From the NCBI RefSeq assembly GCF_029760955.1, contig NZ_CP121682.1, forward strand, positions 3,596,001-3,660,000: DNA of 64,000 nucleotides, in the 5' to 3' direction. This DNA comes from Streptomyces cathayae. Lineage in GTDB: Bacteria > Actinomycetota > Actinomycetes > Streptomycetales > Streptomycetaceae. The position numbers were made by a program, and so were the translations under genes. Each line of letters begins with the position of its first letter. Position 1 is the stretch's first letter. Of the stretch, positions 1-64,000 are shown piece by piece. Under the pieces are notes generated by a model, which was not told the origin of the DNA, did not search any database, and saw only the letters and a program-made list of their open reading frames with translations.

Positions 1-108
1 CAGGCCGGTGTTACTCACACTCTCCATTGTGGCCGCCGCCCTCGCCCCCCGCGTGCCGTGGCCCCCACGACCGCCACGACCTCCGTGACGGCCTCGGCTG
101 CCGCGCCG

Positions 109-681
109 TCAGCCCTGCGTGGCCTGCCCCGGAGCGGTGGCCGTCTTGCAGCTGGGCTGGCGGGCCATCGCCTTGCCGACCTCGCCCTCCTCCAGTGTCT
201 TGAGGGCGTTGTTGCCGCTCTTGCTGAGCTTGTCCAGCTCGGTGGCGATGTCCTTCAGGCCGTCGGCGAACTTCGCCTGGTCGTCCGTGTCGAGATCGTC
301 GACCTGCTTCTTCAGGGAGGCGTACGACGCGGAGATGCCGTTGAGTTCCTTGACGGCGTCCGTCTGCTTCTTCTCGCCGTTCTCGACGTCCGGCGCCCCC
401 GCCTTGTTCACGGCCGCGCCGATCGCCTTGTAGGCGTCGGACATGTCCTGGAAGGCCTTCGAGTCGGTCTTCTGGACATCCTCCGGTGTGCTGTTGTCCG
501 AGGTCTCCTTCTGGATCGCGGCGTTGGCGGCCGCGATCTTCTTCGCCTGCGGCTGCACCGCGTCACAGACCTGGTTCGCCCAGGAATCCAGCTTCTCGTT
601 GCCGTCGTCGCCGCCGCATCCCGTCAGCGCCAGCACCAGTACCGCACCGCCGGACAGCGCGGCCGCGAGCTTCTTGTTCAC
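109..681 (-). CDS. Small secreted lipoprotein, function unknown
   Basis: The protein has 190 residues. It starts with a short lysine-containing N-region and a hydrophobic stretch ending in the lipobox LTGC, with the lipidated cysteine at residue 22. The mature part is hydrophilic and largely helical, rich in Lys, Asp and Ala, with repeated LKDIATELDKLSK-like heptads that suggest a small helical bundle. The GTG start was chosen because it lies just before the signal peptide and follows an AAGGAAGG ribosome-binding site; a longer reading frame upstream has no signal-like N-terminus. It should sit on the outer face of the membrane. Nothing in the sequence gives a biochemical role. It lies downstream of hppA on the same strand, separated from it by a strong hairpin. 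Confidence 0.8.
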   Translation of the reverse strand: MNKKLAAALSGGAVLVLALTGCGGDDGNEKLDSWANQVCDAVQPQAKKIAAANAAIQKETSDNSTPEDVQKTDSKAFQDMSDAYKAIGAAVNKAGAPDVENGEKKQTDAVKELNGISASYASLKKQVDDLDTDDQAKFADGLKDIATELDKLSKSGNNALKTLEEGEVGKAMARQPSCKTATAPGQATQG

Positions 682-823
682 CGGATTGGCCCCTTCCTTG
701 GCTCCCGGCCCCGGAACATACACGCCAGATGGGCGACACCCCCCTGCCGGGCGTCCGTCAAGGCGAGTTTTGAAGCCATTTGCACCAAGCGAGAGAAGGC
801 TCACGGCAAGGAGGCGCGCACCG

Positions 824-873
824 CACGGTGCGGGCGGGCGACGCGTCAACTCGCGCCGCCCGCCCGCACCGTG
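824..873 (-). terminator. 17-bp stem terminator after hppA
   Basis: A perfect 17-bp inverted repeat (824-840 with 857-873) encloses a 16-nt loop, 22 bp beyond the hppA stop. There is no U-tract, as is usual in Streptomyces. It should separate hppA from the lipoprotein gene. Confidence 0.75.
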
Positions 874-895
874 AGCATGCCTTCGGTGACTGGAC

Positions 896-3301
896 CTACG
901 AAACCACCGCCGGGTCGACCGACTTGGGGTCAGGTTCGGAGTTGCCTTCGTCACCCATGGCGATACCGCGCCGTTTGGACACGTACACCGAACCGGCGAT
1001 CACGGCCAGCGCCAGGACCGCGATCAGCACCCGTACGGCGACGCTCTTGTCCGCGCCGTAGGAGAACTGGATGACCGCGGGCGCGATGAGCAGCGCCACC
1101 AGGTTCATCACCTTCAGCAGGGGGTTGATGGCCGGCCCCGCGGTGTCCTTGAAGGGGTCGCCGACGGTGTCACCGATGACGGTGGCCTCGTGGGCCTCGC
1201 TGCCCTTGCCGCCGTGGTGGCCGTCCTCGACGAGCTTCTTCGCGTTGTCCCACGCGCCACCGGAGTTGGCGAGGAACACCGCCATCAGTGTGCCCGTGCC
1301 GATCGCGCCCGCGAGGAAGGCGCCGAGCGCTCCGACGCCGAGCGTGAACCCGATGAAGATGGGCGCCATCACGGCCAGCAGACCGGGTGTGGCGAGTTCG
1401 CGCAGGGCGTCCCTGGTACAGATGTCGACGACCTTGCCGTACTCCGGTTTCTCGCTGTAATCCATGATGCCGGGCTTCTCGCGGAACTGCCGCCGCACCT
1501 CGTAGACCACCGAACCCGCCGACCGCGAGACCGCGTTGATCGCCAGCCCCGAGAAGAGGAAGACGACCGCCGCGCCCGCGATGAGCCCGACGAGGTTGTT
1601 GGGCTGCGAGATGTCCATCATCAGGCTCATCGGCGCGCCCTCGCCGCTGAGCCGTTCGCCCACTTCCCTCGCGCCGGTGGTGATGGCGTCACGGTAGGAG
1701 CCGAACAGCGCCGCCGCCGCGAGCACGGCCGTGGCGATGGCGATGCCCTTGGTGATGGCCTTGGTGGTGTTGCCGACGGCGTCCAGGTCGGTGAGCACCT
1801 GGGCGCCCGCGCCCTCGACGTCGCCGGACATCTCGGCGATGCCCTGCGCGTTGTCGGAGACCGGTCCGAAGGTGTCCATCGCGACGATCACACCGACCGT
1901 GGTGAGCAGGCCGGTGCCGGCCAGCGCCACCGCGAACAGCGCCAGCATGATCGACGTACCGCCGAGCAGGAAGGCCCCGTACACGCCGAGGCCGATCAAC
2001 AGGGCGGTGTAGACGGCCGATTCGAGCCCGAGGGAGATACCGGCGAGGACGACGGTGGCCGGGCCGGTGAGCGAGGTCTTGCCGATGTCCCTGACGGGAC
2101 GCCGGGTGGTCTCGGTGAAGTAGCCGGTGAGCTGCTGGATCAGGGCGGCGAGCACGATGCCGATGGCCACCGCGACGAGTGCGAGGATCCGCGGGTCGCC
2201 GTCCATGCCCTGGATCGCCTCGTCGGTGACGCCGTCGAGGCCGGCGTAGGACGACGGCAGATAGATGAACACGGCGATCGCGACCAGGACGAGGGAGATC
2301 ACCGCGGAGATGAAGAACCCGCGGTTGATCGCGCTCATGCCGCTGCGGTCGGAACGTCTCGGAGCCACCGCGAAGATGCCGACCATCGCGGTGAGGACGC
2401 CGATCGCGGGCACCAGCAGCGGGAAGGCCAGTCCGGCGTTACCGAAGGCGGCCGAGCCCAGGATCAGCGCGGCCACCAGCGTCACGGCGTACGACTCGAA
2501 CAGGTCGGCCGCCATGCCCGCGCAGTCACCGACGTTGTCGCCCACGTTGTCGGCGATGGTCGCGGCATTGCGCGGATCGTCCTCCGGAATGCCCTTCTCG
2601 ACCTTGCCGACCAGGTCGGCACCGACGTCGGCGGCCTTGGTGAAGATGCCGCCGCCGACCCGCATGAACATCGCGATCAGCGCGGCCCCGAGCCCGAATC
2701 CCTCGAGCACCTTCGGCGCGTCGGCCGCGTACACGAGCACCACGCAGGTGGCGCCCAGCAGGCCGAGCCCGACGGTGAACATGCCGACCACGCCGCCCGT
2801 GCGAAAAGCGATCTTCATCGCTTTGTGCGAGACGGCGGTGAGATCCCTTTCCGGCTCTCCGGGAGCCGGTGTCGCCTCGCGGGCCGCCGCGGCGACTCGC
2901 ACGTTGGTGCGCACGGCGAGCCACATACCGATATATCCGGTGGCCGCCGAGAACGCTGCTCCGATCAAGAAGAACACCGATCGCCCGGCACGCTGATTCC
3001 AGTCGTCCGCGGGCAGCAGCATGAGCAGGAAGAACACGACGACGGCGAAAACGCCGAGTGTGCGCAGCTGGCGGGCCAGGTAGGCGTTCGCGCCCTCCTG
3101 GACCGCTGCGGCGATCTCCTTCATGCTGTCGGTGCCCTCGCCGGCCGCGAGTACCTGGCGCACCAGGACGCCCGCGACCACCAGTGCCGCCAGTGCCACG
3201 ACCCCGATGACCACCACGAGCACACGGTTGTCGTCGGTCAGCACGGCTGCTGCGAGAGAGATGGGTTGGCCCGACTGATGTGAGACGGAAAGCCCCGCCA
3301 T
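896..3301 (-). CDS. hppA: Membrane-bound proton-pumping pyrophosphatase (K+-independent type)
   Basis: This 801-residue polytopic membrane protein couples hydrolysis of cytoplasmic pyrophosphate to proton export. The substrate-binding segment is intact at residues 225-270, with the DVGADLVGKVEKG loop and the NVGDNVGDCAG motif that bind Mg-PPi. The second acidic cluster SEAHEATVIGDTVGDP is near the C-terminus. At GNTTKAITKG the residues are Lys514 and Thr517; in this family that pair marks K+-independent H+-pumps, whereas K+-dependent enzymes have Ala at the first position. The family is usually 650-800 residues, so the protein is full length. It lies next to the bldG operon, as in S. coelicolor (SCO3547). 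The ATG start follows an AAGGAGGA-type ribosome-binding site. Confidence 0.97.
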   Translation of the reverse strand: MAGLSVSHQSGQPISLAAAVLTDDNRVLVVVIGVVALAALVVAGVLVRQVLAAGEGTDSMKEIAAAVQEGANAYLARQLRTLGVFAVVVFFLLMLLPADDWNQRAGRSVFFLIGAAFSAATGYIGMWLAVRTNVRVAAAAREATPAPGEPERDLTAVSHKAMKIAFRTGGVVGMFTVGLGLLGATCVVLVYAADAPKVLEGFGLGAALIAMFMRVGGGIFTKAADVGADLVGKVEKGIPEDDPRNAATIADNVGDNVGDCAGMAADLFESYAVTLVAALILGSAAFGNAGLAFPLLVPAIGVLTAMVGIFAVAPRRSDRSGMSAINRGFFISAVISLVLVAIAVFIYLPSSYAGLDGVTDEAIQGMDGDPRILALVAVAIGIVLAALIQQLTGYFTETTRRPVRDIGKTSLTGPATVVLAGISLGLESAVYTALLIGLGVYGAFLLGGTSIMLALFAVALAGTGLLTTVGVIVAMDTFGPVSDNAQGIAEMSGDVEGAGAQVLTDLDAVGNTTKAITKGIAIATAVLAAAALFGSYRDAITTGAREVGERLSGEGAPMSLMMDISQPNNLVGLIAGAAVVFLFSGLAINAVSRSAGSVVYEVRRQFREKPGIMDYSEKPEYGKVVDICTRDALRELATPGLLAVMAPIFIGFTLGVGALGAFLAGAIGTGTLMAVFLANSGGAWDNAKKLVEDGHHGGKGSEAHEATVIGDTVGDPFKDTAGPAINPLLKVMNLVALLIAPAVIQFSYGADKSVAVRVLIAVLALAVIAGSVYVSKRRGIAMGDEGNSEPDPKSVDPAVVS

Positions 3302-3654
3302 TCGTCCTCCTTGACGCTTGGGCTGAGCTCAAGATGTGGACGGGATTCTAGGTACCCGGAACCTGATCGAAACAGAGCGCGTTAAATGTAAATCGCCGCA
3401 CATCCTCTTCACGCCATGATCACCTGTAATGCCTCTGGAGCATTCACCGATCGCCCGATGGATCGTGAATGAATTCACGCGGTGAACCGCACGGGAACGG
3501 CGGAACAGAAACCACAGTAAGCGTGGGTGGTGATACCCGCACATGCCGAAGGGCCCCACGGGTGGGGCCCTTCGGAAAAGAAGTCGCTGTTCGGGTGACT
3601 CGGGTCGGGCGGCCGGGCGCTCAGGCGGCCGGCCGGGGCGAGCGGTCGGGCGGG
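3302..3654. other. Intergenic region upstream of hppA
   Basis: No convincing gene. It should carry the hppA promoter and, at its right end, the terminator of the bldG-anti-sigma operon. A 120-codon frame on the minus strand crosses into the anti-sigma gene in another frame and has no family resemblance or coding character. Confidence 0.6.
3546..3575 (-). terminator. 14-bp stem terminator of the bldG operon
   Basis: A perfect 14-bp inverted repeat (3546-3559 with 3562-3575), about 80 bp past the stop of the anti-sigma gene. The very tight loop would open to four or more bases. It marks the end of the bldG transcription unit. Confidence 0.75.
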
Positions 3655-4092
3655 TCAGCCGTGGAAGGTGGCCGGCGGCGTGGTGGACCACCTCATACGG
3701 ATCGTCCCGCCGTGCTCCCCGGAGCTGACCTCGACGTCGTCGACGAGTCCGCTGATGACCGCGAGGCCCATCGCGTCCTCCTCGCTCTCGGCCTCGGCGC
3801 CTCCCGGCCCGTCGCCGGGCGTCCGCCCGCCGGGAGCCGGATGGGGTGCCTCGTCACCGACCTCGATGGAGAACTGCTTCTCCTCCTCGGTCAGCAGCAC
3901 CTTCACGGGGGCCGAGATTCCACCGTTCCGGTGGAGTCCGACGGCCCGGGTGCACGCCTCCCCGACGGCGAGCCGGACCTCGTCGAGGACCGTCTCGTCC
4001 ACTCCGGCCCTACGCGCCACCGCCGCCGCCACCAGCCGGGCGGTCCTGACATGCTCGGGCAGCGCGCTGAAGCGGAGCTCAACGGTGGCCAT
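3655..4092 (-). CDS. RsbW-like anti-sigma factor / HATPase partner of BldG
   Basis: This 145-residue protein belongs to the histidine-kinase-like ATPase group of anti-sigma factors. The N-box region appears as LAVGEACTRAVGLHRNGG, and the glycine-rich GLAVISGLVDDV segment near the C-terminus forms the ATP lid. A Gly/Pro/Glu-rich insert around residues 80-105 replaces part of the usual lid. It lies 111 bp downstream of bldG on the same strand, matching the S. coelicolor bldG-orf3 pair (SCO3549-SCO3548), in which the proteins interact directly. By analogy it should bind one or more sigma factors and phosphorylate or be bound by BldG. The sigma partner is not encoded here. The N-box is divergent, so kinase activity is less certain than binding. 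Confidence 0.88.
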   Translation of the reverse strand: MATVELRFSALPEHVRTARLVAAAVARRAGVDETVLDEVRLAVGEACTRAVGLHRNGGISAPVKVLLTEEEKQFSIEVGDEAPHPAPGGRTPGDGPGGAEAESEEDAMGLAVISGLVDDVEVSSGEHGGTIRMRWSTTPPATFHG

Positions 4093-4203
4093 GCATCCCC
4101 CTCGCAGACTTCGGGCGTGCGGTGGAGAGGCCGGGCTGCCGAAGAGCCCGGTCCTCCTCCTACTTCACTGCTCTGCCCGGACGCGGACGCCCGGACCCGA
4201 TGA

Positions 4204-4545
4204 TCAGTCGGTGGCCGCCACCGCTTCCTCGACCGAGGTGTGAATCGGGAACACCTTGGTGAGGCCGGTGATACGGAAGATCTTGAGAATGCGCTCCTGG
4301 TTGCAGACCAGGCGCAGCGAGCCCTCATGGGCACGCACCCGCTTCAGTCCGCCGACCAGCACGCCGAGTCCGGTTGAATCCAGGAAGTCCACACCCTCCA
4401 TGTCGACGACAAGGTGGAAACTGCCGTCATTCACCAACTCGACCAGCTGCTCGCGCAGCTTGGGCGCGGTATATACGTCGATTTCGCCACCGACCCTGAC
4501 GATCGTGCGATCGCCCATGGTCTCGGTCGACAGGGACAGGTCCAC
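4204..4545 (-). CDS. bldG: Anti-sigma factor antagonist BldG
   Basis: This 113-residue single STAS-domain protein matches BldG, needed in Streptomyces for aerial hyphae and antibiotic production. The phosphorylatable serine is Ser57 in the motif [12 protein letters not shown]. The flanking [16 protein letters not shown] and the C-terminal [12 protein letters not shown] segments are typical. Unphosphorylated BldG binds anti-sigma factors and releases their sigma partners. It is the first gene of a two-gene unit with the adjacent anti-sigma gene. The 79-bp space to the divergent helicase gene must hold both promoters. Confidence 0.97.
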
Positions 4546-4624
4546 GGATCCTCCAGCACCTAGCTATCGAGCGGTCGCCCTTGGGGCATCTCGGCTCAGC
4601 CCCCGGGACGGTTCGCCAGCCGCG

Positions 4625-7153
4625 ATGGCATTCAATCACTTACCGGCAGGCGTGCACGACGCCTTGGTCCCATTGTCCGTCATGCCGGTGACACACTCGG
4701 TGCCGATGGCCAAGAATCTCCGACCCGATCGGCCCCTGACGGACAGCGCCTCCCGGCCCGCGCCGGGGGCGCTCCTGTCCCGGCTCGCCGCCGGGCCGAG
4801 CCGGGCTTCGCGCATCACACATACGGAGCACTTGCCCCCGCGAGCGGGTCGCCATGCCCTCTGGCCGGACCGGATTCGCCCGGAGGTGCTCGCCGCCGTG
4901 CGGGCGGCGGGCATCGACCGTCCCTGGGCCCACCAGGCACGGGCCGCCGAGCACGCCCTGGACGGCGAGTCGGTCGTGGTCGCCACCGGTACCGCCTCCG
5001 GCAAGTCCCTGGCGTACCTCACGCCCGTCCTGTCGGCGCTCCTGGACGGCTCCGAGGCTCCGAACGGCCGGGGGGCGACCGCCCTCTACCTCGCTCCCAC
5101 CAAGGCCCTCGCGGCCGACCAGTGCCGCGCTGTGAAGGAACTTTCACAACCTCTGGGCCATTCGGTGCGCGCGGCGGTCCACGACGGCGACACTCCGTTC
5201 GAGGAACGCGAGTGGATCCGCCTGCACGCCAACTACGTGCTGACCAACCCGGACATGCTGCACCGGGCCGTGCTCCCGTCCCACCCCCGCTGGTCCTCCT
5301 TCCTGAAGTCGCTGAAGTACGTCGTCGTCGACGAGTGCCACACCTACCGGGGCGTCTTCGGCTCGCACGTCGCCCAGGTGCTGCGCCGGCTGCGCCGCCT
5401 CTGTGCACGTTACGGCTCCTCGCCCGTCTTCCTGCTGGCCTCCGCGACCGCCGCCGAGCCCGCGGTCGCCGCCCGCCGGCTCACCGGACTGCCGGTGGTC
5501 GAGGTCGCCGACGACGCCTCACCGCGCGGTGAACTGGTGTTCGCCCTCTGGGAGCCCCCGCTGACCGAACTGCACGGCGAGAAGGGCGCCCCCGTGCGCC
5601 GCACGGCCACCGCCGAGGCCGCCGACCTGCTGACCGACCTCACCGTGCAGGGCGTCCGCTCGGTCACCTTCGTACGCTCCCGGCGCGGCGCCGAGCTCAT
5701 CTCGGTGATCGCCCAGGAACGCCTCGCCGAAGTGGCATCAGCGGCCGGCGCCGCGGGCGACCGCTCCCTGGCCCGGCGCGTGGCGGCCTACCGGGGCGGC
5801 TACCTCCCCGAGGAGCGCCGTGCCCTCGAACGCGCCCTGCACTCCGGCGAACTCCTCGGACTCGCCGCGACGAACGCCCTGGAACTCGGCGTGGACATCT
5901 CCGGCCTGGACGCCGTCGTGATCGCCGGCTACCCGGGCACCCGGGCGTCCCTGTGGCAGCAGGCCGGCCGCGCGGGACGCTCCGGGCAGGGTGCCCTCGC
6001 CATCCTGGTCGCCCGCGACGACCCCCTGGACACCTTCCTCGTCCACCACCCCGAAGCCCTGTTCGACCGGCCCGTGGAATCCACCGTCCTCGACCCAGAC
6101 AACCCCTACGTGCTCGCCCCGCACCTGTGCGCGGCGGCCGAGGAACTGCCCCTGACGGACGAGGACCTGGCACTGTTCGGACCCGCCGCCGGGGAACTCC
6201 TGCCACAACTGGAGGCCGCGAAGCTGCTCCGCCGCCGGACGAAGGCCTGGCACTGGACCCGCCGGGAGCGGGCCGCCGACCTGACCGACATCCGCGGGGA
6301 GGGCGGCCGGCCGGTCCAGGTCGTCGAGTCCGGTACCGGACGACTGCTCGGCACGGTGGACGCGAGCGCCGCGCACACGGCCGTCCACGAGGGCGCGGTC
6401 CACCTCCACCAGGGCCGCACCTATCTCGTCCGCTCCCTCGACCTGGACGATTCCGTCGCCCTGGTCGAGCAGGCCGCCCCGTCCTACACGACGGTCGCCC
6501 GCGACACCACGTCCATCTCCGTGCTGGAGACGGACACCGAGGTCCCGTGGGGCGACGGCCGCCTGTGCTTCGGTTCCGTCGAGGTCACCAACCAGGTGGT
6601 CTCCTTCCTTCGTCGACGGGTCGTCACCGGCGAGGTGCTGGGCGAGACGAAACTCGACCTGCCTCCTCGTACGCTGCGCACCCGCGCGGTGTGGTGGACG
6701 GTCACCGAGGACCAGTTGGACCGGGCCAGGATCAACCCGGAGATCCTCGGCGGTGCCCTGCACGCCGCCGAGCACGCGTCGATCGGCATGCTGCCCCTCT
6801 TCGCGACCTGCGACCGCTGGGACATCGGCGGCGTCTCCGTCCCCCTGCACCCCGACACCCTGCTGCCCACCGTCTTCGTCTACGACGGGCATCCGGGCGG
6901 GGCGGGTTTCGCGGAGCGTGCCTTCCACACCGCCGGTGACTGGCTCACCGCCACCCGGCAGGCCATCGCGTCCTGCGAGTGCGAGGCCGGGTGCCCCTCC
7001 TGCATCCAGTCCCCCAAGTGCGGCAACGGCAACGACCCTCTGCACAAGCGGGGCGCGGTGCGGCTGCTCACGGTGCTGCTGGAGGGGGCCCCGGCGCAGG
7101 CGGGGGAACCGCCGGCGGGGGAGGCGGACCGGCAGGCCCCGCCCGTGCCCTGA
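4625..7153 (+). CDS. DEAD/DEAH-box helicase with C-terminal DUF1998 zinc domain (YprA/MrfA-like)
   Basis: This 842-residue superfamily 2 helicase has Walker A as ATGTASGKS (about residues 124-132), the DEAH-type box as VVVDECHTYRG, and motif VI as QQAGRAGRSGQG. The C-terminal DUF1998 region carries a four-cysteine cluster, CECEAGCPSC followed by CGNGNDPLH, expected to bind zinc. Bacillus MrfA/YprA of this type acts in DNA-lesion repair. The start at MAFNHLPAGV was chosen because the longer frame runs back through bldG in antisense; no strong ribosome-binding site is visible. It corresponds to SCO3550 and M. tuberculosis Rv3649 by position. The last 86 bp overlap the 3' end of the convergent tad operon. 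Confidence 0.92.
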   Translation: MAFNHLPAGVHDALVPLSVMPVTHSVPMAKNLRPDRPLTDSASRPAPGALLSRLAAGPSRASRITHTEHLPPRAGRHALWPDRIRPEVLAAVRAAGIDRPWAHQARAAEHALDGESVVVATGTASGKSLAYLTPVLSALLDGSEAPNGRGATALYLAPTKALAADQCRAVKELSQPLGHSVRAAVHDGDTPFEEREWIRLHANYVLTNPDMLHRAVLPSHPRWSSFLKSLKYVVVDECHTYRGVFGSHVAQVLRRLRRLCARYGSSPVFLLASATAAEPAVAARRLTGLPVVEVADDASPRGELVFALWEPPLTELHGEKGAPVRRTATAEAADLLTDLTVQGVRSVTFVRSRRGAELISVIAQERLAEVASAAGAAGDRSLARRVAAYRGGYLPEERRALERALHSGELLGLAATNALELGVDISGLDAVVIAGYPGTRASLWQQAGRAGRSGQGALAILVARDDPLDTFLVHHPEALFDRPVESTVLDPDNPYVLAPHLCAAAEELPLTDEDLALFGPAAGELLPQLEAAKLLRRRTKAWHWTRRERAADLTDIRGEGGRPVQVVESGTGRLLGTVDASAAHTAVHEGAVHLHQGRTYLVRSLDLDDSVALVEQAAPSYTTVARDTTSISVLETDTEVPWGDGRLCFGSVEVTNQVVSFLRRRVVTGEVLGETKLDLPPRTLRTRAVWWTVTEDQLDRARINPEILGGALHAAEHASIGMLPLFATCDRWDIGGVSVPLHPDTLLPTVFVYDGHPGGAGFAERAFHTAGDWLTATRQAIASCECEAGCPSCIQSPKCGNGNDPLHKRGAVRLLTVLLEGAPAQAGEPPAGEADRQAPPVP

Positions 7154-7562
7154 TCTCCGCCGCGAACGGCTCTCGTCCGGAGGCCACCGACACGTCCGAG
7201 ACCTCGCCGTCGACGGCGCACCGCACGAGGCGGGTGTTCTGCGCCCGTGCCACCCGGTCGGCCCGTGCGCAGGCCGCCGCCTCGCCGTCCCTCCACCGGT
7301 CCGCCGCCGCCAGCGCGGCGAGGTCCGCGCCCCCGGCCGCCCGATGCCGGACCACGGCGGCCTGGCCGAGAACGAGGACGACGCCGAAGACGACACACAG
7401 CACGGCGATCACCCCGACGCTCCAGACGGTCGCGGACCCTCGGTCGCGTCCGCGTCCGCGGACCCCGCCGAGGACCCCGGCGGGGAGCCGGCCGTCCGGC
7501 CATCGGCGCCGGCGCCGGGGGCTGTGGCTGTGGCTGTGGTTACAGAGCCCCCCTCTCCTCAT
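7068..7562 (-). CDS. TadE-like pseudopilin-neighbourhood protein (Rv3654c type)
   Basis: The protein has 164 residues. A basic, His-rich N-terminus precedes DRGSATVWSVGVIAVLCVV, one transmembrane helix, and the RHRAAGGADLAALAAAD motif typical of this helicase/secretion-neighbourhood family. Unlike the two upstream pilin-like proteins it lacks the Glu five residues after the Gly, so processing by a prepilin peptidase is doubtful. The C-terminus is Pro-rich. The ATG overlaps the stop of the upstream tadE gene (ATGA), so the two should be translationally coupled. It is the last gene of the tad operon, and its 3' end lies inside the convergent helicase gene. Confidence 0.8.
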   Translation of the reverse strand: MRRGGLCNHSHSHSPRRRRRWPDGRLPAGVLGGVRGRGRDRGSATVWSVGVIAVLCVVFGVVLVLGQAAVVRHRAAGGADLAALAAADRWRDGEAAACARADRVARAQNTRLVRCAVDGEVSDVSVASGREPFAAEIRARAGPAGPPPPPAVPPPAPGPPPAAP

Positions 7563-7960
7563 GTGCCCGCCCCCACCGTCTCCTCCACGGCGGCCACCGC
7601 CTCCTCCCGTACGTCGAAGGGCAGCCCGCTCAGCACCGGGAGCCTGGCCACGACGACCACACGGGCCCACGCCCCCTCCCGGCTCACGGTGACCTCCGCC
7701 CCGGACGGCGCCGCCCGGCGGGCCACCTCGACGACCGCGCCGGGGGGATCCTGCCGGGCCGCCGCGCGGGCACCCGTGCGGGCCGCGTCCACGCACTGGA
7801 TCTGCGCCGCCACCACCAGCAGCCCCCACACCAGCGCCATCGTGAACGTCACCAGCACAGGCAGCACCATCGCCGCCTCCGCCGTCACGAACCCCCGGTC
7901 CGCACGCCACGCACGCCGCGCACAGGGCTCGTCGTACGTCCGGCGCTCACATCCGGCCAT
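7559..7960 (-). CDS. TadE-family pilus protein
   Basis: This 133-residue protein has the TadE signature: a processing-site-like DRGFVTAEAAMVLPV (Gly, then Glu at +5), one hydrophobic helix, then VDAARTGARAAARQ. TadE-type minor pseudopilins are inserted in the membrane and assist assembly or anchoring of Flp pili. The start overlaps the end of the upstream DUF4244 gene by 14 bp, and the stop overlaps the next start, so it sits in the middle of a coupled string. No TadV-like prepilin peptidase gene is present in this window. Confidence 0.88.
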   Translation of the reverse strand: MAGCERRTYDEPCARRAWRADRGFVTAEAAMVLPVLVTFTMALVWGLLVVAAQIQCVDAARTGARAAARQDPPGAVVEVARRAAPSGAEVTVSREGAWARVVVVARLPVLSGLPFDVREEAVAAVEETVGAGT

Positions 7961-8156
7961 CGAGCGCCTGCTCCACGATCCTCGTCAGCGCCGCGTCGAC
8001 CGGTCCGCTCGTCACCACCTTGTAGAGCACCACGGCGAACGCCACCGCCGCCACGATGCCCATCGCGTACTCGGAAGTGACCATTCCGGCGTCCCTCCGC
8101 GTCGCCCGCATCCCGCACACCAGGGCACGCAGCCGTGCCCGTACCAGCTGATACAT
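7947..8156 (-). CDS. Flp-pilin-like small membrane protein (DUF4244)
   Basis: This 69-residue protein consists of a basic leader, the motif AGMVTSEYAMGIVAAVAFA, and a short C-terminal helix. The Gly followed by Glu-Tyr at +5/+6 copies the cleavage site of Flp prepilins, and the hydrophobic stretch after it would be the polymerisation helix. It is the probable major subunit of the pilus or secretion fibre built by this operon. The ATG at the MYQLVRA N-terminus was preferred over an upstream in-frame start because of a GGGGAGTTG ribosome-binding site and because it gives a typical short leader. M. tuberculosis Rv3656c is the positional counterpart. Confidence 0.88.
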   Translation of the reverse strand: MYQLVRARLRALVCGMRATRRDAGMVTSEYAMGIVAAVAFAVVLYKVVTSGPVDAALTRIVEQALDGRM

Positions 8157-8227
8157 CTCAACTCCCCATACAGATACAGATCCCCTACAGAAAAGCTCTG
8201 TCGAAACCACCCGACTGTTCGTCCCGC

Positions 8228-9025
8228 TCACCGCCCCGGCGGCTCACCCCCTCCCAGCACCCCGCCGGCGAGCCCGATCACCACGGGCAGCACGCCGACC
8301 GCGATGAAGGCGGGCAGAAAGCACAGCCCCACGGGTGCGGTGACCATGACGGCCGCCCGCCGCGCCCGTGCCGTCGCCGCCCGTCCCCACTGCGCACGGG
8401 ACTCCGCGGCGAGCCGCGCGACGGGCGCGGCCATGGGGAGCCCGGACACATCGGCCCGTTCCAGCAGCCGGGCCAGGGCAGCGGCTCCCGGCACGGAGGC
8501 CAGCCGCCGCCAGGCCGCACCCGGTTCACCGCCGAGCCGTACCTCTGCCGCGCCCTGTGCCAGCGCGGCCCCGACCGGCCCGCCCAGGGCCTCACCGACG
8601 GCCTGCGCGGCCGGTACCGGACCGGCGCCCGCCGCGATGCAGGCGGCCAGCAGATCGGCGGCGAGGGGCAGTTGCCGTGCCGCGCCGGCTGCCTCGCGCT
8701 CCCGCACGTGCGCTCCGGCAGCCGTCTGCCGCAGTCGCCACCGCCACAGTCCGGCGGCGCAGGCCAACCCCACCAGCACCCCGGTGAGGCCGCCCACCAG
8801 CGCCCACCCCGCGCACGCCACGCCCACCGGGGGCAACCAATGCCGCGCGGTTCCCGGCACGGCGAGGCGCGGCCGGGAGGCCGGCGGTTCCACGGCCGAC
8901 AGGCCGGCCAGCCGTCGTCGCACCCGGTGCTCGCGCCGCGTCCGGCACAGCCACCGGGCCGTCCAGCCGATCACCGGCACCATCCCCACGAACACCCCCA
9001 GCCCGTGGACGACCTCGCCGCTCAT
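8228..9025 (-). CDS. tadC: TadC-like inner-membrane platform protein (T2SS-F family)
   Basis: This 265-residue protein has hydrophobic helices at both ends and the T2SS-F core in between. The core is visible as AAGAGPVPAAQAVGEALGG and LLERADVSGLPMAAPVARLA. TadC pairs with TadB to form the membrane platform on which the TadA ATPase acts. The ATG overlaps the tadB stop (ATGA). It is followed after 71 bp by the Flp-like pilin gene, which may need stronger translation than the platform genes. Confidence 0.9.
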   Translation of the reverse strand: MSGEVVHGLGVFVGMVPVIGWTARWLCRTRREHRVRRRLAGLSAVEPPASRPRLAVPGTARHWLPPVGVACAGWALVGGLTGVLVGLACAAGLWRWRLRQTAAGAHVREREAAGAARQLPLAADLLAACIAAGAGPVPAAQAVGEALGGPVGAALAQGAAEVRLGGEPGAAWRRLASVPGAAALARLLERADVSGLPMAAPVARLAAESRAQWGRAATARARRAAVMVTAPVGLCFLPAFIAVGVLPVVIGLAGGVLGGGEPPGR

Positions 9026-9897
9026 CGCGATGCCTCCTCTGCTCCCCGCGTGATCCGCAACACCCACCACAGCCCCAGACCCTCCAGAACCCCGCCGGCC
9101 ACGAGGCAGCCGAACCCCGACGCGGTGTGCAGCAGGATGTGCAGCGGGTCGGCCCCGAGGGCCACGCCGAGTCCGAGCCCCAGAGCCGGGAGCCCGGCGA
9201 GCATCACCGCGGTGGCACGGGCGCCGGCCAGCTGGGCGCGCAGATCGTCGCGCTGGTCCCGTTCGGCACGCAGCGCCGCTTCCAGCCGGTCGAGTCCGGC
9301 CGCGAGCCCCGCCCCCTGGTCGACGGCGACCCGCCAGCACGCGGCGAGCCCTCGAAGCCCCTCGGCGCCCGGCTGCCGCGCCGCCGCCGCGAGCCCGTCC
9401 GGGACGTCCCCGCCGAACCGCGCCGCCGCCAGCACCGCCGCCTGCGCTTCGCCGAGCCCGCCGGAATCACGCGCGGCCGGCGACAGCGCCTCACCCGGCT
9501 GCCGCCCGGCACGCACCTCACCGGCGAGCGCCCCGCACAGCGCGATCACCGCGTCGGCCCGGTTCTCGCGGGCCCGGCGCTCCCGAGCGGCCAGCCGAAC
9601 CCGCCGCAGCAACGGCACCCCGGCCACCCCGACGACGACCGGCACCACCGACGAACCCAGCAGCGCCAGCACCGCCCCGGCGGCCGGCGCCCACCATTCG
9701 GCGCGCAGCCGTCCACGGATCCGCCCCCACTCGCGGACCACCCGGGGCCACCCCGGCGGCCCGTTCCCGACGGCTCCCCCGCCGGCCAGCAGCAGTCGCG
9801 CCCGCCTGACTCCGGCCCGTCTGCCACCCAGCAGCCACGCGGCGCCCCCGAGGCACACCGTGGCCGCCCCGATCGACATCCCGGCAGTCCCGCTCAC
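9022..9897 (-). CDS. tadB: TadB-like inner-membrane platform protein (T2SS-F family)
   Basis: The protein has about 291 residues. Two N-terminal hydrophobic segments are followed by a T2SS-F domain (LCGALAGEVRAGRQPGEAL, then VDQGAGLAAGLDRLEAAL) and a C-terminal membrane pair. The GTG at VSGTAGMSI was chosen for the AGGGGAGCGAGG ribosome-binding site just before it. Earlier in-frame GTGs at 9942 and 9957 lie at or inside the end of tadA and would add only a charged tail, and an ATG six codons later is also possible. It partners TadC. Confidence 0.88.
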   Translation of the reverse strand: MSGTAGMSIGAATVCLGGAAWLLGGRRAGVRRARLLLAGGGAVGNGPPGWPRVVREWGRIRGRLRAEWWAPAAGAVLALLGSSVVPVVVGVAGVPLLRRVRLAARERRARENRADAVIALCGALAGEVRAGRQPGEALSPAARDSGGLGEAQAAVLAAARFGGDVPDGLAAAARQPGAEGLRGLAACWRVAVDQGAGLAAGLDRLEAALRAERDQRDDLRAQLAGARATAVMLAGLPALGLGLGVALGADPLHILLHTASGFGCLVAGGVLEGLGLWWVLRITRGAEEASR

Positions 9898-9946
9898 CCT
9901 CGCTCCCCTCTCCCGCTCGACCGCGCCCTCGACCGCACCCACTCGC

Positions 9947-11284
9947 TCACCGTCCACCGCCCCCGCCCCCCTGCCGGAGCAGCTCCCGCAGCCGCTCCCA
10001 CCCCGGCTCGTGGGCGAAGGCGTCCGGACCCCACCGCAGCGCGGGCACCGTCCGCACCAGCCCCGACGGGTCCCGTTCCAGCACGTGCACCTCCGCGATC
10101 CGCCGCCGGCCGCCCCGCTCACGTACGAGGTGCAGCACCACGGACAGGGCGGCCGCCAGTTGGCTGTGCAGCGCGAACCGGTCGAGCCCGGCAGCCGTGC
10201 CGAGCGCTTCCAGCCGGGCGGGTACGTCCGCGGCGGCATTGGCGTGGACGGTCCCCGAGCCTTCGTGTCCCGTGTTGAGGGCGGCCAGGAGGTGGACCAC
10301 CTCGGGGCCGCGCACCTCGCCCACGACCAGCCGGTCCGGCCGCATCCGCAGTGCCTGGCGCACCAGGTCCTCGAGCGTGACGAGTCCGGCGCCCTCCTGG
10401 TTCGCGGGCCTGCTCTCCAGGCGTACGACGTGTGGATGGTCGGGCCGCAGTTCGGCCGAGTCCTCGGCGAGGACGATCCGCTCGTCCGGTCCGACCAGTC
10501 CCAGCAGAGCGCTGAGCAGGGTCGTCTTCCCGGTTCCGGTGCCGCCGCTGACCAGGAAGGACAGTCGCGCGTCGAGCAGTGCGCGCAGGATCCGGTCGCC
10601 GCCCGGTGGCACCGTTCCCGCCGCCGTGAGTTCGTCCAGGGTGAAGGCGCGGGGCCGTACGACCCGCAGGGACAGGCAGGTGCAGCCGACGGCCACCGGG
10701 GGGAGCACCGCGTGGAGCCGTGTCCCGTCGGGCAGCCGCGCGTCCACCCACGGCCGGGCGTCGTCCAGGCGCCGGCCGGCGACGGCGGCGAGCCGCTGGG
10801 CGAGCCGCCGTACGGCGGCCGCGTCCGGGAAGGAGACGCGGGTGAGTTCCAGTCCGCCGCCGCGGTCCACCCAGACCCGGTCCGGTGCCGACACCAGTAC
10901 GTCGGTCACCGACCGGTCGGTGAGGAGTGGATCCAGCGGGCCGCTGCCGATCAGCTCGGACCGCAGGTGTTCGGCGGCCCTCAGCACCTCGGCGTCGCCG
11001 AGGACCCGCCCCTGCTCCCGCAGCGCCTGCGCCACCCGCGCGGGCGTCGGCTCGGACCCGCTCTCCGCGAGCCACCGCCGCACCCCGTCGAGCATGTCCG
11101 GAGGCGCCTTCGGCCCGCCCACCGGCGTGCCGGAGGCCTCACCCCTCATCGGCGCCCCGACCCCGGCCACGCCCCGCAGGCCCGTCGGCGGCACACCGTG
11201 TGTCCCATCGGGCGCCGCGCTCTCCGGGCCGCCCGCCGGCGCGTGGCGCGGCCTCTCCGCCCTCCTGATGCCCCTGATATTCAT
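9947..11284 (-). CDS. tadA: TadA/CpaF-type secretion ATPase
   Basis: This 445-residue hexameric ATPase powers Flp pilus assembly. The N-terminal 70 residues are low-complexity, followed by the CpaF N-domain. Walker A is SGGTGTGKTT (residues 246-255), the Asp-box region is LAEDSAELRP, Walker B is VVGEVRG (321-326), and the His-box is TGHEGSGTVHAN (338-349). All catalytic motifs are present. The ATG overlaps the ssd stop (ATGA), and the reading frame upstream of it belongs to an antisense shadow. It corresponds to Rv3659c. Confidence 0.95.
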   Translation of the reverse strand: MNIRGIRRAERPRHAPAGGPESAAPDGTHGVPPTGLRGVAGVGAPMRGEASGTPVGGPKAPPDMLDGVRRWLAESGSEPTPARVAQALREQGRVLGDAEVLRAAEHLRSELIGSGPLDPLLTDRSVTDVLVSAPDRVWVDRGGGLELTRVSFPDAAAVRRLAQRLAAVAGRRLDDARPWVDARLPDGTRLHAVLPPVAVGCTCLSLRVVRPRAFTLDELTAAGTVPPGGDRILRALLDARLSFLVSGGTGTGKTTLLSALLGLVGPDERIVLAEDSAELRPDHPHVVRLESRPANQEGAGLVTLEDLVRQALRMRPDRLVVGEVRGPEVVHLLAALNTGHEGSGTVHANAAADVPARLEALGTAAGLDRFALHSQLAAALSVVLHLVRERGGRRRIAEVHVLERDPSGLVRTVPALRWGPDAFAHEPGWERLRELLRQGGGGGGR

Positions 11285-12387
11285 GCCGTCCTCGCCTCCA
11301 CCAGCGCCCGCTCCCAGAACTCCTTGCAGAAGCGGGCCAGCGGGCCCCGGCCGGACGCCGCAGGTGGTTGTCCCGATCCGGACGGACGCTGCAGGGCGGG
11401 CTCGACGGGCACGTCGCCGACGAGGGGCAGCCCGAGCAGCCGGGCGACCTCCCGGTCGTCGAGGCCGGGCATGTACGGGCCGCGCACCGCCACCCGCAGG
11501 TCGTGCAGGACCATGCCGACGGCGGAGGCGACCCGTCCGGCCGCCGCGACGGCGCGCAGCTCGGCGGGGACGACCAGGAGCCCGAGGTCGAGTTGCGCGA
11601 GGGCTTCGGCCACCCCGCTGTCGACGCGGCGGGGCAGGTCGACCACGACCGTGCCGCCTCCTCGCCGGGCCGCGGCGAGCACCGCCCGTACGGCCTGGGG
11701 CGGTACGGCGACGCAGTCGCCCCGGTCCCAGCTGAGCACCCGCAGCGAGTGCAGTTCGGGCAGCGACTCCTCCAGGGCTCCACCGCCGACCCGCCCCCGT
11801 GAGGCGGCGAACGCGGGCCAGCGCAGTCCTTCCGCCGTTTCGCCCCCGAGGACCACGTCGAGTCCGCCGCCCAGCGGATCCGCGTCCACCAGGAGGGTGC
11901 GCAGTCCCTCCCGCGCCGAGGTGACGGCGAGCGCGCACGCCAGGGTGGAGGCTCCGGCTCCGCCGCGGCCGCCGAGGACCCCGACGGTCAGGGCCGGCCG
12001 GCCGACGCCCTCGGCCACGTCGGCGATACGGTCGACCAGCCACTGCTCGCCGTCGGGCAGCATCAGCACATGGTCGGCGCCGATCTCCACGGCCCTGCGC
12101 CAGACCCCGGAGTCGTCCTGGTCGCGGCCGACCAGCACGACTCCTCGCCGACGCGCGGCACCGCGTACGCGCCGAGCGGCGTCGTCGCCGACGAGGACGA
12201 GCGGCGCGGCCTCCCAACTGCCTCTCGGTTCCGGAACTCCGTGGTGGACCTCCGGGGTGGCGCCGGCCGCGGCGCACAGACGCAGCAGATCGTCGAGAAG
12301 TCCGGAGTCCTCGGTGACGATCAGCGGCCCGCCCGGCCTGTCTCCTCCGGCGGCGGGTGGCGGATCGTGTGTGACGGTTCCTGCCAT
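11281..12387 (-). CDS. ssd: CpaE/MinD-like septum-site/Tad regulator (Ssd)
   Basis: This 368-residue protein has an N-terminal response-regulator-like receiver half (about residues 20-130) and a C-terminal MinD/ParA-like fold with LLVDADPLGGGLDVVLGG. The P-loop reads VLGGRGGAGAST: both lysines of the deviant Walker A motif are missing, so ATP hydrolysis is doubtful. The family (Ssd, Rv3660c; CpaE in Caulobacter) localises the Tad machinery or affects septation. It is the first gene of the tad operon, preceded by a clear GAAGGGGG ribosome-binding site. The intergenic region upstream should contain the operon promoter. Confidence 0.9.
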   Translation of the reverse strand: MAGTVTHDPPPAAGGDRPGGPLIVTEDSGLLDDLLRLCAAAGATPEVHHGVPEPRGSWEAAPLVLVGDDAARRVRGAARRRGVVLVGRDQDDSGVWRRAVEIGADHVLMLPDGEQWLVDRIADVAEGVGRPALTVGVLGGRGGAGASTLACALAVTSAREGLRTLLVDADPLGGGLDVVLGGETAEGLRWPAFAASRGRVGGGALEESLPELHSLRVLSWDRGDCVAVPPQAVRAVLAAARRGGGTVVVDLPRRVDSGVAEALAQLDLGLLVVPAELRAVAAAGRVASAVGMVLHDLRVAVRGPYMPGLDDREVARLLGLPLVGDVPVEPALQRPSGSGQPPAASGRGPLARFCKEFWERALVEARTA

Positions 12388-12977
12388 GGTCGTCCCCCTT
12401 CGCTGCATCTCGCGGCGCCCCTGCGGCCCCGCGATTCCCAAACGTGTGAAGAACCGGCAAGCGGTCTCCATATGAACGGCCGCCAGAAACCGGCCGTACG
12501 CGACTCGACAAAACAGAACCGGCGATGAACTCGCCGCGAGCGGGACGCGCTGGAATCACGGTGCAGCGATCCGGGAAATCGTGTGGATCTTGGTCGAAAA
12601 CTGTGGACGGGCCACCGGTTGTGAATATCGCCGTCACCCATACCGGCGAGCCCGGCACACACCCCGCGTGACCTCCGCAGAGCAATCCATTCACTACACA
12701 GAGTCAATAGGCGTGAGCATGTCAAACCCTGACTCGTCCCGGTCGACTGATCACGCCTCGGCCATGAAGAGAAGGAGAAAACCCACCCGGACATGCGACG
12801 ACCCCCGCCGGGGGGGAGAGCGGGGGTCGTCCCCACGGCCGACTCGGGGGGGGAGGAGCCGGACCGGGTTAGCACGGTCGCGAACGATCCGTGACTTCCA
12901 TGGTGTACCCGAGAGGCCTCTCAGGCAAACCCACGCGCCACATCTTACGCCGAATGGGCTGCGCCTATGCTCAAGGC
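12388..12977. other. Long divergent intergenic region between ssd and the HAD gene
   Basis: This 590-bp region has no supported gene. It is less GC-rich than its surroundings between about 12470 and 12780. It must carry the tad operon promoter (minus) and the HAD promoter (plus). A hairpin is present at 12797-12831. Several short frames exist on both strands, but none has a ribosome-binding site, codon bias or family match that I can support. Confidence 0.6.
12797..12831. terminator. 12-bp stem hairpin in the ssd/HAD gap
   Basis: A perfect 12-bp inverted repeat (12797-12808 with 12820-12831) surrounds a G-rich loop. It resembles Streptomyces terminators but does not follow any gene I recognise. 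It may end a short untranslated RNA or block read-through toward the HAD gene. Confidence 0.5.
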
Positions 12978-13799
12978 GTGGAAAACCACTCACTGCCCCG
13001 CACAGCCGCCTTCTTCGATCTGGACAAGACGGTCATCGCGAAGTCGAGCACGCTCACGTTCAGCAAGTCGTTCTACCAAGGCGGCCTGATCAACCGCAGG
13101 GCAGCCTTGCGCACCGCATACGCCCAGTTCGTCTTCCTGGCCGGCGGCGCGGACCACGACCAGATGGAACGGATGCGCAAGTACCTGTCCGCAATGTGCC
13201 GCGGCTGGAACGTCCAACAGGTCAAGGAGATCGTCGCAGAGACCCTGCACGACCTGATCGACCCGATCATCTACGACGAGGCCGCCACTCTCATCGAACA
13301 GCACCACACCGCCGGCCGCGACGTGGTGATCGTGTCCACCTCGGGCGCCGAGGTGGTCGAGCCGATCGGCGAGCTGCTCGGAGCGGACCGGGTCGTGGCC
13401 ACCCGCATGGTGGTGGGCGACGACGGATGCTTCACCGGGGAGGTGGAGTACTACGCGTACGGTCCGACCAAGGCCGAGGCGATCAGGGAACTGGCCGAAT
13501 CCGAGGGCTACGACCTCGCCCGCTGCTACGCCTACAGCGACTCGGCGACCGATCTGCCGATGCTGGAGTCCGTGGGCCATCCGCACGCCGTGAACCCGGA
13601 CCGGGCACTGCGCCGCGAAGCGGTCGCGCGCGAGTGGCCGGTCCTGGACTTCCACCGGCCGGTACGGCTCAAGCAGCGCCTGCCCACACTCTCCGTACCG
13701 CCTCGCCCGGCCCTCGTGGCGGCCGCCGCCATAGGCGCCGCCGCGGCCACCGCGGGTCTGGTCTGGTACGCGAGCCGACGCCGGTCGACGGTGGCCTGA
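12978..13799 (+). CDS. HAD-IB family phosphatase with C-terminal membrane anchor
   Basis: This 273-residue HAD hydrolase has motif I FFDLDKTVI (nucleophile Asp14, acid Asp16), motif II VIVSTSG, and motif IV YAYSDSATDLPML, all intact. The subfamily includes SerB-like phosphoserine phosphatases, but the substrate of this branch (Rv3661 counterpart) is not known. The last 40 residues contain one hydrophobic helix followed by RRR, so the enzyme is probably membrane-tethered with the catalytic domain inside. The GTG start was chosen because a TATGCT box lies only a few bases before it and no ribosome-binding site is seen, which suggests a leaderless transcript. It is divergent from the tad operon. 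Confidence 0.88.
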   Translation: MENHSLPRTAAFFDLDKTVIAKSSTLTFSKSFYQGGLINRRAALRTAYAQFVFLAGGADHDQMERMRKYLSAMCRGWNVQQVKEIVAETLHDLIDPIIYDEAATLIEQHHTAGRDVVIVSTSGAEVVEPIGELLGADRVVATRMVVGDDGCFTGEVEYYAYGPTKAEAIRELAESEGYDLARCYAYSDSATDLPMLESVGHPHAVNPDRALRREAVAREWPVLDFHRPVRLKQRLPTLSVPPRPALVAAAAIGAAAATAGLVWYASRRRSTVA

Positions 13800-14177
13800 C
13801 CGGCCACCCCGCACGACGCGCCGACAGGCCGGATTCCCCTTCGCCGGACGGGCGTCCGATTGACGCGTATTTGAACCTAAAAGTAAAGAAGCGGACCCAG
13901 CACTTCCGCTTGCTTCGAACCTGGAGTACAAAGGACTCAACGGCCCGCGAGACCAAGGACATCCGAGAGGATCCCCTTCAGAACGCATTTGGCCCCACGG
14001 ACCGAGCATGGCCACAGGGCACCCACGCGACGTCGACCCGTCGATTACGGGCCAGCCGCACCAGGGACGGGCAAAGTTCCCGACCTGATGGGCATATATC
14101 GAGGACGCTTGGTAACCAGGTGGGCATGCCAGCGGCGGTACGAGTTCTCGTACCGCCGCATCTCTGCGCGACCGCGC
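13800..14177. other. Intergenic region with low-GC stretch
   Basis: These 378 bp lie between two convergent genes and contain no supported coding sequence. The segment from 13855 to 13930 is notably AT-rich for this genome and includes a TTGACG box at 13860. A strong hairpin lies at its far end. Confidence 0.55.
14132..14159. terminator. Bidirectional 13-bp stem terminator
   Basis: A perfect 13-bp inverted repeat (14132-14144 with 14147-14159) with a TT loop. It lies 18 bp past the stop of the minus-strand Fic-like gene and could also stop transcription coming from the HAD side. Confidence 0.75.
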
Positions 14178-15041
14178 CTACGCCGCCCCGCGCTGTAGCG
14201 CCTCACACACCGCCGTGGACTCACGCGCCCCCAGTTCGACCGCGCGTCCGCAGTGGGCGATCCAGGAGGCCACGCCCTCGGGGGTGCCCGAGACATAACC
14301 CGCCAGAGCGGCCAGATAGGCATCCCGTCCCAGTTCGGCATGGCCGACCTCGGCCGGGCAGACCGACTTCGGGTCCAGCCCGCTGCCGACCAGCACGATG
14401 CGTTCGGCCGTACGCGCGAGAAGGCCGTTGTGAGAGGTGAAGGGGCGCAGTGCGAGCAGTTCACCGTGCACGACGGCGGCCGTCACCAGCGCCGGGGCGG
14501 AACTGCCCGCGATGACCAGTTCCGCCAGGCCCTCCAGCCGGCCGTGCGCCTCCGCCGCGGCGGGCAGCGGAAGCCCGATCAAGGGCTCGTCGACCGACTC
14601 GCCCTCCTTCCGCGGCCGCCCGACCTGGTCGGCCTGGTCGGCCGCCGCGACCAGATGCAGCCGGGCGAGCACCCGCAGCGGCGACTGGCGCCAGATGGAC
14701 AGCAGTTGCCCCGCCTCGGCCGACAGCCGCAGGGCCGCTCCCATCGTGCGCGCCTCGTCGCCGCTGCCGAAGTCGCTGCGCCGGCGCACCTCCTCCAGGG
14801 CCCAGTCCGCCCCGGACAGCGCCGCCGAGCCGCGGGCGCCGCGCAGGGCCGCCTCAGAGGTGATCTCGTTGCTGCGCCGTCGCATGACCCGGTGCTTGTA
14901 GACCCGGTCCACGGCCTTGCGGACGGATTCCACGGAGTCGGACACACCGGGCAGCGAGCCCAGGGCCGCGAGGGGGTCCCCGCTGCTCGAACTCTTCCGA
15001 GAGCCCGGGGGAGGATCGGCGGTCGCGCCTGTCGTACTCAT
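14178..15041 (-). CDS. Fic-like fold protein with degenerate catalytic motif
   Basis: This 287-residue soluble protein has a disordered N-terminus of about 30 residues and a helical body. Residues 199-210 read RPFTSHNGLLAR, in the place and context of the Fic motif HPFx(D/E)GNGRxxR. The catalytic His is Arg and the GNGR phosphate loop is HNGL, so AMP transfer is unlikely. The fold may have been kept for binding or structural work; such genes are often annotated vaguely as Fic-family or oxidoreductase in Streptomyces. The start ATG sits in the centre of a 20-bp palindrome. It is transcribed alone. Confidence 0.7.
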   Translation of the reverse strand: MSTTGATADPPPGSRKSSSSGDPLAALGSLPGVSDSVESVRKAVDRVYKHRVMRRRSNEITSEAALRGARGSAALSGADWALEEVRRRSDFGSGDEARTMGAALRLSAEAGQLLSIWRQSPLRVLARLHLVAAADQADQVGRPRKEGESVDEPLIGLPLPAAAEAHGRLEGLAELVIAGSSAPALVTAAVVHGELLALRPFTSHNGLLARTAERIVLVGSGLDPKSVCPAEVGHAELGRDAYLAALAGYVSGTPEGVASWIAHCGRAVELGARESTAVCEALQRGAA

Positions 15042-15050
15042 GAGTACGAC
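15031..15050. promoter_or_regulatory. 20-bp perfect palindrome over the Fic-like gene start
   Basis: The sequence GTCGTACTCATGAGTACGAC is a perfect palindrome centred on the start codon of the Fic-like gene. It could be an operator for a dimeric repressor or, in RNA, a hairpin masking the start codon. No regulator is known for it. Confidence 0.5.
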
Positions 15051-15146
15051 ATTACGCACCCGGGGCGCCCGTCCTGCGCGGGAGTGGCCTTCCTCACGCC
15101 GTACCGCCCGCCGAAGCCGCGGCAAAGCCACAGCGAAGCCCGCCGC

Positions 15147-16412
15147 TCACCCCTTCGCCGCGGGCGCTCCGGGCACACCCCTGGGGGCCGGGGCGGGGGC
15201 GCCGGACAGGAAGGACTTCCAACCCTGCTTCGGGGCCTCGCCCACGGTCAGGGTGCGCAGTTTCGCCAGGGACTTCGGGTCCTGGACGTCCAGCCAGTCC
15301 ACGAGCTGCCGGAAGGAGACACAGCGCACGTCCGGCTTGGTGCACACCTCCTCGACGACCTCCTCGACGGCCCGCATGTAGGTGCCTCCGTTCCAGGACT
15401 CGAAGTGGTTGCCGATGATCAGAGGTGCCCGGTTGCCGTCGTAGGCCCGCCGGAAGCCCGCGAGCAGGCCGTCCCGCATCTCGTCACCCCACTGCGCGTG
15501 CTTGGCGGGGTCGCCCTGGGTTTCGGTGCCGGACTGGTTGACCATGAAGTTGTAGTCCATGGCGAGCTGCTCGAAGGAGCGCCCGGGGAACGGGACGAGT
15601 TGCAGCGGCAGATCCCACAGCCCTTGTTTCCTCTCCGGCCACACCTGGTTGTCGACACCACTGGTGTCGTAGCGGAAGCCCAGCTCTCTCGCCGCCTTCG
15701 TGAAGTTCTCCTGACCCTCCAGACAGGGGGTGCGGGCCCCGATGAGTTCCTTGTCGTAGTCGAAGGGGAGAGGGGCCTTGTTCTTCATGCCGGTGTGGGT
15801 CTTCCACTCCTTCACGAACGATTTGGCCTGGGCGATCTCGTCCTTCCACTCCGCCACCGACCACTCGCCGACCCCGCCGTCGGGACCGCAGAAGTGACCG
15901 TTGAAGTGGGTGCCGATCTCGTTGCCCTCGAGCCATGCCAGGCGCAGCTGCTCCACGGTGGCGGCGATGCCCTCGGCGTCGTTGAAGCCGATGTCGGACC
16001 GGCCCGGTGAGTGCTGCGGCGGGCGGTAGAGGTCACGCTTCCCCTCCGGGAGCATGTACACGCCGCTCAGGAAGTACGTCATGGTCGCGTCGTTCTCCTT
16101 GGCGACCTTGCGGAAGTGGGAGAAGAGCTTCTGGCTGTCCTCACCCGCACCGTCCCACGAGAAGACGACGAACTGCGGGGGCTTCTCGCCCGGCTCCAGC
16201 CGCTCGGGCTCGGGCAGGTGCGGCTGGGCCCCGGTGTACGCGGTGGAGCCGTCGCCGATCAGCCGGACCACGTTCTTCGGCGCCGGCGCCGCCTTTTTCT
16301 GGTCCTGGGATTCCTTGCCGAAACCGTCGGCGCCGGCCCCGCAGCCGGCGAGCGGGACGACACAGACCGCGGCGATCACGGCGCCCACGGCGATCCTTCG
16401 GGTGGCGGCCAT
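15147..16412 (-). CDS. Polysaccharide-deacetylase-like secreted lipoprotein
   Basis: This 421-residue lipoprotein has a lipobox ending in PLAGC (lipid-bearing Cys24). The mature domain starts with FVVFSWDGAGED, matching the first NodB-type metal/catalytic Asp motif. EIGTHFNGH supplies the two metal-binding histidines (H-x3-H). The remainder lacks the compact NodB length: the domain is expanded to over 300 residues with GNHFESWNGG near the end. It probably acts on a cell-envelope polymer outside the membrane, but the substrate cannot be named. The start was set at MAATRRIAV because it begins a normal signal peptide and follows a GCAGGTGGG ribosome-binding site. Confidence 0.82.
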   Translation of the reverse strand: MAATRRIAVGAVIAAVCVVPLAGCGAGADGFGKESQDQKKAAPAPKNVVRLIGDGSTAYTGAQPHLPEPERLEPGEKPPQFVVFSWDGAGEDSQKLFSHFRKVAKENDATMTYFLSGVYMLPEGKRDLYRPPQHSPGRSDIGFNDAEGIAATVEQLRLAWLEGNEIGTHFNGHFCGPDGGVGEWSVAEWKDEIAQAKSFVKEWKTHTGMKNKAPLPFDYDKELIGARTPCLEGQENFTKAARELGFRYDTSGVDNQVWPERKQGLWDLPLQLVPFPGRSFEQLAMDYNFMVNQSGTETQGDPAKHAQWGDEMRDGLLAGFRRAYDGNRAPLIIGNHFESWNGGTYMRAVEEVVEEVCTKPDVRCVSFRQLVDWLDVQDPKSLAKLRTLTVGEAPKQGWKSFLSGAPAPAPRGVPGAPAAKG

Positions 16413-16796
16413 GCCCGCCCACCTGCTTCCTTCTCTCGGGCCGGCCCCGTGGGCGGCGATGTCGGATGCCTGCCGGTCCACGCCGACAACGCCGCCAAAG
16501 TCGCATGGGACCGAGAAGGAATTAATACGACAAGCCGATGAAACGCCTAGTTCACCCGTGGGGAGTATCCGTTAGGTCATTTGCCCGAAAAGCAAAGACT
16601 CGTCCTTTACTCTGAATTACGATTCGTTTACTGATGGTTGGGGTTCTTGCCGCCGAGGTTCCTCGCCGCCGTTGACCGATCCCGCCGTTCTGACTCCGTG
16701 ACCCACGGCCGCGACCGCGACTGCGACCGCCCCGCCGCCGCCGAGCGAGTCACCCCCCACTTCCGCGACCGCCCAGCCCCGGAGGAGACGGGAAGC
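16413..16796. other. Divergent intergenic region
   Basis: This region holds promoters for the deacetylase-like gene (minus) and the SulP fusion (plus). The part from 16515 to 16640 is AT-richer than the flanks, including the run TTTACTCTGAATTACG, a plausible promoter location. No gene or strong repeat was seen. An upstream in-frame extension of the SulP frame is not supported because the ribosome-binding site lies at 16790. Confidence 0.5.
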
Positions 16797-19403
16797 ATGC
16801 CAACCTGTGTTCCCACCACCCACGCCAGCGATCCGAACCGGACCGGGCGTGCCCACCCGCCCCACAGCCCGCCGCCGACCGGGCCCCGTCGGCTCCGCAT
16901 CGCGGGCGCCGATCTGTCGGCCGCCGTCGCGGTCTTCCTGATCGCTCTGCCCCTGTCCCTCGGCATCGCCCTCGCCACCGGAGCACCGCTTCAGGCCGGC
17001 CTGGTCGCCGCCGCCGTGGGCGGACTCGTCGCCGGACGGCTCGGCGGCTCCCCGCTCCAGGTCAGCGGTCCGGCCGCCGGACTCACCGTCGTCACCGCCG
17101 ACATCATCCAGCAGTACGGCTGGCGGACGACCTGTGCCATCACCGTTCTCGCCGGGCTCTCCCAACTCGGCCTGGGCTGTCTGCGGGTGGCACGCGGCGC
17201 ACTCGCCGTCAGCCCCGCCATCGTGCACGGGATGCTCGCCGGTATCGGCGTCACCATCGCCGTCGCCCAGGTCCACATCGTCCTCGGCGGCACCCCGCAG
17301 AGCTCCGTCCCCGACAACCTCCGTGCGCTTCCTGCCCAGTTGGCGAACCTGGACCCCGCTGCCGTCGCGGTGAGCGTGCTCACCCTGACCCTGCTCCTGC
17401 TGTGGCCCCGGATCCCCGGCAGAGCTGGACGCCTTCTGCGCAGGGTCCCGGCCGCGCTCGTCGCCGTCACCGGGGCCACCGCGGTCGCGACCGCGGCCGG
17501 TCTCGTCCTGGCCGAGGTCGACCTGCCGTCCTGGCGCAGCCACGCACTGGCCGGGCTGCCCGAGGGGCCCGTACTCGGCCTCGTCGCCGCTGTGCTCACC
17601 ACCACACTGGTGTGCAGCGTGCAGTCGCTGCTGGGCGCGGTCGCCGTGGACAAAATGGTCTCCCGCCGCCCCGGTCCGGGCCACGGCCCCCGCTCCGACC
17701 TGGACCGCGAACTGCTCGGTCAGGGCACCGCGAACATCGCCTCCGGCTGCCTCGGCGGACTGCCCGTGGCCGGGGTGGCGGTGCGCAGTTCCGCGAATGT
17801 CAACGCGGGCGCCGTGAGCCGGAACTCCACGATGCTGCACGGCGTTCTCGTCGTGGTCGCCGCGTTGCTGATGGTCCCGATCCTGGAGTTCATCCCGCTC
17901 GCCTCACTCGCCGCCCTGGTGATGGCCGTCGGCATCCAGATGGTGTCCCTGCACCACATCCGTACGGTGACCCGGCACCGCGAAGTCCTCGTCTACGCCG
18001 TGACCGCCCTCGGCGTGGTGTCCGCGGGCGTCCTGGAGGGCGTCGCCCTCGGCATCGCCGCGGCCGTCGGCGTGGCCCTGCACCGCCTCACCCGCACCCG
18101 GATCACGCATGAGGAGAAGAAAGGAGTCCATCACGTACATGTCCGAGGGCAGTTGACGTTCCTCGCCGTACCCCGGCTCAGCCGGTCCCTGCATCTCGTA
18201 CCCCCGGGGGCCACCACCGTCGTGACGCTGGACGGGTCGTTCATGGACCACGCGGCGTACGAGGCCCTGCAGGACTGGCAGAACACGCACACCGCCCGGG
18301 GCGGCGCGGTCGAGATCACCGGCCGCCGACCCGGAGCCGGAGTCCGGATCGCCGAGCCCGCGGTCCTCGCCGCCGCACCCGCCGCCTCTACTCCGGACGG
18401 CACCGACGCGGCGGACCCGACCACCGGCGCCGAGTGCCGTTGCCGGCCCTGGACGGCCTGGCGCAACCACCAGTGCGAGCCCCCACGATCCGTACTCCCG
18501 GGCGACTTCGTACCCACGGGCGGCTCCGTACCGAACGACGACCGCAGCGTCCACGACATGCACGGCGTCCACGACGTCCCCGGGGCTCCCGGTGCCCCCA
18601 GCAGCCCGGGATTCCACAGCGGCTCGGGCGGACGGGCGATCCGCTCCGGCACCGGAGGCTTGCTCCATGAGGGCGACGCACCCCGTGCGGTCGGCACCTC
18701 CGGTGCGGGCGGGCCGGAGGTGCCCCGGGCCGAGACCGGCCAGGAACTGGTGCGTGGTCTCAGCACCTTCCAGCGGAGCACCGCCCCCCTGGTGCGCGGT
18801 GAGCCGGCGCGGCTGGCGCGCGAGGGGCAGCAGCCGACCCAACTGTTCCTCACCTGTGCCGACTCACGGCTGGTCACATCGATGATCACCTCCAGCGGTC
18901 CGGGAGACCTCTTCGTGGTCCGCAACGTCGGCAACCTCGTACCGCCGCCCGGCGAGGAGAGCGGCGACGACTCGGTGGCGGCCGCCCTCGAGTACGCCGT
19001 GGAGGTGCTCGCGGTGCGGTCCATCACGGTCTGCGGGCACTCCGGGTGCGGTGCCGTGCAGGCCCTGCTCGATCCGGAGCCGGACGGTGCCCGCACTCCG
19101 CTGAGACGGTGGCTGCGGCACGGGCTGCCGAGCCTGGAGCGGGCCGGCGGCGGACACGGGCCCTGGGCGCGCCTCGGCGAACGGGCGTCGGCCGACCCGG
19201 CTGAGCGGCTCTGCCTGGCCAACGTCGTCCAGCAGCTCGACCATCTGCGCGCCCACGAGTCGGTGGCCCGTGCTCTGAAGGACGGGAACCTGACGCTCCA
19301 CGGCATGTACTTCCATGTGGGTGAGGCGCAGGCGTACCTCCTCACCGAGACGGCGGGAGAGGGCAGGTTCGACCGGGTGAGGGCGGCGGATCTGGCGCGG
19401 TGA
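16797..19403 (+). CDS. SulP anion transporter fused to STAS and beta-carbonic anhydrase domains
   Basis: This 868-residue fusion starts with a SulP membrane domain (about residues 40-430, ten or more helices), with the signature region RLGGSPLQVSGPAAGLT. A STAS-like domain (about 440-510) and a low-complexity linker follow. The last 200 residues are a beta-carbonic anhydrase: CADSR at 687-691 (zinc Cys687 and the Asp-Arg dyad) and CGHSGC at 746-751 (zinc His748, Cys751). The arrangement suggests bicarbonate or sulfate uptake coupled to CO2/bicarbonate interconversion at the inner membrane face. The start follows a GGAGGAGACGGG ribosome-binding site. It is a single-gene unit. Confidence 0.93.
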   Translation: MPTCVPTTHASDPNRTGRAHPPHSPPPTGPRRLRIAGADLSAAVAVFLIALPLSLGIALATGAPLQAGLVAAAVGGLVAGRLGGSPLQVSGPAAGLTVVTADIIQQYGWRTTCAITVLAGLSQLGLGCLRVARGALAVSPAIVHGMLAGIGVTIAVAQVHIVLGGTPQSSVPDNLRALPAQLANLDPAAVAVSVLTLTLLLLWPRIPGRAGRLLRRVPAALVAVTGATAVATAAGLVLAEVDLPSWRSHALAGLPEGPVLGLVAAVLTTTLVCSVQSLLGAVAVDKMVSRRPGPGHGPRSDLDRELLGQGTANIASGCLGGLPVAGVAVRSSANVNAGAVSRNSTMLHGVLVVVAALLMVPILEFIPLASLAALVMAVGIQMVSLHHIRTVTRHREVLVYAVTALGVVSAGVLEGVALGIAAAVGVALHRLTRTRITHEEKKGVHHVHVRGQLTFLAVPRLSRSLHLVPPGATTVVTLDGSFMDHAAYEALQDWQNTHTARGGAVEITGRRPGAGVRIAEPAVLAAAPAASTPDGTDAADPTTGAECRCRPWTAWRNHQCEPPRSVLPGDFVPTGGSVPNDDRSVHDMHGVHDVPGAPGAPSSPGFHSGSGGRAIRSGTGGLLHEGDAPRAVGTSGAGGPEVPRAETGQELVRGLSTFQRSTAPLVRGEPARLAREGQQPTQLFLTCADSRLVTSMITSSGPGDLFVVRNVGNLVPPPGEESGDDSVAAALEYAVEVLAVRSITVCGHSGCGAVQALLDPEPDGARTPLRRWLRHGLPSLERAGGGHGPWARLGERASADPAERLCLANVVQQLDHLRAHESVARALKDGNLTLHGMYFHVGEAQAYLLTETAGEGRFDRVRAADLAR

Positions 19404-19498
19404 GGGGCCGTCGCGGGTATGAGTGGCGTGACAGAGACTGAACCGCGTGCCCTCGGCGTCCGTGGGTACGGATGACCCCCGGGCCACGGAAACGGTCG

Positions 19499-19538
19499 GT
19501 TGACCTCAGAGAGTTGACCTCAAAAGGTCTAAACCATT
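19499..19538 (+). promoter_or_regulatory. Direct repeats and DasR-like site upstream of acsA
   Basis: GTTGACCTCA occurs twice (19499-19508 and 19513-19522). The repeats are followed directly by AAAGGTCTAAACCATT (19523-19538), which matches 12 of 16 positions of the known DasR/dre consensus ACTGGTCTAGACCACT. The second TTGACC could also serve as a -35 element. DasR control is an inference from the match only. Confidence 0.4.
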
Positions 19539-19623
19539 TCGCCATCGGCCCTTGTCAGCCCACCCCCGGGTCTGATGAGCTGTGGCCCGGGACACAACGG
19601 ACACTCCGGGAAAGGCAGATGCC

Positions 19624-21579
<1,956 letters not shown>

Positions 21580-21642
21580 GCAGAGGGCTGAGCACAGGTC
21601 GGCCGGCCGCCGGAACACGAGGTCGCCCGACCGCAAGCACAC

Positions 21643-21677
21643 GGGGTGCCCGGCGCGACGCACGCGCCGGGCACCCC
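21643..21677 (+). terminator. 15-bp stem terminator after acsA
   Basis: A perfect 15-bp GC-rich inverted repeat (21643-21657 with 21663-21677) with a 5-nt loop, 63 bp past the acsA stop. Confidence 0.8.
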
Positions 21678-21843
21678 CGCGGCGTCCGTCACCGGAAGCC
21701 CTCGGTGCGGCCCGGAAGCACGTTGGCTACAGTGGTCACGAAGGTGGCCGCTGCAGGCCACCCGCACACAAGCTGTCTCATGGAGCGCCGGGAAGTCTGG
21801 TCGGCACACGATTCGTGCTGCCCGACGATCAGAGGACCACCCC

Positions 21844-23280
21844 GTGACCGCGCCCCGCACCCCCAGCCCCCGCAAGGCCCTCGGCCGCCTCTCCCTGCCC
21901 GAGCGGAACTTCGTCGCGGACGCGCTGCGTACCGAGACCGTCGGCGGCATGCTGCTGCTCGTCGCCGCGATCACCGCGCTGATCTGGGCGAACGTGCCCG
22001 CCCTGCGGGACAGCTACGAGAGCGTCAGCCACTTCCGCCTCGGCCCCGAGTCGCTCGGCCTGAACCTGTCCGTCGCGCACTGGGCCGCCGACGGACTGCT
22101 CGCGGTCTTCTTCTTCGTCGCCGGAGCGGAACTCAAGCGCGAACTCGTCGCCGGTGATCTGCGCGACCCCCGGGCCGCCGCGCTCCCCGTCGTCGCCGCC
22201 CTGTGCGGCATGGCCGTACCGGCGCTCGTCTACACGCTCACCAGCGGTATCGGCGGCGGCTCACTGGCCGGCTGGGCCGTGCCCACCGCCACCGACATCG
22301 CCTTCGCGCTCGCCGTGCTCGCCGTCATCGGCACCTCCCTGCCGAGCGCGCTGCGCGCCTTCCTGCTCACCCTCGCCGTCGTCGACGACCTCTTCGCGAT
22401 TCTGATCATCGCGGTCTTCTTCACCGCCGACCTGGACTTCGCCGCGCTCGGCGGTGCCGTGGCGGGCCTGGCCGTCTTCTGGCTGCTGCTCCGCAAGAGC
22501 GTGCGCGGCTGGTACGTGTACGTGCCGCTCGCCCTCGTCGTCTGGGGCCTGATGTACAACAGCGGCATCCACGCCACCATCGCCGGTGTCGCCATGGGCC
22601 TGATGCTGCGATGCCACCGCCACGAGGGTGAGGAGCAGTCCCCCGGTGAGCGCGTCGAGCACCTCGTCCGGCCCCTCTCCTCGGGCCTCGCCGTCCCGCT
22701 GTTCGCCCTGTTCAGCGCGGGTGTGGTGGTCTCCGGCGGCGCACTCGCGGACGTGTTCACCACGCCCGAGACGCTCGGCGTCGTCCTCGGCCTCGTCGTC
22801 GGCAAGACGGTCGGTATCTTCGGCGGCACCTGGCTGACCACACGCTTCACCAGGGCCTCGCTCAGCGAGGACCTCGCCTGGGCGGACGTGTTCGCGGTGG
22901 CGATGCTGGCCGGGATCGGGTTCACCGTCTCCCTGCTCATCGGTGAACTCGCCTTCGAGGGCGACGCGGCGATGACGGACGGCGTCAAGGCCGCCGTGCT
23001 GACCGGTTCGCTGATCGCGACCGTGGTGGCGACCGTGCTGCTGAAGATCCGGAACGCCGAGTACCGCAGGCTGGCCCAGGAGGAGGAGCGCGACGACGAC
23101 CTCAGCGGCATCCCCGACGTGTACGAGGAGGACGACCCGGCCCACCACCTGCGGATGGCGGAGATCCACGACCGCAAGGCCGCCGAGCACCGGCGGCTCG
23201 CCCGGGAGAAGGCCGAACAGCGGCACGGGCTTGCCGAAGTGCCGGGCGGGGCAGGCGAGGACCACGACGGTCCGGCATGA
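21844..23280 (+). CDS. nhaA: NhaA-type Na+/H+ antiporter
   Basis: This 478-residue antiporter has about eleven or twelve membrane helices. The two ion-binding aspartates stand at 181-182 in TLAVVDDLFAILI, and TATDIAFALAVLAVIG, the discontinuous-helix segment, precedes them. A hydrophilic, acidic C-terminal tail of about 70 residues (EEERDDDLSG onwards) is longer than in E. coli NhaA and probably cytoplasmic. It exchanges cytoplasmic Na+ for external protons for salt and pH homeostasis. The GTG start was chosen for the AGAGGA ribosome-binding site; an upstream in-frame stretch is not conserved-looking. Confidence 0.95.
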   Translation: MTAPRTPSPRKALGRLSLPERNFVADALRTETVGGMLLLVAAITALIWANVPALRDSYESVSHFRLGPESLGLNLSVAHWAADGLLAVFFFVAGAELKRELVAGDLRDPRAAALPVVAALCGMAVPALVYTLTSGIGGGSLAGWAVPTATDIAFALAVLAVIGTSLPSALRAFLLTLAVVDDLFAILIIAVFFTADLDFAALGGAVAGLAVFWLLLRKSVRGWYVYVPLALVVWGLMYNSGIHATIAGVAMGLMLRCHRHEGEEQSPGERVEHLVRPLSSGLAVPLFALFSAGVVVSGGALADVFTTPETLGVVLGLVVGKTVGIFGGTWLTTRFTRASLSEDLAWADVFAVAMLAGIGFTVSLLIGELAFEGDAAMTDGVKAAVLTGSLIATVVATVLLKIRNAEYRRLAQEEERDDDLSGIPDVYEEDDPAHHLRMAEIHDRKAAEHRRLAREKAEQRHGLAEVPGGAGEDHDGPA

Positions 23281-23490
23281 TCTGACGAGACGGTACAAAA
23301 GTCAGGACAGTCGGACGCCCGCAGGCACACGCGGACACACGCGATCGGCCATGCCACGCCCGGCCCACGGGGTCGGACCCACGTGGCCGGACGTGGCGAC
23401 CGACCGGACAGGAACCGTCAGACGGCAGACTGAACCGTACACAGCGACACACAGTGGCACGCGATACGTACGCAGAAGAGGGAGACCGCG

Positions 23491-23985
23491 ATGAGCGCAC
23501 CCGACGGCAGCCCGGTCGGCGCCGAACGCAGCATCGGCGAGCTGTTCGCCTCGGCGACGGAGAACATGTCGGCGCTGGTGCACGACGAGATCGCGCTGGC
23601 GAAGGCGCAGCTCAAGCAGGACGCGAAGCGGGGCGCGAGGAGCGGCGTGGTGCTGACCCTGGCCGGCCTCATCCTGCTGTTCTCCCTGCCGATGCTGAGC
23701 TTCGCCCTGGCCTACGGCATCCACACCTGGAGCGACTGGAACCTCGCCCTCTGCTTCCTGCTGTCCTTCGTGGCGAACTGCCTCGTCGCCGGCGTCCTCG
23801 CGCTGATCGGCGTCGTCTTCGCGAAGAAGGCGAAGAAGAGCCGGGGCCCGCAGAAGGTCGCCGCCTCCATGAAGGAGACCGCGGGCGTGCTGCAGAAGGC
23901 CAAGCCGCACCCGCGTCCCGAACTCGACCTGCCCAAGAACCGGACCCCCGCGGCGATCGAAGCTGTGGGACGCTCGTCCTCATGA
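23491..23985 (+). CDS. Actinobacterial Holin-X / phage-holin-superfamily membrane protein
   Basis: This 164-residue protein has a short amphipathic N-terminus (SIGELFASATENMSALVHDEI), two closely spaced hydrophobic helices (about 50-75 and 82-108) and a Lys-rich cytoplasmic tail. This is the pattern of the Holin-X / DUF1469 group. Despite the name these are chromosomal proteins of unclear role. The ribosome-binding site GAGGGAGA precedes the ATG. Its TGA overlaps the ATG of the next gene, so it is translationally coupled to an epoxide-hydrolase-like enzyme, as in the Rv3669-Rv3670 (ephE) pair. Confidence 0.85.
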   Translation: MSAPDGSPVGAERSIGELFASATENMSALVHDEIALAKAQLKQDAKRGARSGVVLTLAGLILLFSLPMLSFALAYGIHTWSDWNLALCFLLSFVANCLVAGVLALIGVVFAKKAKKSRGPQKVAASMKETAGVLQKAKPHPRPELDLPKNRTPAAIEAVGRSSS

Positions 23986-24944
23986 CGGGCTCCTCCCTCC
24001 CTTCGGGGCAACCTCCCTCGGCGCACCCCCTCTCGGCCGTGCGCCTCGACATCCCGGGCGCCGAGGTGACCCACCGGGACGTGGCCGCCAACGGCGCACG
24101 CTTCCACATCGCGGAGCTCGGCGACGGACCGCTGGTGCTGCTGCTGCACGGCTTCCCGCAGTTCTGGTGGACCTGGCGGCACCAGCTGACGGCACTCGCC
24201 GACGCGGGGTTCCGCGCCGTCGCCATGGACCTGCGGGGTGTCGGGGGCAGCGACCGCACACCGCGCGGTTACGACCCGGCCAACCTCGCGCTGGACATCA
24301 CCGGAGTGGTCCGCTCCCTCGGCGAGCCGGACGCCGCGCTGGTGGGGCACGACCTGGGCGGCTACCTGGCCTGGACGGCGGCGGCGATGCGCCCCAAGCT
24401 CGTACGGCGGCTCGCGGTCTCGTCCATGCCGCATCCGCGGCGCTGGCGGTCGGCCATGCTCGCGGACGTCAGGCAGTCCTCCGCCATGTCCCACATCTGG
24501 GGGTTCCAGCGGCCCTGGGTCCCGGAGCGGCAGCTCACCGCCGACGACGGGGCGCTGGTGGCCCGACTCATCCAGGACTGGTCCGGGCCGCGCCCGCCCG
24601 AGGAGGAGGCGCTGGAGAACTACCGGCGCGCCATGTGCATCCCGTCCACGGCGCACTGCTCGATCGAGCCGTACCGCTGGATGATGCGCTCCATGGCCCG
24701 GCCCGACGGCATCCAGTTCAACCGCCGGATGAAGCGTCCGGTGCGGGTGCCGACGCTGCATCTGCACGGCTCGCTGGATCCCGTGGTACGCACCCGGAGC
24801 GCCGCAGGGTCCGGACAGTACGTCGAAGCGCCGTACCGCTGGCGGCTGTTCGACGGGCTCGGGCACTTCCCGCACGAGGAGGACCCGGTCACCTTCTCCA
24901 CCGAGCTGATCAACTGGCTGAAGGACCCGGAGCCCGACCGCTGA
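23982..24944 (+). CDS. Alpha/beta hydrolase, epoxide-hydrolase-like (EphE type)
   Basis: This 320-residue enzyme has the oxyanion motif HGFPQFWWTW and the nucleophile elbow VGHDLGGYLAW, with Asp124 as nucleophile instead of Ser. An Asp nucleophile plus the DLRGVGGSD motif places it with epoxide hydrolases and haloalkane dehalogenases. The charge-relay acid is probably Asp266 (HGSLDP) and the base His295 (GLGHFPHEE). Two lid tyrosines are plausible, but I cannot assign them with certainty, so epoxide hydrolase is preferred but not proven. The ATG overlaps the stop of the Holin-X gene. Confidence 0.88.
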   Translation: MTGSSLPSGQPPSAHPLSAVRLDIPGAEVTHRDVAANGARFHIAELGDGPLVLLLHGFPQFWWTWRHQLTALADAGFRAVAMDLRGVGGSDRTPRGYDPANLALDITGVVRSLGEPDAALVGHDLGGYLAWTAAAMRPKLVRRLAVSSMPHPRRWRSAMLADVRQSSAMSHIWGFQRPWVPERQLTADDGALVARLIQDWSGPRPPEEEALENYRRAMCIPSTAHCSIEPYRWMMRSMARPDGIQFNRRMKRPVRVPTLHLHGSLDPVVRTRSAAGSGQYVEAPYRWRLFDGLGHFPHEEDPVTFSTELINWLKDPEPDR

Positions 24945-25286
24945 GCGAAGACGCCCCCACGACGGAAGTGAACACCTGTCCTACGAAGGGCCATGTGCCT
25001 CGCGCATAGGCCAATTGGCTGCGCCTGAGGCGATTATCGACCATGAGGCGGGGGCACCGTCGGAATATGGGCTGGACGCACGACTACAGTGACGCAGGCC
25101 GCGACCGCAGTTCGGCGGGCGGCAGGGGACCCCACCAGCGAGGCGGTGCACCGCACATGGCGGGTACGGACCTCAGGGTGGGGATCCCCCATATCCTCCG
25201 CCGCCGGGCCCGCTGGGTCTCGGCACGGCTGCTTCACCCACGCGGGTGATCCGACAGCGGTGCGCGGGCCCTGTCCCGCGCGCCGC
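24945..25286. other. Convergent intergenic region with imperfect hairpin
   Basis: The 342 bp hold no supported gene. At about 24998-25030 an imperfect stem pairs GCGCATAGGCCA with TGGCTGCGC and could act as a terminator for the hydrolase operon. Short frames further right lack ribosome-binding sites. Confidence 0.45.
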
Positions 25287-26486
25287 TCAGAGCGCGCAAC
25301 TGTCGCTGTCCACCTGCTGGTTCGCGGCACGGCCCTGGGTGATGTCGTCCTGGATCTCGTCGACGGTGAGCGCGTACCCCGTCTCGGCGTCGTCGAGGGA
25401 CTTGGCGAACACCACGCCGTAGACCCGACCCTCGGGTGTGAGCAGCGGGCCGCCGGAGTTTCCCTGACGGACCGTCGCGTACAGGGAGTAGACGTCACGG
25501 CGGACCGTGCCCCGGTGGTAGATGTCCGGGCCGTTGGCCGTGATCCGCCCCCGGACCCGCGCGGACCTGACGTCGTACGCGCCGTTCTCCGGGAAGCCGG
25601 CGACGATGGCGCTGTCCCCGCTGCCCGCGTCGTCGGTCGTGAACCGCAGCGCCGGCGCCTTCAGGTCCGGGACGTCGAGGACCGCGATGTCGCGCTTCCA
25701 GTCGTAGAGGACGACCGTCGCGTCGTACTTCCTGCCCTCGCCGCCTATCTGCACGGTCGGCTCGTCGACGCCGCCCACGACGTGCGCGTTGGTCATGACG
25801 CGGCGTTCGGAGAACACGAAGCCCGTGCCCTCCAGGACCTTGCCGCACTGCGGTGCGGTGCCCATGACCTTGACGATGGACCGCTGGGCCCGGGCGGCCA
25901 CGGGGCTGCCGACCAGGGCGGGGTCGGGGGGCTGGACATCGGTGATCGGCTCGTTCGCGAACGGGCTGAAGACCTGCGGGAAGCCGTTCTGCGCGAGGAC
26001 GGAGGAGAAGTCGGCGAACCAGGTGTCGGCCTGGTCGGGCAGCGCGCGGGAGACACCGAGCAGGACCTTGGAGCCGCGGACCTCCTTGCCGAGCGTCGGC
26101 AGCGTCGTACCGGCGAGGGCGGAGCCGATCAGCCAGGCGACCAGGAGCATGGCGACGACGTTGACCAGGACACCGCCGGTCGCGTCGAGCGCCCGGGCCG
26201 GGGACCAGGTGATGTGACGGCGCAGTTTGTTGCCGAGGTGCGTGGTCAGCGCCTGGCCGACGGAGGCGCAGACTATGACGACGACGACCGCGACAACGGC
26301 CGCGGTCGTGCCGACCTCGGCGTTGTCCGTCAGGACGTCCCAGATGACGGGGAGCAGGTAGACGGCGACGAGACCGCCGCCCAGGAACCCGATCACCGAC
26401 AGGATGCCGACGACGAACCCCTGGCGGTAGCCGACGATCGCGAACCAGACGGCGGCGACCAGCAACAGGATGTCCAGCACGTTCAC
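25287..26486 (-). CDS. MarP-like membrane serine protease (CvpA domain plus trypsin-like domain)
   Basis: The protein has 399 residues. Four hydrophobic helices (about residues 1-125) form a CvpA/colicin-V-production-like domain. The extracytoplasmic protease domain has His235 (TNAHVVGG), Asp266 (KRDIAVLDV) and Ser344 (RQGNSGGPLL). Cys214 and Cys397 match in position the disulfide that regulates M. tuberculosis MarP (Rv3671c), which is needed for acid and oxidative stress survival. The GTG start places the first helix directly at the N-terminus. The gene leads a minus-strand group with the CoA-pyrophosphatase and nth genes upstream of it. Confidence 0.93.
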   Translation of the reverse strand: MNVLDILLLVAAVWFAIVGYRQGFVVGILSVIGFLGGGLVAVYLLPVIWDVLTDNAEVGTTAAVVAVVVVIVCASVGQALTTHLGNKLRRHITWSPARALDATGGVLVNVVAMLLVAWLIGSALAGTTLPTLGKEVRGSKVLLGVSRALPDQADTWFADFSSVLAQNGFPQVFSPFANEPITDVQPPDPALVGSPVAARAQRSIVKVMGTAPQCGKVLEGTGFVFSERRVMTNAHVVGGVDEPTVQIGGEGRKYDATVVLYDWKRDIAVLDVPDLKAPALRFTTDDAGSGDSAIVAGFPENGAYDVRSARVRGRITANGPDIYHRGTVRRDVYSLYATVRQGNSGGPLLTPEGRVYGVVFAKSLDDAETGYALTVDEIQDDITQGRAANQQVDSDSCAL

Positions 26487-26604
26487 TGCTTCCAGCCTCG
26501 CCTCGTCACTCCGGTCGCTCCCGTCCGGCCGGAGTCCGGAGGCGTACGGCACGAACCACCGTCGTCACCAGCCCCCGTACCGCAACGGCACCGCGCCCAC
26601 CCTG

Positions 26605-27306
26605 TCATGACCTCTGGTCCAGCGGGACCCGCTTGTCCCGGTCCCAGGGGCGCTCCCACCCCGCGTAGTGGAGCAGCCGGTCGATGACCCCGGCCGTGAA
26701 ACCCCAGACAAGAGCCGATTCGACCAGGAACGCCGGGCCTTGGTGGCCGCTGGGATGGACCGCGGTCGCCCGGTTGCCCGGATCGGTGAGATCCGCCACC
26801 GGGACCGTGAAGACCCGGGCGGTCTCGTTGGGATCCACGACGCCGACCGGGCTGGGGACCCGCCACCAGCCCAGCACCGGGGTGACGACGAATCCGCTGA
26901 CGGGGATGTAGAGCTTGGGCAGGACACCGAAGAGCTGGACACCGGCCGGATCGAGCCCGGTCTCCTCCTCGGCCTCGCGCAGCGCGGCCCACAACGGCCC
27001 GTCGGCCAGCGGGTCGCCGTCCTCGGGGTCGAGGGCGCCACCGGGGAAGGCCGGCTGCCCGGCATGCGAACGCAGCGCCGCCGAGCGCTCCATGAGCAGC
27101 AGTTCCGGACCGTACGCGCCCTCGCCGAACAGGATCAGGACCGCGGACTGGCGCCCCGAGCCGTTCGCCGGCGGCAGGAAGCGGCTCAACTGCCCCGGCG
27201 CGACCGTCTCCGCCGCCCGTACCACCGGGTCCAGCCAGGAGGGCAGACCCTCCTGGCTGAGCGTCGCCCGGCCACCCCGGATATCGCCCGCCCGCATCAT
27301 CGCCAC
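26605..27306 (-). CDS. Nudix hydrolase of the CoA-pyrophosphatase (NudL) family
   Basis: This 233-residue Nudix enzyme has the UPF0035/CoA-pyrophosphatase signature LLMERSAALRSHAGQPAFPGG directly before the Nudix box. The box contains REAEEETGL with the catalytic glutamates and a slightly lengthened G-to-E segment. Family members cleave CoA and acyl-CoA to phosphopantetheine and 3',5'-ADP. The N-terminus offers GTG-GCG-ATG-ATG in a row and the true start cannot be fixed. In M. tuberculosis a thioredoxin-like gene lies between this gene and nth; here only 112 bp separate them. Confidence 0.88.
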   Translation of the reverse strand: MAMMRAGDIRGGRATLSQEGLPSWLDPVVRAAETVAPGQLSRFLPPANGSGRQSAVLILFGEGAYGPELLLMERSAALRSHAGQPAFPGGALDPEDGDPLADGPLWAALREAEEETGLDPAGVQLFGVLPKLYIPVSGFVVTPVLGWWRVPSPVGVVDPNETARVFTVPVADLTDPGNRATAVHPSGHQGPAFLVESALVWGFTAGVIDRLLHYAGWERPWDRDKRVPLDQRS

Positions 27307-27418
27307 CCCCGTCGTCCCGCCCCCTGCCCGTCCGCTCCCGGCGACAGGTCCAACGCCCGGCGGCCCCTGGAACGTTCCACCAAAGATCGTTCCACCCGCG
27401 GCCGCCGGGTATGCCCCG

Positions 27419-28495
27419 TCATCCGGCGCCCAGCGGCGGGGCCGGCCGGCCGCCCGCGTCGAGGTAGGCCTGCGGGGGGTTCAGACGCTGGCCCGGGAAA
27501 CCGCCCTTCTCGTACTTCAGCAGCTTCTGCGCCTTCTCCGGGTCCGTCTCCCCCTCGCCGTACGCCGGGCAGAGCGGGGCGACGGGGCAGGCTCCGCAGG
27601 CGGGCTTGCGGGCGTGACAGATGCGGCGGCCGTGCCAGACCACATGGTGCGAGAGATCGGTCCAGTCACTCTTCGGGAAGAGCGCGCCGACGGCCGCCTC
27701 GATCTTGTCGGGGTCGGTCTCCTGCGTCCACTTCCAACGGCGCACCAGGCGCTGGAAGTGCGTGTCCACGGTGATCCCCGGGCGGCCGAAGGCGTTGCCG
27801 AGGACGACGAAGGCCGTCTTGCGGCCCACACCGGGCAGCCTGACGAGATCCTCGAGCCGCCCCGGCACCTCGCCGCCGAACTCCTCCGCCAGCATCTTCG
27901 AAAGGCCTATCACCGACCTGGTCTTGGCCCGGAAGAACCCGGTGGGGCGGAGGATCTCCTCCACCTCCTCCGGGACGGCGGCGGCCAGGTCCTCGGGGGT
28001 GGGGTACTTCGCGAAGAGGGCGGGGGTCGTCTGGTTGACCCGCAGGTCGGTGGTCTGGGCGGACAGGACCGTGGCGACCACCAGTTGGAAGGGGTTCTCG
28101 AAGTCCAGCTCGGGGTGGGCGTACGGGTACAGCTCGGCGAGCTCCCGGTTGATCCGCCGGGCCCGGCGGACCAGCGCGGTACGCGACTCGGCCCCGGGCC
28201 GCCCGGCGGCGGCCTTCTTCGCGGACGCCGCCTTCTTCCCGGGCTTCTTCCCGGGCGCGGGGCTCTGCGCGGACGCCGTCTTCCGCGCAGGCGCGGAGCC
28301 CTTCGCGGAGGCGGGCCTCACCTCGGCCGCCGCTTCGCTCGCACTCGCGGTCGAATCCTTCTTCACCGGTGCCTTCTTTGTCGGTTTCGCCGTTTCCCCA
28401 CCGCCGCCGGAGCCCTGTTCGCCCACAGCGGAATCATGATGTACCGCCACCCGCGCAGCCCCCTGAGCACGCACTCCCACCGGCGATTTGGACAC
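27419..28495 (-). CDS. nth: Endonuclease III (DNA glycosylase/AP lyase)
   Basis: This base-excision-repair glycosylase removes oxidised pyrimidines. The helix-hairpin-helix reads LPGVGRKTA with catalytic Lys226, and the essential Asp244 is in TVDTHFQRL. The 4Fe-4S cluster loop Cys293-x6-Cys300-x2-Cys303-x5-Cys309 is complete. The first 100 residues are an unusual low-complexity Lys/Ala/Ser/Pro extension absent from E. coli Nth; it may bind DNA non-specifically. Because it is low-complexity, the true start could be at one of several GTG codons inside it. The gene is divergent from crp. Confidence 0.95.
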
Positions 28496-28597
28496 CCGAC
28501 CAGCCTACGGCCCGGCACCGACATCCGCCCCGGCCCCTGAAGATCAGCGCCCAATTGGACCCCTGCCGCTTACCCGGGCACACCTGTGCGGCATCCT

Positions 28598-28611
28598 TGT
28601 GACAGATCACA
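28598..28611 (+). promoter_or_regulatory. CRP-like palindrome upstream of crp
   Basis: TGTGA and TCACA stand as a perfect inverted repeat separated by four bases, 90 bp before the crp start in the nth-crp divergent region. The half-sites equal the classical CRP half-site, but the spacing is four rather than six. It may be an autoregulatory Crp site. Confidence 0.45.
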
Positions 28612-28700
28612 CTGTTTGGACTGTCCGGCAAAATGGGCACCTCGGTCCCCTGGTACGCGGGGAACAAGATCCCCTGAGCAGGTCGACAAGGAGAGAACAC

Positions 28701-29375
28701 GTGGACGACGTTCTGCGGCGGAACCCGCTCTTCGCGGCGCTCGATGACGAGCAGGCCGCGGAGCTTCGCGCCTCGCTGAGCGAGGTGACCCTCGCACGGG
28801 GCGACTCCCTGTTCCACGAGGGCGACCCCGGAGACCGGCTCTACGTGGTCACCGAGGGCAAGGTCAAGCTCCACCGGACCTCCCCCGACGGCCGCGAGAA
28901 CATGCTGGCCGTCGTCGGCCCCGGCGAGCTCATCGGTGAGCTGTCGCTCTTCGACCCGGGCCCGCGCACCGCGACCGCCACGGCGCTGACCGAGGTCAAG
29001 CTGCTCGCCCTGGGCCACAGCGACCTCCAGCCCTGGCTGAACGCCCGCCCCGAGGTGGCCACGGCGCTGCTGCGGGCCGTCGCGCGCCGGCTGCGCAAGA
29101 CCAACGACGCCATGTCGGACCTGGTCTTCTCCGACGTCCCGGGCCGGGTCGCCCGCGCCCTGCTGGACCTCTCCCGCCGCTTCGGGGTGCAGTCCGAGGA
29201 GGGCATCCACGTCGTCCACGACCTCACGCAGGAGGAGCTGGCCCAGCTGGTCGGCGCGTCCCGCGAGACGGTCAACAAGGCCCTGGCGGACTTCGCGCAG
29301 CGCGGCTGGCTCCGTCTGGAGGCCCGCGCGGTGATCCTCCTGGACGTCGAGCGCCTCGCGAAGCGCTCCCGCTGA
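28701..29375 (+). CDS. crp: Cyclic-AMP receptor protein family regulator Crp
   Basis: The protein has 224 residues. The N-terminal cyclic-nucleotide-binding domain includes GELIGELSLFDPGPRTATATA (phosphate-binding cassette with Glu and Arg), followed by the dimerisation helix and a winged helix-turn-helix (TQEELAQLVGASRETVNKAL, about 175-194). In S. coelicolor the orthologue (SCO3571) controls germination, development and antibiotic production. The GTG start follows AAGGAGAG. Transcription ends at a long hairpin after the gene. Confidence 0.96.
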   Translation: MDDVLRRNPLFAALDDEQAAELRASLSEVTLARGDSLFHEGDPGDRLYVVTEGKVKLHRTSPDGRENMLAVVGPGELIGELSLFDPGPRTATATALTEVKLLALGHSDLQPWLNARPEVATALLRAVARRLRKTNDAMSDLVFSDVPGRVARALLDLSRRFGVQSEEGIHVVHDLTQEELAQLVGASRETVNKALADFAQRGWLRLEARAVILLDVERLAKRSR

Positions 29376-29395
29376 CGGGATTCCCGGCACGCGTG

Positions 29396-29451
29396 CCGAA
29401 AGCCCCGGTGCCCCGCAGGCCTCAGCGCCTGCCGGGCGCCGGGGCTTTCGG
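29396..29451 (+). terminator. Long imperfect hairpin after crp
   Basis: CCGAAAGCCCCGG pairs with CCGGGGCTTTCGG, and the inner arms GCAGGC/GCCTGC extend the stem with single mismatches. It starts 20 bp past the crp stop and can serve both crp and the convergent MBL-fold gene. Confidence 0.75.
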
Positions 29452-29548
29452 GTGAAGCCCCGTACCCCGCCGGACGAGCCCGTGCCCCACCGAGTGAACC
29501 GCGCCCCACCGGGTGAGCCGTGCTCGCGCCGACCGAGCCCGCGCCCCG

Positions 29549-30379
29549 CTAGATGAGCCCGTGTTCCCGCAGGTATTCCAGTTGCGCGCGGACCGACAGT
29601 TCCGCGGCCGGCCACAGGGAGCGGTCCACGTCGGCGTAGACGTGGGCGACGACCTCGGACGGGGCGAGCAGGCCGTTCTCGACGGCCGTCTCCACCTGGG
29701 CGAGGCGGTGGGCCCGGTGCGCCAGGTAGTACTCGACCGCGCCCTGGGCGTCCTCCAGCACGGGCCCGTGGCCGGGCAGGACCGTGTGGACGCCGTCGTC
29801 GACCGTGAGCGAGCGCAGGCGGCGCAGGGTGTCCAGGTAGTCGCCGAGGCGGCCGTCGGGGTGGGACACGACGGTCGTACCGCGTCCCAGGACGGTGTCG
29901 CCGGTGAGGACGGCCCCGTCGGCCGGCAGGTGGAAGGACAGGGAGTCGGCGGTGTGGCCGGGGGTGGGGACGACCCGCAGTTCCAGACCGCCCACGTCGA
30001 TGACGTCCCCGCCGGACAGGCCCTCGTCCCCCAGCCGCAGCTCCGGGTCCAGCGCCCGTACCTTCGTGCCGGTCAGCTCGGCGAAGCGGGTGGCGCCCTC
30101 GGCGTGGTCGGGGTGACCGTGCGTCAGCAGGATGAGGGCGACGCGCTTGCCGGCCCGCTCGGCCGTGTCGACGACGCTGTGCAGATGCCCCTCGTCCAGC
30201 GGGCCGGGGTCGACGACGACCGCCCGCGCGGAGCCGGGTTCCGAGAGGATCCAGGTGTTGGTGCCGTCCAGGGTCATGGCCGAGGCGTTCGGAGCCAGGA
30301 CGTTGACCGCGCGCGCGGTGGCGGGTCCGGAGAGGACCCCGCCGCGCGGTTGGCCGGGAAGGGCTGCCGCGTCCGTCAT
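29549..30379 (-). CDS. Metallo-beta-lactamase-fold hydrolase (LACTB2-like)
   Basis: This 276-residue MBL-fold enzyme has the metal motif LTHGHPDHAEG (HxHxDH), a further His in TPGHTADS, an Asp in LTGDTVLG and a C-terminal LPGHGPVLED. It has a short winged-helix-like C-terminal tail, as in LACTB2/Rv3677c-type proteins, which in animals are nucleases. Here the substrate is unknown. The ATG overlaps the stop of the upstream Nudix gene (ATGA), so the pair forms an operon on the minus strand. Confidence 0.88.
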   Translation of the reverse strand: MTDAAALPGQPRGGVLSGPATARAVNVLAPNASAMTLDGTNTWILSEPGSARAVVVDPGPLDEGHLHSVVDTAERAGKRVALILLTHGHPDHAEGATRFAELTGTKVRALDPELRLGDEGLSGGDVIDVGGLELRVVPTPGHTADSLSFHLPADGAVLTGDTVLGRGTTVVSHPDGRLGDYLDTLRRLRSLTVDDGVHTVLPGHGPVLEDAQGAVEYYLAHRAHRLAQVETAVENGLLAPSEVVAHVYADVDRSLWPAAELSVRAQLEYLREHGLI

Positions 30380-31257
30380 GCGGGTGCTCCACCGGTCGGG
30401 ATGTGCTGGGTGAACTCGTCGTGCCCGGGCCAGGACAGCACGATCTTCTCCTCCTCCAGGCGCGCGGTGGCCAGTACCGGCGTGAGGTCCCGCGCGGACG
30501 CCGCGTCGAGCGCCTGCGCCGCCGCCGGGTACACCGCCAGCTGGCGCAGGGTCGCGATCGTCGGCGGCATCATCAGCAGCTCGCCCCGGTCGTACGCGGC
30601 GGCCGCCTCGCGCGGGGCGATCCACACCGTGCGGTCGGCCTCCGTGGAGGCGTTGCGGGTGCGCTGCCCCTCGGGGAGCGCGGCGACGAAGAACCAGGTG
30701 TCGTAGCGGCGGGGCTCGAACTCCGGGGTGATCCACCGGGTCCACGCGCCGAGCAGGTCCGAGCGCAGGACCAGCCCTCGGCGGTCGAGGAACTCCGCGA
30801 AGGACGTCCTCCGCTCGACGAGCGCCGCGCGGTCCGCCTCCCAGTCCGCGCCCGTGGTGTCACCGACCACGGAGTCGGGCGTCGGACCGGCGAGCAGCAC
30901 ACCGGCCTCCTCGTACGTCTCGCGTACGGCGGCGCAGACGATCGCCTGGGCGTCGGTCTCCTCGACGCCGAGCCGGTCCGCCCACCACGCGCGCGGGGGG
31001 CCCGCCCAGCGGACGTGGTGGTCGTCGTCCCGCGGGTCGACGCCGCCGCCGGGGTAGGCGTAGGCGCCTCCGGCGAAGGCCATGGAGGCGCTTCGGCGCA
31101 GCATGTGGACGGCGCAGCCGTCACCGGCGTCCCTCAGGAGCATCACGGTGGCGGCCCGCTTGGCCGGGACCGGGGTGAGGGTGCCCTCCGCGAGCGCGCG
31201 GATGCGGACCGGCCACTCGGGTGGGTACCACTGCCCACCAGCCTGCGCATTCACCAT
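30376..31257 (-). CDS. Nudix hydrolase with large insertion (NUDT19-like)
   Basis: The protein has 293 residues. The N-terminal strand AATVMLLRDAGDG leads into the Nudix box, but the usual GxxxxxEx7REUxEExGU is split: AYPGGGVDP is separated from AAVRETYEEAGVLL by about 35 residues. This insertion is typical of the NUDT19/RP2 group, in which some members act on CoA derivatives. The helical C-terminal third has no clear motif. It is cotranscribed with the MBL-fold gene. Confidence 0.85.
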   Translation of the reverse strand: MVNAQAGGQWYPPEWPVRIRALAEGTLTPVPAKRAATVMLLRDAGDGCAVHMLRRSASMAFAGGAYAYPGGGVDPRDDDHHVRWAGPPRAWWADRLGVEETDAQAIVCAAVRETYEEAGVLLAGPTPDSVVGDTTGADWEADRAALVERRTSFAEFLDRRGLVLRSDLLGAWTRWITPEFEPRRYDTWFFVAALPEGQRTRNASTEADRTVWIAPREAAAAYDRGELLMMPPTIATLRQLAVYPAAAQALDAASARDLTPVLATARLEEEKIVLSWPGHDEFTQHIPTGGAPA

Positions 31258-31541
31258 GGCCGGAGGCTATCCCGGGACGGGCGGATGTTCGAGTGGCCGG
31301 CGGGAGAAGAAGAGGAGGGAAGGGCAAGGGGAGGGAAGGGGGCGGAAGCGGATGAAAGCGGGTGAAAGCAGGTGAGAGGGCGCGCGGTCCCGGGAAGCGG
31401 CAGGGGAACGCGGCGAGGAGGGGTGGCGGACCCGGCGGCCCGCACGGGCCACGCGGCCCTCCGCCGAGCCCGGGCCCGCCCCCGCCTCCGCCGGACGCGT
31501 CGGACGCGCGCTGCCTGCCCGCGTCCGTCAGCGTGCGTCCG
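31258..31541. other. Intergenic region with polypurine tract
   Basis: Positions 31302-31380 are about 90 percent purine on the plus strand (runs of GGGAAGGGG and GAAAGCGGGTGAAAGC), followed by a Pro-codon-like CCG-rich segment. No gene is supported. It separates the RidA operon from the Nudix/MBL operon and may contain the latter's promoter on the minus strand. Confidence 0.5.
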
Positions 31542-32012
31542 TCAGGCCTCGTCCGTCAGCTCCACCTGGATCTCGACCTCCACCGGCGCGTCGAGGGGCA
31601 GTACCGCGACGCCCACCGCGCTGCGGGCGTGGACGCCCTTGTCGCCGAGGACCTCGACCAGCAGCTCGCTCGCACCGTTGAGGACGCCCGGCTGGCCCGT
31701 GAAGTCCGCGGCCGAGGCCACGAACCCGACGACCTTCACCACGCGCGCGACGCGGTCCAGATCACCGGCGACGGACTTCACGGCGGCGAGGGCGTTCAGC
31801 GCACAGGTGCGCGCCAGCTCCCTCGCCTCCTCGGCCGTGACCTCGGCACCGACCTTTCCGGTCAGCGGAAGCTCGCCGTCCACCATGGGAAGCTGGCCGG
31901 CGGTGTGCACGTACCGCCCCGACCGCACGGCCGGGCAGTACGCGGCCAGCGGCGGGACGACCTCCGGGAGGCTCAGGCCGAGTTCGGCCAGTCTGGCCTC
32001 GACCGCGCTCAC
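31542..32012 (-). CDS. RidA/YjgF-family protein
   Basis: This 156-residue protein has the trimer-forming RidA fold, with the segments YVHTAGQLPMVDGELPLTGKVG, ALNALAAVKSVAGDLDRVARVVKV and a C-terminal VEVEIQVELTD. The enamine/imine-deaminase Arg of canonical RidA is not obvious at the usual place, so this branch may have another role. The GTG start overlaps the TGA of the upstream DUF4177 gene (GTGA). The pair equals Rv3678c and the small gene next to it. Confidence 0.88.
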   Translation of the reverse strand: MSAVEARLAELGLSLPEVVPPLAAYCPAVRSGRYVHTAGQLPMVDGELPLTGKVGAEVTAEEARELARTCALNALAAVKSVAGDLDRVARVVKVVGFVASAADFTGQPGVLNGASELLVEVLGDKGVHARSAVGVAVLPLDAPVEVEIQVELTDEA

Positions 32013-32170
32013 GCCTGCTTCTCCCGCTTCAGGTAGGCGACCAGCTGCTCGGGGTTGTTCGGGCCCGGCACGACCTGCACGAGCTCCCAGCCGTCCTCGC
32101 CCCAGGTGTCCAGAATCTGCTTCGTGGCGTGGACCAGCAGCGGAACCGTGGAGTACTCCCATTTCGTCAT
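32009..32170 (-). CDS. Small DUF4177-type protein (53 residues)
   Basis: This short gene encodes MTKWEYSTVPLLVHATKQIL followed by WGEDGWELVQVVPGPNN and ends in LKREKQA. The pattern of an N-terminal KWEY strand and a GEDGWELV turn is the DUF4177 signature. Function is unknown; the fold is expected to be a small alpha-beta domain. It is translationally coupled to RidA through GTGA, and the same two-gene order exists in M. tuberculosis. The ATG is the only reasonable start. Confidence 0.85.
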   Translation of the reverse strand: MTKWEYSTVPLLVHATKQILDTWGEDGWELVQVVPGPNNPEQLVAYLKREKQA

Positions 32171-32327
32171 GCGGCGACTCTAGCCGTTGCCGTCCCCCGT
32201 GCGGGAAGCACGGGAAGTCTGGAAAGCCCGGGAAACCCAGGGGCCCCGGGTGCCCGGGAGCACGGGAAGCCCGGCAACTCGCCCCCGGAGCCGCCGGGGC
32301 GCGCGGGGAGCAATTAGGCTCAAAGGC

Positions 32328-33305
32328 GTGAGCAGGCTTCAGGTGGTCAGTGGCAAGGGCGGAACCGGCAAGACCACGGTGGCCGCGGCCCTCGCGCTGG
32401 CCCTGGCCACGGAGGGGAAGCGGACGCTTCTCGTCGAGGTCGAGGGTCGCCAGGGCATCGCGCAGGTCTTCGAGACGGAGGCGCTGCCGTACGAGGAGCG
32501 GAAGATCGCCGTCGCTCCCGGGGGCGGGGAGGTGCATGCCCTCGCCATAGACGCCGAGCGGGCCCTTCTGGACTACCTCCAGATGTTCTACAAGCTGGGC
32601 AGCGCCGGGCGGGCGCTGAAGAAGCTCGGCGCGATCGACTTCGCGACCACCATCGCGCCCGGTGTGCGGGACGTCCTGCTGACCGGCAAGGCGTGCGAGG
32701 CGGTGCGGCGCAAGGACCGCACCGGGCGGTTCGTCTACGACTACGTCGTGATGGACGCCCCGCCGACCGGGCGCATCACCCGTTTCCTCAACGTCAACGA
32801 CGAGGTCGCCGGGCTCGCGAAGATCGGGCCGATACACAATCAGGCCCAGGCCGTGATGCGGGTGCTGAAATCACCGGAGACGGCGGTGCACCTGGTCACC
32901 CTGTTGGAGGAGATGCCGGTCCAGGAGACCGTGGACGGCATCGCCGAGCTGCGGGGGGCCCGGCTCCCGGTGGGGCGGATCATCGTGAACATGGTGCGGC
33001 CCGAGGTGCTGGACGCGACCGACCTGGAACTCATGGGGGCGGTCGAACGTTCCTCTGTCGCGCGGGCACTGTCGTCCGCCGGTCTCGGCGGCGCGCGGCG
33101 CGGCGGGCACGCCGAGCAGCTGGTGGACCCGTTGCTCGCGCAGGCCAAGGAGTACGCCGAGCGGTACACGCTGGAGGCCGAACAGCGCGCCGCGCTGGCC
33201 GAGGTGGGCCTGCCCCTGCACGAGCTGCCGCTGCTCGCGGAGGGCATGGACCTGGCGGGCCTGTACGAACTGGCCGAGGAACTCCGCGCGCAGGGCGTGT
33301 CATGA
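32328..33305 (+). CDS. ArsA/Get3-like P-loop ATPase, first of a pair
   Basis: The protein has 325 residues. The deviant Walker A is complete at residues 8-17, SGKGGTGKTT, with the signature intermolecular Lys10, followed by LLVEVEGRQG and the VMDAPPTGR motif. No cysteine metal site or membrane segment is evident. In actinobacteria it always travels with a second, similar ATPase (Rv3679-Rv3680 in M. tuberculosis, SCO3577-SCO3578 in S. coelicolor), and the two are thought to work as a heteromeric complex with a role in anion or envelope homeostasis. The GTG start has a TAGGCT box seven bases before it and no ribosome-binding site, which suggests a leaderless mRNA. Confidence 0.88.
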   Translation: MSRLQVVSGKGGTGKTTVAAALALALATEGKRTLLVEVEGRQGIAQVFETEALPYEERKIAVAPGGGEVHALAIDAERALLDYLQMFYKLGSAGRALKKLGAIDFATTIAPGVRDVLLTGKACEAVRRKDRTGRFVYDYVVMDAPPTGRITRFLNVNDEVAGLAKIGPIHNQAQAVMRVLKSPETAVHLVTLLEEMPVQETVDGIAELRGARLPVGRIIVNMVRPEVLDATDLELMGAVERSSVARALSSAGLGGARRGGHAEQLVDPLLAQAKEYAERYTLEAEQRAALAEVGLPLHELPLLAEGMDLAGLYELAEELRAQGVS

Positions 33306-33493
33306 CCGGCGGAGACCTGCCCATGTCCGCGGCCATATCCGCATCCGTGCCCGTACCCGGCGGGAACGCTCCCGGAGTTCCCGTCATGCCCGCCGCTCCC
33401 GTCAGATCCGCCATGCCCACCACGCCCGCCACGCCCATCAGGTCCGCCACGCCCATCACGAGTCGGAAGTATCGGAAGCAGGGGATGTCATGA
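33302..33493 (+). CDS. Possible small linker ORF between the two ATPase genes
   Basis: This 63-codon frame begins at an ATG overlapping the first ATPase stop (ATGA) and ends in a TGA overlapping the second ATPase start (ATGA). The product is rich in Met, Pro, Ala and Thr, with quasi-repeats such as PAAPVRSAMPTT and PATPIRSATPIT, and has a basic tail SRKYRKQG. It has no recognisable domain. It may be a real coupled microprotein or merely the translational bridge that couples both ATPases. Confidence 0.4.
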   Translation: MTGGDLPMSAAISASVPVPGGNAPGVPVMPAAPVRSAMPTTPATPIRSATPITSRKYRKQGMS

Positions 33494-34896
33494 GCCGTCA
33501 CCCGGAACCGGCCCACCCGGTCCACCCGGCCCGCCACCACCTCTCCCCCGTGCGCACGCTCGACATCGACCCGCTGATCGAGGACCGGGCCACCCGGATC
33601 GTGGTGTGCTGCGGCTCGGGCGGGGTCGGCAAGACGACCACCGCCGCGGCCCTGGGACTGCGCGCGGCCGAACGGGGACGCAAGGTGGTCGTCCTCACCA
33701 TCGACCCCGCCCGCCGGCTCGCCCAGTCCATGGGCATCGACTCGCTCGACAACGTCCCCCGCCGGGTGAAGGGCATCGACGACTCCGCCGGCGGCGAACT
33801 GCACGCCATGATGCTCGACATGAAGCGCACCTTCGACGAGATCGTCGAGGCGCACGCGGACCCGGAGCGCGCCTCCGCGATCCTCGGCAACCCCTTCTAC
33901 CAGTCCCTCTCGGCGGGCTTCGCGGGCACGCAGGAGTACATGGCGATGGAGAAGCTGGGGCAGCTGCGGGCCCGCGACGAGTGGGACCTCATCGTCGTCG
34001 ACACGCCGCCCTCCCGCTCCGCACTGGACTTCCTGGACGCGCCCAAGCGGCTCGGCTCCTTCCTCGACGGCAAACTCATCCGCGTCCTGCTGACCCCGGC
34101 GAAGGTCGGCGGTCGTGCGGGGATGAAGTTCCTGAACGTCGGGATGTCCATGATGACCGGCGTCCTGGGCAAGGTGCTCGGGGGGCAACTGCTGCGGGAC
34201 GTCCAGACGTTCGTGGCGGCGATGGACTCCATGTTCGGCGGGTTCCGTACGCGCGCGGACGCCACGTTCAAACTGCTCCAGGCGCCCGGGACGGCGTTCC
34301 TGGTGGTCGCGGCCCCGGAGCGGGACGCACTGCGCGAGGCCGCGTACTTCGTGGAACGGCTGGCCGCGGAGGACATGCCGCTGGCCGGTCTGGTGCTCAA
34401 CCGGGTCCACGGCAGCGGCGCCGACCGGCTGTCGGCCGAGCGGGCACTCGCCGCCGCGGAAAATCTTGAGGACTCCCGCATTGTGGATCAGGAGGACGGG
34501 AAAGCTGGAGTTCGTAACTCCCCTGACACACACACCAGTTCAGACGTCCCCGACGGAGGCTCCCCCGCCACCGCGGACGACACGGACACGGACACCAGCA
34601 CCACCGAGACCAGCACAGACACCGACGGGGTGGACGCGGAGCGGTCCGTCGACCAGCTCACCGCGGGCCTGCTGCGACTGCACGTCGAGCGGATGCGGCT
34701 GCTCTCCCGCGAGCAGCGCACACGCGACCGCTTCACCGCGCTCCATCCCGAGGTGGCGGTGACGGAAGTGGCCGCGCTGCCCGGCGACGTGCACGACCTC
34801 GCAGGCCTGCGGGACATCGGCGACCGGCTCGCGACCAACAGGCCGGAGCTGCCCGAGACACCCGAGGCGCCCGCCCCACCCGAGGCAACCGCCTGA
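33490..34896 (+). CDS. ArsA/Get3-like P-loop ATPase, second of a pair
   Basis: This 468-residue protein has Walker A CCGSGGVGKTT (residues 40-50). The signature Lys of the deviant motif is replaced by Ser, unlike its partner. Conserved segments LTIDPARRLAQSMG and IVVDTPPSRSALDFLDAP follow. A poorly conserved acidic Asp/Thr/Ser linker (about 350-385) precedes a C-terminal helical part. It is about 140 residues longer than the upstream ATPase. The pair lies directly before wblA, as in other streptomycetes. Confidence 0.88.
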   Translation: MSRHPEPAHPVHPARHHLSPVRTLDIDPLIEDRATRIVVCCGSGGVGKTTTAAALGLRAAERGRKVVVLTIDPARRLAQSMGIDSLDNVPRRVKGIDDSAGGELHAMMLDMKRTFDEIVEAHADPERASAILGNPFYQSLSAGFAGTQEYMAMEKLGQLRARDEWDLIVVDTPPSRSALDFLDAPKRLGSFLDGKLIRVLLTPAKVGGRAGMKFLNVGMSMMTGVLGKVLGGQLLRDVQTFVAAMDSMFGGFRTRADATFKLLQAPGTAFLVVAAPERDALREAAYFVERLAAEDMPLAGLVLNRVHGSGADRLSAERALAAAENLEDSRIVDQEDGKAGVRNSPDTHTSSDVPDGGSPATADDTDTDTSTTETSTDTDGVDAERSVDQLTAGLLRLHVERMRLLSREQRTRDRFTALHPEVAVTEVAALPGDVHDLAGLRDIGDRLATNRPELPETPEAPAPPEATA

Positions 34897-34981
34897 CGCA
34901 CGCCGACCCGCCCCACGCCGGGACGGCCCAAGGCGCCCCGACACAGCCCGAGACGCCCCGCCGAGGACCCCCCGAGAGCCC

Positions 34982-35320
34982 TCAGCTCACCGCCGCGTAG
35001 TTCGCGTACACCTCGTCGTCGTCGAGGGGCACGACGCCCGTCCCCCGCTCGTACTCCGTGCGCGCGGTCTCCAGCAGCCGGCGCCAGGACGTCACGGTGG
35101 GCCGCCGGCGCAGCAGTGCGCGGCGTTCACGTTCCGTCATGCCTCCCCACACGCCGAACTCGACGCGGTTGTCGAGCGCGTCGGCCAGGCACTCGGTACG
35201 CACCGGGCAGCCGGTGCACACCGCCTTGGCCCTGTTCTGCGCTGCTCCTTGAACGAACAGTTCATCCGGATCAGTAGTGCGGCAGGCGGCCTGCGCACTC
35301 CAGTCGGTAACCCAGCCCAT
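34982..35320 (-). CDS. wblA: WhiB-like iron-sulfur regulator WblA
   Basis: This 112-residue WhiB-family protein has the four cluster cysteines at 13, 35, 38 and 44 (C-x21-C-x2-C-x5-C), the GVWGG turn and a basic C-terminal helix region (RRALLRRRPTVTSWRRLL). In Streptomyces WblA represses secondary metabolism and promotes maturation of aerial hyphae. The orthologue SCO3579 lies in the same place, and M. tuberculosis has whiB4 here. The start MGWVTDW was chosen for a GGAGAGGA ribosome-binding site; an in-frame GTG 19 codons upstream is an alternative. Confidence 0.95.
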   Translation of the reverse strand: MGWVTDWSAQAACRTTDPDELFVQGAAQNRAKAVCTGCPVRTECLADALDNRVEFGVWGGMTERERRALLRRRPTVTSWRRLLETARTEYERGTGVVPLDDDEVYANYAAVS

Positions 35321-35738
35321 ACCGGCGCCGTCCTCTCCCGAATCGAGGCTCCCCCACGGCGGCAGCGGCATATTCACCGCCGCCAGTTGAGGACGTTACG
35401 GAAGGTGGGCACAGCGCAACACCCCCAGCGGGCCCAATCTTGAATGGCCCGAACGGACTATGGGTAAGCGGCAGATCACCCAGGGGAGTGACCTGGCGAC
35501 ATGCGCGACAACCCCGACGTTTCGGGTCAGTTCCATTGCGCCACAACGGACACCGAGTGACACACGAGGCGGATCCGGACACGCACCCACCACACCCCGA
35601 CGAAGAAAGTCGAGAAGATCCGGAACGATTCGGGGTCGCCGGACGTATTGATACGTGGCCTCGCTGCTGTGACAGTTGTGAGCAGCTTAGGCCAAGGCCT
35701 GTACGCCTGTCCGGTAAATGAGAACGTAGGCTGCTCCC
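35321..35738. other. Divergent regulatory region wblA-PBP
   Basis: About 420 bp without a gene. wblA is a developmental regulator target in Streptomyces, so a long upstream region is expected. On the plus side TAGGCT ends seven bases before the PBP ATG, which fits a leaderless or nearly leaderless start. No strong inverted repeat was seen. Confidence 0.5.
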
Positions 35739-38063
35739 ATGCCAAAGAAGCGCTCGGGCGGTGGTCTGTCGTCAACGCAGCAGGCCGCCAAGTTCCTCGG
35801 TGTCAGTGTCCTCGCGGGTGCCGTCCTGGCCGGTATCGCACTGCCCGCCGTGGGTGCGCTGGGCCTGGCCGCCAAGGGCTCGGTGGAGAGTTTCGACGAG
35901 CTCCCCGCCAACCTCAAGACGCCCCCGCTGAGCCAGCGCACCACCATCCTGGACGCGAAGGGCGGTCAGATCGCCACCGTCTACTCGCGCGACCGCACGG
36001 TGGTCGACCTCAAGGACATCTCGCCGTACCTCCAGAAGGCGATCGTCGCGATCGAGGACTCCCGCTTCTACGAGCACGGAGCGGTCGACCTGAAGGGCGT
36101 GCTGCGCGCGATGAACCGCAACGCGCAGAGCGGCGGTGTCTCCCAGGGCGCGTCCACCCTGACGCAGCAGTACGTGAAGAACGTCTTCGTGGAGGAGGCC
36201 GGCGACGACGCGACGAAGGTCGCGCAGGCCACCCAGCAGACGATCGGCCGCAAGATCCGCGAGCTGAAGTTCGCGATCCAGGTCGAGGAGGAGCTGGGCA
36301 AGAAGAAGATCCTCGAGAACTACCTGAACATCACGTTCTTCGGCCAGCAGGCCTACGGTGTCGAGGCCGCCGCCCAGCGCTACTTCTCCAAGTCCGCCAA
36401 GGACCTCAACCTCCAGGAGGCCGCCCTCCTCGCCGGCCTCGTCCAGTCGCCGAGCCGGTACGACCCGGTCAACGACGAGACGGAGGCCACCAAGCGGCGC
36501 AACGTCGTCCTGGCGCGGATGGCCCAGGTCGGCGACATCTCCCAGGAGGAGGCCGCCGAGGCGTCGAAGGCACCGCTGGGACTGAAGGTCAGCAAGCCGA
36601 ACAACGGCTGCATCACGGCGGTCGCCGATTCGGCCTTCTTCTGTGACTACGTACGCGAGGTGTTCCTGAGCGACCCGGTCTTCGGGAAGAAGAAGGAGGA
36701 CCGGGCCAAGATCTGGAACCAGGGCGGTCTGACGATCCGGACCACCCTCGACCCCCAGGCACAGCGGTCGGTCCACACCTCGCTCAAGGGCCACGTCAAC
36801 AAGGGCGACTCGGTCGCCGCGGCGATCACCCTGGTCGAGCCCGGCACCGGCAAGGTCCTCGGCATGGGCCAGTCGAAGCCCTACGGCTACGACAAGAACG
36901 AGACCGAGATCAACTACTCGGTCGACCACAGCATGGGCGGCTCCAACTTCGGCTTCCCGACCGGTTCGACGTTCAAGCCCTTCGTCGCGGCGGCCGCGCT
37001 CGAGGAGGGGCGACCGCCCATCCAGGAGTACTCGTCGCCGTACGAGATGCCCTACCCCGACCCCGTCCAGACGTGCAGCGGCAAGCCCTGGATGAACCAG
37101 GAGGGTGCCACCGTCCCCAACGAGGACAGGTCGGAGGTCGGCCCGTACCGGTTGAAGGAGGCGATGGCCCTCTCGGTCAACACCTACTTCGTGCAGATGG
37201 TCGCCGACATCGGCCTGTGCCCGTTGGTGAAGATGACGGACGCCCTGCACGTCGTGGAGGGCAACGGCCAGAAGCTTCCGGAGGTCCCCGCCGTCTCCCT
37301 CGGCTCCAGGGGCGTCGCCCCGCTGACGATGGCCTCCGCGTACGCCGCCTTCGCCTCCCGGGGCATGTACTGCACGCCGGTCGTCATCGAGTCGATCACC
37401 CAGAAGGTCGGCGAGCAGCAGAAGTCGCTGGAGGTACCGAAGTCGACGTGCTCGCGGGCGATGAGCGAGAAGACCGCGGACACGGTGAACACCCTGCTGC
37501 AGGGTGTGGTCGACTCCGGTACGGGCCGGGCGTCCGGCCTCACGGACCGCGCCAACGCCGGCAAGACGGGAACGACGGACGAGCGCAAGAACGCCTGGTT
37601 CGTCGGCTACACGCCGAACCTGTCGGGAGCGGTCTGGGTCGGCAGCGCCACCCAGCAGGTCAAGATGGTCAACATCAACGTCGGGGGCACCTACCACGCC
37701 AAGGTCTACGGCGGCTCGGTGCCGGGCCCCATCTGGCGGGACGCGATGACCGGCGCCCTCTCGGGCAAGGGCTCCCCGTCCTTCAACCTCGTCCACATCC
37801 CGGAACCCGAAAAGGAAAAGCCCGACAAGGACCGTGACCGTGACGACAAGGACGGCGACGACCGTGGCGACGGCAACCGCGGCAACGGCGGCCGTAGCGG
37901 CGGCAACGACGGTTTCATCGGCGGCCTGACCGGCGGCGGCAACGGCGGCCAGAACAACAACGGTGGTCAGAACGGCGGCGGCGGAGCCGAACCGGACCCG
38001 ACCTTCTCCCTCCCCGAGGGCTTCTTCCAGGGCCAGGGCAACGGCCCGGGCGGCCGACGCTGA
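35739..38063 (+). CDS. Class A penicillin-binding protein (bifunctional peptidoglycan synthase)
   Basis: The protein has 774 residues. A short cytoplasmic N-terminus and one membrane helix (about 18-45) are followed by a GT51 glycosyltransferase with catalytic Glu106 in EDSRFYEHGAVD and GASTLTQQYVKN. The transpeptidase domain has STFK with active Ser410, SVN in LSVNTYF and the KTGT motif at Lys609. No PASTA domain is present, but a low-complexity tail of about 100 Gly, Asn and Asp residues extends outside. It polymerises and cross-links peptidoglycan. It is the SCO3580/PonA2-type protein next to wblA and ends at a very long terminator. Confidence 0.95.
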   Translation: MPKKRSGGGLSSTQQAAKFLGVSVLAGAVLAGIALPAVGALGLAAKGSVESFDELPANLKTPPLSQRTTILDAKGGQIATVYSRDRTVVDLKDISPYLQKAIVAIEDSRFYEHGAVDLKGVLRAMNRNAQSGGVSQGASTLTQQYVKNVFVEEAGDDATKVAQATQQTIGRKIRELKFAIQVEEELGKKKILENYLNITFFGQQAYGVEAAAQRYFSKSAKDLNLQEAALLAGLVQSPSRYDPVNDETEATKRRNVVLARMAQVGDISQEEAAEASKAPLGLKVSKPNNGCITAVADSAFFCDYVREVFLSDPVFGKKKEDRAKIWNQGGLTIRTTLDPQAQRSVHTSLKGHVNKGDSVAAAITLVEPGTGKVLGMGQSKPYGYDKNETEINYSVDHSMGGSNFGFPTGSTFKPFVAAAALEEGRPPIQEYSSPYEMPYPDPVQTCSGKPWMNQEGATVPNEDRSEVGPYRLKEAMALSVNTYFVQMVADIGLCPLVKMTDALHVVEGNGQKLPEVPAVSLGSRGVAPLTMASAYAAFASRGMYCTPVVIESITQKVGEQQKSLEVPKSTCSRAMSEKTADTVNTLLQGVVDSGTGRASGLTDRANAGKTGTTDERKNAWFVGYTPNLSGAVWVGSATQQVKMVNINVGGTYHAKVYGGSVPGPIWRDAMTGALSGKGSPSFNLVHIPEPEKEKPDKDRDRDDKDGDDRGDGNRGNGGRSGGNDGFIGGLTGGGNGGQNNNGGQNGGGGAEPDPTFSLPEGFFQGQGNGPGGRR

Positions 38064-38082
38064 CGGCCCGCGCCCCTGGTCC

Positions 38083-38140
38083 GACGACAGCGGAGGGCCC
38101 CTCCTTCCCGCGCGGGAAGGAGGGGCCCTCCGCTGTCGTC
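38083..38140. terminator. 28-bp perfect inverted repeat between PBP and yqeY genes
   Basis: Arms 38083-38110 and 38113-38140 are perfectly complementary over 28 bp, with only two bases between them. The element lies between convergent genes and will act in both directions. Confidence 0.85.
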
Positions 38141-38193
38141 CGCCGTACCCGACCGACCCGGACCGACCGACCCGGACCGATCGGACCGGCAGA

Positions 38194-38658
38194 TCAGCCG
38201 GCGAGCAGCTTCTTCACCGCGGCGGCCACCCGGCCGCCTTCGGCCTGCCCTGCCACCTTGGGGTTGACGATCTTCATGACCGCACCCATGGCCCGCGGGC
38301 CCTCGGCGCCCGCCGCCTGCGCCTCCTCGACGGCCTGGGCGACGATCGCGTCCAGCTCCTCGTCGGACATCGGCCGGGGCAGGTACCGGGCCAGCAGCTC
38401 GCCCTCCGCCTTCTCCCGCTCGGCCTGCTCGGGACGCCCGCCCTGCGCGAAGGCGTCCGCCGCCTCACGGCGCTTCTTCGCCTCACGGGTGATCACCTTG
38501 AGCACCTCGTCGTCGGAGAGCTGACGCTTCTCCTTCCCCGCGACCTCCTCCTTGGTGATCGCGGTGAGCGTCAGCCGGAGCGTCGAGGAACTGAGCTCGT
38601 CGCGCTCCCTGATCGCAACGTTGAGGTCGTCCTGCAGCTTGGACTTGAGCGTGGTCAT
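38194..38658 (-). CDS. GatB/YqeY-domain protein
   Basis: The protein has 154 residues. Two-lobed helical YqeY protein with LKSKLQDDLNVAIRERDE at the N-terminus, the central LRLTLTAITKEEV and a C-terminal PRAMGAVMKIVNPKVAGQAEG resembling the tail domain of GatB. The family may bind tRNA or support amidotransferase function, but its role is unproven. The ATG at MTTLKSK was preferred: a CAAT box lies shortly before it and no ribosome-binding site is seen, so the mRNA may be leaderless. It is convergent with the PBP gene. Confidence 0.9.
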   Translation of the reverse strand: MTTLKSKLQDDLNVAIRERDELSSSTLRLTLTAITKEEVAGKEKRQLSDDEVLKVITREAKKRREAADAFAQGGRPEQAEREKAEGELLARYLPRPMSDEELDAIVAQAVEEAQAAGAEGPRAMGAVMKIVNPKVAGQAEGGRVAAAVKKLLAG

Positions 38659-38811
38659 GCCTTGATTGTCGCAGGAACAGGCGGAAAGACGCCCGTACAT
38701 TTAACGCCCGCCGTCACAGGGGGCGTTCGGACGAACCCGCAAGCCCTGCCGCAGCCCCGGGGAGAAGGGACCGCGGGACGCATCCGGCCCCGGGTCTGAC
38801 ACGATGGGCGT

Positions 38812-39738
38812 ATGCGCGCGCGATACGGAATCCCCCTGGGAATCACGGCGGCCGGTGCCGCCGGTCTGGTGTACGCGGCGGGCTTCGAGGCCCGCTCCTT
38901 CCGGCTGCGACGGGTGACGATCCCCGTCCTGCCCGCCGGGATGCGCCCCCTGCGCGTGCTGCAGGTCTCCGACATCCACCTGGTGAGCGGCCAGCGCAAG
39001 AAGCAGCGCTGGCTGCGTTCGCTGGCGGGCCTGCGCCCCGACTTCGTGATCAACACGGGCGACAACCTGTCCGACCCCGAGGGCGTACCGGAGGTCCTGG
39101 ACGCACTGGGCCCGCTGATGGAGTTCCCGGGCGCGTACGTCTTCGGCTCCAACGACTACTACGGCCCCAAGCTGCGCAACCCCGCCCGCTACCTGATCGA
39201 GAAGGCCACCGGCCGGCACGGCCTGAACGGCAACGCCCCGGCCGTCGGCGTGATCCACAACCCGTGGGAGGACCTGCGGGACGGTTTCGACGGCGCGGGC
39301 TGGCTGAACCTCACGAACACCAGGGGCACCCTGAAGGTCGAGGGCGTCGCGGTCGAGCTGACCGGCCTGGACGACCCGCACATCAAGCGGGACCGCTACA
39401 CGGAGGTGGCGGGCGGCCCGTCGAACGCGGCAGACTTCTCGATGGGCGTCGTCCACGCCCCCTACCTGCGCGTCCTGGACTCCTTCACGTCCGACGGCTA
39501 CCCCCTGGTCCTGGCCGGTCACACCCACGGCGGCCAGCTCTGCATCCCCTTCTACGGCGCCCTGGTCACCAACTGCGACCTGGACACCGACCGGGTGAAG
39601 GGCCTGTCCACCCACACGTCCGAGGGCCGCACCTCCTACCTTCACGTCTCCGCGGGCTGCGGCACCAACCGCTACACCCCGGTCCGCTTCGCCTGCCCCC
39701 CGGAGGCGACGCTGATGACCCTGGTGAGCCGGAAGTAG
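38812..39738 (+). CDS. Membrane-anchored metallophosphoesterase
   Basis: This 308-residue calcineurin-like phosphoesterase has motifs SDIHLVSG, NTGDN, GSNDYYG and LAGHTHGGQ, covering the di-metal ligands, although the usual GNHE is GSND. A hydrophobic N-terminal helix (residues 5-25) suggests membrane attachment. The substrate is unknown; similar YaeI/YkuE-type proteins act on lipid pyrophosphates such as UDP-diacylglucosamine, which is only a possibility here. It corresponds to Rv3683 and is the last core gene before tRNA-Pro. Confidence 0.88.
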   Translation: MRARYGIPLGITAAGAAGLVYAAGFEARSFRLRRVTIPVLPAGMRPLRVLQVSDIHLVSGQRKKQRWLRSLAGLRPDFVINTGDNLSDPEGVPEVLDALGPLMEFPGAYVFGSNDYYGPKLRNPARYLIEKATGRHGLNGNAPAVGVIHNPWEDLRDGFDGAGWLNLTNTRGTLKVEGVAVELTGLDDPHIKRDRYTEVAGGPSNAADFSMGVVHAPYLRVLDSFTSDGYPLVLAGHTHGGQLCIPFYGALVTNCDLDTDRVKGLSTHTSEGRTSYLHVSAGCGTNRYTPVRFACPPEATLMTLVSRK

Positions 39739-39881
39739 CGGAGCACCTGTGTCCCGCGGGGGCCGACGGCACCGGTCGGTGCCGTCGGCCCCCACGTGTC
39801 CAGCCGTGGCACCCAAACCGGATTTCGCCTCTGGCCACCGGTGGGCTAAAGTAAACGTCGTCGCCGCGAGAGCAGCGACAC

Positions 39882-39955
39882 CGGGGTGTGGCGCAGCTTG
39901 GCAGCGCGCTTCGTTCGGGACGAAGAGGTCGTGGGTTCAAATCCCGCCACCCCGA
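39882..39955 (+). tRNA. tRNA-Pro (anticodon CGG)
   Basis: A 74-nt cloverleaf with acceptor stem CGGGGTG/CACCCCG plus discriminator A, D-stem GCGC/GCGC, anticodon stem CTTCG/CGAAG with loop TTCGGGA (anticodon CGG, decoding CCG) and T-stem GTGGG/CCCGC around TTCAAAT. CCA is not encoded. tRNA-Pro genes are known integration targets (for example of pSAM2), and accessory DNA begins directly after it. Confidence 0.97.
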
Positions 39956-39970
39956 CAGTGAAGTACCAGG

Positions 39971-40007
39971 TCAGGGGCCTGATCCGCTTAGCGGGTCGGG
40001 CCCCTGA
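39971..40007 (+). terminator. Hairpin downstream of tRNA-Pro
   Basis: Arms 39971-39987 and 39991-40007 pair at 15 of 17 positions (two G-T-type mismatches) around a TTA loop. Located 15 bp after the tRNA, it is the likely terminator of the tRNA transcript. Confidence 0.7.
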
Positions 40008-40024
40008 GTGGTTCCGGGGGCCAT

Positions 40025-40076
40025 TTTGGGAGCCGTTTGGGAGCCGACTTCATATCCCGGCACCCGAACGGCTCCC
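40025..40076. repeat. Tandem 11-bp repeats plus inverted copy next to tRNA-Pro
   Basis: TTTGGGAGCCG is repeated in direct tandem (40025-40035, 40036-40046), and an inverted copy AACGGCTCCC stands at 40067-40076. Such short repeats next to a tRNA 3' end resemble integrase or excisionase arm-binding sites at an attachment junction. Confidence 0.6.
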
Positions 40077-40192
40077 ATCACCCCGCCGCAACTGCCGCTC
40101 AGCCCTCATCGGCAGAAGGAAGCCGGGCTCCTCGACCCGTCACGATCAGCAGGGCATGCGCGGGCAGCAACAGGACACGCTGGCTGTACCTC

Positions 40193-43100
40193 TCACGCCC
40201 CGGCATCCGGCCATCGCCACACCGTTGCGTCGGCATCCGCGTCACGTACGCCCCTGAGCTTCACCTCAGCCGCGGATTCGACTTCGAAGAATCGCAACGG
40301 ATCAGTGATGATCCGAAGCGTCGGAGTTCCTCTGCCCTCTTCCAGGTTCGAGGCGATGACGAGCGAGTAGTTACTTCCCTCTGCAAGAGCACGCGTGAGT
40401 TCCGCGCTGGTGAGGGAGACATCGGCGGGCTCTGCCCCGCCGTGAGCCTTAATCTCGTAAAAGTGGCCTGCCGAGTCGACGGCGTCCGCCCCCAGCCGAA
40501 GGAGACCTCGCTGGTCTTCCAGCATCCGCCCCCGCTCGTGAAGAATCCGAGCAAGCAGCCCCAGGACGATCTTCTCCTTGTCCCGGTCCTGGTAGCCGAG
40601 CAGTCCGGAACGCTCGATGGGCGCGGCCCCACCCCGACGCGGTTGCGGCAGCGAGGCGGCACGTCGCCTTCCCGAGGAGGATGCCGGGCGTGGTTCCGAC
40701 GAGGAGGTAGTACGGGTGGCCTTTGGGGTGCGCGCCTGCAGTTCGGCCAAGGGGACCAGCTTGCGGGGCTCGACCGACGGCGGGGTGGGTGTGGACCCCA
40801 AGCCGGAAGGCGTAGGAGCCGACGAGGGCGTCGGGATGCCGGTGGGCGGGTTCACCGGGCCGCGCGGCTGGGGCGGAATCGTGGGGCCCGAGGGCCGCGA
40901 CAATTCCCGCTCCCGCAGCTGCGAGGCCAAGCGCTCACGGTCCTCGTGATCTTGCTGGCCGGACGGGACAAGCGGGGCGGCAGGAGCATCTTGCGGCCAG
41001 TCCGCTTCCCAGAGATCGCGCCAACGATGCCCGACGTGAGCGCGCTCCGTTGAGAAGAGGGAGGCCACGGCCAACCCTCCTCCCCGCGTGGTTCTCAGAG
41101 CCTCGGGGACACTGACGAAGAGCGCCTTGGCTTCCCGGTCGACGTGTGCGTCAACCGGCACCTCGATCGCCTCACGGCCCTCACCCGGGTCCAGCTGGAT
41201 CCGTAGCCCCGGCAGGATCCTTACCTCGAGTTCCATCAGCCAGGCCCAGCCCGTGAAAGCTTCGGCGGCGGCCGGCTCGTCCCGTACGAGGGTGTCCTGC
41301 AGGCTGGTCACCGCCCACCGGAAGTCCCCGGTGAGCTGGCGATCGGGACTTGCGCGGTCCGGAGCGAGGACGCACGCTTCGGATGCCTCCAGCCTGAGCA
41401 CCTTGAGGAGCCCCAGCAGGCCGACGAATTGCTGCAGATCTCCGCCGGGCTGCCACACGGGCAGGTGCTCGCCGAGCGTGCGGGCGATGACGGGGTGGTC
41501 CACCGCGTAGGCGGGGCGCTCCTGCGTCCAGCCGAGGGTGGTCCGCAGCGGCAGCCAGCGCAGCTTGGAGCGCAGGCCGAGAGAGATGGGCCCATCAGTC
41601 GAAGTGATCGTGTCGGCGAGGGACCTCAATGCCTCCAGCATCACGCGCTGTTGGTCCGCCTGGAGCTGGGTGCCGGACTGCGCGATCTCCTTCATGACAT
41701 CGACCAGGTCCTCTGGCCTCGGCTGTTCGATCCGGAGGGCGTCCCAGAGCGGATTCAACTCGGGGTCAGGGATGGTGAAGGGCCGGAAGCCACGGAGGAT
41801 TGTGGGCCCCCGGAAGCAATCGCTCCCCCGTTGCCATCCTTGGTCGGTTAGCACGAGGTCGGTGCCACTGAAGGCATTCCGGATCCTCCGCTCCAGCTCG
41901 AGGCGAGACGGCGCCGCCTGGTTCCTCAGTCGCCCGGCCAGTGCCTGGTAGACGAGATAAATCTCGGCCTTGAGTGAGTCGTCCACCGGGCCGGAGGTCG
42001 TAGTGCGCTTCCGCAGCTCCTTCAGACGCTTCATCAGCTGAGGGATGTCGGGATTCCCGTTCACCCCAAGAGCCGCCAGGACATCGGTCCGGTTGGCCAC
42101 TGCCTCCTGGACCGAAGGGTGCAGATACCCCGGGTCGTCCTGCCCGTACAGCGCTCGTGCGTCACGTGTACACAAGTGCACTTGTCGCGGAGGGAGGAGG
42201 TTGCCGCTGGTGTCCTCCAACCAGGCGACCTCCCGAAGCCGCCACACCCAAAGAGCACTCGTCTGACCGTGCACGTTCCATCCGCGGTACGCGTCCGCCA
42301 CCTGGACTTTTGTGTGCTCGGATGACGTGATCATTCCGGGCCTGCCCAGCGTCTGCAGCAGGGCCGCCGTACGACGCCTACGCTCCTCCGAGTTCTGCTC
42401 AGCGATGATGTGCTGTACCACGGCATCCAGGTCCGGACTGATGCGGTCATCCAGCGTGAACTGCGCACCCATTCGACGCAGCGCACTCGTGCGAGCGGAC
42501 GGCGACAGTCCGCAGTCGTACGCCAAGCCGATACGGGAGTCCGTCGCGTACTTCTTGGTTGTCGAGCCACGCGGAGGCTCCTTCAACCTCGGCGTGTCGG
42601 CCACCCCGAGGAGACGCAGGAACCCCGTACGACTCAGCCCGCACTCGGCTTGGGACAGGAGGGTACGCGCATAGGAACGGTGCACCCATCTGATACCGGA
42701 AGTCTTTCCCGCAGCAACGGCGAAACGGTCTCCGTCGGCAGTCTCCAGCGTCTGCGGCAGATATGCGTGAGCCGGCAGCACCTGGCACGGCTGCTCGTTG
42801 CCATCGGACTCGTACGCGTAACCGTCGAGGAGTACGGCCCGTCCGATGCCGGCGCCGAGCCGCTCACGCACCTTCTTGGACACTTCGCCCAAGGCCCTTT
42901 GAAGAGCCACGAGCTGCTCGATTCCGCACCCGGCGTCACCGCCGATTCGTCTGCCCGCGCGTCCCATCTGGTCTATACGGCGCAGCACGGCCGCGGTGTC
43001 GTCCCGCCGTACCAGACAGCCCTGCGCCCCCAGCCAGTCGAGTACACGACGGGGCCACTCGGATTCGCGCACGTAAGCGGGGTGGAGGTCAACAACGACG

Positions 43101-44767
43101 TCCAGCGCATCCAACGGTCCGGTGCCGCGCGGCCCGGCGCCCTGATGTTCCGCGAACGCGACGTCGACTGCCATCGGCTGCAGACGCCGACCGTCGGCTG
43201 TAATAACACACGGCCGACTGCGCAGCAGGTAATCGAGTCCTCCCTCGATGGCAACAGCCTTGAGGCGGATGGTCTGTGAAACGTCGTACTCGGTGTTGTC
43301 GAGTGAGTTGAGTGCGTCTCTGACCCCTACTTCAGCAGCAAGGTCCGCGGCGCCATTGCCGCGCCAGTCGGTGAGGACATCGCGCCACCGGTCTGCACCG
43401 TCGCGTGCGGGTCGCGGGAATGTATTTGGCAGCCCAGCCAGCCGGGCGATGTCCTCGTCGTCCAGCACGTCCAACAGCCGTGACTCCTCGACAGCGAGCT
43501 CGGAGAGCGACTTTACGGTCCCATCCGGGCAGGGCAGGGAGAGCCGAGGTGCCAACCATGTGCGGGAACGGTCGACCAACGCTGCGCGAATGCTGTCCTG
43601 GAGCCGGGCGGGTGGCGAGGGGTCGGAGGGAGAGGGCAACGGAATGAGGTGCCACGCAGACGGTTCGACATCGCAGAGTACGTCGAGGGCAGCGGCCGCC
43701 CAGAGGTCCGCGACGAGTGGTACCAGCTCCTCGTTCCATCGGCTGGCTGCGAATCCTTCGCGGCTGACCACGGGGTCGAACTGGGCGTGCACGCGAGTCG
43801 CGACCTTCAACTCGGCTACCGGTAGCCCCGCGTGCACACTCCCTGTTTCCGGCCCATCTACCGGCAGCGCGACGGCGATCGGCATGGAGGCTCCAACCGC
43901 TTTGTGTCGGCGTGTACTCGCGCCGAGCGGTGCGACCTGAGTGTCGTACACCCGCCACAACGCCCCACCGGTCGTCCAGGCTTCACGGATCCGGACGACC
44001 GCTTCCACGCCGTCAATGCTGAGCTTTTGTCGGCCGATCTCCGCCCAGCTCAGTCTGAGCGTGACCGACGGCGTTTCATCGTCGGTGCTCTGCTCGTCCG
44101 GGAAGTCTTGAACGGCTTCGACCCCCCGTACGTTCCGGAGGAAGAGCAGGGAGCTGTCGTTCCATGTCTCGAACCATGTGAAGAGATCCGAGGCGGGGAG
44201 CACGTCAGGGGCCAGAGGGATGCGGAAGACCGTCCACTCTGGCCCCACGAGCCGCTCTGGTACCTGCAGTGCCTCGACCGGTTGCATCGACAAGTCGGCG
44301 AACCTCACGTGGAAGGGGTGGCAGTGCACCTCCCAGGTGGTGGCGAGAGCGCGCAGGGTCGCCAGCCCGATACCGAACCGTCCGGTGGCCTCCGCGTCGG
44401 AGGTCTTTCCACTGAGCCAGGGCAAGCCGAGCAACAGAATGTCGGCCAGTCGCACGCCCTTGCCGTCGTGGGCGATCAACAGCTCCTCGGGGCGCCAAAT
44501 GAACCGAACCTGGCTAGCCCCCATGTCGTCAGCGTTCTGCACCATCTCGGACAGGACTTGCAGCCGATCCGATGACAGAGTTTCGGCGCCCTTTTGCCCT
44601 CCCTCGGCCATCAGCCGGAAGACGCCAGGGCCATTCCGAAGGCCCTCTTCGAGGAGCCCCACCGCGCGAGCGGCCTGCCCAACGGTCTCGACGTCGATGC
44701 CCGGATCCGTCCGCGGGTCCGACAGCAGTGCCTCCACTGCCGAGATGAGCTCCTCGTCCTTGTCCAC
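40193..44767 (-). CDS. Giant sacsin-like GHKL ATPase with C-terminal NO VEIN/DUF3883-type nuclease-like domain
   Basis: This 1524-residue protein begins with an Hsp90-like (sacsin-type) ATP-binding domain: LSEMVQNADDMGAS (about 72-85, N-box), HDGKG (100-104) and GRFGIGLATL (129-138). A very long helical middle (about 200-1250) has no motif I recognise. A Pro/Ser-rich linker (about 1290-1390) precedes a final domain with GLLARILHERG, GADAVD and YEIKAHGG. The spacing of Asp and E-x-K fits a PD-(D/E)xK nuclease core of the DUF3883 kind. The GTG start is chosen for the GAGGAG ribosome-binding site six bases upstream. ATP-dependent, nuclease-tipped proteins of this size on islands are commonly anti-phage, but activity is inferred. 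Confidence 0.78.
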   Translation of the reverse strand: MDKDEELISAVEALLSDPRTDPGIDVETVGQAARAVGLLEEGLRNGPGVFRLMAEGGQKGAETLSSDRLQVLSEMVQNADDMGASQVRFIWRPEELLIAHDGKGVRLADILLLGLPWLSGKTSDAEATGRFGIGLATLRALATTWEVHCHPFHVRFADLSMQPVEALQVPERLVGPEWTVFRIPLAPDVLPASDLFTWFETWNDSSLLFLRNVRGVEAVQDFPDEQSTDDETPSVTLRLSWAEIGRQKLSIDGVEAVVRIREAWTTGGALWRVYDTQVAPLGASTRRHKAVGASMPIAVALPVDGPETGSVHAGLPVAELKVATRVHAQFDPVVSREGFAASRWNEELVPLVADLWAAAALDVLCDVEPSAWHLIPLPSPSDPSPPARLQDSIRAALVDRSRTWLAPRLSLPCPDGTVKSLSELAVEESRLLDVLDDEDIARLAGLPNTFPRPARDGADRWRDVLTDWRGNGAADLAAEVGVRDALNSLDNTEYDVSQTIRLKAVAIEGGLDYLLRSRPCVITADGRRLQPMAVDVAFAEHQGAGPRGTGPLDALDVVVDLHPAYVRESEWPRRVLDWLGAQGCLVRRDDTAAVLRRIDQMGRAGRRIGGDAGCGIEQLVALQRALGEVSKKVRERLGAGIGRAVLLDGYAYESDGNEQPCQVLPAHAYLPQTLETADGDRFAVAAGKTSGIRWVHRSYARTLLSQAECGLSRTGFLRLLGVADTPRLKEPPRGSTTKKYATDSRIGLAYDCGLSPSARTSALRRMGAQFTLDDRISPDLDAVVQHIIAEQNSEERRRRTAALLQTLGRPGMITSSEHTKVQVADAYRGWNVHGQTSALWVWRLREVAWLEDTSGNLLPPRQVHLCTRDARALYGQDDPGYLHPSVQEAVANRTDVLAALGVNGNPDIPQLMKRLKELRKRTTTSGPVDDSLKAEIYLVYQALAGRLRNQAAPSRLELERRIRNAFSGTDLVLTDQGWQRGSDCFRGPTILRGFRPFTIPDPELNPLWDALRIEQPRPEDLVDVMKEIAQSGTQLQADQQRVMLEALRSLADTITSTDGPISLGLRSKLRWLPLRTTLGWTQERPAYAVDHPVIARTLGEHLPVWQPGGDLQQFVGLLGLLKVLRLEASEACVLAPDRASPDRQLTGDFRWAVTSLQDTLVRDEPAAAEAFTGWAWLMELEVRILPGLRIQLDPGEGREAIEVPVDAHVDREAKALFVSVPEALRTTRGGGLAVASLFSTERAHVGHRWRDLWEADWPQDAPAAPLVPSGQQDHEDRERLASQLRERELSRPSGPTIPPQPRGPVNPPTGIPTPSSAPTPSGLGSTPTPPSVEPRKLVPLAELQARTPKATRTTSSSEPRPASSSGRRRAASLPQPRRGGAAPIERSGLLGYQDRDKEKIVLGLLARILHERGRMLEDQRGLLRLGADAVDSAGHFYEIKAHGGAEPADVSLTSAELTRALAEGSNYSLVIASNLEEGRGTPTLRIITDPLRFFEVESAAEVKLRGVRDADADATVWRWPDAGA

Positions 44768-45390
44768 CCGAATCTCCTCCCCATGGGCTGTTGTTGAGAG
44801 CGCCCCCCGCGCCCCGCCCAAGACTCGGGGCAGATGACGATCCATCTGGCAGTGACCGGCGTAATCTCGCCAAACGTCGGCACACGCAGGCCACCGAGTC
44901 AGTCCTTCAAGCACTGGTCAGGTCGTGTGCCCCAGTCCGCGCAGGTACGCCGCCATCAGCCCACGCCCCCAGTGGGCGAACGACCAAAATCGCCTGATCT
45001 TGGGGCCAGATTGTCAGACCGGCGTGCTAGTGGCCACCGGGCGCTGAAGGACTCACCCCGACCTCCCTCGCAGTGGGGCCAACTCGCATAGCAGGCGGGT
45101 GGCAACCCGGCGCTGCCGCTGTGCCCTACTCGACGCGTTCGCCAGATCTCCCCCACGGCCCGTGCGGCCAGCTCAGGAGCCTCCTCCTACAAGCGGGCGA
45201 GCTGGACCTCAGCGGAGTCGGCCTCGTCCCTGTCCTCCTGATCAGTTCCACGTGGTCGAGCCCATGCAGCAGGACAGCGCTTACGCGCGTCACGGACTAG
45301 AACTGATCGGCCGTCAAGCCTCTGGTACGGCAGCACCTTTGATGGGCAACCACCCACACCCTTAACTTTTTCCGTGATATTTTCACGTGC
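44768..45390. other. Divergent intergenic region in the island
   Basis: Over 600 bp lie between the sacsin-like gene and the XRE-ImmA module. Composition is less GC-biased than the core and codon periodicity is weak, so I see no reliable gene; frames of 60-125 codons on both strands lack ribosome-binding sites. It probably holds both promoters and perhaps decayed coding sequence. The last 30 bp carry an operator-like repeat. Confidence 0.5.
45373..45387 (+). promoter_or_regulatory. Operator-like inverted repeat before the XRE-ImmA module
   Basis: CGTGA-TATTT-TCACG is a perfect 5-bp inverted repeat ending three bases before the first start codon of the module, and it overlaps a GATATT -10-like box. 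It is a plausible autoregulatory site for the XRE-domain protein encoded downstream. Confidence 0.45.
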
Positions 45391-46026
45391 GTGATTAAGG
45401 ATGAGGTCGCGCACATCCGCGACGCCACCGCGCAGCTCTGCGAACCCCTCCACGATGCCTTCGCGTGGGCTGTTCAGCACCAGCGGACTCAGGTGCCCGA
45501 GATGAATGGCCACAGCTACGGCTGGATCCGCACGCACATGACCCGCGCCTTGGTCCACTACCGCCTCGGCTCAGCGGCGGCCAGGCTCGGCGACTGGAAG
45601 CTCAGCGGCAACCACCGCCGGAATGGTGAGCTGTGGCTTACGGACGGTGAGTACTGCACCCGACTGCTGCATGGCTTCAGGGACGATCACGTACCGGCCC
45701 CAGGGCCGAACCGTCAGCGGCGAGCCTTCTACCAGAACCGCCCCCTGACGAAGTTCGGCCAGCCGACCCTGGTGGGGCCGGAAGACAACGACCTGCTTAT
45801 CCTCTGGCGTATCGATGCCGAGGGAGCGCCGTTGTTCCGGGTAGTACGGACCATCGGAACGTGGAGGTTCGGCAAAGAACAACTTGTCGATCTTGATTTT
45901 CCGTTGCTCGCCAGTGCGTCCGACCTGCGGGACCTTCACTTCGAGCCGCAAGATGAAGGTCTAGAACTCGAACTTCCGGATGAGGAGACGAACGATGCCG
46001 ACGGCACTGGAGGCTTCACCTGGTGA
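45391..46026 (+). CDS. Unknown protein coupled to XRE-ImmA regulator
   Basis: This 211-residue soluble protein has no domain I recognise. It has a helical N-terminal half (IKDEVAHIRDATAQLCEPL, ARLGDWKLSG) and a strand-rich C-terminal half with LILWRIDAEG and VRTIGTWRFG, ending in an acidic tail. Its last 32 bases overlap the next gene, which encodes an HTH-ImmA/IrrE protein, so the two are made together. In such pairs the partner is often a toxin or a stress-responsive target of the protease; M. tuberculosis Rv2514c-Rv2515c is a comparable but not clearly homologous pair. The GTG start lies just behind an AT-rich promoter-like segment without a ribosome-binding site. Confidence 0.7.
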   Translation: MIKDEVAHIRDATAQLCEPLHDAFAWAVQHQRTQVPEMNGHSYGWIRTHMTRALVHYRLGSAAARLGDWKLSGNHRRNGELWLTDGEYCTRLLHGFRDDHVPAPGPNRQRRAFYQNRPLTKFGQPTLVGPEDNDLLILWRIDAEGAPLFRVVRTIGTWRFGKEQLVDLDFPLLASASDLRDLHFEPQDEGLELELPDEETNDADGTGGFTW

Positions 46027-47176
46027 GCGGCTGCGGACACTCCGCGACCTCCTCGGGCTCACCGGTGCCGACCTCCACCGCCTGACAGGAATCAGCCAAA
46101 GCTGGACCTCGCAGGTTGAGACAGGTGCGCGCGAGCCAGCCGAGGACCGGTTGCGCGTGATCGCTGAAGCCACCGATACGCCGATGAGCTTCTTCTACGC
46201 GCAGCCTTCCTCCGTGCCGCTGGACTCGTTGCGCTTTCGCAAGATGGCAACTGCGAGCCGGACTGTCACACGCCGGATCAGCGCGTTCTACGGCGAAAGC
46301 TTCCGTGTGACAGAGGAGATCATCAACAAGGCCGGCTACCCGGCACCGCCACTCCCGTTCGCCAGCGCACCGGAGCTATCGCAAAGCGACGTCGAGGAAC
46401 TAGCAGCCCAGACCCGCGAGGCCCTGCGCCTAGCCCCAGACAAGCCCATCCCTCACCTCACGCGTGCGCTTGAGCGCGCTGGTATTGCGGTTGCACCCAT
46501 CGTGCTGCCCGATCCAACGGGCGACTCCGTCAGCCCGACGAACAAGCACTTCGGCGTTTCATACTGGGCCGGTATCGGAGAGACCGCACTGATCGCGTAC
46601 TTTCCCGGCGCACAGGGCGACCGGGACCGGTTCACCCTGGCTCATGAACTCGGTCACCTCGTACTCCACACCTTCAGGCCACGCGCAGCAGATCCCGAGG
46701 GTGAAGCAAACCGATTCGCGGGCGCCCTGCTTGTCCCCTACGAAAGGGCCCGAGAGGAGATCACGGATCGTCTAACCCTGGAAGGCTTCGCTCGCCGGAA
46801 GCAGACATGGGGTGTGTCGATGCAGGCCCTGATCCTTCGCGGTGCCGCAGTTGGGCACATCGACGACAGCCGCAAGCGCTCGCTGTACGTGCAGCTGACT
46901 CAGCGCGGCTGGCGCAAGGAGGAGCCCGTGTCGGTAGGACAGGAGGCCCCCCTGCTCCTCTGGAGCCTCCTACAGCGCCAGTACGGGGACAAACCGTATC
47001 TACGCGCGTCAGACCAGCTGGCGATCCAGCCTACGATCCTGCGGTCCATCGCTCCACAGCCGGTCGCAAACACCTCAGCTACACGCTCCGGCCGACCAAG
47101 AGCTGATGGGAAGGTAGTCGCCTTCAAGCAGCGGGCGAGCCGTCCAGAAGGCGATCTGCGCAGCACTGCGCCCTGA
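45995..47176 (+). CDS. XRE-family HTH protein with ImmA/IrrE metallopeptidase domain
   Basis: The protein has 393 residues. An N-terminal helix-turn-helix (LRDLLGLTGADLHRLTGISQ, about 13-32) is followed by a linker and a zinc-peptidase domain with FTLAHELGHLVLH (HELGH at 217-221) and a downstream Glu in ADPEGEANRFAGALLVP. In the ImmA/IrrE group the protease cleaves a repressor or acts as a damage sensor; here DNA binding and protease are in one chain. The start ATG follows GAGGAGACG and overlaps the upstream gene by 32 bp. It probably represses its own promoter and responds to stress or phage entry. Confidence 0.88.
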   Translation: MPTALEASPGERLRTLRDLLGLTGADLHRLTGISQSWTSQVETGAREPAEDRLRVIAEATDTPMSFFYAQPSSVPLDSLRFRKMATASRTVTRRISAFYGESFRVTEEIINKAGYPAPPLPFASAPELSQSDVEELAAQTREALRLAPDKPIPHLTRALERAGIAVAPIVLPDPTGDSVSPTNKHFGVSYWAGIGETALIAYFPGAQGDRDRFTLAHELGHLVLHTFRPRAADPEGEANRFAGALLVPYERAREEITDRLTLEGFARRKQTWGVSMQALILRGAAVGHIDDSRKRSLYVQLTQRGWRKEEPVSVGQEAPLLLWSLLQRQYGDKPYLRASDQLAIQPTILRSIAPQPVANTSATRSGRPRADGKVVAFKQRASRPEGDLRSTAP

Positions 47177-47255
47177 TCAGTGAGTCGCTGCCAACGGTTC
47201 TCCGCATGCTTCAGAGGGCTGACGAGGGACTCCTTCGCCTCGGACTTGAGACGGG

Positions 47256-47296
47256 TTGGGCCCGGCAACACTGGGAGCCTTCGGCGCCGGGCCCAA
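47256..47296. terminator. 11-bp stem between XRE-ImmA and integrase genes
   Basis: TTGGGCCCGGC (47256-47266) pairs perfectly with GCCGGGCCCAA (47286-47296) across a 19-nt loop. Located between convergent genes, it can end both transcripts. Confidence 0.65.
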
Positions 47297-47301
47297 TCCA
47301 C

Positions 47302-48828
47302 CTAGGCAACGCTATGGAGAGCAAGCCTTCTCAAGCGCAAAAGTTCGTTGAGCACGCGCACCGGCGATGTGGGGCACATGGCCAGTCGGGCGTCGAGTGC
47401 TGCCTGCCATTGCTCGGTCAGCCCGTGCATGAGGCGCTTGCGCATGCCAGGGGTGACGTGGGCGTAGCGCGCCGACACGGAGCCGTCGATGTGGCCCATG
47501 CGTTCGTCCATAAGGACCTTCTCCGTTCCGAGGTCCTCCATCACGGTCCGGTGGGTGTGGCGAAGGCCGTGGGGCGTGAGGCCCTTGGCGATGGAGAGCC
47601 AGCAGGCGTCTGCCCGTTCGCTGGCGCCCCGCCCTCTTGCCGGAACGCCGGGCCAGGGCTCGCCGAGCACCGGCACAGGCCGTGGCTCTTGCGGTGCCTT
47701 CTTCGGGTACCAGCCGGAGACCGCCGGGGTGAACAGCCAGGTCGCAAAACCATTCCTGCGCCAATGGGCGGCGCGCTCCGATACGACGCCACCCCGTACG
47801 AACCCGAGGTCCGCGATAGCTTGCTCCACCTTCGCTCGTGTGGCTTCGGTGACGCGGTCGGGGTGGTTGAGGATGTTGGACACGGTGCCCGTGGAGACTC
47901 CGGCTCGGCGTGCGACGTCGACGAGCTTCGCGCCCTGGTGGCCGCCAGTGCGGGCTGCTCCCTGCCCTCGGAAGACGTAGGCCTTGCCGTGGCACGGACA
48001 CGGCGTGGGCTTCGTACGGGCGACGTGGTTGGCGACCAGGGCCGACAGCCAGTCCATCGCGTCGATGGTGCGGTAGCTGTCGTCCTTGGGCGGGCAGCGC
48101 ACCAGCTCGCCTGTGTCGAGTTCATACAGCTGCCACTCCACGCGGACAGCACCGGCGCGGGCGAACTCGGTTTCTAGACCGACGATTTCGCCCCAGCGCA
48201 TGCCGGTGTAGCCCTTGAGGACCACGGCGACGAACTCGTCGTCGCGGCCGGAGAGCAGGGCGGCCCGTTCGGCGGTCAGCAGGATGCCGAGCGGGTCGGT
48301 GACGACCTTCTCCGGGCCGCGGTCGCGGGAGCGGCCGGCGCGCTTGCCGCGTCCGCGCCGTCGCGCGGCCGGGTTGGACGTGATCACCCCCTCGTCGATC
48401 GCGTCCTCGAAGATCAGGTGGAGCGTCGAGCGCCAGGTCTTGACGCTGGAGGCCGCGTAGACGGCCTTCTCCTTCTTCTCCCACAGGTCGACGTCCGTGC
48501 GCAGGATGCCAGCGAGCGCCATGTCCTCGAAGTCCGGGAGCAGGTGCTCCTCGATGTGGCGCTTGTAGTTCTGCATGGTCGAGGCGGCCAGGTCCTGGGC
48601 CTCGTACCAGCGGTTCGCGTACTCGCCGAAGGTCTCCTGGCCGAGCGCCGGGTCGCGCCAGTCGCCGCGCCGGTACTTGTTCTCGGCCTCGCTCGCGGCG
48701 CGCTGGGCCTCGCCCTTGGTGGCGAACCGGATTGCCTTGCCGTTGTCGTCGGCCACCGTGAGGTGCTTGCCGGGCGCGGTCTTGTACCGGCCGCGCCAGT
48801 AGTTTCCGCGCTTCTCCGCGAAACCCAC
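47302..48828 (-). CDS. int: Tyrosine site-specific integrase with an inserted LacI-type HTH domain
   Basis: This 508-residue tyrosine recombinase has an N-terminal arm-binding region (1-60), a SAM-like core-binding domain (65-155) and a catalytic domain with Arg211 (GYTGMRWGE), His420-x2-Arg423-His424 (LTPHGLRHTH), His446 and nucleophile Tyr455 (SARYAHV). Between the beta-hairpin region and the HxxR motif lies a segment at about 299-346, KLVDVARRAGVSTGTVSNIL through NHPDRVTEATRAKV, that matches the LacI-family helix-turn-helix. Ordinary element integrases lack it. The insertion does not remove any catalytic residue. The gene is followed by xis upstream in the same direction. Confidence 0.92.
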   Translation of the reverse strand: MGFAEKRGNYWRGRYKTAPGKHLTVADDNGKAIRFATKGEAQRAASEAENKYRRGDWRDPALGQETFGEYANRWYEAQDLAASTMQNYKRHIEEHLLPDFEDMALAGILRTDVDLWEKKEKAVYAASSVKTWRSTLHLIFEDAIDEGVITSNPAARRRGRGKRAGRSRDRGPEKVVTDPLGILLTAERAALLSGRDDEFVAVVLKGYTGMRWGEIVGLETEFARAGAVRVEWQLYELDTGELVRCPPKDDSYRTIDAMDWLSALVANHVARTKPTPCPCHGKAYVFRGQGAARTGGHQGAKLVDVARRAGVSTGTVSNILNHPDRVTEATRAKVEQAIADLGFVRGGVVSERAAHWRRNGFATWLFTPAVSGWYPKKAPQEPRPVPVLGEPWPGVPARGRGASERADACWLSIAKGLTPHGLRHTHRTVMEDLGTEKVLMDERMGHIDGSVSARYAHVTPGMRKRLMHGLTEQWQAALDARLAMCPTSPVRVLNELLRLRRLALHSVA

Positions 48829-48855
48829 GTGTACTTCCCCTCCCCTGTCGTCGTC

Positions 48856-49266
48856 CTAAGCGGCGGTCCCGAACTGGCTCTCGCGTGCGCGGCGTGGGGA
48901 CCGCGCACGCAGTCGAGCCGTGGGCACGGCAGGCGGCGGGGAAGGGTGGGGAGTTGGCGGCTTGGGAGCGCGAGCCGCCGGGTGCTGCTGGGGGGAGGCA
49001 GGACGGGCCTCGTGCATGCGGATGATCTCCGCGAGGTGCTCGCCGGTGAAGCGGTAGGCGCGGCCTACGCGCGTGAAGGGGATGAGCCGCCGACGGGCAC
49101 GGTCCTTGACCCACCAGGCGGAGCAGCCGAGGACGGCCGCAACCTCCTCCGGGACGTAGAGGCGGGGCAGGGCGGCGTCCGAGTACGGAGTCGGTGCGGA
49201 GGCAGGGGGTATCGCGGGTTGGCGCAAGGGGTGGTTCCTCTTCTGGCGGGCATGGTGCGGCAACAC
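48856..49266 (-). CDS. xis: Excisionase-like HTH protein
   Basis: The protein has 136 residues. The central part LYVPEEVAAVLGCSAWWVKDRARRRLIPFTRVGRAYRFTGEHLAEI is a winged helix of the MerR/excisionase type, as in elements where Xis directs the integrase toward excision. The C-terminal 50 residues are Pro/Ala/Arg-rich and probably disordered. It lies 27 bp upstream of int on the same strand, the usual xis-int order. The start is uncertain; a later start would only shorten the disordered N-terminus. Confidence 0.82.
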   Translation of the reverse strand: MLPHHARQKRNHPLRQPAIPPASAPTPYSDAALPRLYVPEEVAAVLGCSAWWVKDRARRRLIPFTRVGRAYRFTGEHLAEIIRMHEARPASPQQHPAARAPKPPTPHPSPPPAVPTARLRARSPRRARESQFGTAA

Positions 49267-49355
49267 CAGCCCGCCGGTCGATCGCTGGGGATGGGGTGGG
49301 GATGCCCGTGCTGGGGGTTTGCGGGCCCAGGACGGGATGGGATGGAAGCGGGAGG

Positions 49356-49874
49356 CTATGCCTCGTCGGAGGTGTCGGCCTCGCCGTGGTGCGCGGCGGT
49401 CGGCGGTCCGTACGCCTTCAGCAGATGCTTGGCGGACTCCTCGGCCATGGCGTTGGAGACCATCACGTCCGCTTCCTCGCGGATGTCGGGGTGCTCGGCG
49501 AGGTAGGCGTCCAGGGCGTCGCGCGCCTGGGTGTAGGCGACGTTGGCGTGCTGGGTCTCGCGGAAGGCGTCCACGACGGCGTCGATGAGCTCCATGGCTC
49601 GGGCCTGGGCGGCAAGCTGGGGCGGGCCGACGAGGTTGCGCAGGTCGATGCCGAAGACCTCGGCGAAGCCGATGGCCTCGTCGAGGTTGATGCGGCGCTT
49701 GCCGTTCTCGATGCGCCAGACCGCCGATGGGTTCATCTCGAAGCCGGCCTCGTTCAGGCGGTCGGACAGGGCGTTGGTGCTCCAGCCGCGCGCCTCGCGC
49801 TCAAGCTTGATGCGCACGGCGACGTTCGCCTCGCCGCTGAGCAGCACGCCCTGTGGGGCGTCTTCATCTGCCAC
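49356..49874 (-). CDS. XRE-family repressor of the element
   Basis: The protein has 172 residues. A helix-turn-helix domain (about 20-75, IKLEREARGWSTNALSDRLN then MNPSAVWRIENGKRRINLDE) is followed by a helical C-terminal region (ARAMELIDAVVDAFRETQHA) for dimerisation. The GTG start (VADEDAPQG) was chosen for the perfect AAGGAGGT ribosome-binding site five bases before it; an upstream ATG in frame is less well placed. It is divergent from the replication gene, and three TTCTGC/GCAGAA half-sites lie in between, as expected for an immunity-type repressor that controls excision and replication genes. Confidence 0.82.
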   Translation of the reverse strand: MADEDAPQGVLLSGEANVAVRIKLEREARGWSTNALSDRLNEAGFEMNPSAVWRIENGKRRINLDEAIGFAEVFGIDLRNLVGPPQLAAQARAMELIDAVVDAFRETQHANVAYTQARDALDAYLAEHPDIREEADVMVSNAMAEESAKHLLKAYGPPTAAHHGEADTSDEA

Positions 49875-49939
49875 AGCCACCTCCTTCCGTTCGTAGCGAG
49901 TCACTGCCATTTGCAGCAACCCCTGAACAGTAGCATGTA

Positions 49940-49965
49940 TTCTGCGAGATGCAGAACACTTCTGC
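49940..49965. promoter_or_regulatory. Triple half-site operator between repressor and rep genes
   Basis: TTCTGC (49940-49945), GCAGAA (49951-49956) and TTCTGC (49960-49965) form an inverted pair plus a third arm with 11- and 9-bp steps. They lie in the divergent promoter region, whose AT content is raised. Confidence 0.55.
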
Positions 49966-50166
49966 GATCGGCAATTAGTGTGGCATGGTGGTAGCCCCGC
50001 CCCCACCAGCCCGAGGAGCCTCCGCGACCCGCCCCGCGTAGCGCCGCATGCAAAAAGCCCCCGGCTGTCACCGGGGGCCAAGCGCAAACCTCTCAACCGC
50101 CATCCCTAGCGATCGACCCGCGTGGCCGGGATTGCCGTCCCGTATGGCCCGCGAGCAGAGGAGCTG

Positions 50167-51699
50167 ATGCCCAGTATGACCGATGCCCAACCGAATACGC
50201 CATCCCGCTCCATGGACATCCACGCGTCAGCGCCGGAAGGGCCCACACAGCCTTTCAACGTGGAGGCCGAGCGCGCGGTGCTCGGCGCCTGCATGCACCA
50301 CAGCGACGTCATCGACGCGGTGCGGCCCGTCCTGGGCGACGACGCCTTCTATCGGCCCGCGCACGAGACGGTCTGGCGGGCACTGCTCGCCCAGCACCGC
50401 GAGGGCAGGCCGACCGATCCGATCGTCCTGACCGAGCTGCTCCAGGAGCAGGGCGATCTGCAGCGTGTCGGCGGCCCCGCCTACCTGCACCAGCTCGCCG
50501 ACGCGCTCTACGGCACCGGCAACGCGGAGTACCACGCGGAGATCATCCGCAAGAAGGCCGACCTGCGCCGGCTGCTGGCCTCCGCCGTACGCACCGTCCA
50601 GCGCGCCCAGGAGCCCGGCGCCGATCCTGACGAGATACGCAGCGACATCGAGGCGACGGTGCGTGCCGAACGCGAGCGCGCGCTCGCCTCGGGTCAAGGC
50701 CGCCTGTCTCGGTTCGCCGTCGACGGATGGTGCTTCGTCAAGGAGACCGGGGCCGACACCGAACCCCTGTGGGGAACCCGCGACAAGACCGTTTGGGCAT
50801 CGGGCGAGAGCCTCATGATCGTCGGCGCTCCCGGCGTCGGTAAGACCACCCTGGCCCACCAGGTCGTCTTCGCGCGCCTCGGCCTCCAGGAGACGGTCCT
50901 GGAGATGCCGGTCGCGCCCAGCAGGCGGGTGCTCTACCTGGCCATGGACCGCCCCAAGCAGATCGCCAAGGCCATGGACCGCCGTGTCTTCCCCACCGAC
51001 GAGAAGATTCTGCGGGACCGGCTCGTCGTCTGGCAGGGCCCGCTGCCCGCCAGCCTGGACAAGGAGCCCGACCTCCTCGCCGACCTCGCCACCGCCCACC
51101 GGGCCGACACCATCGTGATCGACAGCCTCAAGGACGCCGTCAGCACGATGGTCGACGACAGCCTCGCGGTCGCCTTCCACAACGCCCGCAACCGCGCGCT
51201 GCGCAACGGCGTGGAGATCATGGAGCTGCACCACCAGCGCAAGGCCACCGCCGACGCCCCACGCGGCCAGCGCCCCAGCCTGGACCAGGTCTACGGCTCC
51301 ACCTGGTACGTCTCCGGCGCGGGCAGCGTCCTGTTCGTCACCGGCAAGGCCGGCGACCCCGCCGTCACCCTCCACCACCTCAAGACCCCCACCGGGGAGA
51401 TCGGCCCGCTGGATGTCACCCACGACCACGTGCGCGGCACCACCACGGTCGACCCCAGCAAGGACCCCGCCGTCCTGCTCCGCAACGCCCCGAACGGGCT
51501 GAGCGCCCGCGACCTGGCAGCGGTCCTGATCGGCGGAGGCGACCCCGACCGCGCCGACGTGGAGAAGGCACGACGCCACCTGGCCCGCCTCGTCGACAGC
51601 GGCCTGGCCACCAAGGCCGACGGCATCGCCGGAGGAGCCGGAGGCGGACAGCAGACCCGCTACTACGCCTCCGCCCGCCACCTCACCGCCGTCGGCTGA
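50167..51699 (+). CDS. Replication protein with DnaB N-terminal and P-loop helicase domains
   Basis: The protein has 510 residues. Residues 30-135 match the DnaB helicase N-terminal domain (VEAERAVLGACMHHSDVID and ALYGTGNAEYHAEIIRKKADLRRLL). The RecA-like ATPase follows, with Walker A VGAPGVGKTT (219-228), Walker B-like ADTIVIDSLKDAV and a RepA-type arrangement. The C-terminal 60 residues look like a winged helix (DRADVEKARRHLARLVDSGL). Such proteins replicate the excised circle of actinomycete elements. The ATG follows GAGGAG. Iteron-like repeats lie just after the gene. Confidence 0.85.
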   Translation: MPSMTDAQPNTPSRSMDIHASAPEGPTQPFNVEAERAVLGACMHHSDVIDAVRPVLGDDAFYRPAHETVWRALLAQHREGRPTDPIVLTELLQEQGDLQRVGGPAYLHQLADALYGTGNAEYHAEIIRKKADLRRLLASAVRTVQRAQEPGADPDEIRSDIEATVRAERERALASGQGRLSRFAVDGWCFVKETGADTEPLWGTRDKTVWASGESLMIVGAPGVGKTTLAHQVVFARLGLQETVLEMPVAPSRRVLYLAMDRPKQIAKAMDRRVFPTDEKILRDRLVVWQGPLPASLDKEPDLLADLATAHRADTIVIDSLKDAVSTMVDDSLAVAFHNARNRALRNGVEIMELHHQRKATADAPRGQRPSLDQVYGSTWYVSGAGSVLFVTGKAGDPAVTLHHLKTPTGEIGPLDVTHDHVRGTTTVDPSKDPAVLLRNAPNGLSARDLAAVLIGGGDPDRADVEKARRHLARLVDSGLATKADGIAGGAGGGQQTRYYASARHLTAVG

Positions 51700-51719
51700 G
51701 CTCCCGCCGGCCCACGCGA

Positions 51720-51859
51720 AGCGATCACGCGACCGTACACGCGGCCCTCACGCGAACACCCCGCAGTGAACCGCTCACAGCGCACACGCTCACCGCAAAA
51801 CCACAGGTCAAGCGATCACGCGAGCGTCCACGCCGTACACGCGCCCGAGCGATCACGCG
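51720..51859 (+). repeat. Iteron-like repeats downstream of the rep gene
   Basis: AGCGATCACGCG occurs three times (51720, 51811, 51848), and CCGTACACGCG occurs twice (51733, 51833), each behind a first-type unit. The set occupies an otherwise non-coding 190-bp stretch after the replication gene, a normal place for an origin. Confidence 0.55.
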
Positions 51860-51886
51860 CGGGCCCCCTTTAGAAGGGGGCCCGCG
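51858..51886 (+). terminator. 13-bp stem hairpin before the membrane-protein gene
   Basis: CGCGGGCCCCCTT (51858-51870) pairs perfectly with AAGGGGGCCCGCG (51874-51886), loop TAG. It follows the iterons and could end the rep transcript. Its right arm covers a possible GTG start, which argues for a start further down. Confidence 0.65.
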
Positions 51887-51957
51887 TGTACGCCCCCTCC
51901 GTGAACGCCGCTCACTACCGCCCCACAAGCCCCACCGCACCCCTGGAGAGACCTGAC

Positions 51958-53310
51958 TTGCCCTCCCCCGCCTCGACAGCCCAGGCCACGGAACACGGCA
52001 ATGCCTCGCTCCTGCCGGACTGGGCTGCCTCGCCTGCACTGACAGCGGTGCTGCTCGTCCTGCTCGTGCTACTCGCCCTGTTCACCGGGTGGATGATCCG
52101 CCAGCAGCGCCGGCAGCCGCCCGGCGCCAACCGGTGGCGCGGGACCGTCGCAGTGCGCGTCGCTGCCGTGGCCGCGATCGGTTGCACCGCCTACAGCGCG
52201 GACACCAGCTGGCGGTTCGCCGCCGACTACCTCGACATGGGCAGCACCGCCGAGCGCGTCGCGATGTTCGCCGTCGCCGAGCTGGCCCTGTTCGCCACCG
52301 CGCTGATGGCGCGCCAGAACCTGAACGGTCCGAAGCAGGCACCCGGCCTGCCCGGCACCCTCACCTGGGTCATCACCGCCGTCCAGATCCTGCCCGCCTA
52401 CGCCGAGTCAGGGCTGGTCGGCGGCACGGTGCGAGCCTTCGTCGGCCCGGTCATGGCCGCGATGCTGTGGCACCTGGCCATGGGCATCGAGCTGCGCCAC
52501 CGCACCCCCGACGCCGCCTCACGCAGCCTGGCCGCCGTCCTCGTCCGCCAGGCACGCGAACGCCTGCTGGCCCGACTGGGCATCGCCGACCAGGACGCGG
52601 ATGCCGCCCGGCTCATCCGCGAGCGCGCGCTGAGTGAATCCGTCGCCCTGATCCTCCGCGCCGAGGCGATGACCGACCGGCAGCGCGGCAGACGACGGGG
52701 ACGACGCCTGGCAGAGCGCCTGCACCAGGCCCTGGAACAGGCCGACGTCGACGGTGATCCGCTCCAGGACGAACTGCTGCTGCGCAAGCTCGCCACCCGC
52801 AAGCAGGCCCTCGACCTCGCGTCTGTCACGCTGCCGCCGCGCTGGCACGCCCCGGCCTCGTACACCGCCCGTGGATCCGGGCACAACAGTCTGGGCACCG
52901 CCCGCCCGGAACCAGCGCCACGGACAGAGGACGCTGCCCGCCCGCATTCATCAGACCCGGGCGACGACGAGGTGCCCCCAGCTGCCCGCCTTGCGCCAGG
53001 ACTGCCCACACGGGCAGCAACCGACGACTGCCCGCCACTCACGGGCAACACCTCGGGCAGCGCTCCGGGCAGGCCCAAGCGAAAACCGGCTGCCCCGAAG
53101 AAACACGAGGCCCGTAAATCTCGCGCCTCCGACGAGGTCATCCTCAGCTTCACCCACCGCATGTACGAGGAGACCGGCAGCGTCGGACGCGACCGGGTCG
53201 AGGACGCCCTGCGCGCCGCCGGCCACACCGTCTCCAGCGACGACGTCGGACGGATCGTCCGCGAGTTCAAGGCCCAACTCAAGGCCGCAGCCAGCGATCA
53301 ACCCCGCTGA
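51958..53310 (+). CDS. Element-encoded membrane protein with cytoplasmic helical tail (DUF2637-like)
   Basis: About 450 residues. Four hydrophobic segments (about 25-190) are of the kind seen in plasmid transfer/spread proteins. A long charged cytoplasmic part follows, and the C-terminal module DEVILSFTHRMYEETGSVGRDRVEDALRAAG looks like a small winged-helix or DNA-contacting domain. Function is not established; a role in transfer or membrane anchoring of the replicon is inferred from its neighbours. The TTG start was chosen for GGAGAG seven bases upstream; GTG codons at 51886 and 51901 are alternatives, the former inside a hairpin. Confidence 0.68.
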   Translation: MPSPASTAQATEHGNASLLPDWAASPALTAVLLVLLVLLALFTGWMIRQQRRQPPGANRWRGTVAVRVAAVAAIGCTAYSADTSWRFAADYLDMGSTAERVAMFAVAELALFATALMARQNLNGPKQAPGLPGTLTWVITAVQILPAYAESGLVGGTVRAFVGPVMAAMLWHLAMGIELRHRTPDAASRSLAAVLVRQARERLLARLGIADQDADAARLIRERALSESVALILRAEAMTDRQRGRRRGRRLAERLHQALEQADVDGDPLQDELLLRKLATRKQALDLASVTLPPRWHAPASYTARGSGHNSLGTARPEPAPRTEDAARPHSSDPGDDEVPPAARLAPGLPTRAATDDCPPLTGNTSGSAPGRPKRKPAAPKKHEARKSRASDEVILSFTHRMYEETGSVGRDRVEDALRAAGHTVSSDDVGRIVREFKAQLKAAASDQPR

Positions 53311-53357
53311 TCCCCACAGCTTCAGCGCTCCCAACCACGCCCCGACACGGAGGAACA

Positions 53358-53984
53358 ATGCACACCCCGCACCACCACGACCCCACCACCCACGAGGATC
53401 TCCTGCCGACCACCCCTGCCCCAGGCGGAGCAAGTTGGAGGTCCGGACACTCCCCCGCGGGGGGTGCGCTCGAACCCGACCCCGCCCCGGGGGTGGCGGG
53501 GCCCGTCCGGCACCAGGGGGCGCCGGACGGGAAGGCTGCGACCGAGGGCGGACCGCAGCCGGGCAGGGCCGGCCGCACGGCCAGGGCCGGGAAGGGCAAG
53601 TCGCGTCCGCGCGACAAGAAGCAGCGTCCCGCCCACAGCGTCCGCCTCAACGACCACGAGCTCGCCATCATCCGATCCGGTGCCGAGCACGTCGGCATGA
53701 GCGTGGCCGGGTTTTTGGCCTACTCCGCCCTGGCCGCCGCCCGCGACCAGTCCCGCACCGCGGCCGCCATCGCCACCGAGCGGGATGTCCTGACCGCGCT
53801 GTTCGGCGTGCGCCGTCAGCTCGGCTGGGCCGGCAGCAACGTCAACCAGATCGCCAAGGCCCTCAACTCCGGTGCTGACGCACCGCACTTCGCCGCTGCT
53901 CTCGACGGTCTGCGACGCGCCGCGCAGGCCGTCCAGCGGGCGGCCGACAGGATCACCAACCGGCGGGAGGACCAGGCGGCTTGA
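53358..53984 (+). CDS. mobC: MobC-like relaxosome protein
   Basis: The protein has 208 residues. The first 90 residues are disordered and basic. A ribbon-helix-helix-like SVRLNDHELAIIRSGAEHVGMSVAGFLAYSAL and the C-terminal FGVRRQLGWAGSNVNQIAKALNSG motif are the standard MobC pair, which binds oriT and helps the relaxase. The start follows GGAGGAACA. Its stop overlaps the TTG start of the relaxase gene (TTGA). Confidence 0.88.
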   Translation: MHTPHHHDPTTHEDLLPTTPAPGGASWRSGHSPAGGALEPDPAPGVAGPVRHQGAPDGKAATEGGPQPGRAGRTARAGKGKSRPRDKKQRPAHSVRLNDHELAIIRSGAEHVGMSVAGFLAYSALAAARDQSRTAAAIATERDVLTALFGVRRQLGWAGSNVNQIAKALNSGADAPHFAAALDGLRRAAQAVQRAADRITNRREDQAA

Positions 53985-55714
53985 TCCCCCGGATCCACCA
54001 GCAGGGCAGCAACACTCTCGGCCTCCTGCACTACCTGTACGGCAGGGGCACCCACGAGGAACACGTCGACCCCCACCTGGTCGCCTCCTTCGACGACATA
54101 GCCCCCGACCCCGGCCGCGACCCCTCGGTGACGAAGAAGGACCTCCAGCACCTCCTCGACCAGCCCCTGGCCCTCCTCGGCTCCGGGCAGCGCCCGGACA
54201 AGCACGTCTGGCACTGCTCCGTGCGCGCCGCCCCCGGCGACCCGATCCTGTACGACGAGCAGTGGGCCAAGATCGCCTGCCGCATGGTCGCCGCCACCGG
54301 CATCGACCCCGGCGACGGCGCCGGCTGCCGCTGGGCCGCCGTCCGCCACGCCACCGACCACATCCACATCATCGCCACCCTCATCCGCGAAGACGGCCGC
54401 CGCCCCGACCACCACCGCTCCGGCAAACGCGCCCAGGCCGAGGCCCGCCTCATCGAAACCGAGTACGGCCTGCACCGCGTCGCCCCTGGTGACGGCACCG
54501 CCGCCAAGCGCCCCACCAGCGCCGAACGCCACAAGGCCGAGCGCCAGGGCAGGGAACGCACCGTGCGGGAGGAGCTGCGCGAAACCGTCCGCCGCGCGGC
54601 GGCCGGCGCCGCCACCGAGACCGAGTTCTTCGACCGGCTCAAGGCCGCCGGGCTTCTGGTCCGCACCAGCGTGCTGCCCTCCGGTGACCTGCGCGGTTAC
54701 ACCGTCGCCCTGCCCGGCGATCGCAACAAGGACGGCGAACCGGTCTTCTACGCAGGCTCGACGCTCGCCCCCGACCTGTCCCTGCCCCGCATCCGGGACC
54801 GCTTCAACACAGCTGCCGTCGCGTCGGCGCCGGGCAGCACCGGCCGCCAGGACCATGGGGCCGCACAGCAGCCAGCGCCGTCCGCCGCACGGCGCACCAC
54901 CACACACGCGGCATGGGCGGCCCTGCTCGTCATCGACCACGGCGACGACGGCGCCGCGGCAGCGCAGATCGCCGCCACCGGCGAGGTCCTCGACGCCCTC
55001 GCCAAGACCTCCGCCCTCCACACCCGCCAGCAGCTACGCGAAGCGGCCTGGGCGTTCGAACGGGCCTCCCGCTCCCACACCCGAGCAGAGTTCTGCCACA
55101 GTCAGCAGCTACGACGCGCAGCCCGAGACCTGGTCCGTAGCGGCCCGGCACTCGGCCGGGGCGAGGACGGCGCCACCACCGCCATGGTGATCGACACACT
55201 CTTCTTCCTCGCCCTCGCCGCCGCACACTGGCACGCCCAGCGCCAGCACGCCCAGCAAGCCGCAGCCGCACGGCAGGCCGCCACCCACCTCCAGGCCGCG
55301 TACGCCGCGGCCAGCGAGGAATCGATGGCCCGCCTGCGAGCCCAGGGCCTGCGCCTGGCCCAGCCCGTACGCGACTGGTCCGCCGCCCTTCTGCGCACCA
55401 CCGCGCCACAGATCGCCGAGCGGGTGCTCGGCGAACCGGGCTGGTCCGCCCTGGCAGCCACCATCACGCACGCCTACCAGGCCGGCCATGACCCACAAGC
55501 GCTGCTGCACAAAGCCGTCGCCCAACGTGAACTGCACACCGCCGAGTCCGTCAGCGACGTCCTCGTCTGGCGTCTGCGACGCATGGCCGACCTGCCCGCC
55601 AACGTGACGGTGATCTCCCAGCACAGCACCCGGGCCACGGACTCACTGCCCTACGCTGCCCCGCTCGGACCCGTCTCCATCGCCGTCGACCAGCACCGCC
55701 GACACCGCAGGTAA
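53981..55714 (+). CDS. mobA: MobA/VirD2-like relaxase (mobilisation nuclease)
   Basis: This 577-residue relaxase starts with MIPRIHQQGSNTLGLLHYLY, which holds the candidate catalytic tyrosines 18 and 20. The metal-binding His triad is RHATDHIHI (His123, His127, His129 with Asp126). It nicks one strand at oriT and leads it into the recipient. The C-terminal 350 residues are helical with several Gln/Ala-rich stretches and lack a recognisable helicase. The TTG start overlaps the mobC stop and is preceded by GGGAGGA. A matching coupling protein or FtsK-like TraB is missing nearby, so transfer would need a helper. Confidence 0.9.
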   Translation: MIPRIHQQGSNTLGLLHYLYGRGTHEEHVDPHLVASFDDIAPDPGRDPSVTKKDLQHLLDQPLALLGSGQRPDKHVWHCSVRAAPGDPILYDEQWAKIACRMVAATGIDPGDGAGCRWAAVRHATDHIHIIATLIREDGRRPDHHRSGKRAQAEARLIETEYGLHRVAPGDGTAAKRPTSAERHKAERQGRERTVREELRETVRRAAAGAATETEFFDRLKAAGLLVRTSVLPSGDLRGYTVALPGDRNKDGEPVFYAGSTLAPDLSLPRIRDRFNTAAVASAPGSTGRQDHGAAQQPAPSAARRTTTHAAWAALLVIDHGDDGAAAAQIAATGEVLDALAKTSALHTRQQLREAAWAFERASRSHTRAEFCHSQQLRRAARDLVRSGPALGRGEDGATTAMVIDTLFFLALAAAHWHAQRQHAQQAAAARQAATHLQAAYAAASEESMARLRAQGLRLAQPVRDWSAALLRTTAPQIAERVLGEPGWSALAATITHAYQAGHDPQALLHKAVAQRELHTAESVSDVLVWRLRRMADLPANVTVISQHSTRATDSLPYAAPLGPVSIAVDQHRRHRR

Positions 55715-55724
55715 TCACCAGCAA

Positions 55725-55760
55725 CCGCGGGGCCGTTCACCGCAAGGAACGGCCCCGCGG
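55725..55760 (+). terminator. 14-bp stem terminator after the relaxase gene
   Basis: CCGCGGGGCCGTTC (55725-55738) pairs perfectly with GAACGGCCCCGCGG (55747-55760) around an 8-nt loop, 10 bp past the stop. It closes the mobilisation operon. Confidence 0.85.
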
Positions 55761-56071
55761 GAAAGACGAACACAAGCTGGTCCCCTCCAGTCGGCTACCG
55801 GTGCCCTACGGTCACGTCGACCCCTCACTCGAACAAGGCCGGTCTCCGGTCCACCCACCGCACAACCCGGACTACAGGGACGGCCTGGTCGATGACCGTG
55901 ACGACGTCTTCGGGGATGCCGGGGCGGAACTGGCGGTATTACCTGGTGGTTCCGGTGAACAGGCTCATGTGGGCCACCGTCCTGTGAGGTGCTGGATGGA
56001 TGTAGCTGACGGTTGCCGCCGGTTCCTCGTGTCGGACTGTCTCCCGCCGCCCCGCTGCTACGGTCGCGTGC
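55761..56071. other. Intergenic region after the mobilisation operon
   Basis: About 310 bp with no supported gene. No copy of the tRNA-Pro 3' end was found here. A TACGGT box lies about eight bases before the next start codon. Confidence 0.5.
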
Positions 56072-56929
56072 ATGACGCTCTCGGTCTCCACGGGTCAGGC
56101 TGTTGACCTACGGGTGCAGCCGGTTGACGAGGTTCTTGATCGCGTCGCGCGGTCTCTCCAGGTGCGCCTGCTCCCGGATACGGTGGTGCGCAAACGCCGG
56201 TCTGTGGGAGCCCGGACAGACCGCGATACCTGGGTCCGGGTCGAGCGGCGCTCGCCCGACAAGATCGCCGATCAAGGGTGGAACGGCACCGAGTGTGCCG
56301 CCCGTCTGGAAGGCGTCGCCCAGCCGACATGGCAGGGATGTGTGGTCTGGCGGGACGCGGATGGACCGGTGATGTGGCGGGCCGACGAAACCAGCCTCCT
56401 GCCGGCCGCTCCCGTCGGAAGCGCCGTCTTGAGCGAAGCCCCGGAACTGCCGGATGAGTGGTGGGAGGCGTTGAACGCCTCGCTGGACGCGCTGGCGGCT
56501 CATAGGACGAGGCGGACCGCCACACCGGACACCGACACCATCACCCAGGAACTGGTCACCGAGTCCATTCGCGGTGTCTTCCCCGGCGACTTCGATACGA
56601 CCGTCCAGCAATGGGTGCCGGCCCATGCGGACCTGAACTGGGCCAACCTGACTGCTCCGGTGTTCAACCTCTTCGACTGGGAGGACTGGGGAAACGCACC
56701 GCAGGGGCTGGACTCCGCATCACTTTGGGTGAGTTCGCTTGCCGTCCCCGCTCTGGCCGATCGCGTACGGCAGGAGCGCCGGCGCGACTTCGAGAGCCGG
56801 GACGGCAAGCTGATGACGTTGTTCGTCTGCTCGAAGATCCTCGGACCGTACGCGCATCCGGAGGACCCTCGGTTGGAACCCGCGCGACGCATGGCCGAGC
56901 AGGTCATCGAGGAGCTTCAGGCGGGCTGA
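56072..56929 (+). CDS. Aminoglycoside-phosphotransferase-like kinase-fold protein
   Basis: This 285-residue protein has an APH-type kinase core: the catalytic loop AHADLNWANL (Asp187, Asn192) and the metal-binding FDWEDWG (Asp202). The N-lobe is hard to recognise: no clear glycine-rich loop is seen, though KIADQGWNGTECAARLEG may lie near it. The substrate is unknown, and resistance should not be assumed. There is no ribosome-binding site, and TACGGT shortly before the ATG suggests a leaderless transcript. The 3' end overlaps that of the convergent aldo/keto reductase gene by 13 bp. Confidence 0.8.
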   Translation: MTLSVSTGQAVDLRVQPVDEVLDRVARSLQVRLLPDTVVRKRRSVGARTDRDTWVRVERRSPDKIADQGWNGTECAARLEGVAQPTWQGCVVWRDADGPVMWRADETSLLPAAPVGSAVLSEAPELPDEWWEALNASLDALAAHRTRRTATPDTDTITQELVTESIRGVFPGDFDTTVQQWVPAHADLNWANLTAPVFNLFDWEDWGNAPQGLDSASLWVSSLAVPALADRVRQERRRDFESRDGKLMTLFVCSKILGPYAHPEDPRLEPARRMAEQVIEELQAG

Positions 56930-57774
56930 CCCTGCGAGCGGTCACGAAGGAGTCTCCGGTACTCCTGGATGATCCGCTCCTCGACCTCGCCGGTCAGGGC
57001 GTCGACGAGCTCACCCAGATGAGCGGGTTCGTCGGCGCCCACCGCAACGGCGCCAACCCGCGGGAGGTGATAGGCCGCCCGAAAGGCTGCCTGCACGCGG
57101 GAGAGCCGACTGCTGTCCCGTAGGAAGACGCGTGGGTCGATCCTGGCCCACACCGGGGCGCTGGTGCTGCCTCCGAAGGGGCTCATCCCCCACACCGCAC
57201 CGTCGCCCAGGTCCCATGCTTTGATGAGGGCGTCCGCGGCATCGAGCGTTCTGACTCCGACCAGCAGGCCGGCGCGGACCATGAGGACCGACGGCCTCGG
57301 TGCGGTCGGGTCGATCAGGTTCAGCAGCGGTGACGGGTCCCAGGACGCGACGCCCCAGGCGGCGCACAGCCCTTTCGCCGCAGCGTCGTCGAGGGCGGTG
57401 CACGCCTGCGCCAGCACGTCCCGGCCATGCGGGGCGCCCTCACGGAGCGAGTGTTCTGGGTTGTGCAGGAACAGCAGGTCGGGCTCCCGCCCGAGCTCCT
57501 CGGCCGCCTGTTCCACAGCCGCGTGCAGCCGTACGGGATCCAGGCAGTGCTCCCCGCCGTTCCGCCCCGGGAAGTATCCGACCTTCGTGGAGACCGTGAA
57601 CTTCGGCAGCAGATCACCGGCTGTCCGCGCCAGGATCCGATGCGAGCGGAAGCCGAGGTAGTTGGTGCTGGTGTCGAGTGCGGTGACACCGAGATCAAGC
57701 GCTCCGGTCAGGAGACGGCGTTCGTGACGAGACCGGTGTAGCCCGAGGACAACTCGGGTGTCAGCACCGCGCAC
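56917..57774 (-). CDS. Aldo/keto reductase
   Basis: This 285-residue (alpha/beta)8-barrel NADPH-dependent reductase has the full catalytic tetrad: Asp34 and Tyr39 (LDTSTNYLGF), Lys64 (VSTKVGYF) and His104 (LLFLHNPEH). The cofactor end is less canonical (VGAVAVGADEPAHLGELVDAL). The GTG start was chosen because AAGGAGG lies just before it; the start is inside the 3' end of the JmjC gene, so the two overlap by 67 bp and are translated together. Together with the upstream peptide and oxygenase genes it may be part of a peptide- or metabolite-modifying path. Confidence 0.85.
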   Translation of the reverse strand: MRGADTRVVLGLHRSRHERRLLTGALDLGVTALDTSTNYLGFRSHRILARTAGDLLPKFTVSTKVGYFPGRNGGEHCLDPVRLHAAVEQAAEELGREPDLLFLHNPEHSLREGAPHGRDVLAQACTALDDAAAKGLCAAWGVASWDPSPLLNLIDPTAPRPSVLMVRAGLLVGVRTLDAADALIKAWDLGDGAVWGMSPFGGSTSAPVWARIDPRVFLRDSSRLSRVQAAFRAAYHLPRVGAVAVGADEPAHLGELVDALTGEVEERIIQEYRRLLRDRSQGQPA

Positions 57775-58904
57775 AGCTCCTCCTTCACCAGGATCTCGGC
57801 CAGCTCCGTTACCTCGGCCCCGACGACGGCCGCGGCCCGCTCCAGCGGGACCGGCCTGCCGCTCAGCAGCGTCCGCAGTGCGGGCAGGGCCTTGGCCGTG
57901 AGGGTGAGCTTCTTCCCTGCGGCCACCACGTCGACGGTCGCCCCGTTCTCCAAGACCCGGGGAGGGAAGTGGGTGGTGCACACCACGCCGTCGAGCGGCC
58001 CGAGGACGTCGAGGAACGGCACGTGGCGCGGCAGCGCCGTCTCCTGCTCGTGCGCGGCCAGGAAGTCGGCTGGAGACCGTTCGCCGACCAGCATTGCGGC
58101 GGCCTTGGTCAGAGCCTCGCTGTCGGGCTCATGCCAGCGGTCCAGGTCGTGCCGGAAGATCTCGTTTTCGCGGCACCAGTCGGCCAGCCAGGCGAGCCAG
58201 CTCGCTCCCGTGCGTTTGGTGATGCCGAACGTGACGTGAAGGCTCTTTCCCGAGCCGCTGCCGGTCCGGGTCGCCTGATGCCAGTGCCCTCGGGGGATGT
58301 GCATGACGTCGCCGGCCTTCAGGAGGCCGGACCAGATGCTCTCGTCACTCGGGGTGTTGTTGGGGTCCGAGTCCCGGTACATGGGGACCTTGCGCGAGGT
58401 CGAGCGCACCTCCCACTCCTTCTCGCCCGCGAGCTGCACGATCACGACATCGTGGTCGTCCCAGTGCAGGGGGAAGCCGTCGGCGTCGTTCGTCGTCAGG
58501 TACGCGTTGACCTGCACGCGCTCATGGGACCACCACTGCAGCGCCCGGCACGCGACCTCCATCGTCGGATCGAAGACGTTGGCCTGGTCGAGGATGAGCG
58601 TCGCACCTTCCCGCAGGAGCCTTCCGAGGCTGCGCATGTTGACCATGGGGATGCTCTGGCCCCGGGGGCTGACGCTGTCGGTGTAGTAGACGGCCGGGTG
58701 CACCTCCTCGCCCTTCTGGAAGCACCGGAACTGCGGGCGGTTGAGGCTCCTGCGCATCGCGATGTCGAGCAGGCGGTTCGGAGTCAGAAGGCGGGAGACG
58801 AGTGCGGGGTCGTCCATGCTCCCCCGTACGAAGCTCTTGCCCAGCTCCTCCGCTCCGCTCCACCCGAGCGCTGTCTCGATAGCGCTGATCAATCGATGTT
58901 CCAT
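57708..58904 (-). CDS. JmjC/cupin-type 2-oxoglutarate Fe(II) oxygenase
   Basis: This 398-residue protein has the cupin/JmjC facial triad PLHWDDHD (His147, Asp149) and HIPRGHWHQ (His207, possibly His209 instead). The C-terminal part (about 300-398) is a winged-helix-like domain. This layout matches bacterial ROXA/NO66-like ribosomal protein or peptide hydroxylases. The ATG (MEHRLISAIE) follows GGAGGACGCAGCG. It lies downstream of a 55-residue peptide gene, with a strong hairpin between them, and upstream of an overlapping aldo/keto reductase gene, so the peptide is its most likely substrate. Confidence 0.85.
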   Translation of the reverse strand: MEHRLISAIETALGWSGAEELGKSFVRGSMDDPALVSRLLTPNRLLDIAMRRSLNRPQFRCFQKGEEVHPAVYYTDSVSPRGQSIPMVNMRSLGRLLREGATLILDQANVFDPTMEVACRALQWWSHERVQVNAYLTTNDADGFPLHWDDHDVVIVQLAGEKEWEVRSTSRKVPMYRDSDPNNTPSDESIWSGLLKAGDVMHIPRGHWHQATRTGSGSGKSLHVTFGITKRTGASWLAWLADWCRENEIFRHDLDRWHEPDSEALTKAAAMLVGERSPADFLAAHEQETALPRHVPFLDVLGPLDGVVCTTHFPPRVLENGATVDVVAAGKKLTLTAKALPALRTLLSGRPVPLERAAAVVGAEVTELAEILVKEELCAVLTPELSSGYTGLVTNAVS

Positions 58905-58943
58905 CGCTGCGTCCTCCATGGGTTCGACCACGTGATGCGGGCA

Positions 58944-58981
58944 CGGTGGGGCCGGCACGGCCAGTCGTGCCGGCCCCACCG
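58944..58981 (-). terminator. 16-bp stem attenuator-like hairpin between peptide and JmjC genes
   Basis: CGGTGGGGCCGGCACG (58944-58959) pairs perfectly with 58966-58981 across a 6-nt loop. It lies between a short peptide gene and its enzyme genes on the same strand, where partial termination would give more peptide than enzyme mRNA. Confidence 0.7.
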
Positions 58982-58989
58982 CTTGGTGC

Positions 58990-59157
58990 CTACTCGCTGT
59001 CGTGCAGGTTGCCGTCGCCGCCCGGCCACGGCGCGTCGCCGGAACTTCCGGCGTTGTCGGACCGGAGGCTGTCGTACCGGTCGTGGACGGCGGTCAGCTC
59101 TTCCACCGCCATCAGGAGGCCGCTCCGGGCCGGAGGCGGTGTCGTGCGCTCTGCCAC
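58990..59157 (-). CDS. Small peptide, candidate RiPP precursor (55 residues)
   Basis: The product starts VAERTTPPPARSGLLMAVEE and ends in a Gly/Ser/Asp-rich, Trp-containing tail APWPGGDGNLHDSE. The N-terminal helix-forming GLLMAVEELTAVHDRYDSLR resembles a leader, and the tail resembles a core with His, Asp, Ser and Trp as modifiable residues. GAGGAAGGAG lies six bases before the GTG, so it is well expressed on its own; a longer upstream reading has no ribosome-binding site. It is the first gene of the unit peptide, hairpin, JmjC oxygenase, aldo/keto reductase. I recognise no known precursor family. Confidence 0.6.
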   Translation of the reverse strand: MAERTTPPPARSGLLMAVEELTAVHDRYDSLRSDNAGSSGDAPWPGGDGNLHDSE

Positions 59158-59283
59158 CTCGTACTCCTTCCTCTTCGGTTCTCCCGCCAGGGCTCCGGCG
59201 GGAGGTAGTGGCCGCCCCACGGCCGTGGGAGAAGTGGATTTCCGTGGGGCGGCGGTCATTGGGTGACGCGATGAGCCGCAGCG

Positions 59284-59622
59284 CTACACCGGCGGCCGGG
59301 CAGCCCGGCTGGTCATCGGCAGGACGTCCGCGTCCTGGCGCATGCTGACCTCCAGGACGCGCTGGTCCAGTTCGTACAGACACGCGCGGCAGGCGTAGAG
59401 GGCCGCGTGCATACCGCTCGACCGGACGGGACCGATCCACGTCACCTCGACGTCGTCACGTCCGCACCACAGCCAGCACTCACCACGCGAGTGCCATTCA
59501 TGGCGGTCCCACAGGGCGTAAGCAGTGGGCTCCCCTGTGACGGGGTCGATGTCGCGGCGGGTGGGCCGGAACACCACATCAGGACCAGAAGGCGGAGCCG
59601 CTCGTACTGCGTGCCGTCCCAT
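59284..59622 (-). CDS. Small Cys-rich protein coupled to HATPase gene
   Basis: The protein has 112 residues with two cysteine pairs, ECWLWCG and YACRACLYEL, that could form a zinc ribbon, plus several Trp and His residues (YALWDRHEWHSRGE). Function unknown. The ATG overlaps the stop of the HATPase gene (TGATG), so the two proteins are coupled. Such small companions are common next to Streptomyces RsbW-like proteins and XRE regulators. Confidence 0.7.
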   Translation of the reverse strand: MGRHAVRAAPPSGPDVVFRPTRRDIDPVTGEPTAYALWDRHEWHSRGECWLWCGRDDVEVTWIGPVRSSGMHAALYACRACLYELDQRVLEVSMRQDADVLPMTSRAARPPV

Positions 59623-60113
59623 CACGCGACTGCCAGAACGAGCGACTTGGACTCGGCTACGACTCCACGCTTCGGCCGCAACGCGAATAACTTGCGCAGA
59701 ACGGCAGCTCGGATGGCAGGCGCCGCCGTAGGAAGCACGATCTCCGCCCATACGCGCTTCCCATGGTCGGAGGGCTCCCAGGTACACCGCGCCGCGAGAA
59801 GGCCGACCAGCACCAGGCCGCGCCCGCTCTCGTCGTCGGCCTGAGCACAACCCATCTGCGGGGCGGATGGGTTGCCGTCAAGGACGTCGATCACCAAGCG
59901 ACCGGGCCGGTGGTACAACGTGACGGTGACCGGCCCCGCCCCATGGACTACGGCGTTGGTGATGAGCTCGGAGGCGACGAGGCGAACGGCGTCAGCTGCC
60001 TCCTCATCCATCGGCACACCCCACGTGCGCACTTTGTCGACGACTACGCGCCGGGCGAGGGGCACTTCCCTTTCCGTACCCGCGAGGACGAACCGATGGA
60101 CGAGCGTGGGCAT
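59622..60113 (-). CDS. RsbW-like HATPase domain protein
   Basis: This 163-residue single HATPase domain has the N-box SELITNAVVHG, the G1 motif DVLDGNPSAP and the G2 motif GRGLVLVGLLA, all well conserved, so ATP binding is likely. The family works as anti-sigma or orphan regulatory kinases. The ATG (MPTLVHRF) was chosen for GGAGG eight bases upstream; two earlier starts are possible. It is divergent from the XRE regulator gene and coupled to the small Cys-rich protein. Confidence 0.82.
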   Translation of the reverse strand: MPTLVHRFVLAGTEREVPLARRVVVDKVRTWGVPMDEEAADAVRLVASELITNAVVHGAGPVTVTLYHRPGRLVIDVLDGNPSAPQMGCAQADDESGRGLVLVGLLAARCTWEPSDHGKRVWAEIVLPTAAPAIRAAVLRKLFALRPKRGVVAESKSLVLAVA

Positions 60114-60365
60114 GGCGGACGCCTCCGAAGAGCTGGAGAGCGGCTCCATCCCTGACAGGGACACGGGAATGGAGCCGCCGATCTGAGGAGCCGTTACGAG
60201 AGCGAGCACCCTGGGCGTGCTCCATGGACGGCTGATACTCAGTCAACGGCGCCAGCACGCACGTCGGAACGTTTCTAGGGGGTTTCTCCTGGGGCGCCCT
60301 CCCCAGACACGGACACGAGAAGTAACCTTCCAACTACGCCGTGGGGGGATGACGGGAGTGATGAC

Positions 60366-61709
60366 GTGCCTGGTGAGCCGTTAGCAGTTCATCCGCTGAG
60401 CTTCGTCCTCCAGACGCGCGGGTGGGGGAAGGCCGAATTCGCCCGGCTCATGCAGAAGCACGGGAGGTCGCTCGGGACCCCCCTGGCGACCAACCGGACG
60501 ACCGTATGGAAGTGGGAGCAGGGACAGGAGCCGGATGCGGATGCCCAGCGTGTCCTCGCCGACCTGCTGCGCGTCCCGGACGAACAGGTGCGCGCGGAAG
60601 GATGGCCCCGGTGGCTCCCGGTCTGGGAGGTGACGGGGCTCACCGCTCCGTGGACCGAGGCCGGTACGGTCGAGGCACTGTCCGATCTGGTGGGGAGTGG
60701 CCGCATGGACCGCCGGGGCTTTCTCACCATCACCGGCGCCGCCTTGACGGGGCTCGCGGCGAGCTGGGTGGACGCACCCTCCGCCTTCGCCTCGGCGCTC
60801 AACGGTGACCGGGTCACGGACACGATGGTCTCGACGATCGAGCAGCGTATCTGCACCCTCCGCACGCTCGACGACCAGCTCGGAGGCGCCCGGCTTCTGG
60901 AGCAGGCACGCGGTGATCTCGCTCTGGTCACCGGTCTCCTCAGCGGTGGGCGGTACACCGACAGGGTCCGCCTCCGCCTGTACGCGCTGGCGGCCCGAGT
61001 GTCGCACCTGACCGGCTGGATGGCCTACGACGCCGGCCTGCGATCCGCCGGCCAGCGCTACTACGTCGGCGCCCTGCGCAGCGCCCGTACCGCCGGGGAC
61101 GACGCCTTCGGCGCCTTCATCCTCGCGGAGATGGGAGTGCACGTCTCCGAGGCCGGACGCACCGCCGAGCGGGTCGACCTCATCTCGACCGCCATCGACA
61201 ACGCTCCCCGTTCGCTGTCGTCCTGCACCCAGTCCTTCCTCTACCTGCACAAGGCCGAGGCGCTGTCACGCGACGGCTACCACCGCAAGGCCGGAACGGC
61301 ACTGAACCGCGCCACTTCCCTCTGGGAGCGTGATGCGGCGGAGGAGAACCCGGACTGGCTCGACTGGTTCGGCGAGGCGCAGTTGAGGTCGACCGAGGGC
61401 AAGGTCCTGTTGCGCTCCGGGCAGGTGGAGCGCGCGACGAGTTCCCTGCAGACCTCCGTGGAAAGCGCGGCTCCCCGGGACAAGGCCGTACGGTCTAGCC
61501 GCCTGGCTGAGGCACGGCTCGTCGGCGGTGACCTGGAGGGAGCGCTGGACGCCGCGAACTACGGCGCCGGACTCCTGGAGGACAGTGTCAGCTCCGTACG
61601 GGCTCTGGACCGCCTGAAGGAGTTCTCTGCGCGGCTCGAACCGCACAAGTCCGCCCCTTCTGTCCGCGAGTTCCGCGAGCGCCTACAGGAACTGCCCGTT
61701 GCCGTCTGA
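60366..61709 (+). CDS. XRE-type regulator with TPR-like C-terminal part
   Basis: The protein has 447 residues. An N-terminal helix-turn-helix (LSFVLQTRGWGKAEFARLMQ, then NRTTVWKWEQGQEPD) is followed at about 115 by DRRGFLTITGAALTGLA. This looks like a Tat signal but is internal and typical of this Streptomyces regulator family. TPR-like helices fill the rest (SLWERDAAEE, LYLHKAEALSRDGYHRKAG). TPR regulators of this shape often sense small peptides. The GTG start follows GGGAG. It is divergent from the HATPase gene and could control the adjacent peptide locus. Confidence 0.82.
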   Translation: MPGEPLAVHPLSFVLQTRGWGKAEFARLMQKHGRSLGTPLATNRTTVWKWEQGQEPDADAQRVLADLLRVPDEQVRAEGWPRWLPVWEVTGLTAPWTEAGTVEALSDLVGSGRMDRRGFLTITGAALTGLAASWVDAPSAFASALNGDRVTDTMVSTIEQRICTLRTLDDQLGGARLLEQARGDLALVTGLLSGGRYTDRVRLRLYALAARVSHLTGWMAYDAGLRSAGQRYYVGALRSARTAGDDAFGAFILAEMGVHVSEAGRTAERVDLISTAIDNAPRSLSSCTQSFLYLHKAEALSRDGYHRKAGTALNRATSLWERDAAEENPDWLDWFGEAQLRSTEGKVLLRSGQVERATSSLQTSVESAAPRDKAVRSSRLAEARLVGGDLEGALDAANYGAGLLEDSVSSVRALDRLKEFSARLEPHKSAPSVREFRERLQELPVAV

Positions 61710-61782
61710 CAGGCACCGCCTTGGACGCCGAGGACGAGCCCGCCTCGCCGGGGAGAGCGGCCGAACTGCCAGGATGAATGGC

Positions 61783-62955
61783 ATGACGACGATCGGCGGT
61801 GAGGTGGCACCCGGGTTCGAACCGGTGCGTGAGGCATTCGCGGCGAACTTCGCCCAACATGGGGACATCGGTGCGGCGGTATGCGTGTACCAGTACGGCC
61901 AGCCGGTGGTGGACCTGTGGGGCGGCGTCGCCGACCCCGAAACCGGTCGTCCGTGGACACGGGACACGCTGCAACTGGTCTACTCGGCGACCAAGGGAGC
62001 GACCGCAACCGCGGCGCACATGCTGGCCCAACGCGGCGCACTGGACCTGGACGCGCCGGTGGCGAAGTACTGGCCGGAGTTCGCCGCGAACGGCAAGGCG
62101 GACATCCCGGTGCGCTGGCTCCTGTCCCACCAAGCCGGCTTGGTCGCGCTGGATCAACCAGTGCCGCTGAAGGAGGCGTTGGCCTGGCATCCGATGGCGG
62201 CCGCACTGGCCGTCCAGCGCCCTCTTTGGGCTCCGGGCACGGCGCACGGGTACCACGGACGGACCTGGGGCTGGCTGATCGGCGAAGTGATCCGCCGCGT
62301 GTCCGGCCGCACACCGGGCCGCTTCTTCGCCGCCGAGATCGCGGCCTCCCTCGGGCTGGACTTCTTCATCGGCTTGCCGGCAAGCGAGCGCGACCGGGTC
62401 AGCCGCATGGTGTACCGGCGGCCGGATGTCGACCTCACCACCATGCCCGCCGAGTCGCTTCCGGAGGAACTCCGCGAACAGGTCGCCGCCTGGCGCGACC
62501 CGAACTCATTCAGCAACAGGGCGTACGCGGTCACCGACCCCGCCGAGATCGACTTCGACTCACCGGAGGTGCAGGCCGTGGAACTCCCGGCCTCCAATGG
62601 CATCGGCACCGCGCGCGCACTTGGGCGCATGTACGCCGCGCTGATCGGCGAGGTGGACGGCGTTCGCCTGCTCACCCCGGAAACCCTGGCGTCAGCGACC
62701 AGAGAGCAGGTCGGCGGGAAAGATCAGGTGATGCTGATCCCAAGCCGATTCAGCACCGGCTACATGCTGCCCACCAAGGCCAACCCCATGACCGGCCCGA
62801 ACGCCTTCGGCCACACGGGCCGAGGCGGCTCACTCGGCTTCGCCGACCCGGAGCACGGCATCGCCTTTGGCTACGTGATGAACCACATCATCGGGGGGCC
62901 CGATGATGTGCGTGCGACCTCGTTGGCCGACGCGGTGCGAAGGTCACTGGTGTAA
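61783..62955 (+). CDS. Beta-lactamase-fold serine hydrolase (class C / EstB-like)
   Basis: This 390-residue enzyme has the SxxK nucleophile motif at Ser68-Lys71 (YSATKGATAT), a Tyr in GTAHGYHGRTWG at the place of the YxN motif, and a third motif GHTGRGGS in place of KTG. Such family VIII esterases hydrolyse esters rather than beta-lactams. No signal peptide is present, so the enzyme is cytoplasmic. An ATG three codons upstream is also possible; the chosen one has AGGA eight bases before it. Confidence 0.88.
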   Translation: MTTIGGEVAPGFEPVREAFAANFAQHGDIGAAVCVYQYGQPVVDLWGGVADPETGRPWTRDTLQLVYSATKGATATAAHMLAQRGALDLDAPVAKYWPEFAANGKADIPVRWLLSHQAGLVALDQPVPLKEALAWHPMAAALAVQRPLWAPGTAHGYHGRTWGWLIGEVIRRVSGRTPGRFFAAEIAASLGLDFFIGLPASERDRVSRMVYRRPDVDLTTMPAESLPEELREQVAAWRDPNSFSNRAYAVTDPAEIDFDSPEVQAVELPASNGIGTARALGRMYAALIGEVDGVRLLTPETLASATREQVGGKDQVMLIPSRFSTGYMLPTKANPMTGPNAFGHTGRGGSLGFADPEHGIAFGYVMNHIIGGPDDVRATSLADAVRRSLV

Positions 62956-63086
62956 CTGGTCGAGGTACACGCCGCAAGACCGCAGTACCGTCCAGCTGAC
63001 TGCCTGCCACCCGAGTCGGGCAAGCAGCGCACTGTCGTCCTCGGCGACCTAGCCGCGGTCGAAGCCGCGATGGAAGGCCGGAGGAA

Positions 63087-63266
63087 GTGTGCCGCTACGC
63101 CATCCAGGCCCTCGATCAACTGATGATCACCTGGTACGCCACCGGCATGGAACGCGTCCGCGAGGTCCGCCGCACGCTCGCTCCGTGGCAGAACGAGCAG
63201 TGCGTGCGGGACCTCGATGATCGTCTCTACGACTGGGGTACGACGGTCAGCGCCCTTCAGCGTTGA
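63087..63266 (+). CDS. Short ORF, possible gene remnant
   Basis: The frame encodes 59 residues beginning VCRYAIQALDQLMITWYATG and ending DWGTTVSALQR. GGAGGAA lies directly before the GTG, and the codon third positions are GC-rich, as in real genes. I recognise no family. Its end overlaps the 3' end of the convergent HAD gene by 20 bp. It could be the tail of a disrupted larger gene, since the 130 bp before it lack any frame. Confidence 0.35.
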   Translation: MCRYAIQALDQLMITWYATGMERVREVRRTLAPWQNEQCVRDLDDRLYDWGTTVSALQR

Positions 63267-63907
63267 ACTTGACGATCTTCTCCGGCAGCTCCGCGAGTGA
63301 GTCGATGCGCATCGTCGTGATCGCGTCCGCGTCCGGGTCACGCTGCTGGATCGTGCCCCAGGGCCCACGCCGGATCAGGGCGGTCAGAAGACCGGCCTGC
63401 ACGGCCGGGCGGATGTCGTTGTCGAGCCGGTCACCGACGTACAGGATTTCCCCCGGCTCGGCAGGCGCCGCCTCGATGACGTGCTCGAAGAACCTCACGT
63501 CCGGCTTCGACGCCCCCCCAATCGTCACTGGTGGCGATCATGTCGGACGGAAGGTCCAGCCCCCGCAGCAAGCCGCCAGCCCGGACGGTCTGGTTCCCGG
63601 CGATACCCACCCACAGCCCCGCCTCGCGCAGCGCGGCCAGCGTCGGTCGAACGTCCGGGTACAGGTCCCCCTCGCCGAACCACTCCGGTTGCCCGGCAGC
63701 CGCGCGCTTCTCCCGCTCTTCGGTCAGGTCGAACCCGGGCCGGAACTCCTGGAAGGTCTCCCGGTAGTCGCGCCCCTGCGCGATGACGGCGCCGAACATG
63801 GCCGCGAAGGTGTGCCGCGGCACCCCCAGCCAGTCCGCCCACGTCCCGTACTCCCGGGTCTCGTCAACGAGGCACTCACCGACATCGAACACCACCGCAC
63901 GAATCAT
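63247..63907 (-). pseudogene. HAD-family hydrolase broken by a +1 frameshift in a G-run
   Basis: The first part (from 63907) begins MIRAVVFDVGECLVDETREY with motif I DVG and runs to IATSDDWGG. The second part, in another frame, continues SKPDVRFFEHVIEAAP and LYVGDRLDNDI (motifs III and IV). A seven-C run at 63513-63519 (G on the coding strand) sits at the junction; six would restore one frame (SDDWGASKPD). This is either a recent mutation, a slippery phase-variable tract or a sequencing error. The intact protein would be about 219 residues, normal for HAD phosphatases. Confidence 0.8.
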
Positions 63908-64000
63908 GTTCCGCAGGTTAGACGGTTCAGCACAACGGGCGAAGCGGGTCTCTCGGACAGCAACGGTCTCGACCGCCTGGCGGGAAACGCTGGCCTCGGA

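Follow-up and report, generated by a model that had tools for sequence, protein, structure and literature searches.

A short peptide of Streptomyces cathayae is very probably modified by the JmjC oxygenase, aldo/keto reductase and kinase-like enzyme encoded beside it

Introduction

Among the closest described systems are ones in which a JmjC protein acts on a ribosomal peptide precursor. For BipG and PbsQ, the reaction is hydroxylation of Orn in the RiPP precursor, as set out in the excerpted accounts of their pathways (PMC12707348, PMC12257519), and an excerpt of the RRE-Finder update describes RRE-fused JmjC proteins with bacterial homologues "in RiPP-like genomic contexts" (PMC12710340). 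In the open-access literature that we found, JmjC proteins appear in RiPPs only as biphenomycin-pathway hydroxylases, and no description of a cassette joining a peptide, a JmjC oxygenase, an aldo/keto reductase (AKR) and a kinase was found, though other work could exist.

Here we describe such a cassette in a 64,000-nucleotide stretch of Streptomyces cathayae DNA (the window). The locus has RiPP logic, yet is without a recognised classic RiPP enzyme: a putative precursor gene adjoins the genes of candidate modifying enzymes, and the peptide has a conserved leader and a separate, diverging core. With a probability of roughly 0.8, we read it as a compact RiPP cassette in which the JmjC enzyme would oxidise the core of a leader-guided precursor and the AKR and kinase would follow, or the kinase would instead protect the producer. 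Such a cassette suggests that soil actinomycetes make a family of modified peptides that has yet to be described.

Results

A preliminary description of the window had reported a peptide gene, a 16-bp hairpin, a JmjC gene and an AKR gene on the same strand, and all four are present as described, on the minus strand. Its inventory was correct for the three genes but overlooked a convergent kinase gene. The features are as follows.

58990..59157, minus strand: putative precursor peptide gene, 55 aa, GTG start at 59157, stop at 58992-58990, AAGGAG upstream; leader LLMAVEELTAVHDR at residues 14-27, core from S33-D34 through the C-terminal end
58944..58981, minus strand: conserved hairpin lying after the peptide stop and ahead of the JmjC start; stem perfect over 16 bp, loop ACTGGC (6 nt), no T-run
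57708..58904, minus strand: JmjC_2 oxygenase, PF08007, 398 aa, C-terminal winged helix
56917..57774, minus strand: aldo/keto reductase, PF00248, 285 aa, GTG start
56072..56929, plus strand: APH-fold phosphotransferase (kinase), convergent, 285 aa, HxDxxxxN and DWE motifs

The kinase and AKR genes overlap by 13 nt at their 3' ends. The AKR probably starts at GTG 57774 and therefore overlaps the JmjC gene by 67 nt. For the JmjC gene we favour ATG 58904, because ATG 58919 overlaps the ribosome-binding site; the resulting 398 aa is the length of most homologues among the 120 matches listed, and several analyses used the longer form from ATG 58919. Neither an MNIO nor a radical SAM enzyme was found among the scanned neighbours in the window. 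Around the relatives, where conserved neighbours were judged by eye, the group-1 clusters present in at least 6 of 81 loci included no recognised peptidase or exporter, with a PF00144 serine hydrolase as the one possible exception. This gene lies at 61774-62952 in the window and near 41 of the 81 loci, and could be such an enzyme or mere synteny. By eye, a radical-SAM-looking ORF was also seen about 7 kb upstream at one locus, L147. For the mobile element nearby, an attachment repeat at tRNA-Pro was considered and rejected, there being no exact same-strand repeat of at least 12 nt elsewhere in the window.

The JmjC protein matches PF08007 (JmjC_2) at 78 bits. Its HxD...H and GEK lysine align with MINA53, its catalytic residues are invariant across 35 sequences, and its fold matches those of NO66, MINA53 and YcfD over the full length. 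Model residues 321-379 (block pLDDT 83-90) follow the strand-strand-strand-helix-helix-helix order of the winged helix in RiPP recognition elements (RREs), but with an extra short strand at 356-358; this domain belongs to the ROX fold, and the protein combines the JmjC and winged-helix folds with the HxD...H that characterise ROX oxygenases.

The AKR matches PF00248 at 49 bits. Asp-Tyr-Lys-His is the tetrad of aldo/keto reductases, and here it is present as D34, Y39, K64 and H104, each kept in no fewer than 95% of 82 sequences. Several BLAST searches started from a 272-aa form lacking the first 13 residues, and a PDB sequence search with that form gave no match at E<=0.001. HxDxxxxN and a Mg-binding Asp make up the motif of APH-type phosphotransferases; the window kinase has the APH fold and all of these residues. 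It had no match in the Pfam scan, where APH passed the cut-off for the paralogue only, and no meaningful match in a PDB sequence search.

We found 97 peptide homologues at E<=1, and the peptide is kept beside homologous JmjC genes, a conservation that the preliminary description had proposed to look for. It immediately precedes JmjC in 110 of the 111 distinct loci with upstream sequence, the exception being a 37% relative. A motif scan of 2.75 Mb of strand-sequence gave 110 matches directly upstream of JmjC and 0 elsewhere. Among 121 Streptomyces genomes, 14 have a JmjC of at least 51% identity; the peptide profile matches all of these and 0 of the 107 others, with at most 54 candidate places scored per genome, which limits the calls of absence. 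At phylum level, JmjC relatives at E<=1e-30 turned up in 4 of the 198 genomes searched, of which two were already in the set and two (G855 and G869) were additional. The AKR occurs in 80/80 named loci and is missing from 5/115 group-1 entries, four of which have only 1.3-1.5 kb of downstream sequence; the kinase accompanies the cassette in 77/80 named relatives. Kinase homologues of at least 60% identity also occur in 9 of the 107 cassette-free Streptomyces genomes, one with an internal stop, and broken or partial copies in three further ones. Three plasmid copies (Streptomyces, Nocardia and Pseudonocardia) hold peptide, JmjC, AKR and kinase together amid other surroundings, and the linkage is therefore more than chromosomal synteny.

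Purifying selection acts on the amino acids of the peptide: its pN/pS against the window sequence is 0.215 in 58 of the 80 named loci, the 22 left out being those without the equal-length type-A form that the calculation required. Whereas the leader LLxAVExLxxVxDR is conserved, the C-terminal part varies, with 53 distinct core forms in 110 precursors and 8 to 24 residues counted from SD. An Asp follows the leader in all 110 precursors, preceded by Ser in 107; the motif behind this count itself required [SA]D, and a separate search free of the SD requirement also recovered the peptides. The tail NLHDSE, previously suggested as the target, proved variable, with His at position 52 in 45 and Ser at position 54 in 28 of 98 aligned sequences, against 97/98 each for S33 and D34. 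Neither the window peptide nor five relatives matched any of the NCBIfam RiPP precursor models (0 families). Two class assignments were rejected on the 53 distinct cores of the 110 precursors: lanthipeptide or thioamitide, for which the core Cys of a thioether is missing (one plasmid core outside this set, L227, does contain Cys), and biphenomycin-type RiPP, for which the FRF-type core motif is missing. Conservation, co-occurrence and the leader/core pattern together lend strong support to the earlier proposal of a RiPP-like operon with JmjC and AKR.

A second, paralogous cassette is present in the same genome. Paralogous cassettes, here and in relatives, encode leader/core peptides of their own, with other leaders and S/T-D-G-rich ends. 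In a further type (type 3), peptide and JmjC are paired with a prolyl oligopeptidase (21/21 loci). The pattern D-x-D-G occurs in 21/21 type-3 precursors and in 7/110 group-1 cores, one X being read as a match.

Discussion

In the pathway that we propose, the 55-residue peptide would be the precursor, and we are highly confident that it is the JmjC substrate. The JmjC enzyme would recognise the leader, probably via its C-terminal winged-helix domain; this domain belongs to the ribosomal-hydroxylase fold, and its presence therefore does not by itself imply leader binding. As an Fe(II)/2-oxoglutarate oxygenase, the enzyme would then oxidise the core, most plausibly at D34, usually within Ser-Asp, to give 3-hydroxyaspartate, and we lean slightly towards Asp hydroxylation as the first step. 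The AKR may next reduce (or in reverse oxidise) a carbonyl or alcohol derived from the JmjC site. Type 3 and loci L056-L058 are without an AKR, and the JmjC product therefore need not always be reduced. The APH-type kinase might phosphorylate the modified peptide as tailoring or the mature product in self-protection, and we hold these two roles to be equally probable. General proteases or exporters would complete the product.

Other readings of the locus were weighed against this one. The short ORF and hairpin could form a regulatory leader, an attenuator or uORF controlling JmjC. The interval between peptide and JmjC does hold a conserved hairpin, called an attenuator in the preliminary description and here a putative one at most, with a perfect stem of at least 8 bp in 67/81 loci (mononucleotide-shuffle mean 7.5) and compensatory changes at 5/9 consensus pairs in 27 hand-chosen loci. 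However, the T-run is absent, a pattern scan listed no terminator at the hairpin, so that a canonical terminator was rejected, and the single Rfam match scored 21.7 bits where the gathering score is 75. Moreover, selection acts on the encoded amino acids, and in L015, L016, L040 and L059 the peptide stop sits at the JmjC start and leaves no room for a hairpin. We consider regulation of this kind very improbable, and say the same of a ribosomal-protein hydroxylase of the ROX type with a small gene adjacent by chance. While the full-length fold matches favour the latter, the JmjC gene occurs in only 14/121 Streptomyces genomes, with the peptide present each time, its cassette is also plasmid-borne, and the two JmjC_2 genes found in the S. 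cathayae genome each belong to a peptide cassette. The preliminary description had spoken of ribosomal hydroxylases that never sit beside small peptides; the likeness of fold stands, but the "never" fails for this JmjC clade.

In an improbable, though more serious, alternative, the peptide would assist or regulate the JmjC/AKR pair as a small activator or adaptor protein, and the two enzymes would act on some other protein or on a small molecule. Conservation of the type-A core is strong, as in a binding protein, and this also speaks against the RiPP reading, being unusual for a fast-evolving antibiotic; the cassette is likewise without a recognised peptidase or exporter. Against a partner protein stand the C-terminal part, variable in sequence and length beside a constant leader, the different leaders and S/T-D-G-rich ends of the paralogous cassettes, and the prolyl oligopeptidase added in type 3. 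Within a RiPP cassette, the JmjC chemistry may also differ from Asp hydroxylation: the enzyme could, for example, oxidise or cleave the backbone at Ser-Asp or oxidise a different residue, with the AKR reducing the resulting aldehyde. We rate this as possible but unlikely. R27 and the SD site are conserved in 20/20 representative peptides, an aldehyde would suit an AKR, and 2OG-dependent HEXXH enzymes cleave the backbone in a RiPP pathway according to an excerpted account (PMC12636437); yet R27 lies in the leader, and the AKR is missing from type 3 and L056-L058.

Returning to a RiPP cassette with a hydroxylating JmjC, we tentatively sketch a broader picture that we regard as doubtful. At least three cassette types (JmjC and AKR with a convergent kinase; JmjC, AKR and kinase on one strand; prolyl oligopeptidase and JmjC) might form an undescribed actinomycete RiPP superfamily defined by JmjC. 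Its products would be small anionic Ser/Thr-Asp-Gly peptides with 3-hydroxyaspartate, some with D-x-D-G as in calcium-binding loops, serving as metal-dependent agents masked by the kinase in the producer. Genome miners would gain a new handle in a cassette with JmjC as its sole constant enzyme, RiPP chemistry would gain a kinase and a reductase with roles to be assigned, and more than 100 precursor-enzyme pairs would become accessible to simple two-gene co-expression tests.

Comparison with known systems

The biphenomycin-type enzymes BipG, BpmG and PbsQ resemble the JmjC protein here as JmjC-domain (cupin-like) 2OG enzymes acting on a ribosomal precursor; in the excerpted accounts, this Orn hydroxylase stands beside an MNIO, an arginase and a B12 radical SAM enzyme and acts on an FRF motif, whereas the present cassette has no FRF in its 53 cores and neither MNIO nor radical SAM among the scanned neighbours (PMC12707348, PMC12257519). 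The RRE-fused JmjC proteins share PF08007 with it and combine it with an RRE-like fold, whose order of elements recurs here apart from the extra short strand, but the excerpted account names no precursor, AKR, kinase or pathway (PMC12710340). The kinase shares its APH fold with AmiN (the amicoumacin kinase; rank 1) and TvaE (of the thioviridamide pathway; rank 37), at a low identity of 10-15%. Xia and colleagues (JACS, 2025) reportedly described RiPPs crosslinked between Cys and Tyr by a 2OG dioxygenase. Such RiPPs also pair a 2OG enzyme with a precursor, but the 53 cores here are without Cys; the plasmid core L227, outside that set, has one. Finally, the ROX oxygenases NO66, MINA53 and YcfD have in common with the JmjC protein the fold, the metal triad and the C-terminal winged helix; their genes are not known to be linked to one for a small peptide. 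The JmjC protein described here differs from them in its identity of 15-20%, its patchy distribution and the precursor-like gene adjacent to its own.

Organization and conservation of the cassette

The window (G000:C1:3596001-3660000) lies in a genome of 7.6 Mb, which its relatives place in Streptomyces. The preliminary description placed a peptide gene, a hairpin, a JmjC oxygenase gene and an overlapping aldo/keto reductase (AKR) gene on one strand. All four are present, on the minus strand, and a kinase gene of the APH fold converges on them.

GTG 59157, stop ending at 58990, minus strand: peptide gene of 55 codons (sequence reading)
Between the peptide and JmjC genes, minus strand: 16-bp hairpin (sequence reading)
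ATG 58904 (likely start), minus strand: JmjC_2 gene
GTG 57774 (likely start), minus strand: AKR gene, overlapping the JmjC gene
56072-56929, plus strand: kinase gene, convergent with the AKR gene and overlapping it by 13 nt

A similarity search recovered 97 homologues of the peptide, all from Streptomyces or Kitasatospora where organisms were named, except for a MAG with the label Gemmatimonadales. Among the 98 aligned sequences, with truncated and frameshifted rows counted in, most positions of 14-35 and 37-51 are near-fixed and the first dozen residues are variable; conservation of the C-terminus, raised earlier as a possibility, holds for most of residues 37-51 and fails for the last few. 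Codon changes relative to the window, taken over 58 of 80 named loci, give a pN/pS of 0.215. Among 121 Streptomyces genomes, 15 carry a JmjC at E<=1e-50, one 39% identical and the other 14 at least 51% identical, and the peptide profile matches exactly those 14 and none of the remaining 107 (each genome being scored at no more than 54 candidate places). It is a genuine peptide, and it accompanies the JmjC.

Distribution and mobility

A scan of the genome collection, from which the best 80 of 170 relatives were retained, gave relatives in Streptomyces, Kitasatospora, Streptacidiphilus, Actinacidiphila, Wenjunlia, Nocardiopsis and Actinomadura. Within these best 80, the AKR is present at 80/80 loci, the peptide at all 80 (78 by motif, the other two by eye) and the kinase at 77, being 3.9 kb away at locus L127, on the same strand at L148, and not found at L128, L131 and L136. 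The merged group-1 set comprises 115 entries, each with its own version of a 140-residue stretch of the JmjC. The proposed conservation of the peptide beside JmjC homologues is borne out here, with a motif scan locating it upstream of the JmjC in 110 entries and nowhere else in 2.75 Mb of strand-sequence; four of the five misses (L154-L157) are sequence pieces that end before the upstream region, and the fifth, L176, is a JmjC relative of another kind. The AKR is likewise found in 110/115 entries (not at L056-L059, with 1.3-1.5 kb of downstream sequence covered, nor at L176). Of the 84 entries whose downstream sequence reaches 2.2 kb or more, 80 have the kinase. At L176 (G111:C3:264000-277000), the JmjC, 37% identical, stands beside a divergent 47-aa peptide (MNAVTASELLRVET...), with two M16-like peptidases, an MFS transporter and a decarboxylase-like gene recognised by eye as neighbours, and this locus is perhaps another peptide pathway.

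A plasmid search matched 40 records, five of which align across 80% or more of the query. The three examined, from Streptomyces sp. NBC_01546, Nocardia sp. NBC_01377 and Pseudonocardia sp. DSM 110487, each carry the JmjC, AKR and a kinase homologue with a leader-type peptide upstream, in surroundings other than those of the chromosomal loci. In Nocardia the kinase homologue shares the strand of the other cassette genes; in Pseudonocardia the annotation of this third gene reads 'phosphotransferase'. The cassette is independently mobile.

A perfect stem of at least 8 bp separates peptide and JmjC at 67/81 loci (7.5 expected from mononucleotide shuffles), and 5 of 9 consensus pairs show compensatory changes among 27 selected loci; at L015, L016, L040 and L059 a hairpin would not fit. 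A plausible, putative role is setting the precursor:enzyme ratio.

Related cassette types

The window's genome holds a paralogous cassette, L158, with a JmjC 30% identical to that of the window and a peptide (MPEQNVTTNGAQEDHGLLVARRRIAAARSRAEQPSDGGSTGRSDGND) differing in leader and with the core PSDGGSTGRSDGND.

G000:C1, about 3783550-3786660, all on one strand: peptide, JmjC, AKR and APH kinase genes (L158)

This second type, a set of 28 loci drawn from part of the weaker JmjC matches, has the kinase at 28/28 loci, the AKR at 26 and the peptide at 25 or 26 (L191 is doubtful; none was found at L190 and L222). A third type (L173, L174 and L203-L221; 21 loci, all from one family, f17) combines a JmjC and a peptide that contains D-x-D-G and is about 35-38 aa long (e.g. 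MDPIEVEVEDLAEVTSRDITAGGDSDGTDSSSDFI) with a prolyl oligopeptidase (Pfam S9) directly upstream at 21/21 loci; neither AKR nor kinase was found at these 21. The constant across types is a JmjC with an S/T-D-rich precursor, and the other enzymes vary, a pattern suggesting that the JmjC acts first, with Asp as its putative site.

Neighbouring genes

Mobile-element genes adjoin the cassette at 47302-55711 (integrase, DnaB-like, NikA/MobC and relaxase); inside the integrase ORF, a helix-turn-helix stretch resembling LacI was recognised by eye. Further off are a sacsin/HSP90-ATPase-like ORF of 1573 aa and an HTH/metallopeptidase-like gene (40193-47176; labels by eye), near tRNA-Pro (39882-39956). Directly upstream of the peptide, a small Cys-containing protein (59284-59616), for which Pfam gave no match, has similar sequence at 43/80 loci. 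A HATPase gene and a divergent NsdA-family regulator (59622-61709) have relatives at 54 and 50 of 80 loci, respectively, and are possibly cassette regulators or possibly Streptomyces synteny. A PF00144 serine hydrolase (beta-lactamase/esterase family; 61774-62952), near 41/81 loci, is a possible candidate processing enzyme.

A probable RiPP cassette with a putative Asp-oxidizing JmjC

The signature of RiPPs is a leader that stays constant, a core that diverges and an enzyme linked to them. L14, L21, R27, S33 and D34 are common to 20 representative precursors, and the 110 group-1 precursors comprise 47 forms of the leader and 53 of the core, the latter including type A (SDNAGSSGDAPWPGGDGNL..), type B (SDPGQGSSGDGPWPGGDGLNHAA and similar), type C (SDPTGTSAGDDGDNRDGLNLPQE), type D (SDGAAGDSGENRDG) and type E (SDSDGSDG). 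The core begins with SD in 105 precursors and AD in five; since two of these five carry ESD a few residues further on, Ser precedes Asp in 107/110. The motif of the group-1 scan demanded [SA]D, making its 110/110 for this site partly a matter of construction, and the 80-locus motif search was free of that demand. None of the 53 core forms contains Cys, which is present in the core of plasmid locus L227, outside that set.

Several observations count against this reading. Type-A cores are strongly conserved, no conserved peptidase or exporter was recognised in group 1, and we know of no product of the cassette. The kinase, at 60% identity or more, also occurs in 9 of the 107 Streptomyces genomes that have no cassette, one with an internal stop. 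Such kinases may serve another purpose or be relics after cassette loss. Searches at eight of these nine loci found an AKR remnant at one, an 86-bp remnant at another and nothing at six, and broken or partial kinase copies occur in genomes G044, G074 and G013. Kinase homologues with no adjoining JmjC or peptide were seen at L161-L169, L161 being a second copy in a cassette-bearing genome, L163 the locus of the AKR remnant and L162 that of the 86-bp remnant.

On balance, the locus is very likely a RiPP cassette, in which putative Asp oxidation, with the JmjC acting first, is likely. Since RiPP pathways are already known to contain JmjC hydroxylases and, separately, an APH-fold kinase (TvaE), the cassette is a variation rather than a new kind.
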